Assembly (NCBI RefSeq): GCF_954871325.1
Contig: NC_088777.1
Location: forward strand, 5,991,366-6,055,365
Direction of reading: 5' to 3'
DNA length: 64,000 nucleotides
Source of the DNA: Gordionus sp. m RMFG-2023
Lineage: Eukaryota; Nematomorpha; Gordioida; Chordodea; Parachordodidae
In this document: in pieces, positions 1 through 64,000 of the stretch
How the letters are laid out: every line of letters starts with the position of its first letter
Position numbering within the stretch: position 1 is the first letter of the stretch
Notes under the pieces: generated by a model
The model's input: the letters and a program-made list of their open reading frames with translations, nothing else
The model's database searches: none
What the model was told of the DNA's origin: nothing
Translations under genes and position numbers: made by a program

Positions 1-206
1 CCCCAAACCTGTCCTATGATTGAAGAAATTGGAGATAGCTTGAAAGTGGATTGAGTGATATGATTAATTGAAATTGAAAGTTGAGTATTAAAGGTGTAAA
101 AAGTATTTTATGTGGGTGTTGATTGATGGGAAAGGAGCGCCTGAAGGTGTGTTGGCCTCCCATCTGTTTGTTGCTTCATCCTATAAATAGTCGGTGGGAG
201 GGGGTT

Positions 207-297
207 ATGAAATCTGAGATCATAGAGTTGTTTATTAGTCTTGATGATAAAGCTAGAAAGTTAAGTGGAACGAAGTCTAAACCACTCGATTTGGCAG
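207..297 (+). CDS. possible coding exon, unassigned
   Basis: A short open stretch starts at an ATG at 207 and reads MKSEIIELFISLDDKARKLS followed by about ten more residues, ending at CAG|GTTATT, which could serve as a splice donor. The composition is more protein-like than the surrounding A/T-rich sequence, with mixed acidic and basic residues and no homopolymers. I recognise no family. It lies on the same strand as the METTL17-like gene, about 1.7 kb upstream of its first recognised exon, but does not resemble that protein. It may be a chance frame. Confidence 0.2.
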
Positions 298-348
298 GTT
301 ATTCTATAATTTTATTGAAAATGTATATAAAATTTATAAAGATTTGAT

Positions 349-364
349 GGGGGGGGGGGGGGGG
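349..364. repeat. poly-G homopolymer tract
   Basis: A run of G residues follows the open stretch above. Similar C runs occur near 1727-1735 and 4525-4536, where + strand C runs mean G on the other strand. Confidence 0.85.
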
Positions 365-1990
365 TTGGAAGGATATATACATAGGCCTATTAAAAATTTT
401 ATATAATAAAATATATTGGAATACGATATAAATATATTGTGATTAAAAAATATATCACTTTTTGGTATAGAACGGTCATAAATATAGTATAAAATTTATA
501 GGTAAATATTTTCTAATTATGAAAACTAATTACAATCCGATTTTGAAAGATTTTTTTATATATACATTATATAATCAAATGATCAGTCTTGTAAGATACA
601 CTTGAAGGAAGAATAATTAAAATAAAATAGTGTTTTTTTGATTTTGACAATTTTTTCTCCAACAATTTGTTCGTTTTCATTGGTCGTTATGACTTTTCCA
701 TTCTTCCCTACATAATCTATAACATGGAGAGGCGCCTTTATTTTGTTTCTCGGACCAAAATGCTTCAACTATGGGTATTATAAAGGTTCTTGCAACAAGC
801 TGACAATACGCCCTGAAACAGTTTCATCCAAATTTGATTGGTCCTAGGAAAACCAAAAATTTAAAATGCAGGAATAAGTAGGTTCCCATATGTATGCGAA
901 AGGAATGCCCCAAGACGCCAGTGAATACTCGATAAAATGACCGTATAACGAAACTGAAAATCCCCTTCGAAGCATTACACATTAAGACGTAACGATGATA
1001 GTTGCTTTGTCCCGTGAATAATTGTTTCCATTTCGGGAATTTTCAATGGATTCCGAGCTATTTAACAATCCAACAAAATGAGACAAAAAAAACCTTCCAT
1101 AGAAATATGTTTTATGTATTGCTATTTTTAACATTAAAAATCATTGTAGCTGTCTCATTGCGAATTATGTAATGTTTTATTCCATTGATTATTCGTATTT
1201 GTAATGCAATAATTATCCTTTTAATATAAATTTTCGAGTTCAATTACGAAAAAGAATAGAAAGTTAATTAAAAGCTCAAGTTATTTATTGGGCAAATTGA
1301 TTGTTTTGGGCCATTTTAAAAAACCGTCCGAATATTCTGACTTCCGGTATTCCCCTTCATATGGCCATATCCGGAGTAAGGCACGAGACTAGTATTGTTA
1401 AATAACCTAAACCTTAGCTAACTCAAAAAAATAGTTTTTTTAAGTTGATGAGACTCTATCAATTTATTAGGCGAAAAGTTTGGCAAATCCGTATTGACGC
1501 CCACCAGAGTATAGGTGATTTGACGACACTGCCTTAGACCAATCAGAGGGTTTATACATACGCGCTCTTCAAAATTCTTTATAAAATTAATGTTATAATA
1601 TATTTAAGATTATAAGATTAAAATAAAATACGAAATAAAGTTATGTTCGGTTGCTTCTTTTTTTTTCTGGAGAATTCGGAAACCTTTAGAAATATTTAAT
1701 CCCATTCGCCCATAGATTAATTTGACCCCCCCCCCCTCACCTCTATTTTTTCAAAATTATTTGATTGGTTGGTTTTTGGACTTTTTATTTATTTATTTTA
1801 AAACTTATAAAATGGCGCAATATCCTCATCCCACCTGCTTGTCTGTTCTTTTAAATGAAATATTTTTAACCCTCCCGACCCAATGTTTAAGATTTCTTAA
1901 CCCCAGCCCTTGCAAAAAACCAGCTAAATTGTTATCACATATGTGTGTTATCGTTATTAAAATTTTAATAATATATAATACGAACAACGT
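365..1990. other. A/T-rich non-coding stretch
   Basis: No exon could be supported here. Lower A/T patches near 760-1080 and 1320-1560 could be old repeat or exon remnants, but no frame stays open with splice signals on either strand. Confidence 0.4.
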
Positions 1991-1996
1991 ACTCGA

Positions 1997-4900
1997 ATGA
2001 AGGAAAAATTTGATTTAGTGGTATCCGCTCACACACTCATGGATATTCCCGGATATAAAAACAGGGAGCAATTCTACACTCAACTATTATCGAACACTTC
2101 AAAATATCTGGTTATTATTATCATAATCATATTATTTTTTTTCAGAGTTAGAAAAAAGAAAAAATATTTTATAAAAAATTTTGAACAAATATTTTGAAAA
2201 TTTTACCTAAAAAATACCCCTTTTTTTATAAATAAATTTTTTTTCTGTAATTTTTCGGGCTTAAAAAAAATCATCTTTTCAAGATAAAATAAAATCTTTT
2301 TGAGATATTTGTTCAAAAATGTTTTTTCCAAACCCTCTATAATAAGGTTTTTTTTCGAAAATCGAAGCCTTAAATTTTTAATTGTATACATTTTTTATAT
2401 ATTTTTTAATTTCTTACGTCTAGCGTTTGTTAAGCGACTCGATTTCAGCCCATTTTTTTAAACACGGACAAACACAATTTTTTAACCAGAAAAAAAATAT
2501 TGCCTAAAACCTCGAGATTTCTCTAATAAATGTCCAAACGTTTGTGCCATCTAATGAGCAAAGTCTTGAGGCTTTCGTAATATTTTTCTTGGACGAAATA
2601 TTGGGTTACCTTAAATCGAGCCATTTAACAACACTGCGAAAGTCTAAATATGATTGTTATTATATTTGTAAAACTTTATTTTTCGTTATTATTTGTGTCA
2701 TATGAGCGTTGGTTTTGTTAATAAAAGATTTTGACTAATATAATGTTATATAAGCCTCGAAATATGGTCAATATTGTCCGAACCATTCTACCATCTTACA
2801 CGAGCGAAATCTCCGGGATTTCGTAATATTTACTTTACCTAAAATCTTAATGGGGCTCTTTTTTTAAAAATCGACCCAAAATGAGGCTTTTTAACACTTA
2901 ATAACTTTGATATTTTTTTCCCAATCAAGATATTTGTTGAATATGGTACCAGGTCCGCCTTCAAATTGATGCTAGAAGTCAGAGAGCACATTTTAAATGT
3001 AAATTAAAAACACCTATTAATTTATGTAACACATACTGATAATAAATAAATATCATATTAATTATCAAATTTAAGATTATTAGTATATAGCAGAGACCTG
3101 CAGGTTTCTCAACACGGTCCGGGTACACTGGATGGGCTATATTTTAATATTTTTTGAAGATACACGGGCCGGGTATAAAAAATTTTTAAAAAAATAACCC
3201 AGCGGGCCTTATATTATAATACCAAATATTTTAAATCGCAATTATTATCTATAAAAATTAAAAAAATCCGGACCTGTCAATGCTAAAGGTACCTCGGCAG
3301 GTCTCTGGTTCATAGTTTGGAACCGGAAATCACGGGAGCCAATCAGATCAAATCTAAGAATCAAATTCCCATTTTTAATTTTTTTTTTTACAGAAACAGG
3401 GATTAAAAACTTCTAAAAAGCCCGATCGAGGCCCTGATGACAATTTTTTTAGATTCTAAGCCTGGTCCACTGCGGCTCGATTTTTTTTGTTAGAAAAAAA
3501 GAGGCTTATAGTGCGCACAAAATTGAGAATTTACGTTTTGCCGTAATTTTTTAATAAAAAAAAACGTAAACGCGTCCCTTGTTTCAATCGAGGTTATCTT
3601 TTTTAATAATATCCGTCGATTAAAAATTTTAAATAAGTTCTAAAAAAAGGATCTATCCTTGAAAATTATATTTATCGTCTGCGTTCTTATTTCTTTAATT
3701 TCTAAATATTCCTTTTTAGGATTAATAAGTAAAGTTATTTATATTACATTTTTATATAATATTACAAAACGAAGAGTAAAAAAAATGTATTGGATAAGCA
3801 AACCTGTTTGCGTTTTTTTAAATGGTTGCTAACGCCAAACGGTAATTTTACCAATTTGCACGAGGCCATTTGAAAGGCATTATTGGCGCTTGCAACGCAT
3901 CGTTTGACGCTCAATTTTCGCACTATCATATAGAGAAGCGATCGAAAACGCAATAATTTTTAATTTCTTTTTTTTTAAAATGTGATGCGTAGTCGATTTT
4001 TCAAAAATGGCGAACTCGTTATTTTATTTTATCCTGAAAAATATTATTCGGGCCTCTTAAGATTTTGGCTCTTAGATAGCACACAAAGGTTTGAACACTT
4101 GTATAACAAAATTCTGAGGCTTGGGGCATTATTTTTTCTGGATTAAATATTGAATTAGTAAAATTGACTCAAATCGAGCTGTTTAGAAACACTATAGAAT
4201 GCGCTTACTATGTAAATATTTCAGGCAATAAATTTGGATAAATTTAAATGATGTTTTTATCTTTTTTTTATTCATTTTTATGATTGTGATACTTTGATCG
4301 GGCGATAAAAAAACGAGAGAATAGGAAAGGAAATATAACATTAATATTTTTTCGGGCCACGGGCGGGGCCGGGTCGATATTTTACGAATGATGAATGGAA
4401 AAGAAAAATCAGAGGAAAAACTGGGCAAACCTGGCCATTAAACGGAGATGATGAAGATCATTGAGCCTATATGAATCTACCTAGGATCATTCCCCCTTTT
4501 GAAAAATACTTATATACGAGGCTCCCCCCCCCCCCCTTTTTAAACTGGCCAACTAACTTTGATCCTGATATTCATATAAAGGTTTAACGCGATATATAAA
4601 TCTTTGCGATGGTCATTAATATTTAATAACGGCGTTCCCTCTATCTTAAAACGAAATCAAATATGAATATACTTTTTCTCTTTTTAATTTAAAATTTCAA
4701 GAAACTTCAAAAACAAATTATAAATTATCGAACCTATAAAACGAATGGACAGTATATGCCGATCGACTTTGCTGACTTATATTCTCACATCAACAATATA
4801 TCTATATTTGCACCGGTATTAATTTATTTACTAATATTTATGACATATATACAAATGCGTATAAATAAATATATCTTTCTTATTTTCGTTGATGATATAT

Positions 4901-7447
4901 TTTTTTAAAATTAGATTTGCAATATTATAAGTATAACTTATAATAATATACTTATAATCTTTAAAGAGAGTTCACTTCACCCAACTTCAAATAAACATAA
5001 TATTTATGAAGACAGTTGTACATCATAGGCGTAGCCTTTTTTTTATATTCTCGTAAATATCATTTTAAACTACTAAAGATTCCTGTCATATACCATTCAC
5101 TCCTGATTTCCTTCTAAAAAATATATTTGTACATTATATCACCAAAATCATTAATTAGATAGAAAAAAATATAATTCGTATATATTAATATAAATTTTTG
5201 TTTAAAAATAAAACATTAGGTTTGTAAAATTATGTGTATAACTAATAATATAATTATAATTTTTGAAATGAGTTCACTCCAAATATAAACCAAATCACCT
5301 TCAAATAAGCGTTAGGCATAGTCTTTTTAAAATTCTCGTAAATATCATTTTAAGCTATTAAAAACTCTTGTCATATACCCTTCACTCCTATTTCCATCCA
5401 AAAAAATGTATACATCGCCAAAATCATTTAGAAAAAAATAATATTTTCCATATATAAAAAAACAGAAACCCAATTTTTGTTTAAAAAAAATGTAACATAG
5501 TCAAAAGGCCTGCGATAACTGAATCTACCTTCAACAAAAATTTACAGGGTTTTGAACCCTGATGGAAAAACATGATAGGCAGGGATTCGAAATATATCTC
5601 TTTATTAAACCAAAAAATTTATACAATTATATTACAATATATTCTTTTATTAACAAAATCCAAGTGTATATATATACATATTTTAAATAGTTTTAGAATT
5701 TAAAATGATAAAATATTAAGTTTATGTAAAAGAAAGTTATATTAACGCGATAAAATCAATCATTTAAATTGTAATTAACTTTAAATCTAAATATTGATTT
5801 TGAATATATAATATGGTATAAAATTATTTCCTAAATATAACTAAAAAAAACATGTGTCGCATTTTAAAATAAATCAATGCCTTTCTGATATTATAACCAA
5901 CCAAACTCCTTATTAAAATCCTGACTACACCTATGGTTGTACATAAATAAAAATTCGCACCCATTAAATTCACTCATATATATTTATTATATTTATACCC
6001 TTGTTCTAATTTTGTTTGGACGCCATTTAACCTTAAAAAAAAGGAATTTGTATGTTTTTGAGATGCTCATTAAGGACTGTAAAAAATAAAAAATATGCAA
6101 ATAAATAGCTACCTTAGTGCATTTTCACATTTTTTTTGATACTACAAAAAGATTATCCACCATTATTATTTTTTTTTAAAAAATAAAATATTATATTTTT
6201 TTTCTTCAAAAGTGTCCTCATTCAGGCTCACATTGCCCCAGAGTTGATTCCTTCTTAACCAAAACCCCTTGCGCCTTTCAAGTCAGATATTTTCCGCCGA
6301 AATTTATAAATGTAAATGTTACAATAAAAATAATAAAATAAATCGCGATGGTTAATTTTAATTACATTCAAGGAAATTTTTTTCTTTTTTTTACCCCGCA
6401 TTCACGGTTAGAGCGATGTTCGCGGCGAAGTGATGTCAGCCGCGAATATCGCGCTAACTTTGAACGCGGCGTTTAACACGGTATTTAAAGATGAGATATA
6501 CGAGAGATCTTTTTTTTCCTTTCGAGAACTAAAAATCTAGAAGATCGCAATGTACTCTTGACTGAATTAGAAATTTGTTTCTTCTTCTCAATTTGTGAAT
6601 AAATTATTTATAGACCATTTTACTACGGTGAAACCTCTATAAAGTGAGCCTTTGAGGCTTTGATTGCTTTTTGTTGGGCTATTAGAACAATTTAGATTAG
6701 ATCATTATTTTTTTGATTAGGACCATTGACTAAGCACGGAGTTGAAGTGATCAAGATAATGGTCCACAATTATTTTTTTTGTTAGGGTTCGCTTCTATTT
6801 CTAAAATTAAAATCAAATTTATAATCCACAAATAATAGGCTCATCGCAGTAACGCTCTCTCAGAGCCGTATACCTATATAGTCTTCGAGATTAACGCCAC
6901 TCCTTCCTCCCCATCCTACTTTCCTTCCCTACGGTCAAATACAGATCGAAATTCGAACCATCCTAATCTGTTAAATTTTGATACATATCCAGATAACGAA
7001 ATAATCGGTGGTAACATTGATAAGAATTATCCACATTCTAACAACGTATCGCCACAGAGACATAATGACGACAAATTTTATGATAAAAAATCAAATGTTC
7101 CATCCCTTACTCACGACAAAATTGAAATTACTGATTTAAAACTCTCGACAGATTCTAATGGCCATAGCACCAGACCCACGATTGATTCGGATGATTGGCC
7201 CAGGCTTATAACCCCCAATTTGCTTAAGAGTAGACACGTTCATTGCAGGCTATGCACGCACGAGGGTAAAATCGTCAACTACGTTATGACCGCTTACAAA
7301 AACGGAAAGTTTATATTTTATTCGGATAATTTTTGTTCTTTGATTTTTGACAGCATTTTATTTTTTTTTAAATATAAAATAATCGTTACATCTTACTTGC
7401 AAAGAAAAAAGAAGAGGAATATTAGAATAATGAATAATCTCAGTTAA
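1997..7447 (+). CDS. METTL17: METTL17-like mitochondrial ribosome assembly factor (Rsm22 family), partial, three exons seen
   Basis: Family knowledge: METTL17/Rsm22 proteins are mitochondrial methyltransferase-fold factors that bind an Fe-S cluster and help assemble the small mitoribosomal subunit. Seen: exon 1997-2110 encodes KFDLVVSAHTLMDIPG and ends KYLV, the methyltransferase-core segment whose human equivalent reads FDVVVSAFSLSELP...FLVLVENGT. Exon 6213-6311 is in phase 0, acceptor CAAAAG|TGT and donor AAT|GTAAAT. It encodes CPHSGSHCP followed by TPCAF, matching the family's CPHxxxCP...C cluster ligands. Exon 6945-7447 has acceptor ATACAG|AT and carries WPRLITPNLLKSRHVHCRLC, matching the family's WPRI...RPRHVHCHLC, then runs to a stop at 7447. 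That last exon also has about 80 polar residues (rich in Asn, Asp, Ser) before the conserved block. The N-terminal exons lie upstream or were not recognised. The exon with the ENGTKAGF-like motif and a phase-matching exon between 6311 and 6945 are missing from my reconstruction. Family assignment is firm; exon edges, especially 2110, are approximate. Confidence 0.75.
2421..2636. mobile_element. fold-back MITE, TAGTGTTGT-end family
   Basis: The left end reads TAGCGTTTGTTAAGCGACTC and the right end is the inverted GAGCCATTTAACAACACTG. The two halves are complementary along nearly their whole length, including AATATT and CCTCGAGATTT-type blocks. This is one of at least seven copies in the window. 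The ends resemble hAT-type termini (YARNG). No clean target duplication was found at this copy. Confidence 0.6.
3091..3307. mobile_element. hAT-type MITE with CAGAGACCTG ends
   Basis: Terminal inverted repeats CAGAGACCTGCAGGT (left) and ACCTCGGCAGGTCTCTG (right). The flanking 8-mers GTATATAG (3083-3090) and GTTCATAG (3308-3315) look like a degraded 8-bp target duplication. The interior has CGGGCCGGG and TTTTTTAAAAA blocks. About 217 bp, with no coding capacity. Confidence 0.7.
3988..4194. mobile_element. fold-back MITE, TAGTGTTGT-end family
   Basis: A diverged copy: GTAGTCGATTTTTCAAAAATGG on the left pairs with GACTCAAATCGAGCTG...CACTA on the right. The central arms pair as in the 26.7 kb copy. 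It lies in a METTL17 intron. Confidence 0.5.
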
Positions 7448-8641
7448 TTATCTGCCTAAGGCTTTCACATTTATCCCAAATTTTTTTTTTTAAAGTTTGA
7501 AAAGGATTTCCTTATAACCATGTCCCAAAGTAACTCCTCTTTTCATATAATTTTGCCACTACATTTAGTTTACGATGAAAAACCGATATAAAATTTAAGT
7601 TTTATAATTTCGGAACATATGCTGGTTATAAAATTTTTATTCGGTTAAAACCGAACTTTTTCGAATTCGAAAACCGCTTCAGTATAAACAACCTAAAATT
7701 GAGAAGATTTCGGATACCCGACTGGAAATCGCGACGAAGTATACAAAATGTTTTATATACTTCGCCGCTAATTCGTGCTAACTTGAGAATGCAGGGTTAC
7801 CCCGGACTTTTTCGCCGTTATTAATTATATTTCAATTATATTTTTGGAAAAAACTAATATTCGAATATATTTAGGGACGCTTACACATGCGCAAAGAAGA
7901 GTGATTTAGGCGACTTATTTCCTTTTCGCCTTAGCGAGGAACCAACCCCCACCGAACAATGAAAGATGATTTTTTTGTTAATGAATTGAAAAATGCAATA
8001 AATTTTTTTTAAAATATTTATTATTATACTTGAGCATCGTTTTGGAATGTATTTATTTATATTTGATATACACAACTTAATTATATTTAGAAAATAAATG
8101 ATTTGTTTTTCAAAATATAAGATACATTTTATTTTCACATGATACATGTTTTTTTGTTAGTTTTCTTAATTCTTCTAGAATATAACTTAAAAATACAATG
8201 TTTCGTAATATTTTTTGTTGCCTTACTAGGGGAAGGGGGTTTGTTTGGATTCCCTCCTTTTTTTTTGCTAAATTTTTAATTCGAAATTCCTTAATTTTTT
8301 TTTTTGTTTAGTAAGATTTTTTTTAGAAGAAAATTATAATATGTATGATGGTAATTTGTTTTATAAATGTAGGAAAAACTTTTTTCAAAAATAATTGATT
8401 TCTTATAAATTTTTGTAGGTATATTTGTTAAGTGGCAAGTGCGTTTTTTTCCGGCAATGTGTTATTTTTTTCTACTTTAAATCATTTTTTGAGCGTGTAC
8501 ATATTCTGACATAGTTGGAATACCTACCCTATGAATTTCAGACAATTTTGCCATGAACATTTAAGCTTAATATAATTTATGCTTATTTTTCCATACTATA
8601 TAAATTATGAATGACTCAAAGGTTAACAGCAAAATTCTTTA
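7448..8641. other. intergenic A/T-rich stretch between METTL17 and the hAT MITE
   Basis: No gene supported. A moderately GC-rich patch near 7690-7820 (ACTTCGCCG...GCGAAGTATA) resembles an A/T-diluted repeat. Its GCGAAG words recur near 6415-6480. Confidence 0.35.
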
Positions 8642-8974
8642 CAATTCATAAGATAGGAATTTTCCTTGGGGGCCCATACATATATAAGACTGGGGGGCAT
8701 CGCCCCCCAGACCCTTTTTAACGGGCTTTCGGTAAAAATCATAACAATATCTTCAATATTATATAATAAATATAGTTAATGCATCAATAATATATTAATA
8801 TAATTTAGTAGATTATCTCAATATATTATCCTTCCACGAACATCAAAAATAGAAAAATATAAATATTCATGGTATTTATTTAATATAAAGTAACTTTTAA
8901 GTCTTTTGAACGTATAATCTAAAAAAAAAATTTGCTGTCCAAACCCGAAAACCACCCCCGTAGCTACGCCACTG
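8642..8974. mobile_element. non-autonomous hAT-type element, CAGTGGCGTAGC family, diverged left end
   Basis: The right end CCGTAGCTACGCCACTG (ending 8974) and the interior match the intact copy at 49241-49602. Shared blocks are GGGGGGC...GCCCCCC, ATAATATATTAATATAATTTAGTAG, TTTTAAGTCTTTTGAACGTA and CCAAACCCGAAAACCACCC. The left terminal repeat is worn away, although AGATAGGAATTTTCCTTGGG still aligns. No target duplication remains. It sits just downstream of the Phox2-like gene. Confidence 0.7.
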
Positions 8975-9083
8975 GGTATTTTAAACATGCCGTAATACAT
9001 TTCCGGTAAAATCAGATTTTTAAATTTAAAGAAACGCGCACGAAAAAATAACACATTTACATATATATAAAATTGTAAATAAT

Positions 9084-12000
9084 TTAGGGTGGATTGTCTT
9101 GCGGCTTTTCGATTTTCCTGTATTTTGCTCTTCGGTTCTGAAACCAGACCTGCATACATAATATTTAGAAATTAATACATTTGTTCGAATCAAAAATAAT
9201 AGAAATTTCAAATTTTTTTTTTGGAACTAAAATTTCGTGTTAAGACTATAATCAGGGTTAGGCAAATATTCAAAAAAATGAATACAAATTCACTTTATCA
9301 TATCGAAACATTTGCACTTATTTTATATTGTGTCTGTATCTGTGACACAAACATTATATTTATCAGAAACCTTCAGAGGTCAATTGTTTCAGCTCCCGGC
9401 ATAGATTTGAAAATAAATATTTTTTTCAAGTCCAGACCAGCTCTGGGTTAAAAAAGTTTTATTTTCAAACCCGGCTCGGATTTATTAAAGTCTTTCCATT
9501 TTTACCCAGCAAGAGAGTTATGTTTCAATAAGACACTAACAACGAACATATAAAATAATTTATCATGCTTGTTATATTATTCGCTTATGAAGAAGATTTT
9601 TCTCTAATATAGTTGAATGACATCCTAGAGGTGTGATGGCTCTTCCAAATACTTTCTTAAAAATATATTGTGAATCCAAATCGGGGTTCATAAATTTAGA
9701 ATTGTTTGGTTGGGCATTTTAAGACCAAAGACTAAACATTAACCAATTTATGGACAAACCCATCGAACCGGGGTAAATATGGACCTGAAGAAGATTCAGA
9801 CTCTCTTGCAAATTGGTTTCTATTAAGTTTCTATTATCCTCTAAATAAGCTAATTTTAATTGGATCTTTATATTTTTTGTCTCTAACTCGGATTCACAAA
9901 AACATATTAATAAATAAATTATGAATTTTTTTCTTTTTTTCTAATTTAATTTATATTTGTCTTCATCTGAATTCTTAAAGAATACTTTTTTATTTAGTGT
10001 ATAAAATAGAAATACAAAAATATTTTAAAATGATTGTAGTATATTGTTTGGGCAATAATTTTAGAAATTCAATTATTCATATTTGTTTGAATAATACTTA
10101 AATATTTTATATTATGGGATAAAAAGGAATCTATATTTTTAATAGTAAATTTAAAAATATATTAAGACTTAAACATTAGACTTATTTTTAGTTCGGTGTA
10201 CCTTTTTTTACAAATTTTTATTTTAAAGAAGAGACTGAGTCTACCCGAGCCTATTTTGAACGGGCTGGGTTTCGCAGGGTTCGAATTAATAGAATTATAA
10301 ACTTGAATTCTAGCTTCGGTTAGTTCTATTTTCATCGCTATATCTTCGCGCATATATATATCAGGATAATGGGTTTTTTCGAATACACTTTCCAATTCTC
10401 TAAGTTGATTTCCCGTAAATGTCGTCCTCACTCTCCTCTGTTTGTGTTTCACGATGTCAAGATCATCATCTCCTTTACCATCCGCTAAATAGTTTAGTAA
10501 GAGTATATCTCGCTTTATTGAATCGAAGTTAGTTTTTTTCGACGGTAGATTGTCCTTTTTATTACGAATTGTATCATTTGCATCAATATTGGAACTAATA
10601 GGATCTGAATAAATGTTTATGAATGGCTTATTTAATATAAATGTAGTATAAATAGTTTAGTTAATTAAATAATGGTTTTTTTACTGTAGTTGGCTATTTT
10701 CCCTAATTTTTGCTAAAAGCTATCACTTAAGCCTTGATTTTTATTGAAAAAGTAGCTCAAATTAGAGATCTGCAAAAGTAGGCATTAGGCCCGATGCAAA
10801 TCACTAGCTCAAATACATAAAAAAAGAATAAATTAATTCTGGCCGCTAAATGCTTAGTGGATATTCTTCGGTACACGTCTATGAACACTAAGCCAAAGCA
10901 TCGAATTTTAGCCATTACCCAACTGTATCTACTTACGCCCTTGTAAAACATCTGTTCGATAATGAGTTTAGGTAACGTATTACATCAATATTTAATATCT
11001 AACACTGGCCCGTTGGTTATATTATGTTCATATTCTGAAAAGGGGATGAGATTTTGAAATGGATAGTCTAATTCTACATAGAGATATGTTTTTGGACCAC
11101 TCATAGTTAGATAAATATACAGTAAACCTTTTTAAAGCATAACTATATTAAACCCCCTTGTGTAAAACTTTTGTTCAATAATGAGTTTAGGCTAACGTAT
11201 TTAATCAATTTTTAAAATCATTCACTGGCCCATAGGTTATGTCGTGATCTTATCCTGAAAGGTGATGAAGACCATTTTAGATATATATTATAATAGGAAC
11301 ATGGAACGGAACTTTCCCAACACATTCCAGGAACCGAACTTACGCTGCGCATATAGTAAGCGTTATTTTTCAAAAGATGCTAAATTATTTGCTGGAAGAG
11401 TTTGGGAGGGGCAATGTTTTATTTATTACTTTTTTTAAAATACAATTTCACGTTTAAACCCTCGAAAAAATTTAAAGTTATAATTTTTGTTCTTATTACA
11501 ATGTCAGGATCATCAAAATATATTTTATTAAAGAATCATTTTTATTTTAAAAACAAAGTATCAAAAAAAAAATTGTACTTAGGGACTTAGAAATTTAAGT
11601 GAATTGAAAGCATTTTTTTTTATATATTAACATACTCCAAAGAATATTTTACTAAAAAAATGGCTCATCCAAAGGTGAGTCCTTCATCGGCGCTTAGTTT
11701 GAGTTTATCTGTGAGATTGATGAACATATTTTTTTTCCCCAATAAATCTCAAATATGACTCCTGACCGAATCCTTTCCATGGGCTCTTTAAATTTAAGCG
11801 AAAAAAGAGAATTCGATAAAACTCTTCCACCCGCCCTTTTGAAAATAAATTCTAGTAAAAGGTGCATAATCATGTAGACAAATCTTGGGATTTTCTAAAC
11901 TTTAGCAGAAAGTTAGATCTGCCAGTATCTTAGTTTCTTGATGTTGATAAAAAAAAATAGTAATATCATTTCAGTTGTCTTTAAAGATAATTAGATGTTT

Positions 12001-13046
12001 TAATGTCGAAAATTTTGATTTTTCGCAAATTTTAAAACCTATAAGAGAATGCAGGAGGAATTGGATTACGGTAACATCATGTGACTTTTAAAATAAAAAT
12101 AAATTCCCGCCCTAAATGATTTTAGTTTTAAAAATTTGCGAAAACCCCGGGTTATTGAAAAAAAAAATAAAAGTTCTTAATTTGCCAATATACCCACGAA
12201 CGGACATTGTGTTTACCACACATGTTTCATTATTATATTAAGATCCAAATAAAAATATAGTGACTAGTCCTTATAATTTATGAATTATCGGATTGATTTA
12301 CCTAATTCGCAATTAGGCGTCAATGCAACGTATCTTGGATTATTATCATAGATATTTGAAATATTAATATCCTTCAATTCATCATTTTGTAAGCTAAAAA
12401 CGGTATCGTAACTATAAAATGTATTTATGGATAAATTCGATTGCAGGAAATTAACGTTGGATGTATAGATGTTAATAGGACATTTAGGCAAAGGGGCCAT
12501 AATACTCTTATTGTTGCTGTAGTAGTTCCGGTAATTCCTATCGCACATGAATATCGAATTTGCTTCTGTGTCACATATATTAATGGGAGGATTATTGGTT
12601 TCACATATATTAATCCCATTGCGCAAATTATTTTTATCAATTTGTGATGAGGAATCAAAACCGATGCAATGTGTATTACTATTGATACACTTGGGCCTAG
12701 ACATTGGGAAATAGGGACTTGTTGGCTCGAATAGGTCTCGTGATATAGCCCCCTCCATGCCATTGTGCCAGCCATATTGGTTGATATAGGGGAGGATATC
12801 GTATTTAAATTTTAAGGATGGCTTATTGTTTACATTTGTTTCCTGGCTATTAATATACCCCGAGTCAAAAGAATTATTACCATTATTAACGCCGTAATGA
12901 TTAAATGGAGTAGGAAAATTGTTTAATAACGAGTTCGCGATGGTGGTGTAATAACATGTGTTGGAAGAATTTTGATTGTAAAAGAGAGGTAATGATGGAG
13001 TTGAATATTCTGAGCTCATATAATAACGATCAAGGTATTTGGCCAT
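9084..13046 (-). CDS. phox2: Phox2-like paired-type homeobox transcription factor, three exons
   Basis: Spliced on the minus strand: exon 1 13046-12302 (donor TTAG|GTAAAT), exon 2 10604-10303 (acceptor TTCAG|AT, donor CAA|GTTTAT), exon 3 9149-9084 (acceptor GCAG|GTC). The phases agree and give 370 residues. The homeodomain spans about residues 304-363, starting [13 protein letters not shown] and ending [10 protein letters not shown]. It has F8, L16, F20, W48, F49, Q50, N51 and R53, the Q50 paired-like signature. The intron falls between homeodomain residues 46 and 47, the classic paired-class position. By recall it differs from vertebrate PHOX2 at about 15 of 60 positions, fewer than from ARX or OTP. 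In vertebrates PHOX2 specifies autonomic and other noradrenergic neurons. Odd points: the protein ends only seven residues after the homeodomain, with no long C-terminal domain, and the N-terminal 300 residues are rich in Asn, Ser and Tyr without a recognisable domain. Homeobox identity is near certain; the Phox2 label is likely. Confidence 0.85.
10947..11275. repeat. diverged direct repeat in the first intron of the homeobox gene
   Basis: Two about 110-bp copies, near 10947-11060 and 11165-11275. Both carry TTCRATAATGAGTTTAGG, then CACTGGCCC and TAGGTTAT or TTGGTTAT, then CTGAAA. They lie about 218 bp apart. Confidence 0.55.
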
Positions 13047-14280
13047 ATGAAGTGTTTTTAAAAAAATTTTTTTAAATACACTTCAATTTCTAGTTAATTA
13101 AAAATATATCTATTTTTTTTTTGAATTTTAAAAATTTATTTTATTTATAATAGTGATATTTTTTTTTCCTATATCAATCTAATGACAATATTTTTAGGTA
13201 AATAATAAATATTAAATTTAATATTTAAAATCCTTATAAAAATAAATACAATATACTTTTAATTTCAATAAGATACCAATTTTATTATATTAAATCTCTT
13301 TCTTCTTTGAACAAAGATTTTTTATAGGCTAAGAACATACCTTTGAGCGCATAATATTTAAAGATAGGAAAGCCAAAAAATTGAGCGTGTCTAAATTAAC
13401 TCTAAAAATTTAGATATTTCGAACTGCATACCCTCTTGTATTAAATCCTAATACATTTCATATTTTAAATAGACGGAATATATACTATAATATATTTTTA
13501 TTAAACCTTTAATTTCTAAAACGAGAGAACACTAATACACTATTAATTTCCATCTCATAAAAATACATTATATGTTATGCAATTGCTGAAATTAGACTAA
13601 TTTTGGCTCTACAGGCGCGTCCTTAAAAAAAATTCTCTAAGCACTGAGAACACACCAATTTTGAAATTTGAGCTATATATTTCTTTTTAATCGGTTAAAA
13701 ACTAGGTCTAGCCATTTATTAAGTCTGCTAAAAATCGATTAATAATAAGGCCACCCAACCATATCGCGCATAAAACCAAAATATGGAATATTAAATATAC
13801 CCAGACCTAGAAATTTCTAGCTATTTATTTCATAAACCTTCCATAACGATGCTAAAGTAATTTTAGTTTAGGGGGGAATTTTTTTTTGCTACCTTTTTAT
13901 TAAAAATATGAAGGATAAGGAAAATAATCATATCGATAAGTTTTTGTAACTTGTTAGGGCTGTTCGTTTAATGTCAATCATTTATTCGGGTTTTTTTTTC
14001 TAAAACCAAAATAAGAATCCATTTTATAAGGGGTTAGAAGGAAATAGATGACGCATTCCACGATTTTCTACCAAAGCCAATTTATTTCTTAGCTGTTAGA
14101 AACAGAGTTAACATTGACTAAAAAAATAATTCTATTTCCGGTTCTTCCAAAAAAAAAGATTTTGATTCGGTTTCTTAGAGTCGGCACGATTTTTTCTTAG
14201 TGTTTTCAAGGTTCTAGTTTTGGTGTTCAGAAGGAAATATATAAAAATATAAAAAATTTGGGGTCAGGTTGAAAAATTAC
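13047..14280. other. region upstream of the homeobox gene
   Basis: A/T-rich. The promoter of the minus-strand homeobox gene should lie at its left edge (13047 onward). Several TATA-like words are present but none stands out in such A/T-rich sequence. No other gene seen. Confidence 0.3.
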
Positions 14281-14291
14281 TTTGTCTATAT

Positions 14292-14387
<96 letters not shown>
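14292..14387 (+). repeat. (AAGA)n microsatellite
   Basis: About 24 near-perfect tetranucleotide units without interruption. A much shorter run of the same motif occurs near 16572-16592. Confidence 0.97.
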
Positions 14388-14389
<2 letters not shown>

Positions 14390-14799
14390 TAAATATTTTA
14401 GGGTCAATGTTTTTTTTACCACTCTAAATCATTTTTTGAACGCGTTTTTTTTAAAATAAATTAAAAAATATGATTCTACCGGAAATATATTCCATCATGC
14501 AAAATTTGCTGCTAACCTTTGGGTCATTTATAAATTATATAAACAATCTAATATGAATGCTTTGTGGCAATTGTCTGAAATATATATGGTAATCATGAAT
14601 GGAATCTATTTCTTGGTAAAATCATATTTTTAAAATTTAAAAAAAAAACAAGCTTAAAAAATAAATCGAAAAATTGAAAAAATAACACATTGAAACTAAC
14701 GATAACTTTATGCGTATGAAAAATTAAATTAGAATTTATATCAATAGATTTAAGGGAATATTTAATTATAATTATTACATCGATAAATTTGTTTTAACT

Positions 14800-14935
14800 G
14801 CAGGCCCGGCCCTAAGCCCGGTCCGGGAAAAAAAACCCGAACCGGGCCGGACTGAAAATAATTTTTGAAGAAAAATCCGAGCTGGGCCGAAAAAAATTTG
14901 AAAAATAAATCCGGGCCGGGCCATTCTAATTTATC
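14800..14935. repeat. CCGGGCC/AAAAATTTT sub-repeat block (MITE fragment)
   Basis: Short GC-rich words (CCGGTCCGGG, ACCGGGCCGG, CCGGGCCGGGCC) alternate with A/T runs every 30 bases or so. The same texture is seen in the element at 3091-3307 and the larger one at 26210-27196, so this is probably a truncated member of the CAGAGACCTG family. Confidence 0.6.
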
Positions 14936-16110
14936 TTATCAATAATAATAAGAAAATTAATTATTTTTTTTATAAAAACTTTTTCGCAGAATTTATATAA
15001 ATTTCATGCTCAGAGATTTTGGGAGAATTTTTTTTAAAGCTTTGAAACAAACATAATATAAGTTTAATTTAATTATTTAAACTAATTAATAAATTTATTT
15101 AGTATTAAGAATCAAAAACCAATCTTAAAATATAAAAAAAATAAAAACTAGACCTATCCATTGATTAAAAAGTTAATCAAATTATAGTACAGTTTCTAAT
15201 AAATTAAGTCAATTATTATATTAAGAGCATCTTCATAAATTATTTATATAAGGTCCCATATGTGGCATAATCTATCTTCCCATAAGTCATCATCATCTAC
15301 AATTCATTTATCTTAAAATTATTGGATTATTTATTAGTTATTAGTTATTAGTTATATACTCTTATAATAATTAAGACAATATTTGATGATAATGGTTTTT
15401 TTTATCTTTCTTTCGCATCTTCATGATTTGGAAAACGAGAGGGTAAATGATCAAATTTAAATTAAATTCGATAATGAAAATATAATTTTTAACAAATATT
15501 TACATTTATAATTAAAACACAATATTTTAATTATAATAATAATTAAATTAATTCTAATAAATTTCTTTATATAATTATTTTACAATAATAAATTAGGGCT
15601 GAGGACCAAAAAAAAAGAAAAATTTATTTTTAATCTTTAACATTTTATTTGTTGAAATTATATTAGGAATTCGGAAATTTTTGTTTTTGGATAAAAAAAA
15701 TCCCTATTGATTTTAAATAATTTATTATTCCGTCTTAGGCTAATATATATTTCTAATAATCGATTTTTTTTTCTATTGGTTGTTGTTAACCGTCCTATGA
15801 TTTATAGAGAAGAATGTCTTCGAATGGGGAAAATCCGTTATCATTAATTATCAACTCGGTTCATAATTATAGATATCTATAAAATGAAAACCTTCTTAAT
15901 CTCTTCTTCCCTACAAGGGCCAGTGTTAAAATTGTTTAGAGGTTCCAAATTTCTCACATGAGTCCCTGGAGGTAGTAAGAGGTGAGAGCTGGAAGATTAA
16001 TATTAATTTTTGATTAAATAGAACATTTATAAATCTTAAATTGATAACTCAAGACCCTCAATTATTATTATATTTTTTTTAAAAAAACGCGCTAATTGAA
16101 CAATAGCAAG
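14936..16110. other. A/T-rich stretch without recognised features
   Basis: No open frame with splice signals or repeat boundaries stood out on either strand. Confidence 0.35.
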
Positions 16111-16285
16111 TAGTGTTGTTAAAAAACCCGATGTCGATTTCAAAAAAACGGCCCAATTAAGATTATAACCAAAATAACATTGCGCAAGCCTAAAGATCTT
16201 GCTCACAGCTGGCAGAAATGCTTGGATCTATTTGCCAAATCTCGATGCTTAAATTATTTTTCTAATATACTGATTCGAAATTTCT
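16111..16285. mobile_element. fold-back MITE, left part
   Basis: Begins with an intact terminal sequence TAGTGTTGTTAAAAAACCCG and continues with GCGCAAGCCTAAAGATCTTG, the arm shared with copies at 17.2, 18.5 and 26.7 kb. The right terminal repeat was not found, so the copy is probably truncated. Confidence 0.5.
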
Positions 16286-16402
16286 TAGAAAGAAATCATG
16301 TTTCTCGAAAATGGCAGAGAATTGGTTTGAGAACTCTTTATTTTACTCTCTTATCTTGTATATGACAATCTTTGAATATTGTTATTTTTTATTTATTTAC
16401 AG

Positions 16403-16595
16403 CTTAATTGCTGAAGCTGAATATAGATCTTATTTACGGTTAGAAAATAAAAATTGCTTAAGTGTCATTTGTAGAATCTTTCATTATAGATCTTATTTAT
16501 GGTTAGAAAATAAAAATTGCTTAAGTGTCATTTGTAGAATCTTAAACAATCAAATTTTAGAAGGAAGAGAGAAAAAAAGAAAGAAAGAAAGATGA
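16403..16595 (+). CDS. possible terminal exon with in-frame 63-bp tandem duplication
   Basis: A good acceptor (TTATTTATTTACAG|) opens a frame that runs to a TGA at 16593. It contains two nearly identical 21-residue copies of YRSYLRLENKNCLSVICRI(F/L), the second with W for R, ending in a Lys/Arg-rich tail. The duplicated DNA units begin at about 16424 and 16487. The unit length is a multiple of three and neither copy has a stop. I do not recognise the sequence. The upstream neighbour is a truncated MITE. The tail overlaps an (AAGA) run. It could be the last exon of an unknown gene or a chance frame through a repeat. Confidence 0.3.
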
Positions 16596-17170
16596 TGTTT
16601 AAAAATAATGAATTTAATAATTGAAGGAGTATTTCTTATCCTTTTAACTGTAAATCGCAGTTTATATTTTTTTTCGCAATGTTTGCATTTTTTTTCTTAA
16701 ACTGCTTTATCACGAAAGTGGACCTCTTAAATAGCTATTGATTTAGGTAAAATAAAAAGAGAACTATTTAGTTTACATACATGAAAAATAATTTTTTATT
16801 ATTTCTCATCATCAATTAACTATGCATCTAGGCTAAAAACTTCTGCATGTATAACTCATATTTCCCAAATAAAATTTCATGAAAAGAGGTTAAATTTATA
16901 AAAAAAAAGTTATAAGATATTTGGTTCTTAAATCCTATCATGGAATTAAGTACACAAAAAAATTAATAAAACAAATATATTCCCGAAATATTCAAATATA
17001 AAAAAATACAAAAAAATACAAAAAAAAGTAATTTGTTATTAAGTAATTTAAATACAATTAGTTGTGTGCTCGTTACTCACCAACTTGGTATATAAGACTT
17101 AACTTTATTTTATTCTAAAACCTAGAAATGTTTGGCGCATCTGCCTCACTTATAAGAGTATGGTAAACAC

Positions 17171-17377
17171 TATTGTTATTAATCGGCTCGTTTTGAGCCC
17201 ATTTTTTTAAAAACGGCTAACTATATATATTACCCAGAAAAAAATATTACGCAGGCCTGAAGATTTTGTTCTCAGAAGGCACAAAAGACCTATGGGATTA
17301 ATTAGCGAAATCTCGAAGCTCAGGCAATATTATTCTAGTTAAAATGTTTAGTTAGAGGAGCCGTTTCACGATGTTAA
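17171..17377. mobile_element. fold-back MITE, TAGTGTTGT-end family
   Basis: Left arm TATTGTTATTAATCGGCTCG and right arm GAGCCGTTTCACGATG. The interior arms GCAGGCCTGAAGATTTTG and CGAAATCTCGAAGCTCAGGC are complementary. Full fold-back structure of about 205 bp. Confidence 0.6.
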
Positions 17378-17618
17378 TTTTACTTATAATTTGGTATTAA
17401 TTTTTTTGTTTATTTTAAATAATATAAATAAATAATAACTTTAAATTTAAAAAATTTGATAAATAAATAAAACATTATATATATAAAATAACTGTATCAA
17501 ACATTTTTTTTTGAAAAAATATTAAATATAAAGTATAATTTATAATTTAATTTATAGAGCATTCTATAAAGATCTTTGCTAAAACTAATTGGTTTCTTAG
17601 GTATCAGTTTGGGAGCAA

Positions 17619-19220
17619 TTATTTGGGTTTTATGGCTGGCTTTGTCGTCGCTACTGGCTTTGTTGTCGGCGTTGGCTTTGTTGTCGGTGTTGGCTTTGCT
17701 GTCGGTGTTGGCTTTGCTGTCGGTGATAGCTTTAAGGTCGTTTCTGGTGGTAATCTCACCCTTGGCGTCTTAATAATTAATAATAAAAATATACATACAT
17801 TAAATTTACATATAGAATGGTTATATAAAATTTTTTTACGAAAAAAAAAATTCTCTTTCTCAAACATTTAAATTTTTAAACTGAATAAAAACAATTTCAA
17901 GAAATTGCGCTTTGGTGAAACGCTGATACTGATCATTTGATTATATAATAAATGTGTATCTTTGTTTCTATTTAGAGAAGATAATTATACCCTTATAAAT
18001 AAGATATGGTTTGGTCGATATTAAATTAGAAGATTATATATTTATTTAAAATTATTTTATGTTCAAAAAATATGAAATCAAAAGATGAATAATAAATATC
18101 AAATAATAACAATTTCATATTTTAAAGATTAATTAATTTCTAGTGCAACTAACCATTATATTTGTTTAAAAATGATTTTTACAAAATAAAAAGAAAATTA
18201 AATATAAAACACAAATATATTTTACGTAGAATTTTTTTTTAGCCTTACGTAAACTTTATCGCTAAAGCATAATTCTCTTGGTACGTTATTTATGACGTAT
18301 TCGCTATTGACTCTCGGAGGCGAATCTCTCGACGCTAAACAAAACAATCGCCTCTCCCTAGCGGCGTGAACCATTGGTAGCACCTGAGTCCTGAACATAG
18401 TGTTATAGTAATAGTTGTTATATACTGGAACTTGAGATCTAGTAGAATAAAACGCGCCCTGTTTTTTTAAAAATAAGATTATAACTAAAAAATAGTTAAT
18501 ACGATATAAACCTATTAGTAGCGCTGATAAACGGCTTACTCAATATTTTATCCAGAAAAATATTATGCAAAGCCTGAAGATTTTTTGGTCATAGATATCA
18601 GAAAGGTTTGAATATCTATTAGTAAAATCTCGACGGTTTAGGGCAATATTTTATTGGATAAAATATTAAGCTTGCCGTTATCAAAAATCGGCTCAAATCG
18701 AGCCGTTTAACAACATTATTGACTAATTAAATAGTATCTTATAAATACGGCTAGAGATTATAATTTAGCTATTTATTGATTCATATACATATTTCATAAT
18801 CGGGAATCTACTAAACCCTTCTAATCATTCAACAGTCGTTAAACATTTCATATCTACAAAAAAAAACAAACATACTCGAAAGACTTATTGGACGATCGTG
18901 GGTAAAATTCAAGATCGAAAATAATGATAATCATGATAATGAAACTTATACACGCGATTAGTTAATATTTTTAACTATATATAAGTTTGGATCCTATCTT
19001 AGTAATAACTTTTCCTTATGCCAAAATATACTATCCTTAACAATAAAAATGGTGCCATACTCTTTGCTTCTCTGAAATAGAAAGCTCTGTAGAGAATTAA
19101 GAAGAAAAAATTTACAATTAGTTGATAAGAATAAGATATTTTTTGCTTATGATATTTTAAAATTATACCAAAAAAATAAAAATAAAATAATAATCTTACA
19201 GCTAATGGTTTATGAGGCAT
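17619..19220 (-). CDS. unrecognised 126-residue protein with Pro/Thr/Lys hexapeptide tail, three exons
   Basis: Exon 1 19220-19200 (MPHKPLA, donor GCT|GTAAGA), exon 2 18458-18249 (acceptor AAACAG|GGC, donor TAC|GTAAGG, 70 codons), exon 3 17768-17619 (acceptor TTAAG|ACG, stop at 17619). All junctions are phase 0, so the frame is continuous. Exon 2 has clearly coding composition, well above the local GC level, and includes PVYNNYYYN, QVLPMVHAARERR and NSEYVINNVPRELCF. Exon 3 begins TPRVRLPPETTLKLSP and ends in imperfect repeats of PTPTTK/PTPTAK, encoded by 18-bp units. No signal peptide or membrane segment is seen, so a cytosolic or cytoskeletal product is likelier than a secreted one, though that is inference. 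I do not recognise the family. The start is the first ATG after an in-frame TAG near 19275; a longer 5' exon joined at ATTAG|TTGCCT is possible. A fold-back MITE sits in intron 1. Confidence 0.6.
17638..17733. repeat. 18-bp coding minisatellite
   Basis: About five units of GGCTTTGYYGTCGGYGTT on the plus strand, which on the minus strand encode PTPT(T/A)K in the last exon of the 126-residue protein. Several unit-to-unit differences are synonymous (ACA/ACG) or conservative (Thr/Ala), so the frame is preserved. Confidence 0.8.
18519..18718. mobile_element. fold-back MITE in intron 1 of the 126-residue gene
   Basis: Right arm GGCTCAAATCGAGCCGTTTAACAACATTA and left arm TAGCGCTGATAAACGGC. The interior pairs TATTTTATCCAGAAAAATATT with AATATTTTATTGGATAAAATA. 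One of the best-kept copies of the family. Confidence 0.65.
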
Positions 19221-19589
19221 ATTTTTCTCACTATTTTTTTCGCAAGAACACGGTGGAAGTGGAGGGGGAGGCAACTAATATTTATATATATATAATATAT
19301 ATATATATAAAGCATATTAATAATAAAATATCCTGAAAAATAGTTTGATATAAAATATATAATCTTTTATTAATAGTTTTTAGGGCGGCTTGCCTAAACT
19401 AACAAATGCCTACTGCAAAATTTTTGATATATATTCTATTAATTGGAGTGAAATTCATTTTCCTATGATATAAATAACATATAAAAAAAAATTAAATTAT
19501 TAGATATATATATTCAACAATAAAGGAATACGCATTAATATTTGTATTTCCTTTTATCTCATATTTCCAGTTTACCTATTTTGCAGTTT

Positions 19590-19789
19590 AATCAAACCCG
19601 TAGATTTTTAGGCCCGATTAAGATTTTTAACCAAATTATGTAATTCTCGAGATTTTCACAAATACAGGTCCAAGCCTTTATAACTCAAAATCTCCATGGT
19701 TACATAATAATATTTTTTGGCTAAAATATATTTCGGGTTCGTTTTTTAAAAATCGACCCAAAATCAGGCTTCTCTGTAAAACAACACTA
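19590..19789. mobile_element. fold-back MITE, TAGTGTTGT-end family
   Basis: The right end is AAAACAACACTA (inverted TAGTGTTGTTTT), preceded by CGACCCAAAATCAGGC. The interior has ATTCTCGAGATTTTC and CTCAAAATCTCCATGG arms. The left end is degraded. Confidence 0.5.
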
Positions 19790-21554
19790 GTTTCGTTGAA
19801 AAATGTTTGGAGTTTCTTATGCCAAAATGTAAAAAAATAATATTTTGAATATATTTTAAAGAATGCATTTCCCTTCTTTACATGTGACAAAACAAAACCA
19901 TCTTAGCTTATTTAGAACAAGTTTAGCATCGATTGGAACTCATAACTATATTCTTTTATCCAACTCTAATGTTTCCAATGGGGACAGTTATCTATTTAAA
20001 CACTCTAGTATTTGTTGTCTCAAGGATATTTTCAATTTTTTCTCTTACAGCCTAGGTCTCAGAATTATTGAGTAGACCCTCACCACCTATAATTAATAAC
20101 ACCACCATCTTATACCGAAATTTAAGTGCCATAAGTATTTTAAAAAAATGTAGGCATTTGTTTTAACCGTTAAATTATGATTTTGAAAGGTATAATAAAG
20201 TCACATATTTACTCATTACCCCATGATTTTATATCTAATCATCTATACCTCCTGCCATATGCACACCAAAGAGTTTGGTAATTATCTCGTTGAAATTCCT
20301 ATAAATATGGTGAAAAGGGTTGGGGATAACTGATAGTAATTTAAGAACATCCACTAGAAGAATCATCTGACGTCTACATTAATTAGCTTCAACTCTTTAT
20401 ATTAAAAAAAATATTCGAAGTTGACGAAATCTTTATTTTTTATGCGGCATGTATGGGCAGCCTCTTTCTGTTAGCAAATGTCTGGGAGGAAGCAAGTCTA
20501 AATTTACTCCCTCTTACCCAAAACACCTTTTACTCTCAATCAGGCTTGATATGCTTAAAAGTGCATTGTTTCGCTCACTATTAAAATCTTGTACATTCCA
20601 ATTATAATGACTTATTGCTATAACTCAACACTGATTTATACTATTTCCTAATAGTCAATGTTCCTTATTTTTTAGAGTATTGGTGTAGATAAGCAATAAA
20701 TGATGGTCTTCTTTAGATAATGGGTTTGAAATTAAGTAATCATTTTTTTTATTAAAAAATGCAAATAAGTTTTATATTAATGTGCAGATTAGTACAAACA
20801 TATCGAATGAATTTTAATCAAATAAAAGTTCTATCTATAATAGTTTTCTTAGCTAGAATCATTTTAATTAAAATTAATTTTTGGCCACCATATTATTACA
20901 TTCAAAAAATTTACCACCATTATGATGTATAATAAAGATAATAGTCGCTTTTCTAATGAAAAACAGTATTTTTAACTTAAGACCAATCATTTATATTAAA
21001 TAGTCTAATAAACACATTTTTGAATAATTTTGAGAAAAAGTCATTTAGTAGAAAATATTTTAAAGGATAAGGGGGCTCTTAAACCTTAAACCCATGGTCA
21101 TTTAGCCCAATGACACTAATTCACTGTAACTTTAAAATAAGGAATATATTTATTTGTAAATTATTAAAGTTTTTATTTAATCTAATACAAAATAATTATT
21201 TGAATGGAAACAATAATATACAAACCATATTATCCTTGATCACCGCTTCAATCAATTTATCACTCAATATTCTACAAGCTTTACCTTCTAGCCTGGCATC
21301 TTTATGTGAAATTTCTAATTTAGCTTTTCCATTAAATATACCACGACACCTTTTATGATAAATTGTTTAATATAAAATATTTTATACCATAAAAATTAGA
21401 TTTGACTCTTGGGACCATATCGAAGATCATAAATAGGGAAAAAAAAATCATCATTACTATTAAATTAAAATATCACACCAATCTTAAAATCATTCGAATA
21501 AGTTTATATTTAACCTTATAATACAATTTCAAATTTAGGTTATTATTGTCTTAC
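19790..21554. other. A/T-rich intergenic stretch
   Basis: Plus-strand open frames at 19863-20075 and 21110-21358 lack coding texture and splice context, and I do not support them as genes. Confidence 0.35.
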
Positions 21555-21859
21555 CAGCATTTACTATCTTGATTTGAATTCATGACGCAAGTGTAATAAA
21601 AGTATCTCATAAATTTTTCTTTACATTCATCCGGAATATTTAGGTGCTTAGTGGCGGGATCTTTTTCGGATTTGAGGCATGTTAATAAGCACGTTTTCCT
21701 ATCTATGTTCTCCCTGCAAGAAAAACAGATGGAAGAGCAGGTCGATTCATCCTTAGGAAGATATTTGTAACTCATTTCTGATGGCGTTTTAAAGTAGCCT
21801 TTTTTTTCTGTAAATGTGGGGGTCATAAAATAGTCTACCCTAAAATTTTCCGACAATTT
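21555..21859 (-). CDS. internal exon of an unrecognised cysteine-rich protein
   Basis: Bounded by a good acceptor (ATTTATAG|AAATTG) and a strong donor (TGCTG|GTAAGA). Open throughout: 101 codons plus two bases, phase 0 in and phase 2 out. The first half has TPTFTEKKGYFKTPSEMSYK. The second half is cysteine-rich with pattern C-x3-C-x2-C-x8-C-x3-C, then about 18 residues, C, about 11 residues, C, and a final C near the donor. The close pairing C-x2-C followed by C-x3-C recalls small disulphide-rich hormones or secreted domains, but the spacing does not match any family I can name (arthropod ion-transport peptides have C-x12-C-x3-C after C-x2-C). No partner exon could be matched by phase. Exon status is likely; function is unknown. 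Confidence 0.55.
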
Positions 21860-24323
21860 CTATAAATATATAACATTATATTATTAGAAAAATTAAAACG
21901 AACTTTTATGAGATCGGCTAATTTGTTAGGCTCCGGATAATGTGACTAAGGCTACTAATTTCAAATGGATTTTTTTATAAATTAATTGCCTAATTTTAAC
22001 TAAATTTTCAAACCATTTCTCTTGTTTCCATATCTAATATGTTGCAACAATGTGCAAATAATATTTTACAAAAATTGTCTTAAATTTATGAGGGGATACG
22101 TATTTTAACTTTTCAAATTTAAAAATAAAACGCGATAGTTTGAAAAAAAAAGTGTGTAATCATTTATTGAACGCATTTATAAATCGATTTTACCGAAAAT
22201 GTGTTCCATAATAAATAAAATATCTCTCTTCAGACAATTTGATCATAAACTATTTATTTTTTAATTACTACGGAGTGCATTGCCTAATTGCAGAGATTGT
22301 CGGTAACATAAGGGTATATATATATGTATGTATCTTTCATTCAAAATTTAATCATTTTTATATTTAAATATATATATAAAACAAAATTTTTCTCACATTG
22401 TATTCAGATGCATTGGTGTAACATTTTAAATCGAGCCTAACTTTGCCGGATATTTCTGAAGTTGAGTCAAAGTTTACAAATAGTGTATTTAGTAGTTCAT
22501 TACCTTCCTATTATGGAGATTTATTTTTTAAAAAAGAGATAGTATACACATCATATTATACATAAATATTGTGAATATCCCGCATTCATTATAACTAAAA
22601 TTTTTCGAGGACCTAAGAATAGATATGCGTATTAATTATAATATTCATAAGTTTATGCTCTCCAATATAAAGATCTATTTGGGGAAAAAATATATCATTA
22701 TGAATAAGACATTTTCCGACTTTTCAGAGCCCAAACCGACCCGAGTCTGAATTTCTCGGACTCAGACAACATCTCCCACTCGGTTGGACTTGATTTCGAG
22801 ATTAAAATTTTAGCGAATCCTTAGAAGAAAAAAAAATTTATTATGTCGCATCGGATCAGGCAAGAAATAAAGTTTTAAAATAAAATTTCGGGATCGATTC
22901 GGAGCCGAAGAAAAAGTAGGTCTCCAACCACGGGTCTTTGTTAGTCGCCAACGATGGGCTGCAGAAAGCCCGATTCGTAGTGTTCATTTAAACTTTGAAA
23001 TGAAATCATGTTAAGTCCAAGGGCTGAGCAAGATCTGAAAAATCGAGCAACTATCATCAGGATAGTTGGTCAACAGATTATCTAATGTTATATTCCATCC
23101 AATTTTTTTTTCTCTGTCATATGCATTTTTTGAATAAATGCACCATATTCCAAAATATCAACAATAAAAAAAATTGCTAATATACAATTTAGAATAATCC
23201 TTCATATGTATTATTACATTGTGATCTCCCATCTAAAATATAAGAGGCTATTAAAAGACTCTCCTAAAACAACTATATATAATCCAAAGTAGTATCGAAA
23301 TTCTCGTTACTTTGGTTTGGTTAATTAAATCAAAAACGAATCCTTTTTATTTTATTATAGGAGGCAATTTTAAACTCTAAATTTACAAAATATTCAAAAT
23401 TTTGAAATAAAAAAAATTAAATTTTTAATATATATATACATATCGCCCGCCTGCCCATCTCGCTGGTAACCAATCTGCTCGTTAGTCATTTAGAAATATT
23501 TTTAACACGCCCGATTCTTAATATTTTAAAAATCCTTCCAAATGTACCATAAAATTTCCGCAAGTTGGACTCATGGGAATAGCTATTATAGAAAGAGTGC
23601 TGAATTTCCATTCGCAATTTTCAGAAGATTTAACGGTTCCAGATAAGGGTGATTTAAATCTAATAGTCGCAAACATCCAGTCCCCAAAACATTCCAGATA
23701 TGTTCCTTCAATTTTTGGATTTTATAATAAATAAGTTAATAATTAGGTTTTTTTTTAGTAATGCATTATTCTTAGAAATTATGGGGAAGGAAAGAGGGGA
23801 GGGGGTGGGCTGCATTGTTTTCCATCACGAAATAAATACCGATAAATTAATATAAAATACAATTATAAAAAAATTTCATTTTTTTTCCTTTTACTAAATA
23901 GAATTATTTTATTTATTAATAAAATACTCTAGTATAAATAACATCCTTTATATAACTATGTATTTATTTTAATAATAATATACAATAAAATAAATTTATA
24001 AATTTTATACAGATAATTTTTTTTTTTTTTTGTGATTTACTAATATTATATTTTTTTACTATTATTATAACATACCTTGATATAAATTGTCGATATAACG
24101 AAATTATAATACTTTAATCATCTTGTAATTAAATGTAAAATAGGCCGAATTATTTAATTTAATAAAATGTTAAAAAATATATATTAAATATTATATAATA
24201 TATTCTTTTATTTCGGTATTGGTTAAAATATATTATCTATTTATTTTTTTTACGAGGTGGAGTTCTTACCAAACCTAACAACCTAACCATCTGATAGGAA
24301 AATTAAGATTATTTTATTTTCAG
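21860..24323. other. A/T-rich stretch with one repeat-like island
   Basis: No gene supported. The block at about 22720-22935 is GC-richer (CCGACCCGAGTCTGAATTTC near the left edge, GATTCGGAGCCGAAGAAAAA near the right). It looks like a diverged transposon resembling the CCGGGCC-type elements in texture, but no terminal repeats or target duplication could be set. Confidence 0.35.
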
Positions 24324-24335
24324 GAAGGAGTCAGG

Positions 24336-24515
24336 ATGGGAAAATACTTTTCGTCCTACATGTCGGGTGGAAATTTCTTAGTAAAAAGAAATACCAAAAT
24401 GAATAAGAGTTGCATGAATGCCATGTGGTTTCATGGATTTAATTTAAAAACTTTTTTTTTCATAGAAAGTAAAATACATTTGTTAGTATTAAAAAAAAGA
24501 AGGTATTATGGGTAA
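24336..24515 (+). CDS. possible first coding exon, unassigned
   Basis: A strong acceptor (TTATTTTCAG|GAAGGAG) at 24323 is followed 12 bases later by ATG and an open frame of 59 codons. It starts MGKYFSSYMSGGNFLVKRN, which fits an N-myristoylation pattern (G2, S6). Possible donors are TCGG|GTGGAA (near 24371) and ATGG|GTAAAT (near 24511). A further acceptor-like site TTTGCGCAG| at about 24919 could begin a following exon. I recognise no family. The second half of the frame is Lys/Phe-rich and may be intron read-through. Confidence 0.3.
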   Translation: MGKYFSSYMSGGNFLVKRNTKMNKSCMNAMWFHGFNLKTFFFIESKIHLLVLKKRRYYG

Positions 24516-26209
24516 ATAAATTTTATTATGTCCATTATTAAAAATTAATTTTCTATTTGAGATGAGTGAAGAAGCTCTCCTAACCCATCCCTCAGACATT
24601 GTATTCCAGATTAGACCGTTATTTAGCATTTAAATAGTTAAGTCAATATGGGTGTCTTTTTAATCGATCATATTTTGATATATAATCTTAAATGTATATA
24701 TATATATGTTTCCCATCAATTTAGGAAAATCTCTCAAAGCTTAATCTCGACTTCAACCATCATACAGGAACATGGCATTAAACCCATTATTCGCTGTTAA
24801 AATTAATAACATATATTCACCAAATTTCTGCTAGTTTTTAATTAGAATTGTGCTTATTGTAAATTATTTGATCCTAAATAGTAAAAAATTTAAATTAAAT
24901 AACTTTTAATTTGCGCAGGTCGCCCATGTCTACGATGTGCAGCAATTACAACCACCTATATTTTTTTAAAATCTACTTTAAAAAGAAATATGGGATGTTA
25001 AATATATTCTATATTCATTATTCTATGAAAGATTATAAAATTTGTTTTAGAGGTAGAGGTAGATCATGATTATGACCTATCAAGATCTGTTTAAACAGAT
25101 TAGTTTATTTTTTTTATGTTAATATAATAACTTATCAATTTCAATAATTACTTGGGTGGCGCAAAGTAAGAATTGAATTATCCTTTCCAAAATTTTACAC
25201 TTATGCATCAAAGCTGATATAATTTATTTTATTATGCAACAATGTAATTTATACATCATTAAAATTTAAATGATTATTTGCTTAATAATTTTTCTAACGT
25301 TTGTCTTATTCTAAACGCTTGTTAAAATCTAGTATAATCCATGCAATTCTTTGCAAAGTAATTTATTATTTTTTGCAAATGATATTTATAAGCATGGTAT
25401 TATTGGAAGGGGGGGGGTAAACAGATAGGGTAAAAAATAACAATCAATTCTCAATTATCCAGTTGCTTACCTAGGAAAATATTTTATTATAAATGGTAGG
25501 GGAGACCAGGGCTAGTCGGATCAAGTGGCTTGTCAGTTCAGCTGATTTTATTTCAGTAACGATTGTATATTATAATTTTGTTCTAAAATATAATTCTATG
25601 ATAATATCCATACGTGGGGAAGAAAATAATTTACATTATTTAGCTTTTTAAATTTTTATTTGCTAATGTTTTTTCCCTTGAAATTACAATATTTTCACTT
25701 TACATTATTATGTTGTATTAAAAAATTAAAAGTTTAAACATGACAAAATGATATGAAAGTTATAACTCTATTTTAATATTTAGGAAAGTATCAGATTGAT
25801 ATATAAGGTTTAAATATATGGCAAGATGATATTAGTAATATTACCACCATTGGGGTTAGTAGAATCGTGGCTTGTAAACGCAATAATTTAATTAATTTTT
25901 ATTATATTATTATGGTACTCAAATATATAAATATTCCGGATTTTTATAATAAATGGTTATGAAGACACATAAAAATGAATGAAAATAATATGTCATCAAA
26001 AAAAGTAACATCTATTACAGGTTAAGATATAATATTTTGTAGAATTTAAAATATAAAATGGTTATTATTATATAAATTTATTAAAGTAATTTTTCATAAT
26101 ACATTTCAATTTTAATTAAATATCATACCTAAATAATAGATATCTAGCAAATTAAACATATATATAAATATATATTTGTGATTATCATTTGATTATTATA
26201 TAAATATTC
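24516..26209. other. A/T-rich stretch without recognised genes
   Basis: Apart from the acceptor-like site near 24919, nothing coding could be supported. Confidence 0.35.
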
Positions 26210-27196
26210 AGAGACTTAGGGGGGTATTCTGCTTCTATCCCTCAAAAAGTGTAGGGGTCACTGTAACATTCCGGGTACCAGGTCCGGGCCGTATTTTAAA
26301 TTTTTTTAATATATCCGGGCCTGAAATTTTTTTTTTAAAAATACCCGGGCCGGGCCGTATTTTTTTAAAAAATTTATACAATATGAATTATTATATTCGT
26401 CAATTAGATATGGTTATAATGATTATATATAGTTTTGATTAATATAATGTTTGGTGCAGGAAAATATAGTTTTCCTGCCATGGAATAAATTCGCAAAGGA
26501 TTAAATACATTATTACATAATATATAATATATGTTATATTTTTTATTAATTAAAATATCATTTTTATTTTTTTTATAAATACATAGTATATTCTCAAAAT
26601 ATTATTTACACAAATTTTTTATAGTATCATTGTAATATACTAAATATCTGTTTAGAATTAAAAAAAAAATAAGTGTTGTTAAACGGCTCGTTTTGAGGCT
26701 ATTTTTAAAAACAGCAAACTCAGTGTTTTATCTAGAAAAATATTATGCAAGCCTGAAAATTTTGCTAATAGAAGGAGCAAAGGTCTAGACATATAGTATC
26801 GAAATTTCGAAGCTTAGTCAATGTTTTTCTGGCGAAAATATTAAGTTAGCCGTTTTAAAAATCGGCTCAAAACGAGCCGTTTACAACATTAGCCAATATA
26901 CTTGCTTATTAAATGATAATACTCGCCTAAAAATATGATAAAATACAAATAATGAATTTTTTGTATATACCAGGTCAAATATAATTTTAAAAAATTCCGA
27001 GCCGGGCCTAAAAATTTTTTTTTAAAAATCCAGGTCGGGCCGGTCCTTAAATTTTTTTTTAAATATTCGGGCCGGGCCTAAAAATTTTAAACCCAGGCCG
27101 GGCCGAGCCATAAAAAATTTTCGAAAAAAATCCAGGCCGGGCTGAAAATTTTTTAGTCAGGGCCGGGCCGTACAAATAGTACCTCTACAGGTCTCT
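26210..27196. mobile_element. CAGAGACCTG-family element with CCGGGCC sub-repeats and a nested MITE
   Basis: The right end ACCTCTACAGGTCTCTG (ending 27196) is the inverted end seen at 3091. The left end begins CAGAGACTTAGGGG near 26210. The flanks ATAAATAT occur on both sides (one extra T on the left), consistent with an 8-bp target duplication. Near each end are arrays of GGCCGGGCCTAAAAATTTT-like sub-repeats of about 30 bp (26260-26370 and 26990-27175). The middle has been invaded by the fold-back MITE at 26671-26892. No transposase was seen. Confidence 0.6.
26671..26892. mobile_element. fold-back MITE, best-preserved copy
   Basis: The left arm AAGTGTTGTTAAACGGCTCG followed by TTTTGAGG pairs with the right arm CTCAAAACGAGCCGTTTACA ending ACATT. 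Inner arms ATTATGCAAGCCTGAAAATT and CGAAATTTCGAAGCTTAG also pair, so the element is a near-complete palindrome of about 220 bp. It is inserted inside the CAGAGACCTG-family element. Confidence 0.75.
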
Positions 27197-27354
27197 GATA
27201 AATATATTACATTTTATTTACCATATATTAAAATAAAATCCAGCAAACATAGATTTTCACATATATATCTATTGTAATTGACAATATAATATGATTTTAC
27301 ATTTAAATAGATATGAACAATATAGTTGTCAAGATATTTCTCTTCCAAAATCCT

Positions 27355-28175
27355 ACTTCAGCCTCATCGTGGCGGGGGAGTGGCAGCGTCTTTTGGCGGC
27401 TAATGGATGTCTAAAAGGTTCCCTGTGATCTGGGTTTAGAATAGGAACACCTTCTCCTCGACGGGGTGTAAAAACCACTTAAAGGAGTTAATGTCAGGAA
27501 GGGCCTCCGATAGTAAAAACCTTGCTACAAAATTTCCCTATGGTTACAACAAAGCATGGGTGGGGTACAGCCCAAAGTACCCAGTGGGCTTTCTCACCTG
27601 CCTACGACAAAAAGAAGGATGGGAAACTTAGTGAAACCACGATTCATGAAAATGAAACTTATGACGATCATAAACGACCTGATAATAAGTGGAGAAACCA
27701 CTATACGGGTGATCGAGTAAGGGTCGCTACATGGAATGTTGAGAGTATGATGGGAAGAGCGGAAGAAGTGGTCGATGTATTGCATAGAAGGCATATAGAT
27801 GTGTGATGTATACAGGAGACCAGATGAAAAGAAAATGGCGCAAGAATTATTGGCAAGACTAGTGAAAAGTATAAATTCTTTTGGCTATAAAGTAATGATG
27901 GTAAGGCTGGAGTTGTAGTATTGGTTGCGAAGAAATTGATAGACAAAGTAGTCGAAGTGAGAAGGCTTGGTAACCAGATAATGGTTATCATGATGAATTT
28001 TGGTAGAAAGTTATATAATATTATCTCGGCATATATTCCTCAGGTTGGAAGAAGTGAAGAAGAGAAAATCTATTGGGGGTGACATCGAGACTGGTAAATG
28101 AGAGGGGATTATCATGGCTGGTGATCTGAATGTACATGTGGGAGCGAAAGTGAGGTTATGAAGGAGTACATGGAG
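27355..28175 (+). pseudogene. 5' fragment of a LINE with AP-endonuclease domain
   Basis: Starts with a GC-richer leader (GGCGGGGGAGTGGCAGCG), then an open stretch at 27522 leading to RVRVATWNVESMMGR...EEVVDVL, the start of an AP-like endonuclease as found in RTE-type or craniofacial-development-protein-2-like LINE proteins. The CIQETR motif follows near 27800, then motif-like blocks for VVVLVAKK, SAYIPQVG and GDLNVHVG up to about 28140. The frame is broken several times by stops (a TGA falls at 27804) and frameshifts, and the element stops inside the endonuclease with no reverse transcriptase. Because LINEs usually lose their 5' ends, a copy with the 5' part but no 3' part must have lost it after insertion; the satellite array begins right at its truncated edge. 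Confidence 0.8.
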
Positions 28176-28189
28176 GGTTCAAATTAAAT

Positions 28190-28990
28190 AATTCCATTAA
28201 TATAGTAATCATTATATTAAATCCGAATAAAATTTTTAGTAACCCATCCAATCGTCGAAACTCAACCTCCAGGTTTATTTATATTTATTAATTAATTTTA
28301 AAACATTTTTAAAAATGATTAAATATTATAAATTATTATTCAAAATCGGCCATATAATGTTATTTTTACATTATTTCATTCTTATTATTGTTAGATCAAA
28401 GAGTTATATATAAATAATTATAATAATATATGAAACCTATTTTAGAAACTACTACAATCAGCAAAACTCAACCTCCAGGTATATGTCTTTATTTATAAAT
28501 TGAAACTTTTTTAAATTATAATTATTCAAAATCATCATATAATATTCTTTTTATATATAATGTGTGTCATTCTTATTATAGTTAGATTAAAATTGATATT
28601 AAAATAACTCTAATAACAATGTAATCGCTATTTTAAATCGTAAAGTAAAATTTTACTAACCATTACAAACCACTAAGTATATTATAATGTTATTTGATAG
28701 ATTTCTCTAAAATATATTTGGGTTTTAACTATATTTATTCATAATCGCATATATAATTTTATTTTCATATATATAAATTATAGATATTTATTCTGTTTTT
28801 AAACATAATAAATAAATATTTTTTAGTAACCACTACAATCAGTGCTCCAACCTCAGGTTAATTAAAATTAAAATTTAAAAACTTTATAAAATTTAATTGG
28901 TAATTATAAAACATATTTATTCAAGATCCACTATATTAGTTTAATTTCTAACTCTTTCTCATTTTTATAATTTTGAGATCAAATTTTATA
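28190..28990 (+). repeat. satellite-like tandem array A (about 200-bp units)
   Basis: Four diverged units, each with a core like AGTAACCACTACAATCAGCG then AACTCAACCYCCAGGTTTA, with cores near 28226, 28451, 28656 and 28826. Between cores are TTATTCAAAATCGGCCATAT and GTTAGATCAAA. The fourth unit belongs to a variant type (GCTCCAACCTCAGGTTAATT) also present in array B at 50.6 kb. Confidence 0.75.
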
Positions 28991-29879
28991 TTTCGAAGGA
29001 ATTCTCATAAATATTATAGTTAACAATTATTTACTATATATCAATGTATTAATAACTTTTAATGACCTATTGTAAACAAGAGAGTTATGATTCTCTTTTT
29101 TTCTCGGTACACCGCAGAAAAGAGGAGATAGCTTTAACATAATAAAGAGAAACTGTTCAAAATCGCTTATGCAATATTATAATTCGTTGTTTATTTTAGT
29201 CTTATTCAAAATGATTTTACTTAAAATGTAATTTGATGTCATTTGCTCATTTATATATAATCTGGGTATTAGATATTTATAAAATATCAAAGATGTTAAA
29301 AAAGTTAGTTAATTAATGGTAAGTAAAATATTTAAACTTAAACCCTTGAAACATACACTATTTTCAAAGCTAAATATCTTTATTCAATTTATATAAAAAG
29401 ATTGATTGCAAAAAAATTAATCCAATAAAACAAATTAATTATATCAAAAAAAATTAATTCTTATAATTCAGAAAAATTAATATTTTCATAAAAAAATTAA
29501 TAATGATATATTATCATATATAAAATAATTACATATTCTTCAAATATAAAAATAAAATGACGATCTTTTATCAATAAAAACAAAACTCAAAACGAAAAGA
29601 TATATCTTGTTTTGTTAATGGAAGAAAATATGTTCCCATAATTTATATCACAAAACACATAAGGGATTTTTTTAACAAAATAAAATAAAAAAATGATCTT
29701 TTTGATTGACATTTTAATTATTAAATTAAATATCAACAATAACTAATACAAACTAGGACATGTCACCCCTTTATGGGCCAGTGACATACCCTAATAAAAT
29801 TTAAATATACAGATACTTATAATAATTATTATAATATTCATATTAACAAAATAATTAAAAGACTTTCTTTAATTTTGGA
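28991..29879. other. A/T-rich stretch without genes
   Basis: Nothing coding or repetitive could be bounded here, apart from fading similarity to array A near its left edge. Confidence 0.35.
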
Positions 29880-30390
29880 TATTTGAGGTACCCGGTTCTT
29901 CGTCTTCGCCATCGAGTATCAATTTTCCCCAGGCCTGAATTTGTTGGTCAATGGGATAAATGTAGGTTTTCTGCTCTTGATCCATATCTTGGGTTAATCT
30001 TTGGGTATTTAGTTTGTTGCATTCTTCCTTTCATCTGGCTTATCTTGTTCCATTTTTTTTTATCAGGATATCAGTCCTTCTTTTGTTCATCAAATGTCCA
30101 ATTTTGTTTCCTTGACCCATAACCATTGGCCCATTCTTGATAAGTTTTTATTGCCATTATCCTTTTCGTACCTTTTTGTGAAACGTAGCGCCAGAAGGAC
30201 TTTGTTGAATCAGATGAACCTCAGAATTGCATCTAAAGCATCGTTTTTTACACACCTTGGTAACATTATTCACGTGGATCATTCCTTCTACAGAATTAGA
30301 GGTATCAAACCACATTTCCATGTCTTTTGGAATAATAGTTATCTGCACAAAGTAGTTCTTGAAGCTGATTAATTGGGATTGGGTCTCCAT
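29880..30390 (-). pseudogene. zinc-knuckle (gag/ORF1-like) retroelement remnant
   Basis: A minus-strand open stretch contains a C-x2-C-x4-H knuckle-like motif (CFRCNSEVHL), as found in nucleic-acid-binding ORF1 or gag-like proteins of retroelements. Protein-like sequence continues downstream to about 29880 in a degraded state. The element is broken in several places and no partner reverse transcriptase lies beside it in the right order, so it is a fossil fragment of uncertain family. Confidence 0.4.
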
Positions 30391-31024
30391 AATAAGATAG
30401 GAAAGTTTAATTTAAATTAACAAAATATTTCAAAAAAAAATATTATTAATTTTATTTTAAATTAATAATACTTTTATACTAAAATCAAGAATTAAACATA
30501 AAAATTTATTAACTTTAGTTTTAAAACAAAAACAGAACATTTTTCAATATGATACATTTATAATAAATGTTTTAACTTAATGTATCAACATGGTAAAAAT
30601 TATTAATAATTTCAAAAACCAAACCACTTTTCAACATGACCTAATGTAACTATTTATCTCAAAACACATATTTCTTTTTTCTTTTATTTAAAAAAAAATT
30701 TTATCACCACATTTCAATATTCTATTAAATTAATTAATAAGATACTCAAAAAAAATTCATAATCAACGACAAGGTCAACAAGTCATTAACGTCCCCTTTT
30801 ATTTAAGTTTTTATTTATTTTATTTTTTACATATTTAAAAAAATAAATTTTACACATTGTTCAACAACAATGTCTCTTTGTACTAACAAAAAAATTTTTT
30901 TTATCTACAATCATAAACAATAAAAATTGTCACTTTATCCGTGGTAAACACAATCTACATTTTTTTATTACTTATTTTTACCAAATAACAAAATTATATT
31001 TCAAATCTTCTCTTTTATCCATAT
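30391..31024. other. A/T-rich spacer
   Basis: Lies between two retroelement remnants. No feature seen. Confidence 0.35.
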
Positions 31025-32415
31025 CATAAACCGTTCAATTTCCCATCTTTGTTTTTGATTACTTTCGGAGCTCCGTTTATATCCCTAGAATTCTTTTCTC
31101 GCTGTTTGGCTAATCTGTATATTTTGTTTTGCCATTCTTTGGTATGTAGTTCTTCATACATGTATGTCATAGATTTGGCCCTAGCTATTCTCTTGATTTT
31201 TTGTATCTTGTCTTGTCATCTGGGTTTTTAGATTTGTACCATATTTTATAAAGGGCTTTTTTCTCCTGTATAGTGGTTTGTACCTCTTCATCATTCTACC
31301 ACCATAGTTCTTTGTATGATTTGTTACCTCCCCTTGTCAAGCCTAGTGTCGATTTGGCAGTGTCTATTAATCTGGATGAAAGGTCTGTCCACATTTTTTC
31401 ACTGACTTGTGATGAATCTATTGTTTCAATGTTTTGATTGCTAAGGTATCTGTGTTTTTAATTTACTTCATTTGATGCATGGTTCCAGTTTTATCTTGTT
31501 TTAAGTGGATTTATTTGTGATGTGTAAATCCATGACTAGTAGCTTGTGTTGCGCGGCTATATCTTCTCCTGGGATGACTTTACAGTCTATTACATCTTTT
31601 AATCTTTTCTACGAGAGATTAGCGCGTAATCTATCTGTGTTCTTGTACCTTTTTCATATGTTATTAAATGACTGTCTTTTTTTCTATAGTAAGTGTTGGT
31701 TAAGGCAAGGTCGAAGGCTTGCGCAAATTTCAGTACATGCTCTTATTCATCATTCCTTTCTCCGTATCCAAAACCACCATGATGCCTTTTGTAGCTATCT
31801 CTTGTTTTCCACATGCGCATTTAAGTCACCACTTATTATGACTAGGTCATCCTTAGGGATTTCCATTACAGCTTCATCAAGGATAGCTCAAAAGTCATCT
31901 TTCTCTTCTTCCTTGCAACCCGTTTGAGGAGTATATACTGAAAAGATGTGTAGTATTGATTGACCAATGCAGAGTTTTATCTACATTAGTCTAGCAAAGA
32001 TCCTATTGACTTCTACTACCGAGGAGGTTAGATCTTGACTGAGGATGATGCCGACACCGTTCCTATTGCTAACAATTCCATTATAGTACAATTTATATCC
32101 ATCTCTAATCCTTAAAGTCTTCTGACCTTTCCATTTCGTTTCTTGTATGCACACTATATCAACTTTTCTTTTGTTCATTGATGCCAATTCTCTCGTTTTA
32201 CCTTTAAGTGTCCCAATATTCAATCTTGCTAACCTTGTCTTCTTTGCTTTGACCTTTATTTTACTTTTCGCAGGATGGAGGTCTACACACTGCGCGTCTT
32301 TTGGAGGGAACGCCCTAACTTTCATATTCCTATTTTTGTTTGTTTCCTTCATTTTTTTTATTGGACAAGTATCTTTAGCACCCGGCTGTCCAGGCCATGG
32401 TGACCGGGGTATCAT
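31025..32415 (-). pseudogene. RTE-type LINE fragment: endonuclease and linker
   Basis: Reading on the minus strand from 32415: a basic N-terminus, then LARLNIGTLKGKTREL, VDIVCIQETKWKGQK, GYKLYYNG and NGVGIILSQDL, the start of an RTE-clade endonuclease. Further down, in shifted frames, are SVYTPQTG-like and ISGDLNAHVE blocks (about 31800-31900). Then come WNDEEVQTTIQEKKALYKIW (about 31270) and IYRLAKQREKNSRDING (about 31070), the conserved linker between endonuclease and reverse transcriptase. Homology ends near 31025, before the reverse transcriptase. Several frameshifts and stops show it is dead. A tRNA-like sequence lies just upstream of its start, on the same strand. Confidence 0.85.
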
Positions 32416-32482
32416 CTCTAAGCTCCGAAATTTATCTTACCATATGTCTTTACCATCAGTCATCGAAGAAAAACTTGAAAGT

Positions 32483-32582
32483 TATGCTCCTTACCAGGAT
32501 TGAACCTGGGTCCTCTGCGTCCTCAGCATCCGTCTGTTACCAAGCATACATCTAACCCATTATGCCACTCCTTAAATAAAAG
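32483..32582 (-). ncRNA. tRNA-like sequence (SINE head or tRNA pseudogene)
   Basis: On the minus strand it begins GGAGTGGCATAATGGGTTAG, an A-box-like start, and about 45 bases later has GGTTCAATCC, a good B box. The arms do not fold into a clean cloverleaf with a usable anticodon. It lies 70 bases before the LINE open frame. It could be a tRNA-derived SINE fragment or a pol III promoter captured in the LINE leader. Confidence 0.5.
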
Positions 32583-32909
32583 AAAAATAATAAATATATG
32601 GGACCATAATAAAATTAACAGTAATTTCCTAATTAACATTTTATTCCTTTTTTTAAGAAAAGCAACTTTCTACGTAGATATAACTTGTTTGAAAAATTAT
32701 TTTTATTATATATTATATGTTTCATGAAACCATTATATTCTTCAAAAATCATATTAAAAAAATTGAAATTTTAAAAAATAATAATAAAAATAGTATAAAA
32801 AATAAATAATTTTTATTCAAAATCTATCAGTATATAGATAAATTATCATAAGGAAAATATAGAATAAATACATTTTACTGTGTTACTAAGGACTATAGTT
32901 GGGTAATGG

Positions 32910-34667
32910 CAGAGTTGTTAAAGGATCGAATCAAAAGATCGCCAATTCTGGATTCGATCCTAAATTTGTCAATTTTCCCGGATTTATAATCCTGACTTAA
33001 ATTGAGGATCGTGATTGAGATCATTTTTTTTTAATTTTCGATCCCGATCCTTTTAAAAATTAATTTTTTACTTAAAAAGCAATAAATAAAATTAAAATTT
33101 CGAAAATTAAATTAAAATATTAATTTTTAAAAAAATATCTATCTACATCATATTTTATCAACTTCCATTCCACCATATTTTATTAACAATTTCCTAAATT
33201 TTATCTAGAACGAGATTTAGAGCCTACAAGTTTTATTTATTAAATTATATTATATATAATATAAATAAATTATAGGTTTTAATAATTTCCTCCATGATTT
33301 AGAAAATAAGATATAAGTGAGAATGATAATCTTTTACCATTTCATAATTTATGCAAGTATTTTATTTTATGTGAAATGGATGGAAGTAACTATACAATGA
33401 TCAGTGTAAACTATATGTAAGAACAAAATATCTTCTTCAAAGATTAGTTGTTTAAACCAAAAAGGCATTTAGAAGTAGTTAATTCTTATAAAGATACATT
33501 GACGAATATGTATATTGAATTAATTATAAATTTAAAGAAATTTTAATATAAATTTTGTAAAGATAAAATGTTTAAATTGTAAAGTTAATCTAAAGGTTAA
33601 ATTTTAGAAAATTAAAGGACAATTATATAAAATAATATCGATGGTATGTAAATTTTAGTAGTATAAATATAGAGATAAAAAATGTAATACCAAGAAGAAA
33701 AAGAAAGGAAAACCTTTTTTTATAATTTTTAGTTTGACTTTCATTTTATATTTTTACGTTTTAGTTATTTATGTTATTTTAGATTTTGATTATATTTAAT
33801 AAATTAAATTGACATCTTCAAATCGTGTTCATATTAAATATTCATCTTCTAATACATTTTTTATAATTTATTTGTGAAGAGTATAACAATATGCATATAA
33901 TAAGAATTATTTAAATAATCAATAAAATATATATTGATATGTTAATAAGGGTTCAGATACCTGATTTATATGAACGAACACTTATTTAATAATAAATTAA
34001 TTATTTATTTCATTGTATGATGACAGTAACATATTGGCAGCAATAATTCACCCAAAATTTAAGCTAAATTGGCCTTATATTAATCTGCCATAAAATTTGT
34101 TGGTAAAAGAAAAGTTAACTGCCCTTTGGGAAATAAGCAGGATCAGCCACATGTAGATGTTTCAAATAAATGTATGAATAAAATAGATTTTTTGGGAAAA
34201 ATTCTTCACAAATGCTCGTTCAATTAATTTTTTTTTTATTCAAATGATGATTCAATGAATATTTTTAATACTTATGTTAATTCAAAAAAAATATTATTGA
34301 ATATAACACCTTTGCCATCCAGCGCGCTTGTGGAGCGCGTATAGTAAAGCTAAACGTGCTTAAGGAAAGACGTGGATGTTTAAATGATAATAACTTAGAA
34401 AAATTTTATTATCAAAGGCTAATTTTAATTATTAATAAATATATTCTAATTGTTATACTTAAATTATTATTCAATTGCAATAAATTTATACCATATTTAT
34501 ATTTATATTAGTTAATTTTGGAAATTTCCTCCAAAAATTTAAATAAGAAAAGGATCGTGATCGCGATCTTTTTTTAAAAAAAGGTCGATCCTGGATTTCG
34601 ATCCATTTTTTTTGAAAAGATCGTGATCGGGATTCAATCTTTTTAAAAGGATCGATGAACAAGCCTG
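32910..34667 (+). mobile_element. decayed hAT transposon with perfect 8-bp target duplication
   Basis: The 8-mer GGTAATGG occurs on both sides (32902-32909 and 34668-34675). Ends are CAGAGTTGTTAAAGGATCG and inverted CGATGAACAAGCCTG. Subterminal regions are packed with GATCG/CGATC words in both orientations (32925-33060 and 34550-34655). A plus-strand remnant at 34031-34072 encodes ILAAIIHPKFKLNW, a block I know from hAT transposases. The remainder of the transposase has been lost to stops and A/T drift. The perfect flanks suggest a modest age despite the coding decay, or an internally degraded copy moved by an active relative. Confidence 0.75.
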
Positions 34668-34675
34668 GGTAATGG

Positions 34676-36061
34676 TTTAATGTCGGATAAGTTGGCTCAA
34701 TCTACATGCACATGCCTGATAAAATTTGTTAACATTAAGATGTTTTATTTTATATTAGTGTCTTTCAAATTTGAACCACTATATTTTTAAGAAAAACCCC
34801 TAGGCTAAAATGACAATCTGGCTAAAATGACAATCTGGCTAAAAATATCTTTAAAGGGAAAAAAATATAGTAATTACTCAAATATAATAAGGACACTATT
34901 CAAATATTATGCATTGATATATATGTAATAGTTATTCTTATAAAAAAAAGCCTATATAAAATCCATTAATAAAGTGTCATGATTATTTATAAAATTTTAT
35001 CAAATGCTATTCTATTTTTTTTTTCGCTAAAGACGAACAAAAACTGTAATTAAGATCACTCTGCAGAATCCTAGACCCGAGTAATTATTTAATATTCCGA
35101 TTTGGAAGATTCTGTGGCGAAAATTTAAAAATGTTACAGTCAGGTTTCGATTCAGCTGCTTAAATTTTAAAAGGTTCCAATTAGATTAAGGTTTCATAAA
35201 AATAATTAAATAATATTTAGATAAAAAAATAATTAACTTTATTGAAAAAATATACTATACATTTATAACAAAATACAATATATGAACAATGAAAATTTAC
35301 ATGTATTTAATTAACAAAAATTATCCTCCGTTTATAATGTTAAAGTAAATGATATTATCGCTAACCATGTTTCTTTTATTACTAGTATATTTACATAAAA
35401 GTTTGTAATAGTCATTTAAATCTCTCAATAGCGGGCTTCAATATGTATGAATGACAGTCTAAGTTAGTATTTATAACATTTATTAAATTTAGATGATATT
35501 GATAATTTAAATAATAGCTAAATTGAATGGCTCAGTTGTGGAGTATATATATATATAATATATTATCAAGTAATATCCAGTAGCTCTAGACCTAAATGAG
35601 GGGGATGGGATCAGGTCTTTATAATAATCAAAAAATTGAACTTAAAAAAAAACAAAATAAAATATATCCAGACATCATTCATGCTCTGTTACCCTTATTT
35701 TTCTCCCAAATTATTAATTTTAAACTACAAAAGAATTATTTGTATTATCTAAAATTATATAAATTATTTGAATAATTTAACACATTTAATTTTTATTATG
35801 TTGTTTTGACCCACGTTCACTTATAACATATTTTAAAGGCATTCTTAAAAATAAATGTATAAAAATTATAAATGATATACAGAAATAATATTATTTACCT
35901 TTATCAAGAATTCTCAATTTATAATGATTAAATTACGGAAAGAAATTATAAAGATTAAATTATGAAAGGAAAAGAAAAAAAACAAAGTTTTTACAAACTT
36001 TTTAAAATTTTAAAATGGAAGAAAGGACAAAATTTTAAGATAAAATATAATTCTATTTATT
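34676..36061. other. A/T-rich stretch without genes
   Basis: A short direct duplication (GGCTAAAATGACAATCT twice) occurs near 34803-34840. Otherwise nothing could be bounded. Confidence 0.35.
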
Positions 36062-36475
36062 AATTTTTTGTCAATAGTTAGGCGGAAAAAATAAAAAAAA
36101 AGGAGATTCAGATTTTACGTTTTTTAGAATGTAAACTTTTATTTTTATTGTTAAGAAAAATAATGATTTAATTCTTTTAAATTGTTGAACAAAAAGAAAA
36201 AATCCTAAAATAAAATATAATTATATTTATTTTTTGTTGTCTAAAATTAGGCGTGAAAAGGGGATTTAAGATTTACATAATTTTCGTTATTTTTATTATT
36301 GTCTAAAATTGGGCGTGAAAAGGGGATTTAAGATTTAACATAATTTTCGTTATTCTTACTTATCAGGGGGGTATATTATTTTTTTAAACTTTTATAATTT
36401 TTTTTTATTGTCTAAAATTAGGCGTGAAAAGGAGATTCAAGATTTAACTATAGTACTTATCAGGGGGGGTATTTT
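36062..36475 (+). repeat. tandem repeat, GTCTAAAATTAGGCGTGAAAA units
   Basis: At least three clear units near 36238, 36300 and 36410 and a worn one near 36070. Each has TATTGTCTAAAATTRGGCGT, then GAAAAGG and a GATTYAAGATTTA tail. Spacing varies from about 60 to 170 bp. A fold-back MITE fragment with the GGCTTACATAATATTGG arm follows at about 36475-36610. Confidence 0.6.
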
Positions 36476-37124
36476 GGGTCTATTTTAAAAAATGGTTGAT
36501 TAAGATTGTAGCCAAAATAATATATAAGATTAGAGATAGAGGTCAAATCTTTCTTTTTTTTTCTTCCTTCTATACGCAAAATCTCCAGGCTTACATAATA
36601 TTGGCTACTAATCAACATACCTTATAATGTAATAAATTGGTCCATTAAAGAAATAGGTATAAATATTAGTTAATTTTTTTCGATATTACACATTTAGTAA
36701 ATAAAATTGAGATTTTTGTAATTTTAAATATGAAGAAATAAATAATAATACCAACATTCAAAATGACTTCTATCTAATCATCCTTATATTTTTATACTAA
36801 GTAATTTATAATAAATTGCAACTGTAATAAATACGCGCCGAATTGTCTGTGCAACCATATATGAGTTCTAACTTTACGGTGACTGAATAGGGGGAAATAT
36901 TCAATTATTATAATATTTATAATAAACATATACATGTCTGTTTTCCATATTGATTAAAAACAGAAATTATAAGTCGAATTTCTATTTCATAATCATCAGT
37001 ATATACCGAAAACAATTATTTATTATTTGATATTCGAGATTTTATTTGTTAATTCAAAATTATTTGCCAATATTTGTGATTGGATAAGGTATGATATAAA
37101 ACTCATTATTAACAGTACTTTGTT

Positions 37125-37195
37125 AACTAAGAGGGTATCACCTGACTCACCCTGTGATTTCCTTAATACAATACATTCGAATCCCTTTCCCTCCA
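37125..37195 (+). ncRNA. tRNA-like sequence (SINE fragment)
   Basis: TTAACTAAGAGGGTATCACC resembles an A-box arm and CATTCGAATCCC resembles a B box about 50 bases later. No complete cloverleaf can be drawn, so it is a remnant at best. Confidence 0.35.
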
Positions 37196-37624
37196 AATAT
37201 CTTTTTTTAAAAAAAAACTTAAATATTATAAAAATATATTCTATATTCCTTTATATTGAATTTGAAGTTTATTTGAATAAAATTTACTAGGTTTACATAA
37301 AATGTTTAATACCTTAATTGAACAAATATTACAAAATATTGGCTACATTGAATAACAAAAGGTCAAATAATACATGAGGTTGTAGTTCATAAAAATAATT
37401 AAGATGTAGCTAGGGTTAATTAAATAATACCATTGTTTTGATCATTTCAATTTTATTGTAGACAAGTTCATATGTAATAAATTTATTATAGACGGGTTCA
37501 TATGAAATAAGTATATAATACAACAATATCTTTTAAGAGAAAATTTTTGGCAATTCAAATATTTTATTAAAACTTATATTGAAATTATTTTATTGAAATT
37601 TAAATTAACTTATTTTCGCTAAAG

Positions 37625-40600
37625 ATGTTTAATGGTATCTTCTTAATCGTAGTTATTCTGGCTTTCATAGGACTATCACAAGGTATAATATAAATTTCAA
37701 TAAAATTATTTATACTCTTCATGCAAGCATTATATTGCTAAGACATATTTAAGATTATTTAAAGTGTACTAATATAAGTTTCCTATTTTTATTTACATTT
37801 TAACATATCATAAATTTTAAAATAATTTTTTGAATTGGTATTTGCATCAAAAAATTTAATATTTTTCCAAATTAAAAAAAAGAAAATATTGCAAAATTAA
37901 GATTTATAAAGAAATTAGTTTAAAATATTATAACTTTCATAGATTTACTATGAAATCAGATTTTTCAATTTTATAACTCGTTAGAAGATAGATATAATTG
38001 CTTTAGTTTAAATGTGTTTCTTATTAATACGATTATAAATATAAAAAATTAAATAATTATGGAGTATTTTGTCCTTACTTTACATTTTCACTAATTTCCT
38101 TCATTTTTTTCTTAGAAAATTTAATATTCTTTATCATATTTTCCCTTGCGATATTATCTTGATTTTATTATAATCTTTTTCAATTTATAAATAAAGAGGA
38201 CCTTGGTAAGAATACATTGCATATTGTTATTTTTATATAAAATAAATTTATATTTTATGAATTTAATCTTAATTTTTTTTGGTTGTATGGTGTGTTAATT
38301 TTTTTTCTTCTTATAATAATACTAAAAGTCTTTAGCAAATTTTCTTAATTAAATTTATATACAAAGAAATAAAATTTTAATTATATTTATCATTTTATTC
38401 TAATATAATTATAATAATATCTATCATTTTATCACAGTTGATGCTTCGACTTTAACCACAGCCACCACCATAACCGGAGGACCTAATCATTCTGGTATAT
38501 TATTATATGCATAAATTAAAAGTTAACCCAATTTTATAATTATTAGTCGACATTTGACATTTTAAAGTGAGTAGCCCTTTGTTCGGTCTGCAGATAGTGA
38601 CAAGTGACAATAAACTTACTTAAACATCCACATGATCTAAGAAGTTGTAGAACAGGCCCCTGTCAGATTACATGGATATCCAAAGATAGCTGATAATTTT
38701 TTGTTTTGTTTTAAAATTTAAAAACCTCATGTCAAAGTTGTCGAGAGAGGTGGTGACCACAAACAAAAAAAACGTTATATTAAGAGGTATATTTTTCTTA
38801 GATTTTCAGCCTATCTAAGGTAACTTTGGTGTTTGATCTGGTGAATATCACGATAAAGAGAGGGTCTCATGCAATACCCTTTTGAGTTAATACATGTCTT
38901 TGTCTTCCGATACATTAAGAACATCAAGTTTAGTTAATCTGAATCGCGAAAGGTATTAAATACACTGTAGTATATAATTACATATTCATAGTTACAATTT
39001 GGAATAGTATTAAGTCATGATAGAAGTGATTTGGAGAAATTTTTTAAAAAAAATGTAATATATAAAATATTTTAAAAAATTGGCATTTCAGGATTATTAA
39101 AATGACAAAAATAATTATAAATATTTCTTGAAAAATATAAATCACGATATTTTTGAATGAAAATTTTTATTTTTTGATTAAATCTTTTCTTTTCTTTGGA
39201 TCTTTTTTTGTTAGTGAATCATTTTCTCATTTTATTTAGCCTCCCTTTTTTGATCGAATCTTTTTCTTTTATTATTGACACTTGAAAACCTTACAATTTT
39301 TTTTTCTTTTTAAGCTTTGAAAACTAAGGTTCCAAGTTCTAATCTTGATTTGAAAATAATCTTCAAGATTTTCCATGATGATTGATGAGCAAATATCGAT
39401 AAAGATGATTTACCGAGCTTAGAATTGCCCACCCTAGTCATGAGAGGCTTGAGCAGCCGGGTAGTAGGATATTTGTCCGTTCAGCAAAAATCGATTATAC
39501 TTAAAAAACCTTGCAATTAAAATAACTAAATTAAAATATTGTTTATTTTTGATAGCATTGTAATAAATTCTTAATTTTTACTTGTTTGAAATCTGCCCAG
39601 TAGCCCTTAATTTATATATTAATTCAAATAAATTTTGAAACAATATATTTTTGGAGAAGCCAATCTATAACTTAATATACTAATAAATTAAAAAAATAAA
39701 TAAACACCTGCGTATCAATGAACTTTAAAGAATTACAAATCTTTTTTTTGAATATTACCAAATATTTATAAACAATTATTTTAACTATACAGTATCTCTC
39801 TTATATTACTTTTAAGGGAAGGTGATCAGAAAATGAACCAAATGTAATTAATACATTTAAAAAATTATAATAATAGTACCTATTCGAACCTTCCCAAATA
39901 TGCTTTTAATTCTAACTCCAATGTCTTTTAACATTTAATAGTATCGATTCTCTTATGATTACCAACGATAATAAGCTTATGAATTAGCTTCTGTATTAAA
40001 TGCCACAGAACTAAATTACAGTTATATTGAATGTGAGAATCTTGGTATCATCTTAATGGTAATCACTTTACAATAATTATTGACCATAAATAACTCATTC
40101 TTTGCCATATAAAAGATTAACAAAAATGCAATTAATATTAATAGTAATAATTACTAGCAAATTATGACTATGAGTTATCATTTAAAGGAACTAAAAAACA
40201 TAGAAATTGGGATATACTTATCTGATTTATAATTGATGGCAAACCATCTGCATGGGAAGAATTAGATATTAGTTTTATATTACTAAAGGCTCCACAATTC
40301 TTAAAGATATAAAATACCAAACGTAAAACAACCTAATATTATCGAAATTATCACGTAATTTAACAAGTGGTTGGCCTATATTAGAAGAAAATCTTAAATT
40401 TTTTTTCAACTAAGTGTGGAGCTCATAATGGAAGCTGAATGTATATTATGAATAAATAAAATTTCTTACTTGCAATTTCGGAAACCAACTATTAATGCTA
40501 TATTATTCCCAAATCACAACTACTCTTTCTTTATGGAATTAAAAACCATATAATATTATATCCCATTTAAAAATTTTTAATTTAAATGTACCTTTTAACC

Positions 40601-43600
40601 GCCATTTTAAAATTTTCTATCATTTTTCTTTCTTTCTAATTTTCACTTTTTCCCACCAATTTTAAGTAATTTTTGAGTTTTTAACACCTATTTATGAGAA
40701 TTATATCATATTTAACTTGGTTTTTATTCGTTTTCATCTAATTTTTATACTTCTTCCCACTCAATTATTTTATATTATATATTTATAAAATAAGTTCTCC
40801 ATTTTTTCGTTTACTTAAAATTTCCCTATAGATTTTGCGTATTTCATGTTATTAAGTCATCTTTTTCCCTTGTCAACTCTTATCTTTCACATCAAAACAT
40901 TTCTTTTAAATCAAAATTTATATTTTTTGAAAATGTACCATCCTAAGTAGGCGATAATAAATAGCAATGAATAATCAATCATAATAGTATATATTTTGTG
41001 ATAACGTCTATATCAGTAAAAAATAACTATCTTTGAACATATAATATAAAATATATGCTTATTTTTATATTTATAGAAGCAAAATTAAACATTAAAGGTA
41101 TAAACGTATTTATTTTGAAATATTTTACAAAAAAAATTATTCCAAGTAGACAACCATTATGAATGTGTTAATAATTCATTCTATTTCCAAGTCATATATC
41201 AAGATCGAAATAAATCTTGATAGAAACATATTCTATATGCTTTGTTCCTATTATTAATTAAAACTAAAATATCTTCTTATTATAATTAAGAAAAAACTTA
41301 GGCGCTTCTAATGTAGCTCAGCTATGATTTATAATGAAAACACGTTTTATTAAAAATCCTGATAGATTGTTAGATAAATCGCAACTTTTATATAATAATA
41401 ATTATCATTCTAATATAATAGAAAATGGAAACGGGCTCCCCGTGATAGTTTAAAAGATCGATTTCTTGGAACAGACTAATAAAAGTTTAGTACTGCCTAC
41501 ATCCAAACACAAATTATAGAACCGAAGCCATCTAAAAATTATTTAGTCAAATATTAATATAATATAGTTTTGTGATAATATATAACATTGATTTATTCCC
41601 AAAAGATAAATTGAATATAAAAAACAACTAAATTTTTAATAATAAATATATATTTATACACATATTAAATATAATTAATATATTTTCTTGTTAGAAATTT
41701 AGATAGATTGAAATGGAAATAATTTATTATATATTATATTAAAAAATTTTTAAAGTAAATCTTTATTAAATTTTAAAAAATAAATAAAATAACATAACAT
41801 ATAAAACTATAATAAAATGTTAGAAATCATTTAAACAATTAAAGTATGATAAATATAAATACTAAATTAAATTTGAAAAAAAAAACATATATAAAGGGAG
41901 GAAAAAGCAAAAAAAATTATTCATTGAGATCCGAGAATACTAAGTTAATGGCCTAGTAACACGACAATTTGAGTTTATTGTAACATTTTAAAAGAGGATC
42001 CATGATTCCCAGTAGTGTTGTTAAAAAGTCGAGTTCATCCGACTCAGAGTCTCAAGTCGTTAGTCAAATATGTCGACTACAAACTCAAGCCGTGAACTCG
42101 AGTTATGAACTCAAGTCGAGGACGAATATTTTATGAACTTGAGTCGTCAAATTGAGTCGACTAGAGGACGAATATTTCAGATTTATTATTATTAATTAAG
42201 ATATTTTTTGTATATTGGTAGAAATAATTATTGGAATAAAGTGATAATCTATAAAGTCTTCTTGTACTTTCTAATTTTTGACATTTCGGCAATAATTTTA
42301 AGCAATTAAAAAAATATTAATAATGTCTTCGATTTTCGTTAAAAATTATAAAATATAAAGGAAATAGAACTAAGCAATTTAATAACTGATACTAAAAAGC
42401 TTCTCAAGCAACAAAAAATTTATCTAATTCACCCTCTTATAAAAGAATTTGTCTAAAATTTTGATAAAATTTGCCTGATTTATTATATAATATTATGAGT
42501 TATAATCTAAAGGAACTAAAAAACTAGCAATTCAGATATGCTATCCTGATTTATAATTGACGGCTAACAATCTGCATGGGAAAAATAAGATATTAATTTT
42601 ATAGTGTTAAGGCTCCACTATTCTCCTAGATATAAGAACCCAATCGTAAAACAACCTAATATTATGAAATTATCATGTTACTTAACAATTGTTTAGCATA
42701 TATTAGATAAAAATTTCGAACTTTTTTTCAGCTACGAATGGAATGGATGAATATATATTATGACTAAATAAAATTATACACTTGCAATTTCAGGAAAGAA
42801 TACTATATTATCTCCAAATAATAATTACTTTTTCTTCTTGGAATTAAAAACTATATAATAATATATACCCATTTATAACTTTTTAATCTAATTTTCCCTT
42901 TTTTTGCCCCCATTTTAAAATTATCTATCTATATATTTTCTTTCTATATATTTATTCTGATTTTCCCAAGAAATTTTAAGTATTTTGTGATTTTTTTAAT
43001 CCTATATTTGAGAATTATATAATTTTTAACTTAGTTTTTATTCTTTTTTATCTAATTTTTACACCTTAGCTTTACTCTTGTATCTTTCACATCACAATAT
43101 TTTATTTATATTTTTTCAAAATGTACCAACCTAAGTAGGCGACAATAAATATCAATAAAAACAATTAATCAATCAAAAATAGGATGGATTTTGGGTTAAC
43201 TATAATTTATCCAAAAAGGATATAACTATCTTTCAACACGTAATATATTATATATGCATGTTTTCTATTTCTAGATGCAAAATTACACCCTAAAGGTATG
43301 AAATATAATTATTTTGTAATAAAAAAAAATTATTCCAAGTACAGAACTATTAAAAATATTCTAAATAATTTATATTTTCATTCTATGATTCTAAGTCATA
43401 CATCTAGATCTAGACTTATTCTATATGCTTTGTTCCATTTTTAATTAGAATTAATATCTAATATAATTAAGGAATTTAGAGGCTTTTAATGTAAAGTAGC
43501 TCAGCTGCGATTTATAATGATAAAAGCCATATTTAAATAAAATAAAACCTTAGGTGGGGGCCGTAACTAAAAATATTATTTTATTATGTCCTGTCTTCTT

Positions 43601-46600
43601 GGAACAAACCGTTTAAAAGATCGATTTTTTGGAACGGTCTTAACTCATGCTTTAGTGCTGCATATGTCCTAACACAAAATATAGAACCGTAGGTCTCTAA
43701 AAAAATATTTCTTCAAATATTAAACTAATATAGTTTTGTGAAATTATATAACATTGTATTTTACCAAAAAGATAAATTGAACATTATAAATATCGTTAAT
43801 TCCTTTTATTTAAACAAAACGTATTTATTAATAAGAATTGTACACATAAAAAAAACTAAAAGTAAAAATTATATTTTTTCTAAAGTTTATATAATAAAAT
43901 TTGTCAGATTTGAATTGTTCTGTATTACAAAAAATATAAGTTAAAAGCTAAATATTCAAATATACATTCTACAAATCTAAGTTAAACAAAAAAAATAAGA
44001 ATAATATTACAAGGTAAATTGAATATCTTTATTTTGATTTATATAACAGAATACAATAATTAACTAAATTATTAATAATAAATATAAATTAATACATTTT
44101 CTTACTATAGAATGAAATGGAAATTATTTATTATATATTATATTTAAAAAATTTTTAAAGTAAAAACTTTAAATTATAAAAATAACATAACATAAAACTA
44201 TATTAAAATGAAAGTAAGAAATCATATAAAAGATGATAAATATAAAGACTATAATAAATTTAAAAAAAACATATGAAGGGAGAAAAAAGCAAAAAGAGCC
44301 ACTCACTGAGATCCGAGTAAAATAATTTAGTTGCCTAGGAACACTACAATTTGAGTTTATCATAAAATTTTAAAAGAGGATCCATGATTCCCATTTATTT
44401 GAGGTATTTACTTTACCTAAAATCTTTTAAAAATGCCTAGGAACCAATTAGTAGAAATAATTATCGGAATAACGTGATAATCTATAAAGTCTTATACTTT
44501 ATAATTTTTAACATTTAGGCGATTTTTTTTATGTTATTAAAAAATATTAATAATCTCTTCGATTTTCGTCAAAACTTTTAAACTATAAAGTAAATAGAAC
44601 TAAGCACGCAATTTAATAACTGATACTAAAAAGCTTCAAGCAACAATAAATTTATCTAATTTACCCTTTTAAATTATAAAAGAATTTGTCTAAAATTTTG
44701 ATAAAATTTGCCTTATTTAATATATAATTTGATTTTCTTTTTAGAGTTAGAGAAAGACATGCTTTCGAATGCATTATAAAACAGCTCAATTTTCAGGGAG
44801 AGAACTGGGTCCTGATGGTACACCTCCAAGACCTTTTCGGACAGAGTTTTCCCATTCTATATAATGGAACACTTGTTTTTATACTTTAAAACATAGGAAA
44901 TAAATTAAAAATGTTCTTGTCCTTTAGAACATTTAATTTTATTTAATTAAGAACCTTTATATTACCAGTTTTCTTGATTTATTTTTTATTTTAGATATAA
45001 TTATCCAACAGATAAGTAAATTTTTTTTCTTACATAATTATAATCTAACATAATCATGCATAGTTTAACATGATTTTCCACAGATTTTGTAACATTTATT
45101 TATTCTAATTTGACAACCCATATTAAATAAAAGGTTTTGATAAAAATAAGAATTATTCTAAATATGATCTTTTCTCTATGTATAAATTTTTAACTATAAT
45201 CTTTTTTCGAAATAATTTCATTTTTTTAATCCTACTTTTCGAGGAGGAGTTTTTATACATTAATTTATTTTAATATGTTGTCTGTTGGCAATTTGTTTTA
45301 AAATAAATCAATACATTTATTTAATAAAAAAGTAATATATTTAATTGCATACTATTTGACATGTCTGATCAAAATAACCATGTTTTAATAACGGAATTTG
45401 AATAATTGATATTATAAAAATATTAATAATCTTATAATCGTTTTTTGTTCCTAACTTTATATCCTCATGTAATCTGCCAATTTAATCGAAATGTTTTTTT
45501 TGCTTATTTTAAGCTTTTTTAGAGTTGTAAAATACAGTTTTAAAAAATTTTTCACTTTATTAGATTCCTAACTAAATTATGATTTTTATTCTTTTTTGTA
45601 TCCTAAAAGTAATGCAATATTTTATTTTGTGTTAAATTTTTTCCATTTGTAATCGATATTCATACTAATTTCCCCCAATACTCGCGCTTCATAGACATCT
45701 GCTATAACAATAGCACTTTCCTCATCTTTAATGGTAGCGTTATATACTCTGAAGAGGGAGTACAACAGGGCGACCTCCTCGGCCCTATTCTTTTCTGCTT
45801 AGATATCCATAATATGATGAAAGATCTTAAATTTGATTTTGATCTCGACCTAAACCTATGGTACCTTGATGATGGCACCCTTTGCGATAATTCACATTAA
45901 ATAAGCAAAGCCCTTAACTACCTTGAAAGAGTATGCTCTAAAATAGATTTGGAATTAAATAAAACTAAAACTGAAATTTGCTTCCTCAACCCCGAGATTC
46001 CCTTAGATTTATTTAAAGAATACACTATTATCGAAAAAGAAAATATCCAACTTTTGGGCTCCCCATTACTTAATAATAATATATCCAAAAAAATTATCTA
46101 TAAAACTTTGAGATGTAAAAATTGGAAAAGTTCATCAACCACATTCTATCGCACCAGCTTTTTTACTTATTAAAAAAGTGTTTTTATCTTCCCAAAATCT
46201 CACATCTCTACTCATCCTCCTCATTCATCTCCTCAAACATTCAACACAATATTCGCTTAAAGACCTTTATAGAAAGGATCATCAACCTTTCATTATCAGA
46301 CTTTAATTGGCACCTAGTCCAATTACCCGCTAAACTGGGTGGTATCGACTTGATTCCCTTAGAACTACTTTCCCTTTCTCTATTTATATCAAATCGCTTA
46401 TCGCTCAATTCTGCGATCTCATCATTCATAACTCCTTATGATCTTCTTACAGCAGCAATAGAAAGATGGAATCTCCTAACCCCAGACGGTTATACATTTC
46501 CTACCGAAATCTCTAACAAATCTATCATCGAACCCCTAATAAAAAAATTACAAAATGGTCTTAACCCTACCAAAATAATCGATATACAACTATTAGAACA

Positions 46601-49600
46601 ACGATAAATACGGCTGGCATGAATGGCTCGAAGCACTTCCAAGCCAAACCTTAGATAATCTCTTATCCAATGACCAACTGAGAGTTACTATAGGCTTTAG
46701 ACTTGATCCTTGCTTAAACATTCACACTCTTGCTACCAATGCAGCCTAGCCGTTCAACCTAACGTCAGACATGGTCTAAACTGCACCCGCAGCCAAGGAC
46801 GTCATCTCCGTCATTAAGCATTTATAAAATTATACATAACGCTTTTAATAAGGCTATAATACCCAAAATCCTTGAACCTACCAACCTCTCATTACAAGAC
46901 GGATTCAGACCCGAGCTTAACTGCACCCCCTGGTCTAATGGGAAATCCCTTATTTGGGATGCAACCTGCGTATCATTCTTTCCTTTATCAATTAATACAA
47001 ACCCTCTTACTTGTAGGGAAAATAAAATAATTAATAAATATTCAAAATTAAATAACTTTATATTTCAGCTAATAGTCATTTCAACAACGGCAATTTTTCA
47101 TAGTCTACATATATTTTTTTAAAAACTTTATCACGAAAATTTTTTCGCATAACAAACGAAAATTGCGAATCCTTATTTCTTAAACAAAAATTCAATTGGA
47201 AATTTTTAAACACAAATATACTTGTTTTTTACGTACATTTTTATTATTAAATTAAGCTCTTTTTAGAACCTTCGATAATATTAATATGTATTTTTATTTA
47301 GTAATTTTATATATTTTTACATATTTTTATATAGTTGTTTTAATATTTTAGTGTTTTATCATTTTTTTTAAATATTATACCAATATCAATATCATCATAA
47401 TAAAATTTTAATGGATTTGATTAATAATTTCTTAAGAGAAACTTTAATTTACTTGAAATATCTCTCCGAGGTTTAATACTAACCTCGAGAGCCCTGATGA
47501 GATATATTCTCGCCCAAAAATGATTTTAAAGTTAAGATTAAAAAATAGCTTAAAGACCCTATCCTTGAATGTTGACCTGTTACTACACAGCTGATTATTC
47601 ATTTCCGAGCGTTATTACATAGAAAAATTAGGTAGAACAACAAAAATAAGAGAAAAGTTATTAGTCACCAAATAGAGGAAAATTTTTTAAAAAATCGGTA
47701 TAAATGCTTGCCAAATTTTATCATATTTTTTTTTAAAATGTAATTTATTCTTAAAATTAATTTAGGGAAAGAATTCGGTAAAATATTTGATTTCTTTTTA
47801 AATTCCAATAAAAATTAATGACCATAATATAAAAAAATAGGGTAATGCTGTTTTATTTTTTGTTTTTAAAATCATTAATTGAGCCCGTTGTTTTATAATT
47901 TAATAATCTGATTTTGCGCGAAATTCATATAAATTAATATAAATTAAGGTATCTTCAAAGGTTGGTCATAAAATTGTCTGAAATATTTTAGGGTGGATAT
48001 TCAACACATATTGAAATACATTTCCAGCAAAATCACATTTCTAAACTTAATAAAACGCTCTCAATTATAGATTTATAATGCAAAACATACTAAACATGTG
48101 GAGAAAATTTATTAAATTATCTTCTTCATACAAAACATATGATTGACGTATATATATATATATAAATATATATACAATGCCATTTATATCATGCCCACCC
48201 CTGTGCCAGGACATGCGGCTAAGATAAATTTTTTATTATAATTAATATAATATGCTATTTAAATATTGACCAAAATGGATCTAAAAATATATTTCAAAGG
48301 AATCTAAAAACGAAAATGTAATATACTTCATATATATAATAATGTAAATCATATAATTCGACAGCCAAAATATGGAAAAAATATTATAATTATAAATTTA
48401 TGAACTTTCACATTATTTATGATATTTCATATAATTATCTATTTTTCTAATAAAAAATTTTAAATAGTGAAAAATGTTAATCTATAATTTTTTTATCAGA
48501 ATAGTCAAATAATATATTTCCATTTGATTCATTCTTAATTTATAAATTATTTGTAATATATAAATTATTTTAAAACAGAATTTTTTTTTTTTGAATACCA
48601 TAATAATTTAATTAGAACAAGAATATATATGTGAAAAACTTCATGGTCCTTGGAATATCATTATATTTTTTAGGAAATTTTCTAGTCTTTAAAAATTGTA
48701 TTAATATATCCACTATACATTGCTATTTGCAAAAGAATATTTATTATTTGTTTAAAAAAAATTGAATCTCTGACCAAAAATAATATGAACCTACGTTTTT
48801 AATATAATGCTAATAATATGTTGATTTTAAATATTTTGTTTTATAACTTATCTCTATGACTTTCTTTGACTAATTAAAAATATAATTGAGATATTATACT
48901 AAATTTAACTGTCAAAGGTTATGCTTTACCGCTTTCGCTATAAATTTTTTTAAATAGTGTCTTACTATATTTTATTTATTTATTTAAAAATATATAATTA
49001 ATAAATCAAAACTAATAAATATTCTCATAACATTCTTTATGATAAAATTTATTTTTAATATTAAACAAATAAGAAACCCCATCCTCTTTCTTAAATTTAC
49101 CTAATAACATTTTAAGCTGGTTAAATATTTGCCCCTATAGACTTCATACCCATGTCATTTTTGTTAGAACTAGATTAAAAATGTTGACTTATAATGATTT
49201 AATTTGTCTTATTAAAAAGAAATCAAAATAGCTCCTCTAACAGTGGCGTAGCTAGGAATTTTCCTTAGAGGGGGTCCATACATATAAAAGCTGGGGGGCG
49301 TTTTGCTCGGCCTTCGGCCGGGTTTATCTTACAAATCATAACCATATCTTCGATAATATATAATAAATATATTTTTTTAAATGCATCAATAATATGTTAT
49401 TATACTTTAGTAGATTATTCTCAATGACTTTATAATAATACTATCCAGAATAATTTCAATAGTAATATAATATCCTTCCACAAACCAGAAAAATATAATT
49501 GATATAAACTCACTTTTAAGTCTTTTGAACTTATAATCTAAAAAAAATATTTGCTCTGGGAGCTGTCCAAACCCGAAAACCACCCCCGTAGCTACGTCAC

Positions 49601-52115
49601 TGTCCTCCAATATCATTATATTCATGATGATATTTTTATTATCGAGTAATTAAAAATGTTGCTAATATAATTCGATTTATGAAATAATCGATGTATTAAT
49701 TAGCAAATAATATAATATCGGTAATTTTAGTATCCACATTGTTTCCAAAATAAACAAATAATGGAATAATTTAAAAAAATGCAACCAATGATAATTATGG
49801 CTCTTAAACAATAATCTCATCAGGATTATTTGGCAGATTAAATAAATAGGAAAATTGTTATTTAAATAGTGCGTAATGCTTTTAATACAATTCTAGCATA
49901 AAAAAAAGTTAAATTTAAAATAATTGGATTTTGATTTAATTAATAAAAGAAATAAATAATATAATATTAAATTTTAGGTACAACACTTCCTAAAACACCA
50001 GGTATATTATTATCATTATTGATTTTAAAAACATGAAAATTATTTGTAATTCATCTATATTTAATTTATCCATGCAATATAATTATATTTATAAATTATA
50101 TGTATTATATATTAGATAGACAATAAAATTGAAAATTAAATGATTTCATTAATAATGTTGTCATCTATTAAATTGTGAACTAAAATTTTAGTAACCATTA
50201 CAATCAACGAAAGTCAACCCCAAGGTTTAAAACATTTTTAAAATTGATTAAGTAGTTATAAGTTTTATTTATTCAAAATCGGCTATATAATGTTATATTT
50301 AAATGATGTCAATCTTATATATTGTTAGATCAAAAGTTAATAATTAATAATTACATCAATAATGTAATCACTATATTAAATCGCAAACGAAAATTTTAGT
50401 AACCCCTACGATCAACGAAACTCAACCCCTAGGTTTATTTATTCATATTTATTAATTAATTTTAAAATAGTTAAAAATTATATTTATTCAAAATCGGCCA
50501 TATAATGTTTTTTTACTTATCAAAAAAGTTGATTATTATTCTATTTTTAATCATCACATGATTAATAAATGTTTTTTAGTAACCTCTACAATCAGAACTC
50601 CAACCCCAGGTTAATTTAAATTAAAATTTAAAAACTTTTTAAAATTTATTTGGTAATTATAATATATATTTTTTCAAGATTGTCCATATCATTTTATTAT
50701 ATGATGCCATTTATTGTTAGATCAAAAAAGTTGATAATTAAATAATTCCACCAATAATATAATTACTATTAAATCGCAAACAAAAATTTTAGTAACCACT
50801 ACGATCAGCGAAACTCAACCCCCAGGTTTATTTATATTTATTAATTTATTTTAAACATTTTTTAAAATTAATATAGTAGTTAATAATTATATTTATACAA
50901 AATAGGACATATAAAGTTATTTTTACATGATGTAATTTGTATTCTTGTTCTATCAAAGAGTTAACTATATCATTACTTATAAGGTTAGTTGATTAGTTAT
51001 ATTTATAAATTTTAGGGGATGTATCTAAATAATAATTTGTTATAGAACCCAATTGAAGCAAGGAGATTTAAAAAAATATTATTCAAATAAATATTTTAAG
51101 CATTTATTCTTACTATAAAATATAGATTATAAAAATTTATAACGGAAGAGTCAATTATGAATCATTAAAAATTCTCATAGATATAAAATAAATAAACCAA
51201 TCGTAAATTAAAAATAATAAAAAATTTTTAAAAAATAACTCGGTAATTATGATTCTAAAACTAATCTTACCAAAATTATATGGCAGATTAAATAAAAAGC
51301 GAAACTTATACTAAAAATTTTAAATGCAATGTCATTCTTTCACGATGCTATTCTTACAATTCTAATATAAAAAAGGAGTTGATTATAAAATAATTTGATT
51401 TATATATAATCATTAAATTAATAAATAATATAATATTAAAAATTTTAGATAAATAAATCTCAGAAGTTTACTCAATATAGTATATTGATAATAATTAAAG
51501 ATTCAGAAACATTAAGGGCTATTTATAAAAATATAATCTGGAGTTATATACAGTAATTTATAATTGGTTACAATTGGCTATATAGTCTTTTTTGATAATA
51601 TTTATAGTGTCAATAATCTTTCGCTATTTCATAGATTTCCCTAAAATATGTCAGTGTGATTATATGATGATGCAACTTATTCAAGAAATTAAATCAAAAA
51701 ATGGATCAATTTTAACCTTTCATCAAGAAGATAGCAAAAACCCTAATTCTTTAACAAGTATATTTTTATTATTTGCATTATAATTTATGTTTTAACATTT
51801 ACAAAATAATCATTTAAAAAAAATTGATATAATGATAAATAAATTTTTTTTAAAATTTATATATATTTATTATAAAGTAGGATAATTTATTATGATATAA
51901 AACATACAAGAGTTTTTAAATAATTCAAAATTAATTAATATTGCCTAATTTGTCAAATAAATTTAATTAAATATGGGCAGAATATTCTCCAATTAAAATT
52001 ATTATTAAAATATAAATTATTGAAGAATTTTAAAGCTGTCTAACTTCTTAAGTGTTATTCGCATAATAGTTTTTTTCACAACATCTAATTTATTTTAGGT
52101 AATGATATGACATAA
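37625..52115 (+). CDS. microexon gene for a small secreted protein (nine exons, 116 residues)
   Basis: Exon 1 37625-37682 encodes MFNGIFLIVVILAFIGLSQ, a clear signal peptide, donor CAAG|GTATAA. Then: 38197-38205 (9 nt, donor GTAAGA), 38438-38494 (57 nt, TATCACAG|, Thr-rich DASTLTTATTITGGPNHS), 41077-41097 (21 nt), 43275-43295 (21 nt), 44995-45015 (21 nt), 49978-50001 (24 nt, STTLPKTP), 51635-51757 (123 nt, FPKICQCDYMMMQL... with two Cys) and a stop exon 52099-52115. Every internal exon is a multiple of three and every junction is phase 1, so any exon can be skipped without loss of frame. Donors are mostly GTAT(A/G), and acceptors mostly T-rich ending (T/C)TAG or ATAG. The joined frame is open to TAA; AATAAA follows near 52135. 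This design (signal-peptide exon plus symmetric microexons) is that of the microexon genes of parasitic flatworms, whose products are secreted and vary by splicing. The protein itself matches nothing I know. The tiniest exon (9 nt) and the last exon are the least certain. Confidence 0.65.
38495..40162. other. intron of the microexon gene with unassigned islands
   Basis: Patches of normal complexity at about 38560-38960 and 39370-39480 are probably old repeats. No microexon with both splice signals and phase 1 was found, but exons under 20 nt could be missed. Confidence 0.35.
40163..42494 (+). repeat. microexon duplication unit 1
   Basis: About 2.3 kb repeated directly in tandem as unit 2. 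Shared landmarks: GAGTTATMATYTAAAGGAACT at the start, GTACCAWCCTAAGTAGGCGA, the 21-nt microexon (here 41077-41097, coding AKLNIK), GATCCATGATTCCCA, and TGATACTAAAAAGCTTC near the end. Identity falls well below that of the microexon in many intron parts, and small indels are frequent. The end of unit 1 joins directly to the start of unit 2 near 42494. An insertion of a TAGTGTTGT-end element at 42013 is private to this copy. Confidence 0.75.
42013..42175. mobile_element. repeat inserted in unit 1 (TAGTGTTGTTAAA end, GACTCAAGTCG words)
   Basis: The block starts TAGTGTTGTTAAAAAGTCG and is filled with palindromic words such as CGAGTTCATCCGACTC, CAAGTCGAG and GAGTCGACT. It is absent from the aligned places in units 2 and 3, where GATTCCCATTTATTTGA continues. 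The right terminal repeat was not found, so it is truncated on that side. Confidence 0.55.
42495..44740 (+). repeat. microexon duplication unit 2
   Basis: Second copy of the unit, with microexon 43275-43295 coding AKLHPK. Its similarity to unit 1 stops near 44740. Similarity to unit 3 instead continues on the right through the second 21-nt exon at 44995-45015, up to 45671, and again from 47414 to about 47520. Unit 2 plus this extension is therefore the fuller ancestral block. Confidence 0.75.
44745..44889 (+). CDS. exon-like open segment, unassigned
   Basis: An excellent acceptor (GATTTTCTTTTTAG|) opens a frame (phase 2) that reads ERHAFECIIKQLNFQ, ENWVLMVHLQDLFGQS, FPILYNGT and then stops at TAA. 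In unit 3 the aligned 48 bases (CAAGATCTTTCCGGACAGAG and flanks) have no indels and keep the frame, although the first half is deleted there. Phase 2 does not fit the phase-1 microexon chain, so it may be a piece of another duplicated gene carried in the unit. No family recognised. Confidence 0.3.
45672..47413 (+). pseudogene. non-LTR-like reverse-transcriptase element fragment inserted in unit 2
   Basis: Contains a reverse-transcriptase segment EEGVQQGDLLGPILFCL and the catalytic LWYLDDG block, then LELNKTKTEICFLN. Downstream are LVQLPAKLGGIDLIPLELLS and, near 46760-46980, a C-terminal block with HGLNCTRSQGRHLRH and a DGFRP...WSNGK-like signature. I know that block from invertebrate reverse-transcriptase proteins lacking LTRs; it may be a restriction-like endonuclease. 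The 5' part is missing and the copy is broken in several places. Edges come from comparison with unit 3, where the sequence runs uninterrupted from TTCTAATTT to AATTAATAC. Confidence 0.75.
47414..49232. other. intron of the microexon gene
   Basis: Starts with the tail of unit 2 (TATCTCTCCGAGGTTTAATA, matching unit 3 at about 58980). The rest is A/T-rich. Weak microexon-like candidates near 47623-47631 and 48636-48659 were not accepted. Confidence 0.35.
49241..49602. mobile_element. intact hAT-type MITE, CAGTGGCGTAGC family
   Basis: Ends CAGTGGCGTAGCTAGG and inverted CCGTAGCTACGTCACTG. Flanking 8-mers TCCTCTAA (49233-49240) and TCCTCCAA (49603-49610) differ at one base, which marks an 8-bp target duplication. 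It is 362 bp and has no coding capacity. Interior TTTTAAGTCTTTTGAACTTA and CCAAACCCGAAAACCACCC match the copy at 8.6-9.0 kb. The left end is shared with the element starting at 60626, which carries a transposase and is the likely source of mobility. Confidence 0.85.
50140..50990 (+). repeat. satellite-like tandem array B (about 200-bp units)
   Basis: Unit cores AGTAACCATTACAATCAACG (near 50190), AGTAACCCCTACGATCAACG (50398), AGTAACCTCTACAATCAGAA (50579) and AGTAACCACTACGATCAGCG (50782). Spacings are about 208, 181 and 203 bp. Same family as array A, with the same two unit types. It lies in the intron between the 24-nt and 123-nt exons of the microexon gene. Confidence 0.8.
51235..51480 (+). 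pseudogene. dead duplicate of the 24-nt microexon cassette
   Basis: The sequence from about 51235 aligns with 49790-50010: ATGGCAGATTAAATAAAAAG, then ACAATTCTAATATAAAAAAG, then AATAATATAATATTAAA...TTTTAG. The acceptor survives at about 51450, but the following bases (ATAAATAAATC) have a stop in phase 1 and the donor GGTATATT has become AGTATATT. The live copy uses GTACAACACTTCC...CCAG|GTATAT. The array B satellite lies between the two copies, so the whole block was probably duplicated around it. Confidence 0.6.
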
Positions 52116-54463
52116 AACCACTTGCTAAACAGCGAATAAAATTAATTAAAATGCAATAAGACATTTTTTAAAATATATTAACGGAATCATGTGGTCGAGT
52201 TCGATCTACTATATATCATCCCCCAAGGACAGAACCACAGAGTTGGCTTTAGAAAAAACTTGACCCTTACTGGATTCGAAATCAGAACTATCAGATTGCG
52301 ATATAAGTACTCAACCGTCTAGACCACAAACGCTATTCATAAACATCAATTTTTTATATATATAAGGATTACAACTTTATCTGATATTTTAATAAAACAA
52401 ACTTAACGATATGTATAATTGTTCAGTTATATTTTCCCTCAATTTATTCAATTTTTGCTTTTATTTTATGGTTGCTAGGGCGTTTTCGTTATTTTATGTA
52501 GCTTTTTCTATTTTAAAATTTTGTTTCAAGTTAGAAACAATAAATGAAAACCTTATGAATCACTCAATTGAACACTATCACCTTTGTTATAACCCTGATT
52601 CCTTCAAAAAAAATCGCTAGGTTCTTATTTCTTATTAATCAGAGTTTTAATTTGGTACCAAACTTTGGAATTCATTAATTTTTTTAATAATTATAGTGTT
52701 TCGATGTTTGTAATAAACGTCTTCTTAGCTTGTAAATTTAGAATTTGATATATTATAAAAATCTCACATAATATGAGGACCTATAAAGAAAGACCAAAGT
52801 AATTCAGTAAAGCTTTAATAACTCTATTCAGATTCCTCATGATCAATTCTAGTTGATCTTTATTAGTGGAACTGCTCGGGCTATTATAATTAAGATAGGC
52901 TGGATGAATAGTGAAAAATTTTGTTTCTTATTAACATTTAATTGATCATGTCTCTCCCAAATATTAATAAATTTTAAATACTTTTATATTATCATATAAT
53001 ACAGGTATTTTAATTATAAATATCAAATAAATCACAAAATCTGACTAAAATTTGAGGATATAATTCAAATATATAACAGATAAACATGGCTTGAGCTAAC
53101 TATTTTTAATCCTAGCAGTATTATTATAAAATAATTTAATATGAAATTTTATTTTAGTAAAGTTAAACATTACACATGGAAAGCCTCAAAATTTAGGTAT
53201 ATCATTATATTTATTGATAAATATTAACTAAATGTGTTTTATTCAAGAAAATTTACCCACTGCTATTATTGTGCCTGTTAACATTAAACCTAAAAATTTT
53301 CTACTTTAAATAATTTGATTTAATATTTGATTTCCAAGATACTATCATATTATATATGTGAAATCTTTCACATATATATTATATTATTACATTTAACAAA
53401 ATTATATAGTAGTTTAAATTTTCAAAATACAAATCATTTAAATGAAAAGATAAATTATATATATATTTTCCAATAAGAGTAAAATATGTTACAGTTAACT
53501 AAGATTTCATATAGAACTCTTCAGATATTTTAAAATTTAAAATAATATATACTCTGATAAAGTTACACACAGATAAACAAAATTGTTTATTTTTAAATAC
53601 TTAAAACAGGGTGAAAAATTACTAAAATACCAAAAATTTTAAATTATTTATAATATTTCTGGATCTATGATGACAAATAAAAATCTATAAATCAAAATTC
53701 TCCATATTTACAATTATTCGAGAATTACTCTTTTACTATAAAGTTATGCCTCTCAGTCCCCTCGAATCGAATTTGTTTCTTCAATTTTAATAAAGATGCT
53801 GCAATACTAGAAAAATTAGCGATAAATCAATGGTGATAATTAATCAAGTCCAGAAAATATTGCAACTAATTCCAATAAAATTCTCTCAATGTTCTTACAA
53901 TATCGGTCTTATATATTTCCCTTTTTCCACAAAAACATTTCTTAAAATTAAAATTTCCTCTCAAACCCTTATCTTGTATACTTGTCAACACCTCAACTAA
54001 TCTTGCATTATGCTCCCTTCTACTCCTCCCCACAATCAACACATCAGAATTAGATACGGACTTTCTGGCCGGATATGTTTAATTTCATCGCTATTTTTTT
54101 TATGTTAGACAAGTACATTTGATAACTTTTATTTATAAATTCGGCAAGATTGAACTTGAATAAAATATTTAGAATATTTTTGGAGCATTTATATTTAGGG
54201 GGCGGGGGAAGTTGGTTAAACAAGCCTCTTTTTTCCTGCCTATCTTCGAAATCAATAAAATCTTCAATTTACACTTTTAAAAAAATAATTAATAAACTTA
54301 ACTTCTAAAATATAAAAAAACTTACTTAATTTTAATTTCAAAATGTTTAATTTCTTAAAAAAAAATTATCTAAGTAAATAACTAAAATAATAATAATTAA
54401 TAAACAACTTTAAAAATATAAAAAGAACTCATCATGGGACTTTGCCATTTTTATCACAAATTA
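52116..54463. other. region downstream of the last microexon
   Basis: Contains the tRNA-like sequence below. The plus-strand frame 52411-52620 has a hydrophobic, signal-like start (MYNCSVIFSLNLFNFCFYF) and two later cysteines but no splice context, and I do not call it. The rest is A/T-rich. Confidence 0.35.
52255..52335 (-). ncRNA. tRNA-like sequence (SINE head or tRNA pseudogene)
   Basis: Minus strand: GCGTTTGTGGTCTAGACGGT followed by TGAG gives a convincing A-box/D-arm, and GATTTCGAATCC gives a B box about 40 bases on. The acceptor stem does not pair. Downstream sequence (to about 52190, with CTCTGTGGTTCTG) may be the body of a tRNA-derived SINE. Confidence 0.5.
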
Positions 54464-54471
54464 TAAATTTA

Positions 54472-55539
54472 TAGTGTTGTAAACGAACGCGTTCAAAATG
54501 AACGCGTTCGTGAACGAAGTTCGTTTTCTTGAAAAAAGGTGATGAACGGCTTTCCTTTTTTTTTGACGAACTTTGAACGTGAACGCGTTCCTTTTCTTTG
54601 ATGAACGCGTTCAATTTTACGTTCGTTCAATTTTAAAAACACTTTTTATTTTTATTTATTTGAAAAATTAATATTCCGCATTTTTTAACAAAAAATCTTA
54701 TATTTTTATTTATTTGAAAAATTAATATTTAATCCAATTTTTTAACAAAAAAGTCTTATATTTTTTAATCAGCTGTTTTTACTTTTTCCTCTTTCATATT
54801 GCAATTAACGTACCTTAACGTGCTACTGCTAGAGAAGATAAGATTAAAGTTTATTAATTTGAATATTTTATATTTTAATTTAATAGATTAGCATTTGCAT
54901 GGATATAAATATTTCATCATCAGATTCTGAAAATTAAAATTCAATATTAGATGAATTAGAATTACTATGGCCCAAATATCAAAAATATTTCACTATTTTA
55001 AAATCAAAAGGTAATTCAATAGTTACCAAATGTAAAATGTGTCCAAAAAGTATTATATCATTGTCAACATCTTCAAGCTCCAATTTAAAAAGACATCTGA
55101 TTGTAACATTAATTATTTTATATTATATAATATGTATAACTATATAGCCAGTTAATAATTTATTTTAATTGTTCTAAGTAAAAATAATTACAGTTAATTA
55201 TAATAATAAGGCATTTTAATATTAGTATTTAAGAAAAAAATTTTATAAATTTATTTTTTTATCGCTCTATTATATTGTATTTATAATTATATTATCAAAA
55301 TAAAACTATTATTTTTTTATCATGGCTAATATATTGTGTTGAAAAATATAAGGCATTTATTTATATTAAATTAAATTTAAAAAAAAATTTATCATAAAAT
55401 TTTGAACGCATGAACGCGTTCACGAACTTGAACGCATTCCTTTTTTTGAATTTGAACGTGAACGTGAACGCGTTCGATTTTTGTCAATGAACGTTGAACG
55501 CGAACGCGTTCGATTTTTTTAAAAATGTTTACAGCACTA
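54472..55539 (+). mobile_element. hAT element remnant with BED finger and perfect 8-bp target duplication
   Basis: TAAATTTA flanks both sides (54464-54471 and 55540-55547). Terminal repeats are TAGTGTTGTAAAC and inverted GTTTACAGCACTA. Subterminal regions of about 170 and 140 bp are filled with the palindrome GAACGCGTTC and half-sites GAACG/CGTTC. A remnant open frame at 54899-55105 (one stop inside) encodes a BED-type zinc finger: KYFTILKSKG, CKMCPK and SSNLKRHL. The DDE domain is missing, so this is an internally deleted copy. Its end sequence is the same as that of the fold-back MITEs, which it or a full-length relative probably mobilised. Confidence 0.85.
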
Positions 55540-55547
55540 TAAATTTA

Positions 55548-56084
55548 CAATATAATTTCTTTTTATTAATTAAACATGCATGACGTTTAATCTTTATTTT
55601 TTTGTCCATATTTAATTACAATATGTATTAAAATAAAATTTTACTTTGTTTGCCCCCTTATATTTAAAAATAATTATATTACTCGTTTTACTTCACTGTA
55701 ATGGGAAAGAAATTTGTTTATAACAAAATTATACATGTTAAAAGAAAGTAAAATAAAAATTAATTTCTATATTTAAATAGATTCAGGCCATGCCGGTAAA
55801 TTTTTTTAAAAAAAATTTGATTTTAATCTAAAGAACCCCAAATTTAAACAAATATTTAAATGGTAAGAAAATGAGATTAAAAGCTTTAATTATTAATTTA
55901 GAATGTATAATATTTAATTTAAGATTAGTAAATGAAATTCATTTTTTCTTACTTTTTATATATCCGAGCCCCGGGACTAATCCATAGATGGGTTTGAACT
56001 CCGGGTAGGCCTGAGCACATAAAAGAGTCGTAAATTTTACTACCAAGTAAATTAACTATTTTCTAGTTCACACAATGATATTTT
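55548..56084. other. A/T-rich spacer
   Basis: A short GC-richer patch at about 55965-56030 has a weak B-box-like word (GGGTTTGAACTCC) but no A box. No gene seen. Confidence 0.3.
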
Positions 56085-56900
56085 TACTCAATGCATTCAT
56101 TTTACCATTTGATCAAAAGATGAATATTTTAAATAATTTAATTTGTAATGTAATCACCATATATCAATTCACAAATAATTTAATGTGATAACGAAAATTA
56201 AATTTAAGTTAATAAATCATGCCCTCCACCTCAAAATATATTATTATGTTTTTTGATTATGCAAATTTAGATTTATTTGGTATTCATCTTAATAAATTTA
56301 AGAAGAAACTAATCAAAATAGTTCACAAAATGTTATGTTTACATATATATTTATTTTGCTGTTTGATCAAAAGATATATTAAATAACTCAATTTATAATG
56401 AAATCATAATTACCAAATAATAACTATGATAACGAAAATTAAATCACCTTCAAGTATATTATTATTTTCTTTATTCTCAAAATTGTTTTAAATTATTTGG
56501 TCAATTTATCATTCAATATTTTATTGTTGCACGATGCATTGTTATATCAATTGTGATTTTTTAAATGATTTAATTTATAATTTAATTTGAAAATAATATT
56601 AAATGAAAATATTATTGAGAATTTCCTTTCTTCAACTTACAGATATGTGATTATGTTTACTGATATATTTCAAAAATGTTTAATATTATCTGGTCTTAAA
56701 CAAAATTCGTTTAAAATGAATGTTTTAATTCCCTAAAATGTAATATTGAATCAAAAATATTAATTTTTGAATAATTCGAAATATAATATAATCACGATAC
56801 ATTAATTCATGCAGTAAATAGTAGTAAACACAACATTTGCTGATATTTTGTTATTAAATAAATTCAAAACTTTTTATAATACTTTGGTATCTGTTTTAAG
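56085..56900 (+). repeat. satellite-like tandem array C, distant relative of arrays A and B
   Basis: About four worn units. Landmarks TTTGATCAAAAGAT, AATAATTTAATTTRTAATG, AATCACNATAT and GATAACGAAAATTAAA recur near 56107, 56360, 56540 and 56750. They follow the order of GTTAGATCAAAAAGTT, AAATAATTCCA, GTAATCACTATAT and CAAACAAAAATTTTAGTAAC in arrays A and B, but the CTCAACCCCCAGG core is largely lost. Confidence 0.45.
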
Positions 56901-57230
56901 CATAGGATGTTTTTAGCGCGAATAGAATGGTATTATACATTTATAAATTAAGTTTCGCATGTTTGCTTTAAAAAAATTTTACAACTGATCTTGGTTATTT
57001 TATGTTTTTTAGGTCATCTTTCTCTCTTATGATTACTTTTGTTCTTTCACATCTCATTGTATTTTTTTTTTTGAAAATGTACCAGCCCTAATAGGCGTTA
57101 GGGGATAGCAATGAAAACAAATAACCAATCAAAATAAGATAAAATTTAGGCCAGCTTCTATTTATCCAATAAATATAGAACTTTCTCTCAACACATAATA
57201 TATAATATATGCATATTTTTGTATTTTTAG

Positions 57231-57251
57231 ATACAAAATTACACCCTAAAG
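57231..57251 (+). CDS. 21-nt microexon, third copy (TKLHPK)
   Basis: GTATTTTTAG|ATACAAAATTACACCCTAAAG|GTATAT. In phase 1 it encodes (D)TKLHPK(G), against (D)AKLHPK at 43275 and (E)AKLNIK at 41077. The splice sites are intact. It lies beyond the stop exon at 52099, so it is either an alternative exon of longer transcripts or part of a second, incomplete gene. Confidence 0.5.
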
Positions 57252-58495
57252 GTATATAACGTAATAATTTTGTAATTTTACAAAAATAATTATTCCAAGT
57301 ATAGAACTAACAGAACCATTAAGAATGCTTTAAATAATTTTTATTTTATGTTTCCAGGTCATATATCTATATCGAAATAAATCTTGATAGAGACTTATTC
57401 TAAAGGCTTTGTTCCTATTATTAATTAGAAGCTTTAATAACTTTTTATTATAATTAAGGAAAAATTTAGGCGCTTCTAAGGTAGCTAAGCTACGATTTAT
57501 AATGATGAAATCTATATTTATATAAAATAAAACTTTAGTAGAGGGAAGGGGGTATAATTAAAAATATAATTTTATTTAAAATCCTATAGTTTAACGAAAG
57601 ATAACTTAATTAATAGGATAAAGGATGGGAACGAGCTTTCCATACCTGTAGTATCTTGGGACGGACTTGAGACCCATTTCTTGGAATGGACATGTTTTAA
57701 CGCAAGTTATATTACTGCAGACTTTTAACTCAAATTATAAGAATGAAAACGCCTAAAGGCAATAATTTCTTCAAATATTAAACTAATATAGTTTTGTTAT
57801 AATATATAACATTATATTTTACCAAAAAGATAAAATAAATATAATAAACAACTAAATTGATTATAATTAATATATTTGAAATGTTTTACATAGAGTGAAA
57901 AGGAAATAATTATTATATTAAAAAAAATTTTAATGATGAAAAAAGCAAAAAAGAGCCACTCATTAAGTTCCGAGAAAATTAAGTTACTTGCTTAGGAACA
58001 CAACAATTTAAGTTTATAGTAACATTTAAACCATGATTCCCATTAATTTGAAGAATTTTTTACCTAAAATCTTTTAAAGTTGCCTAGGAATCAATTAGTA
58101 GAAATAAATATTGGGAGAAAATGAAAATCTTAAACTTTCTAATTTATGAAATTTCGGTGATATCTTTATGTAATAAAAAAATATTAATAATCTTTTCGAT
58201 TTTACTTTAAACTTTTTAAATATAAAGGAAATACAATTAAGCATTTTCAAACTCGTAGTACTGAACTGAATGAATTAATTTATCAAATTAAATTTAACTT
58301 TATTTTAGAAATAAAAACATAAGACAGTACACTTCCAAGATCTTTCCGGACAGAGATTTCCTATTGTATATTATGGAACATCTGTTTTTTACTTTAAAAT
58401 ATAGAAAAAAAACTAAAAATGTTTTTTTCAGAATATTTAACTTTACTTAATTAAGAACCTTTATATTAACAGTTTTTTTTATTTATTTTTTTTAG

Positions 58496-58516
58496 ATATA
58501 ATTATCCAACAAATAA
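58496..58516 (+). CDS. 21-nt microexon, second copy (IIIQQI)
   Basis: TTTTTTTTAG|ATATAATTATCCAACAAATAA|GTAAAT. It differs from the exon at 44995-45015 by one synonymous change (CAG to CAA). Phase 1 on both sides. Confidence 0.5.
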
Positions 58517-59050
58517 GTAAATTTTATATTTTTCTTACATAATTATAATCTAACATAATCAGACATATTTTAATGTGATTTTGAACAGATTTTGAAGCAT
58601 TTATTTATTCTACTTTAACACCTAAATTAAATAAAAGGTTTTGAGAAAAGTAGAATCATTCTAAATATAATCCTTTCGCTTTGTAGAAATTTTTGATTTT
58701 AATCTTTTTTGCAAAAATTATAATTTTTTGGTTATTACCTTTTGGGGAAGAGTTTTTATTTTTATTCTATATTTTATGCAGTTGAAAAATACAATTTTTT
58801 TAAAAAATGTGTTTTTTTCACTTTCTTATCTTCCTACTAAATTTGTATTTTTATTCTTTTTTGATCCTAATGATAGAAAAGATAACATAAAATCGCAATA
58901 TTTTATTTTTCCATTTGTAATCCTTATTCATTCTAATTTAATTAATACTTTTCTTAATAAGAATAATTTTCATAAACTATCTCTCCGAAATGTAATATTA
59001 ATCGTCGAGAACCCAGATGAGATATAAGACCAGTCCCAAAATAATTTATA

Positions 59051-59625
59051 CATATAATTACGCAAAATTCTTAAGATATCGATGTAAAATTTTCAATAAC
59101 AATTTGTACGAAAGGAATTTTTTTTGTTTCACGCAATATTGTGAGTTAACCCTTTAATGCACGACAGAACTATAAACGGTATATTTTTTTTTAAAAAAAA
59201 ATTATTTAATTTTAATTAGCCCTTAATAAACTAAAAAATAAAATAATTTTAAACCGTAAAAAAATTTTTTTAGTGTGAATAATTAATTGCACAATACATG
59301 TAAAAAGTATTATATTTTTTAAAATTCAAACTTATTGCAAAAGAAATAAAATTTTATTATTGGATAAATAATATAATAAAACATATTTCATGAAATTATT
59401 GAAAACAATCATTTTTAGAATTAAAACTAATGAAACACACCATGATTCAAATCATTTTAGTAACCAATTTGAATTCAGGGTTCTTGTACCGCGATCTTGT
59501 AATATATTATGTCCAATGAGCTATTAAAATATGTAGTTCTTTTTGCGGAAAAAGACATGTATGTTCCTTATAACATTTTTCTCTATATTTGTCAACAATC
59601 GATACTCATATTATAAGGCTAGAGT
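59051..59625. other. A/T-rich spacer
   Basis: No terminal exon for the unit 3 microexons could be found here. Confidence 0.3.
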
Positions 59626-59793
59626 TCATATAGAATCAACATAAGATAATCCCAAAGGAAGAATTTCTTCATCTGATAAACCACTAAGTTTAAAATCAGA
59701 ACTATTTTCTAAAATACAATAAATTTTTACTTTAGATAGCAAATAAAGAACATTTAATAATATAAAAAATATAATAAAGAAAACCACATTCAT
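59626..59793 (-). CDS. possible small secreted peptide
   Basis: An ATG at 59793 opens a 55-residue frame. It has a strongly hydrophobic, signal-like start (MNVVFFIIFFILLNVLYLLS), then a polar, acidic tail with LENSSDFKLSGLSDEEILPL and a stop. The tail is not A/T-slippage sequence, and the layout (signal, short mature peptide) suits a secreted peptide. No dibasic site other than K-V-K is present, and no family is recognised. It sits on the opposite strand to the microexon gene. In A/T-rich DNA hydrophobic frames arise by chance, so the call is tentative. Confidence 0.3.
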   Translation of the reverse strand: MNVVFFIIFFILLNVLYLLSKVKIYCILENSSDFKLSGLSDEEILPLGLSYVDSI

Positions 59794-60375
59794 TTTGCAT
59801 TTATAAGCATTATGCTTTAAGGTACACGTACCATAATACATAAATGTAAAACACTATTAAAGAGCATAAAAATATATTTATATATAAAACATTTCTTTTA
59901 CCTTATTTCATTAGGGTTTTCAACTTCCTGTTCCTTAAAAATTTCTTAAAGAGAAATGATATAATTTAATAAATGGATTTTTACAATTTTTATCTTGATA
60001 GCTCTCTTTTATTTATGACAAATGTAACCAGATCTAAACCGAACCTAAACTCTAAAAAAAATTCTATCCGAACCTGAACCGAACCGCTAAAATGCCTCTG
60101 AAACAGTTCGAGCCCCATGATTTTATGCCTATAAAATAATGTGTAAGTTATTACTAGTATATTGCAAAATATTCAAAATGTTTTAAAGATTATAATCAAT
60201 GACATTTTATTGATAAGTGACAATCATAATTTTTATAAACTTTAGTATATTGCCTTTTTACAACATTATTTAAATATTTTAAGCTTATAAATTATAATGC
60301 CTATTTCAATATATAAAATATTTACATATAAATAAATGACATATCAAAATTTAATATCACTGATTATCAAATAAT

Positions 60376-60564
60376 ATGAAAGGCCATCATGGAGCAAATT
60401 TTGAGTTTAACATAAAAAGAAACCATCTTCTAGAACTCGATAAAATTGATAAAATATCACAACAAAAGATTATTAAAATAAAAAGGCTTAAGATATTATT
60501 AAGCCAACAGACAATAGAAGAAGCATTAAAAGAAACAATATCAGTAAAGCATATTAAAAAATAA
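60376..60564 (+). CDS. Lys-rich open frame, unassigned
   Basis: 62 codons from ATG, with an amphipathic, Lys/Ile/Glu-rich stretch (RNHLLELDKIDKISQQKIIK) that could form a helix. No splice signals or family were recognised. It ends 60 bases before the hAT left end and so lies outside that element. The minus strand of the same interval is also open, which weakens the call. Confidence 0.2.
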   Translation: MKGHHGANFEFNIKRNHLLELDKIDKISQQKIIKIKRLKILLSQQTIEEALKETISVKHIKK

Positions 60565-60625
60565 TAATCGATGCTTGTTTTGAGTTGGTCATCTTTAATA
60601 GCAGACCATTCAAGTATCATATAGT

Positions 60626-63600
60626 CAGTGGCGTAGCCAGGATTTATCCATGAGGGGGTTTAAAATTTTTTTTGAGGGCGAAGCCCCCAAACTCTACTTT
60701 TAAATATTGGCAATATTATGTGCTTTATTAGTGTCTAATCACTATAGTAACAAGCATGAATAAATAAAATATTAGTAACAATTTTGGCTAAATTTATGAT
60801 TAAAAAGCGACTGAACACTGAAAACATTATTCAAAAATTTAATCTATGTTTAGTCAATTGTAAATTAATCCATATAGTTTAGAAAGAAAAAAATTTGCAC
60901 CCCGAACCTTACATTTTTTAAGATCACTCAATATACCTGATTGAGTGTTTAATTCTTTTTTAAATTTTAGATATAGATTTTATTTATTATTAAAATACTT
61001 TAGTATAAATAAAATCTCTTTATTTAACTATGCATTTATTTTAATGATAATATACAATAAAATAAATTTCAAAATGTAGAAATTTTTATGTAGATTATTA
61101 TATTAAAAATTTATTGTAAATAACTATATTTAAAAAATATATAATTCAATAAAATATAAGTAATTCTTATACTGTATTTTAAAAAATATAATTTAACAAT
61201 TATAATTAATACAAAATAATCTATAATATTTCTTATTGCAAAAGCAATACTTTTATTAAAAATTCATAAATATTATGACTAAGAATTCATTATAATTAAG
61301 TTTTGCATATAAAAATTTTAAAACTAAGAAAATATGATAATCATAGATTTGAATTTATAAAGAGAGGTCTACTTTTTTCTGAGATTTGGCTAATTCATCT
61401 AGAATCAAATTTTTATCTAGAATAATCTCCTTATAAATATTTAAAAGGGCTAATCCATTTAAACGGTTTTCACCGGTGCTATTTCTTAAATAGGTTTTTA
61501 ACCTTTTTAAAGTTGAAAAAGACCTTTCATTGGTGCAGGTACTAATCGGTAAAGTAGCTAAAATAAAAAGTAATGTTTTGATATTTGGCAGGGAATCTAA
61601 AGTGCAATTACACATGGAAAAAGCCTGCAAAGCATTTTTAGGTCTCAAAGAGTACTCTATTCTGTCGAGATTTTTATACCAAAATTCGACATCACAAAGT
61701 AACTTATCATACGATCCTGATAAATCATCAGAATAAAACTCTGAGATTTTCTTAATATCTTCTCGCGTTTCATGTGTAATCAACAATTCAGACTCAACCG
61801 GTAGAAAAAAATAAAAACTTTTTAAAATAAAATTATGACTAATAAATCTTTCTTTTAATTGAAATAAAAATGTGTCATTAAGGGGAATAAAAACATTAAT
61901 TTTATAAAAATCCTCAATCAAAGAGGCATCAATATTTAAGCGATTTGACTGCCTAGAAACTACTCTAGGTTTAAAAGTTTCAATCCCAAACAAATTAGCG
62001 ATCTCCTTTACTATCTTGTAAATATCATGAAATTTTTCATCCATATTTTCTCTGATATTTGTTAAAATTTCAACAATATCCTTTGCCCTATTCATAACCT
62101 CTTTTAAATCCAAATTAATTTTTTAAGTATTTTACTAAAATCATAAGTATAATTAAATAAAAAATATACACATTGAATTGATATTAAAAATTGTGGCTTC
62201 GTAATCTCCTGTAAAAAAATTTTCAGCATCTGAGGAATCCTTTTCTTTGCTGGATACGTAGGATTCGAGTGCTGTAAAAATAACTTCATATAATTCTGAA
62301 GAGTCTCACTGATTGTTGTCTTTCGATAAACCTAGTTGGGCAAAATCGTTTTAGTTTTTTTTTGGATAATTTGAATCAATATCATCAAATGTTCGGATAA
62401 ATAACTGTCTCTTTTTGGGTGGTGTGAAAAAGTCACAAACCGACGATATTGTTTCTAAATTTTGAAAAATATATTAAATTATAAAAAGATATCTATAATA
62501 CATAATAAAATCTAATAAATTCCAATTAAATTGAAAAAATTTTACGTAAACTGTTCCGGATGTCTCCACATGCCTCGGATATCATCAAATTTAGGCAATG
62601 TGAGCTGCAGTGAACATATAAAGCGGTGCTATAAAGCTATCTAATTCTTGACTGCACTCCCTTAACATGACCACTCATTGAGGGAGCTCCATCATATCCC
62701 TGGCCTCTCATTGGATTTAAATCTAGATCTTGAAGGGATGCTAAAATTTCTTTGGCTATCGTCTCTGATTTAGTGTCATGTAAATCAATAAATTGAACAA
62801 AGAGTTCCTTCATTTTATAATGACCTGATTCCATATCAATAAACTTTATTGCTATGGATAATTGCTCTATGTTACCAATATCCGATGTCTCATCCGCCAG
62901 AACACTAAAAAATAGTGATGCTTTCACTTTTGTAGAAATTTCTTTCAATATAAACTTATTGCATATGGATATAATTTCATTTTGAATGCATGAACTAAGG
63001 TAGGTGGCATTTTTAGCCGAGTTTTCAAAAAGCTTTATATAATTATCATTATTGTTGCATAAAAGTTTCAGCAATTCCTTAAAATTCCCTTCATTATGAG
63101 AAGATGAAAGTTTTAAGGGGCCAGCTGATACTCTATGAGATCTTAATGCTAAGCCCTGCCTCCCTAGCCAAATGATTGCATCAATTATATAATTATTCAA
63201 TTTTTTATTGAATACATTAGATATTGATATCTTTTGATTCATAGAGATGGCTTTTAAAGCATCAGATATCTCACAAGAATTGAGATGATATTTATTTTGT
63301 TGATGATAATTAAAATTTTCAAGAGCATCTTTCCATCTTGTATATACTTGACTTACCAATGTTTTGAGTTTTTGTGACCCGGGTCCAGCATATCTTGGTG
63401 AAAAAATGACGCACACTTTACAAAAAGCTCCCTTTTCATTAGCTGAATAAGCAAGCCACTTATATTTGTTAAGCCACGATGTTTGAAATGTTAAATTTCT
63501 TTTATCCAAAGACAATGGAAATTCATAGCATTTGTCAGGTGCCCAAATATTTTCCACAGCCAACAATTTTTCATTATCATTTTTAAACTGAAATTTTAAG

Positions 63601-64000
63601 TATAATGAAATATCTTTTTGATGAGGACATTGATTTTCTATATTTTTTTTTAATTTTAAAATATATATTTCAATGTGAATTGTAGAGTTCAGACCTGAGC
63701 AGCACAACAAGAAAAGAATATAGTTTATTAAAAATATATCTTAAATAAAGATTCAAGTTATCTATTACAAATTTAAAAGACAGGGTAAGACATAGAAGGA
63801 AATTATTTGTTTTTATCTAAGATACAAGTTTTCACAATACTGCCCAACTCTGCTTGTGAATGTTGTAATATCTAAAGATTATTTGGGAATTTACAATAAT
63901 CAATGATGAGCTTTTCATATAAAAATGGTTATAACTAAATAAAGCACATTGCAAAATTTTAATAACTCAAATGAAAAAATAATTTACAAATAAAAAAATA
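60626..64000. mobile_element. large hAT element, left end and transposase; right end off the window
   Basis: The left end CAGTGGCGTAGCCAGGATTT starts at 60626, followed by GAGGGCGAAGCCCCC, a hairpin like that in the small copies. The preceding 8-mer is CATATAGT and should recur at the right end. No inverted end lies before 64000, so the element exceeds 3.37 kb. The interior from 60720 to 61350 is A/T-rich. Confidence 0.65.
61355..63710 (-). pseudogene. hAT transposase of the ZMYM1/TTF-finger type, disrupted
   Basis: Two long minus-strand frames. 63710-62637 holds a TTF-type finger (WLAYSANEKGAFCKVCVIF), a DUF4371-like domain with LFFSVLADETSD (first catalytic Asp) and MRGQGYDGAPSMSGH (second Asp). 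62113-61355 holds the hAT C-terminal dimerisation region with TCTNERSFSTLKRLKTYLRN (catalytic Glu in NERSFS). In between: a TAG follows SRIR, then YVHCSSHCLNLMISEACGDI continues in the same frame. An intron-like gap (C|GTAAAA ... TTTAG|) follows, then a stretch with SVCDFFTPP. A +1 shift lies near 62110. All three catalytic residues remain, so the copy is fairly young, but as read it is not continuous. It lies inside the CAGTGGCGTAGC element, which fits a source for the MITEs at 8.6 and 49.2 kb. Confidence 0.85.

Follow-up and report, generated by a model that had tools for sequence, protein, structure and literature searches.

In the hairworm Gordionus sp. m RMFG-2023 (Nematomorpha), a parasite of arthropods, the locus described here appears to belong to a set of about ten related genes that code for predicted secreted proteins built from tiny exons. 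It is located in a stretch of 64,000 nucleotides (C3:5991366-6055365), which is referred to as the window. Judged by the comparative support, which is good, the gene family is real; the locus is not of flatworm origin, and the first-pass annotation had modelled it incompletely. The secreted microexon design found in the hairworm is probably a new and convergent variant.

Each readable gene seems to start with a signal-peptide-like exon, followed by many tiny phase-1 exons, many of them Thr/Pro-rich, and to bear a single conserved exon of larger size in which a C-x-C-D motif and a glycosylation sequon occur. We consider it quite likely that these genes form a family of about ten for secreted proteins in Gordionus, in which modules are duplicated, lost or skipped in frame and which would yield a glycosylated product for the host or the outer surface.

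Origin and exon model of the locus

The assembly comprises 287.06 Mb in 267 contigs, with five contigs of 31.8-93.7 Mb; five chromosomes are reported for Gordionus sp. m RMFG-2023 (PMC11371463). The genome is that of Gordionus, and a flatworm origin is contradicted by the mitochondrial sequences. An aphid or phylloxera origin, considered in view of the five chromosomes and the low GC content, is rejected on the same grounds. A COX1 copy on a nuclear contig (L009; 447 residues) is 100% identical to COX1 of Gordionus alpestris and reads with TGA as Trp, AGA as Ser and AAA as Lys, the latter at a position which we take to be a conserved Lys. The flatworm mitochondrial code, which differs in the reading of AAA, is therefore not in use. 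For G. alpestris, RNA-seq has been described (PMC10380579).

COX1-like matches were found across many contigs (L009-L014; 48 matches, at least 41 of them above the family cut-off). Many are almost intact when read with the mitochondrial code, which suggests very many mitochondrial insertions. Close to the L009 copy, no more than 1.3 kb away, there are perfect inverted repeats (100, 47 and 38 nt); repeats of this kind have been reported in hairworm mitochondrial genes (PMC6649704).

All nine plus-strand exons proposed earlier (58, 9, 57, 21, 21, 21, 24, 123 and 17 nt) are present in the sequence. Their coordinates were recovered from lengths and borders; only the lengths had been summarised before. 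Joined, they give 351 nt, coding for 116 residues and a stop. Each exon except the first is preceded by AG, each except the last is followed by GT, and every junction is in phase 1. For the three 21-nt exons, 13 open AG..GT segments of this length were available to choose from between 38495 and 52090.

The overall design proposed for the gene, a signal-peptide-like first exon followed by symmetric phase-1 microexons, was retained, while the exon set turned out to be incomplete: at least five well-bordered microexons had been missed, four of them at 50192-50825 and one at 53158-53196 (Table 1). The working model, a prediction, consists of 15 exons and spans 37625-53196 (C3:6028990-6044561). The lengths of 14 of these are multiples of three, the exception being exon 1, which ends in phase 1 after 58 nt, and 14 of the 15 have at most 81 nt, the 123-nt exon being longer. 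In the resulting 178-residue model, which holds five N-glycosylation sequons and two Cys, the middle part contains 21% Thr and 12% Pro. As judged by sequence, exon 1 encodes a hydrophobic N-terminus in four genes. A candidate of 24-28 nt near 51500 was dropped, as was an upstream extension of the 123-nt exon that some paralogs would allow; the borders were not kept.

Table 1. Exons and exon candidates at the locus (window positions) and genomic loci of the 123-nt exon (contig positions)
Feature	Position	Strand	Copies and support
Exon 1, 58 nt, ATG and signal-peptide-like hydrophobic segment, ends in phase 1	37625..37682	+	Counterparts in relatives; strong
Exon 2, 9-nt microexon, phase 1	38197..38205	+	AG/GT in 5/5 genes; 9 nt in four, 12 nt in one; strong
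Exon 3, 57-nt Thr-rich exon, phase 1	38438..38494	+	8 copies in 5 genes, AG/GT 8/8, all open in phase 1; strong
21-nt microexon, module copy 1	41077..41097	+	Also present at 43275 and 57231 and three times in the L020 gene; moderate
21-nt microexon, module copy 2, duplicate of 41077-41097	43275..43295	+	Moderate
21-nt microexon candidate from the first-pass annotation	44797..44817	+	Kept in close duplicate only
Extra 21-nt microexon candidate	44995..45015	+	AG/GT in 5/5 copies; flanks conserved to equal degree
Extra 12-nt microexon candidate	47766..47777	+	AG/GT and frame in four or more copies aligned from the L020 region
24-nt microexon from the first-pass annotation	49978..50001	+	Kept in close duplicate only
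33-nt Thr/Pro-rich microexon, array copy 1	50192..50224	+	Absent from the earlier model
33-nt microexon, array copy 2	50400..50432	+	Absent from the earlier model
30-nt microexon, array copy 3	50580..50609	+	Absent from the earlier model
33-nt microexon, array copy 4	50793..50825	+	Absent from the earlier model
123-nt family-defining exon, C-x-C-D motif and N-G-S sequon	51635..51757	+	11 loci; strong
17-nt terminal exon with stop from the first-pass annotation, doubtful	52099..52115	+	Close duplicate only
39-nt phase-1 exon downstream of the earlier stop	53158..53196	+	AG/GT, length and frame at 9/11 family loci
Further 21-nt microexon copy in duplicated module (candidate)	57231..57251	+	Similarity
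Further copy of the 44995 microexon, in downstream module with the 57231 copy (candidate)	58496..58516	+	Similarity
123-nt exon loci on C3 (ten)	near 6043002, 6129556, 6191340, 6456910, 6472218, 6502078, 6566270, 6622780, 51548594, 51594556		
123-nt exon locus on C1 (one, L017)	near 51634775		Fragment without AG/GT borders

Several other features were observed in the window. A homeodomain exon, apparently of an ordinary gene, lies on the minus strand at 10162-10656. Also on the minus strand, at 21551-21859, a 102-residue open frame contains eight Cys and matches nothing in Pfam. Remains of a hAT-type transposase (Dimer_Tnp_hAT, DUF4371) occupy the minus strand at 61355-63740; for 62637-63740 the nearest database protein is LOC135926663, which comes from this assembly and is 96% identical across 90% of the query.

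Copies of the exons in related genes

The translated 123-nt exon matched 11 genomic places, counting its own, and the same 11 came up when two further members served as queries. It is stop-free at all of them and bordered by AG and GT at 10, the fragment on C1 being the exception. Pairwise identity, determined in 20-base steps over nine members, with L016 (the close duplicate) and the fragment on C1 excluded, was 0.79-0.86 within the exon and 0.02-0.76 outside, dropping at both borders. The steps directly adjoining the exon reached 0.51-0.73; the upstream stretch 51437-51536 was also fairly high (0.66-0.76). In the window's copy, 17 of 40 residues are invariant over the same nine aligned copies, including C5, C7, D8 and the sequon N22-G-S. 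The only indel in this alignment has a length of 15 nt. By a strict pattern, three of the 11 loci have a 33-nt exon with clean borders some 190-225 bases upstream of the 123-nt exon; it does not occur in the window's gene.

One close relative is an inverted duplicate at C3 6563.4-6584.6 kb, with 84-97% identity in blocks over 300 bases. Window 37000-54471 corresponds to C3:6563440-6584568 (reverse), about 0.5 Mb apart and interrupted by insertions. In this duplicate, borders and frame were kept in 16 of 16 exons tested, with exon 1 being 61 nt long (in-frame +3). For the exons at 44797, 49978 and 52099, this one close duplicate is the only place where they were kept. Counterparts of exon 1 with 61 nt and a GT donor were found in the duplicate (6583973), the L020 gene (6099939) and the L024 gene (51543356).

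Two mobile-element features were seen in the span compared with the duplicate. A broken non-LTR retrotransposon (RVT_1 match below cut-off) lies inside an intron at 45613-47000, with at least 40 scored genomic copies of 46600-47000; it is largely present in the duplicate and is therefore probably older than the duplication. Further downstream, AACGCGTTC-rich repeats at 54481-54640 and 55410-55530 flank about 1 kb (54472-55537) that looks like a mobile insertion and is absent from the duplicate.

In the L020 gene (C3 6099.9-6132.3 kb), a signal-peptide-like exon and the 9-nt exon are present once each, whereas the 57-nt exon and the block bearing the 21-nt exons each occur three times. The L021 gene, at C3 6184-6192.5 kb, contains the 9-nt exon and two copies of the Thr-rich exon, of 48 and 57 nt; its exon 1 was looked for and not found. 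Searches with the short peptides of the 7-residue exons (tblastn) returned mostly noise; of the hits, the exon-1 counterpart at 6099939 alone was kept.

The most informative relative is the compact L024 gene, located 45 Mb away at C3 51543356-51549969. It has exons of 61, 12, 24, 45, 138 and 39 nt, each of them bordered by AG/GT and free of stops in phase 1. A blastn comparison of window 37000-60000 with this gene gave eight matches. Five fall on the first two exons, part of exon 3, the 123-nt exon and a 39-nt exon, one pairs the window's 39-nt exon with the 24-nt exon of the compact relative, and two (38673-38725, 51926-52049) are on no recognised exon. Across the genes, exon lengths differ in threes (58/61, 9/12, 45/48/57, 123/138); exon 3 has 57 nt in six copies and 48 and 45 nt in the others.

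Inside the window, too, modules have been copied: the stretch 40.2-42.5 kb corresponds to 42.5-44.7 kb, and 56.9-58.2 kb corresponds to both. The duplicated blocks at 40169-45256 and 56930-58939, which bear the 21-nt exons, are about 68-86% identical. The 21-nt exons at 41077 and 43275 are represented by six copies in such modules, with AG in 6/6 and GT in 5/6, and their conservation is no higher than that of the flanks.

The first-pass annotation had argued that chance would rarely keep eight consecutive phase-1 joins open. This is not right, as the interval 37683-52115 is rich in open phase-1 segments. It contains 170 such AG..GT segments of 6-60 nt, and 100 dinucleotide shuffles gave a mean of 135 (sd 12.8, maximum 174). 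Phases 0 and 2 of the same interval and size range gave 151 and 178 and antisense phase 1 gave 211. Taken alone, the open phase-1 chain is weak evidence, and related copies decide. Through the paralog comparison, exons 1, 2, 3 and 8 are placed beyond chance with strong support and the 21-nt exons at 41077 and 43275 with moderate support.

A chain of open AG..GT segments strung together by chance in AT-rich intergenic DNA, with no gene present, would accommodate the abundance of such segments on both strands and the three of nine exons that have no support beyond the close duplicate. We regard it as very unlikely, since at least five exons share borders, frame and order among paralogs and conservation falls at the borders of the 123-nt exon. 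Candidates with conserved borders on the sense strand numbered 28 in phase 1 versus 21 and 24 in phases 0 and 2 (nested ones included), compared with 4-7 on the antisense strand. When two or more aligned copies were required, there were 14 versus 5 and 8. Phase 1 is thus not clearly favoured, and the counts are hard to interpret because the candidates nest.

Coding character, repeat arrays and 3' end

Substitutions in the 123-nt exon are spread evenly over codon positions 1, 2 and 3 (18, 19 and 19 events in eight copies), with no excess at the third position, and pN/pS over nine copies was 0.63. These tests do not indicate ordinary purifying selection. When changes were re-placed at random, frame retention was significant for the 123-nt exon only (P 0.021, 8 copies); the values for the other exons were 0.84 (57 nt, 5 copies), 0.52 (39 nt, 3 copies) and 0.24 (33 nt, 17 copies).

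The missing third-position excess would also be expected if the conserved blocks were spliced but non-coding, or if the cluster consisted mostly of decaying gene copies, and the fragment without borders at L017 and the donor lost in one copy of the 21-nt module point the same way. Nevertheless, the 123-nt exon is open at every one of its 11 loci, whereas the other two frames of nine copies hold 31 and 51 stops, and indels within exons are multiples of three while the flanking introns also show other lengths. Non-coding or decaying copies are an unlikely explanation.

The Thr/Pro-rich microexons of 33, 33, 30 and 33 nt form a tandem array just upstream of the 123-nt exon. Among 38 copies of this unit found by similarity, phase 1 is stop-free in 37, phase 2 in 34 and phase 0 in 5. 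AG precedes 29 and GT follows 32 of them, and both are present at 25. The copies were chosen at 23 or more matching bases out of 33, from the DNA examined; as they were selected by likeness to the exon, the exon's own conservation was not counted as evidence.

Window 50150-50870 had 156 matches, and among 150 listed (overlapping) C5 holds 124. Tandem arrays with units of about 210 bases are located on C5 at 5.54-5.55, 6.93-6.94, 7.17-7.19 and 8.00-8.04 Mb (L046, L047). In 2 kb of a C5 array, all nine copies found by similarity are open in phase 1 and seven of the nine have both AG and GT; a 15-nt segment of the microexon kind was seen twice at L047. C5 alone probably carries over a hundred intron-plus-33-nt-exon units, and its arrays could be giant microexon genes or satellites derived from such genes. 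More copies of the 33-nt array occur in the window upstream of exon 1 on the same strand, at 28182-28943, and are possibly the tail of another family member.

The 17-nt stop exon had been taken as the end of the gene. The 39-nt exon further downstream is found with AG/GT, full length and open frame at nine of the 11 loci (at seven of them within 1.5 kb downstream, in addition to the duplicate and the L020 gene), while the 17-nt exon has a counterpart in the close duplicate only; the gene therefore probably continues beyond 52115. A short alternative end at 52115 may exist. The 39-nt exon was not seen in the C1 fragment, nor within the 1.5 kb examined at L019. A last exon was not found when 53201-64000 was compared with the regions downstream in the duplicate and in the L020 and L021 genes.

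Proposed role and relation to known systems

The internal exons are symmetric and share one phase, so that an intron-plus-exon module can be duplicated, lost or skipped with the frame intact. Duplication of modules is shown within the family by the sequence copies; skipping of some microexons by alternative splicing is presumed. The hydrophobic N-terminus would direct secretion, the Thr/Pro-rich middle part may act as a glycosylated stalk, and the product would be a secreted, glycosylated, mucin-like protein of variable length. As the likeliest role, we infer a use at the arthropod host or the parasite surface.

The same secreted microexon family might instead serve a structural or reproductive purpose, for instance in cuticle, egg string or gland mucin, and not act on the host. 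Thr/Pro-rich repeats that can be glycosylated fit mucins and egg or cuticle coats. On the other side, the even spread of substitutions over codon positions and the local expansion to about ten copies are in line with a fast-evolving interface, without being proof of it. A structural or reproductive use is thus a possibility to be taken seriously, albeit on the doubtful side.

To our knowledge, the means by which hairworms alter their hosts are little understood at the molecular level. Returning to the interface reading, we tentatively suggest, with confidence somewhat short of even, that hairworms independently evolved a microexon system for secreted-protein diversity. Signal-peptide genes, together with tandem intron-plus-33-nt-exon arrays, would be spliced into variable mucin-like proteins for the host interface, apparently missed by annotation. 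If confirmed by transcripts, this would offer a defined set of rapidly changing secreted proteins for tests in hairworms and would suggest that standard annotation can miss microexon genes.

The earlier statement that the predicted protein resembles none known was borne out, as protein, Pfam and PDB searches gave no recognisable relatives. The 178-residue model had no protein match at E values up to 10 (46 candidates; database proteins of 98-311 residues). The database searched includes the annotated proteins of this Gordionus assembly, none of which matched, and within this size range the gene therefore seems to be missing from the annotation; annotated proteins of greater or smaller length fell outside the search. 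In Pfam-A nothing exceeded the curated cut-off; the best hit of the joined model, to a poxvirus protein (15.8 bits versus a cut-off of 25 bits), was taken as a chance match on Thr/Pro-rich letters, and one of the nine copies of the 123-nt exon gave one match (E 0.087). The PDB search returned nothing better than E 1.6. A literature search, whose wordings were not exhaustive, found no paper on hairworm microexons.

In mucins with repeat domains, Thr/Pro-rich repeats are suited to O-glycosylation, and those of the hairworm proteins are likewise. Mucins carry the tandem repeat inside one exon, whereas each hairworm repeat is an exon of its own of 30-33 nt.

The microexon genes (MEGs) of schistosomes are described as a gene family in a parasite, difficult for automatic annotation, with a signal peptide, mostly short exons (3-81 or 6-81 bp, multiples of three) and long introns (PMC10526429, PMC5825161). 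Similarly, the hairworm coding sequence, as predicted, consists mostly of short symmetric exons, and the genes form a family of a parasite with long introns and a hydrophobic start that may be a signal peptide, a family apparently missed by annotation. In contrast to the MEGs, the family belongs to another phylum and no sequence similarity was found, the 123-nt exon exceeds the MEG size range, and the Thr-rich exons stand in tandem intron-exon arrays.

The bicycle genes of aphids have about 17 exons, many of them microexons, and nearly all internal exons start at codon position 2. They carry signal sequences and CYC motifs (usually two), are fast-evolving and number 476 in one aphid (PMC9168663). 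In the hairworm genes, too, internal exons begin at codon position 2. They lack the CYC motif; a C-[QHE]-C-D motif occurs once, and the 178-residue model holds two Cys. Bicycle genes belong to plant-feeding insects, while the hairworm is a parasite of arthropods with about ten such genes.

True homology to flatworm MEGs or aphid bicycle genes, by descent or by transfer, would account for the common design of a signal peptide with many tiny symmetric exons and for the codon position shared with the bicycle genes (PMC9168663). It is nonetheless extremely improbable in view of the results of the protein, Pfam and PDB searches, the missing CYC motif and the low Cys content. If transcripts confirm the hairworm genes, secreted microexon families would have arisen separately in flukes, aphids and hairworms. 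The microexon design would then be a repeated solution in three lineages living on or in other organisms, and not an oddity of flukes.
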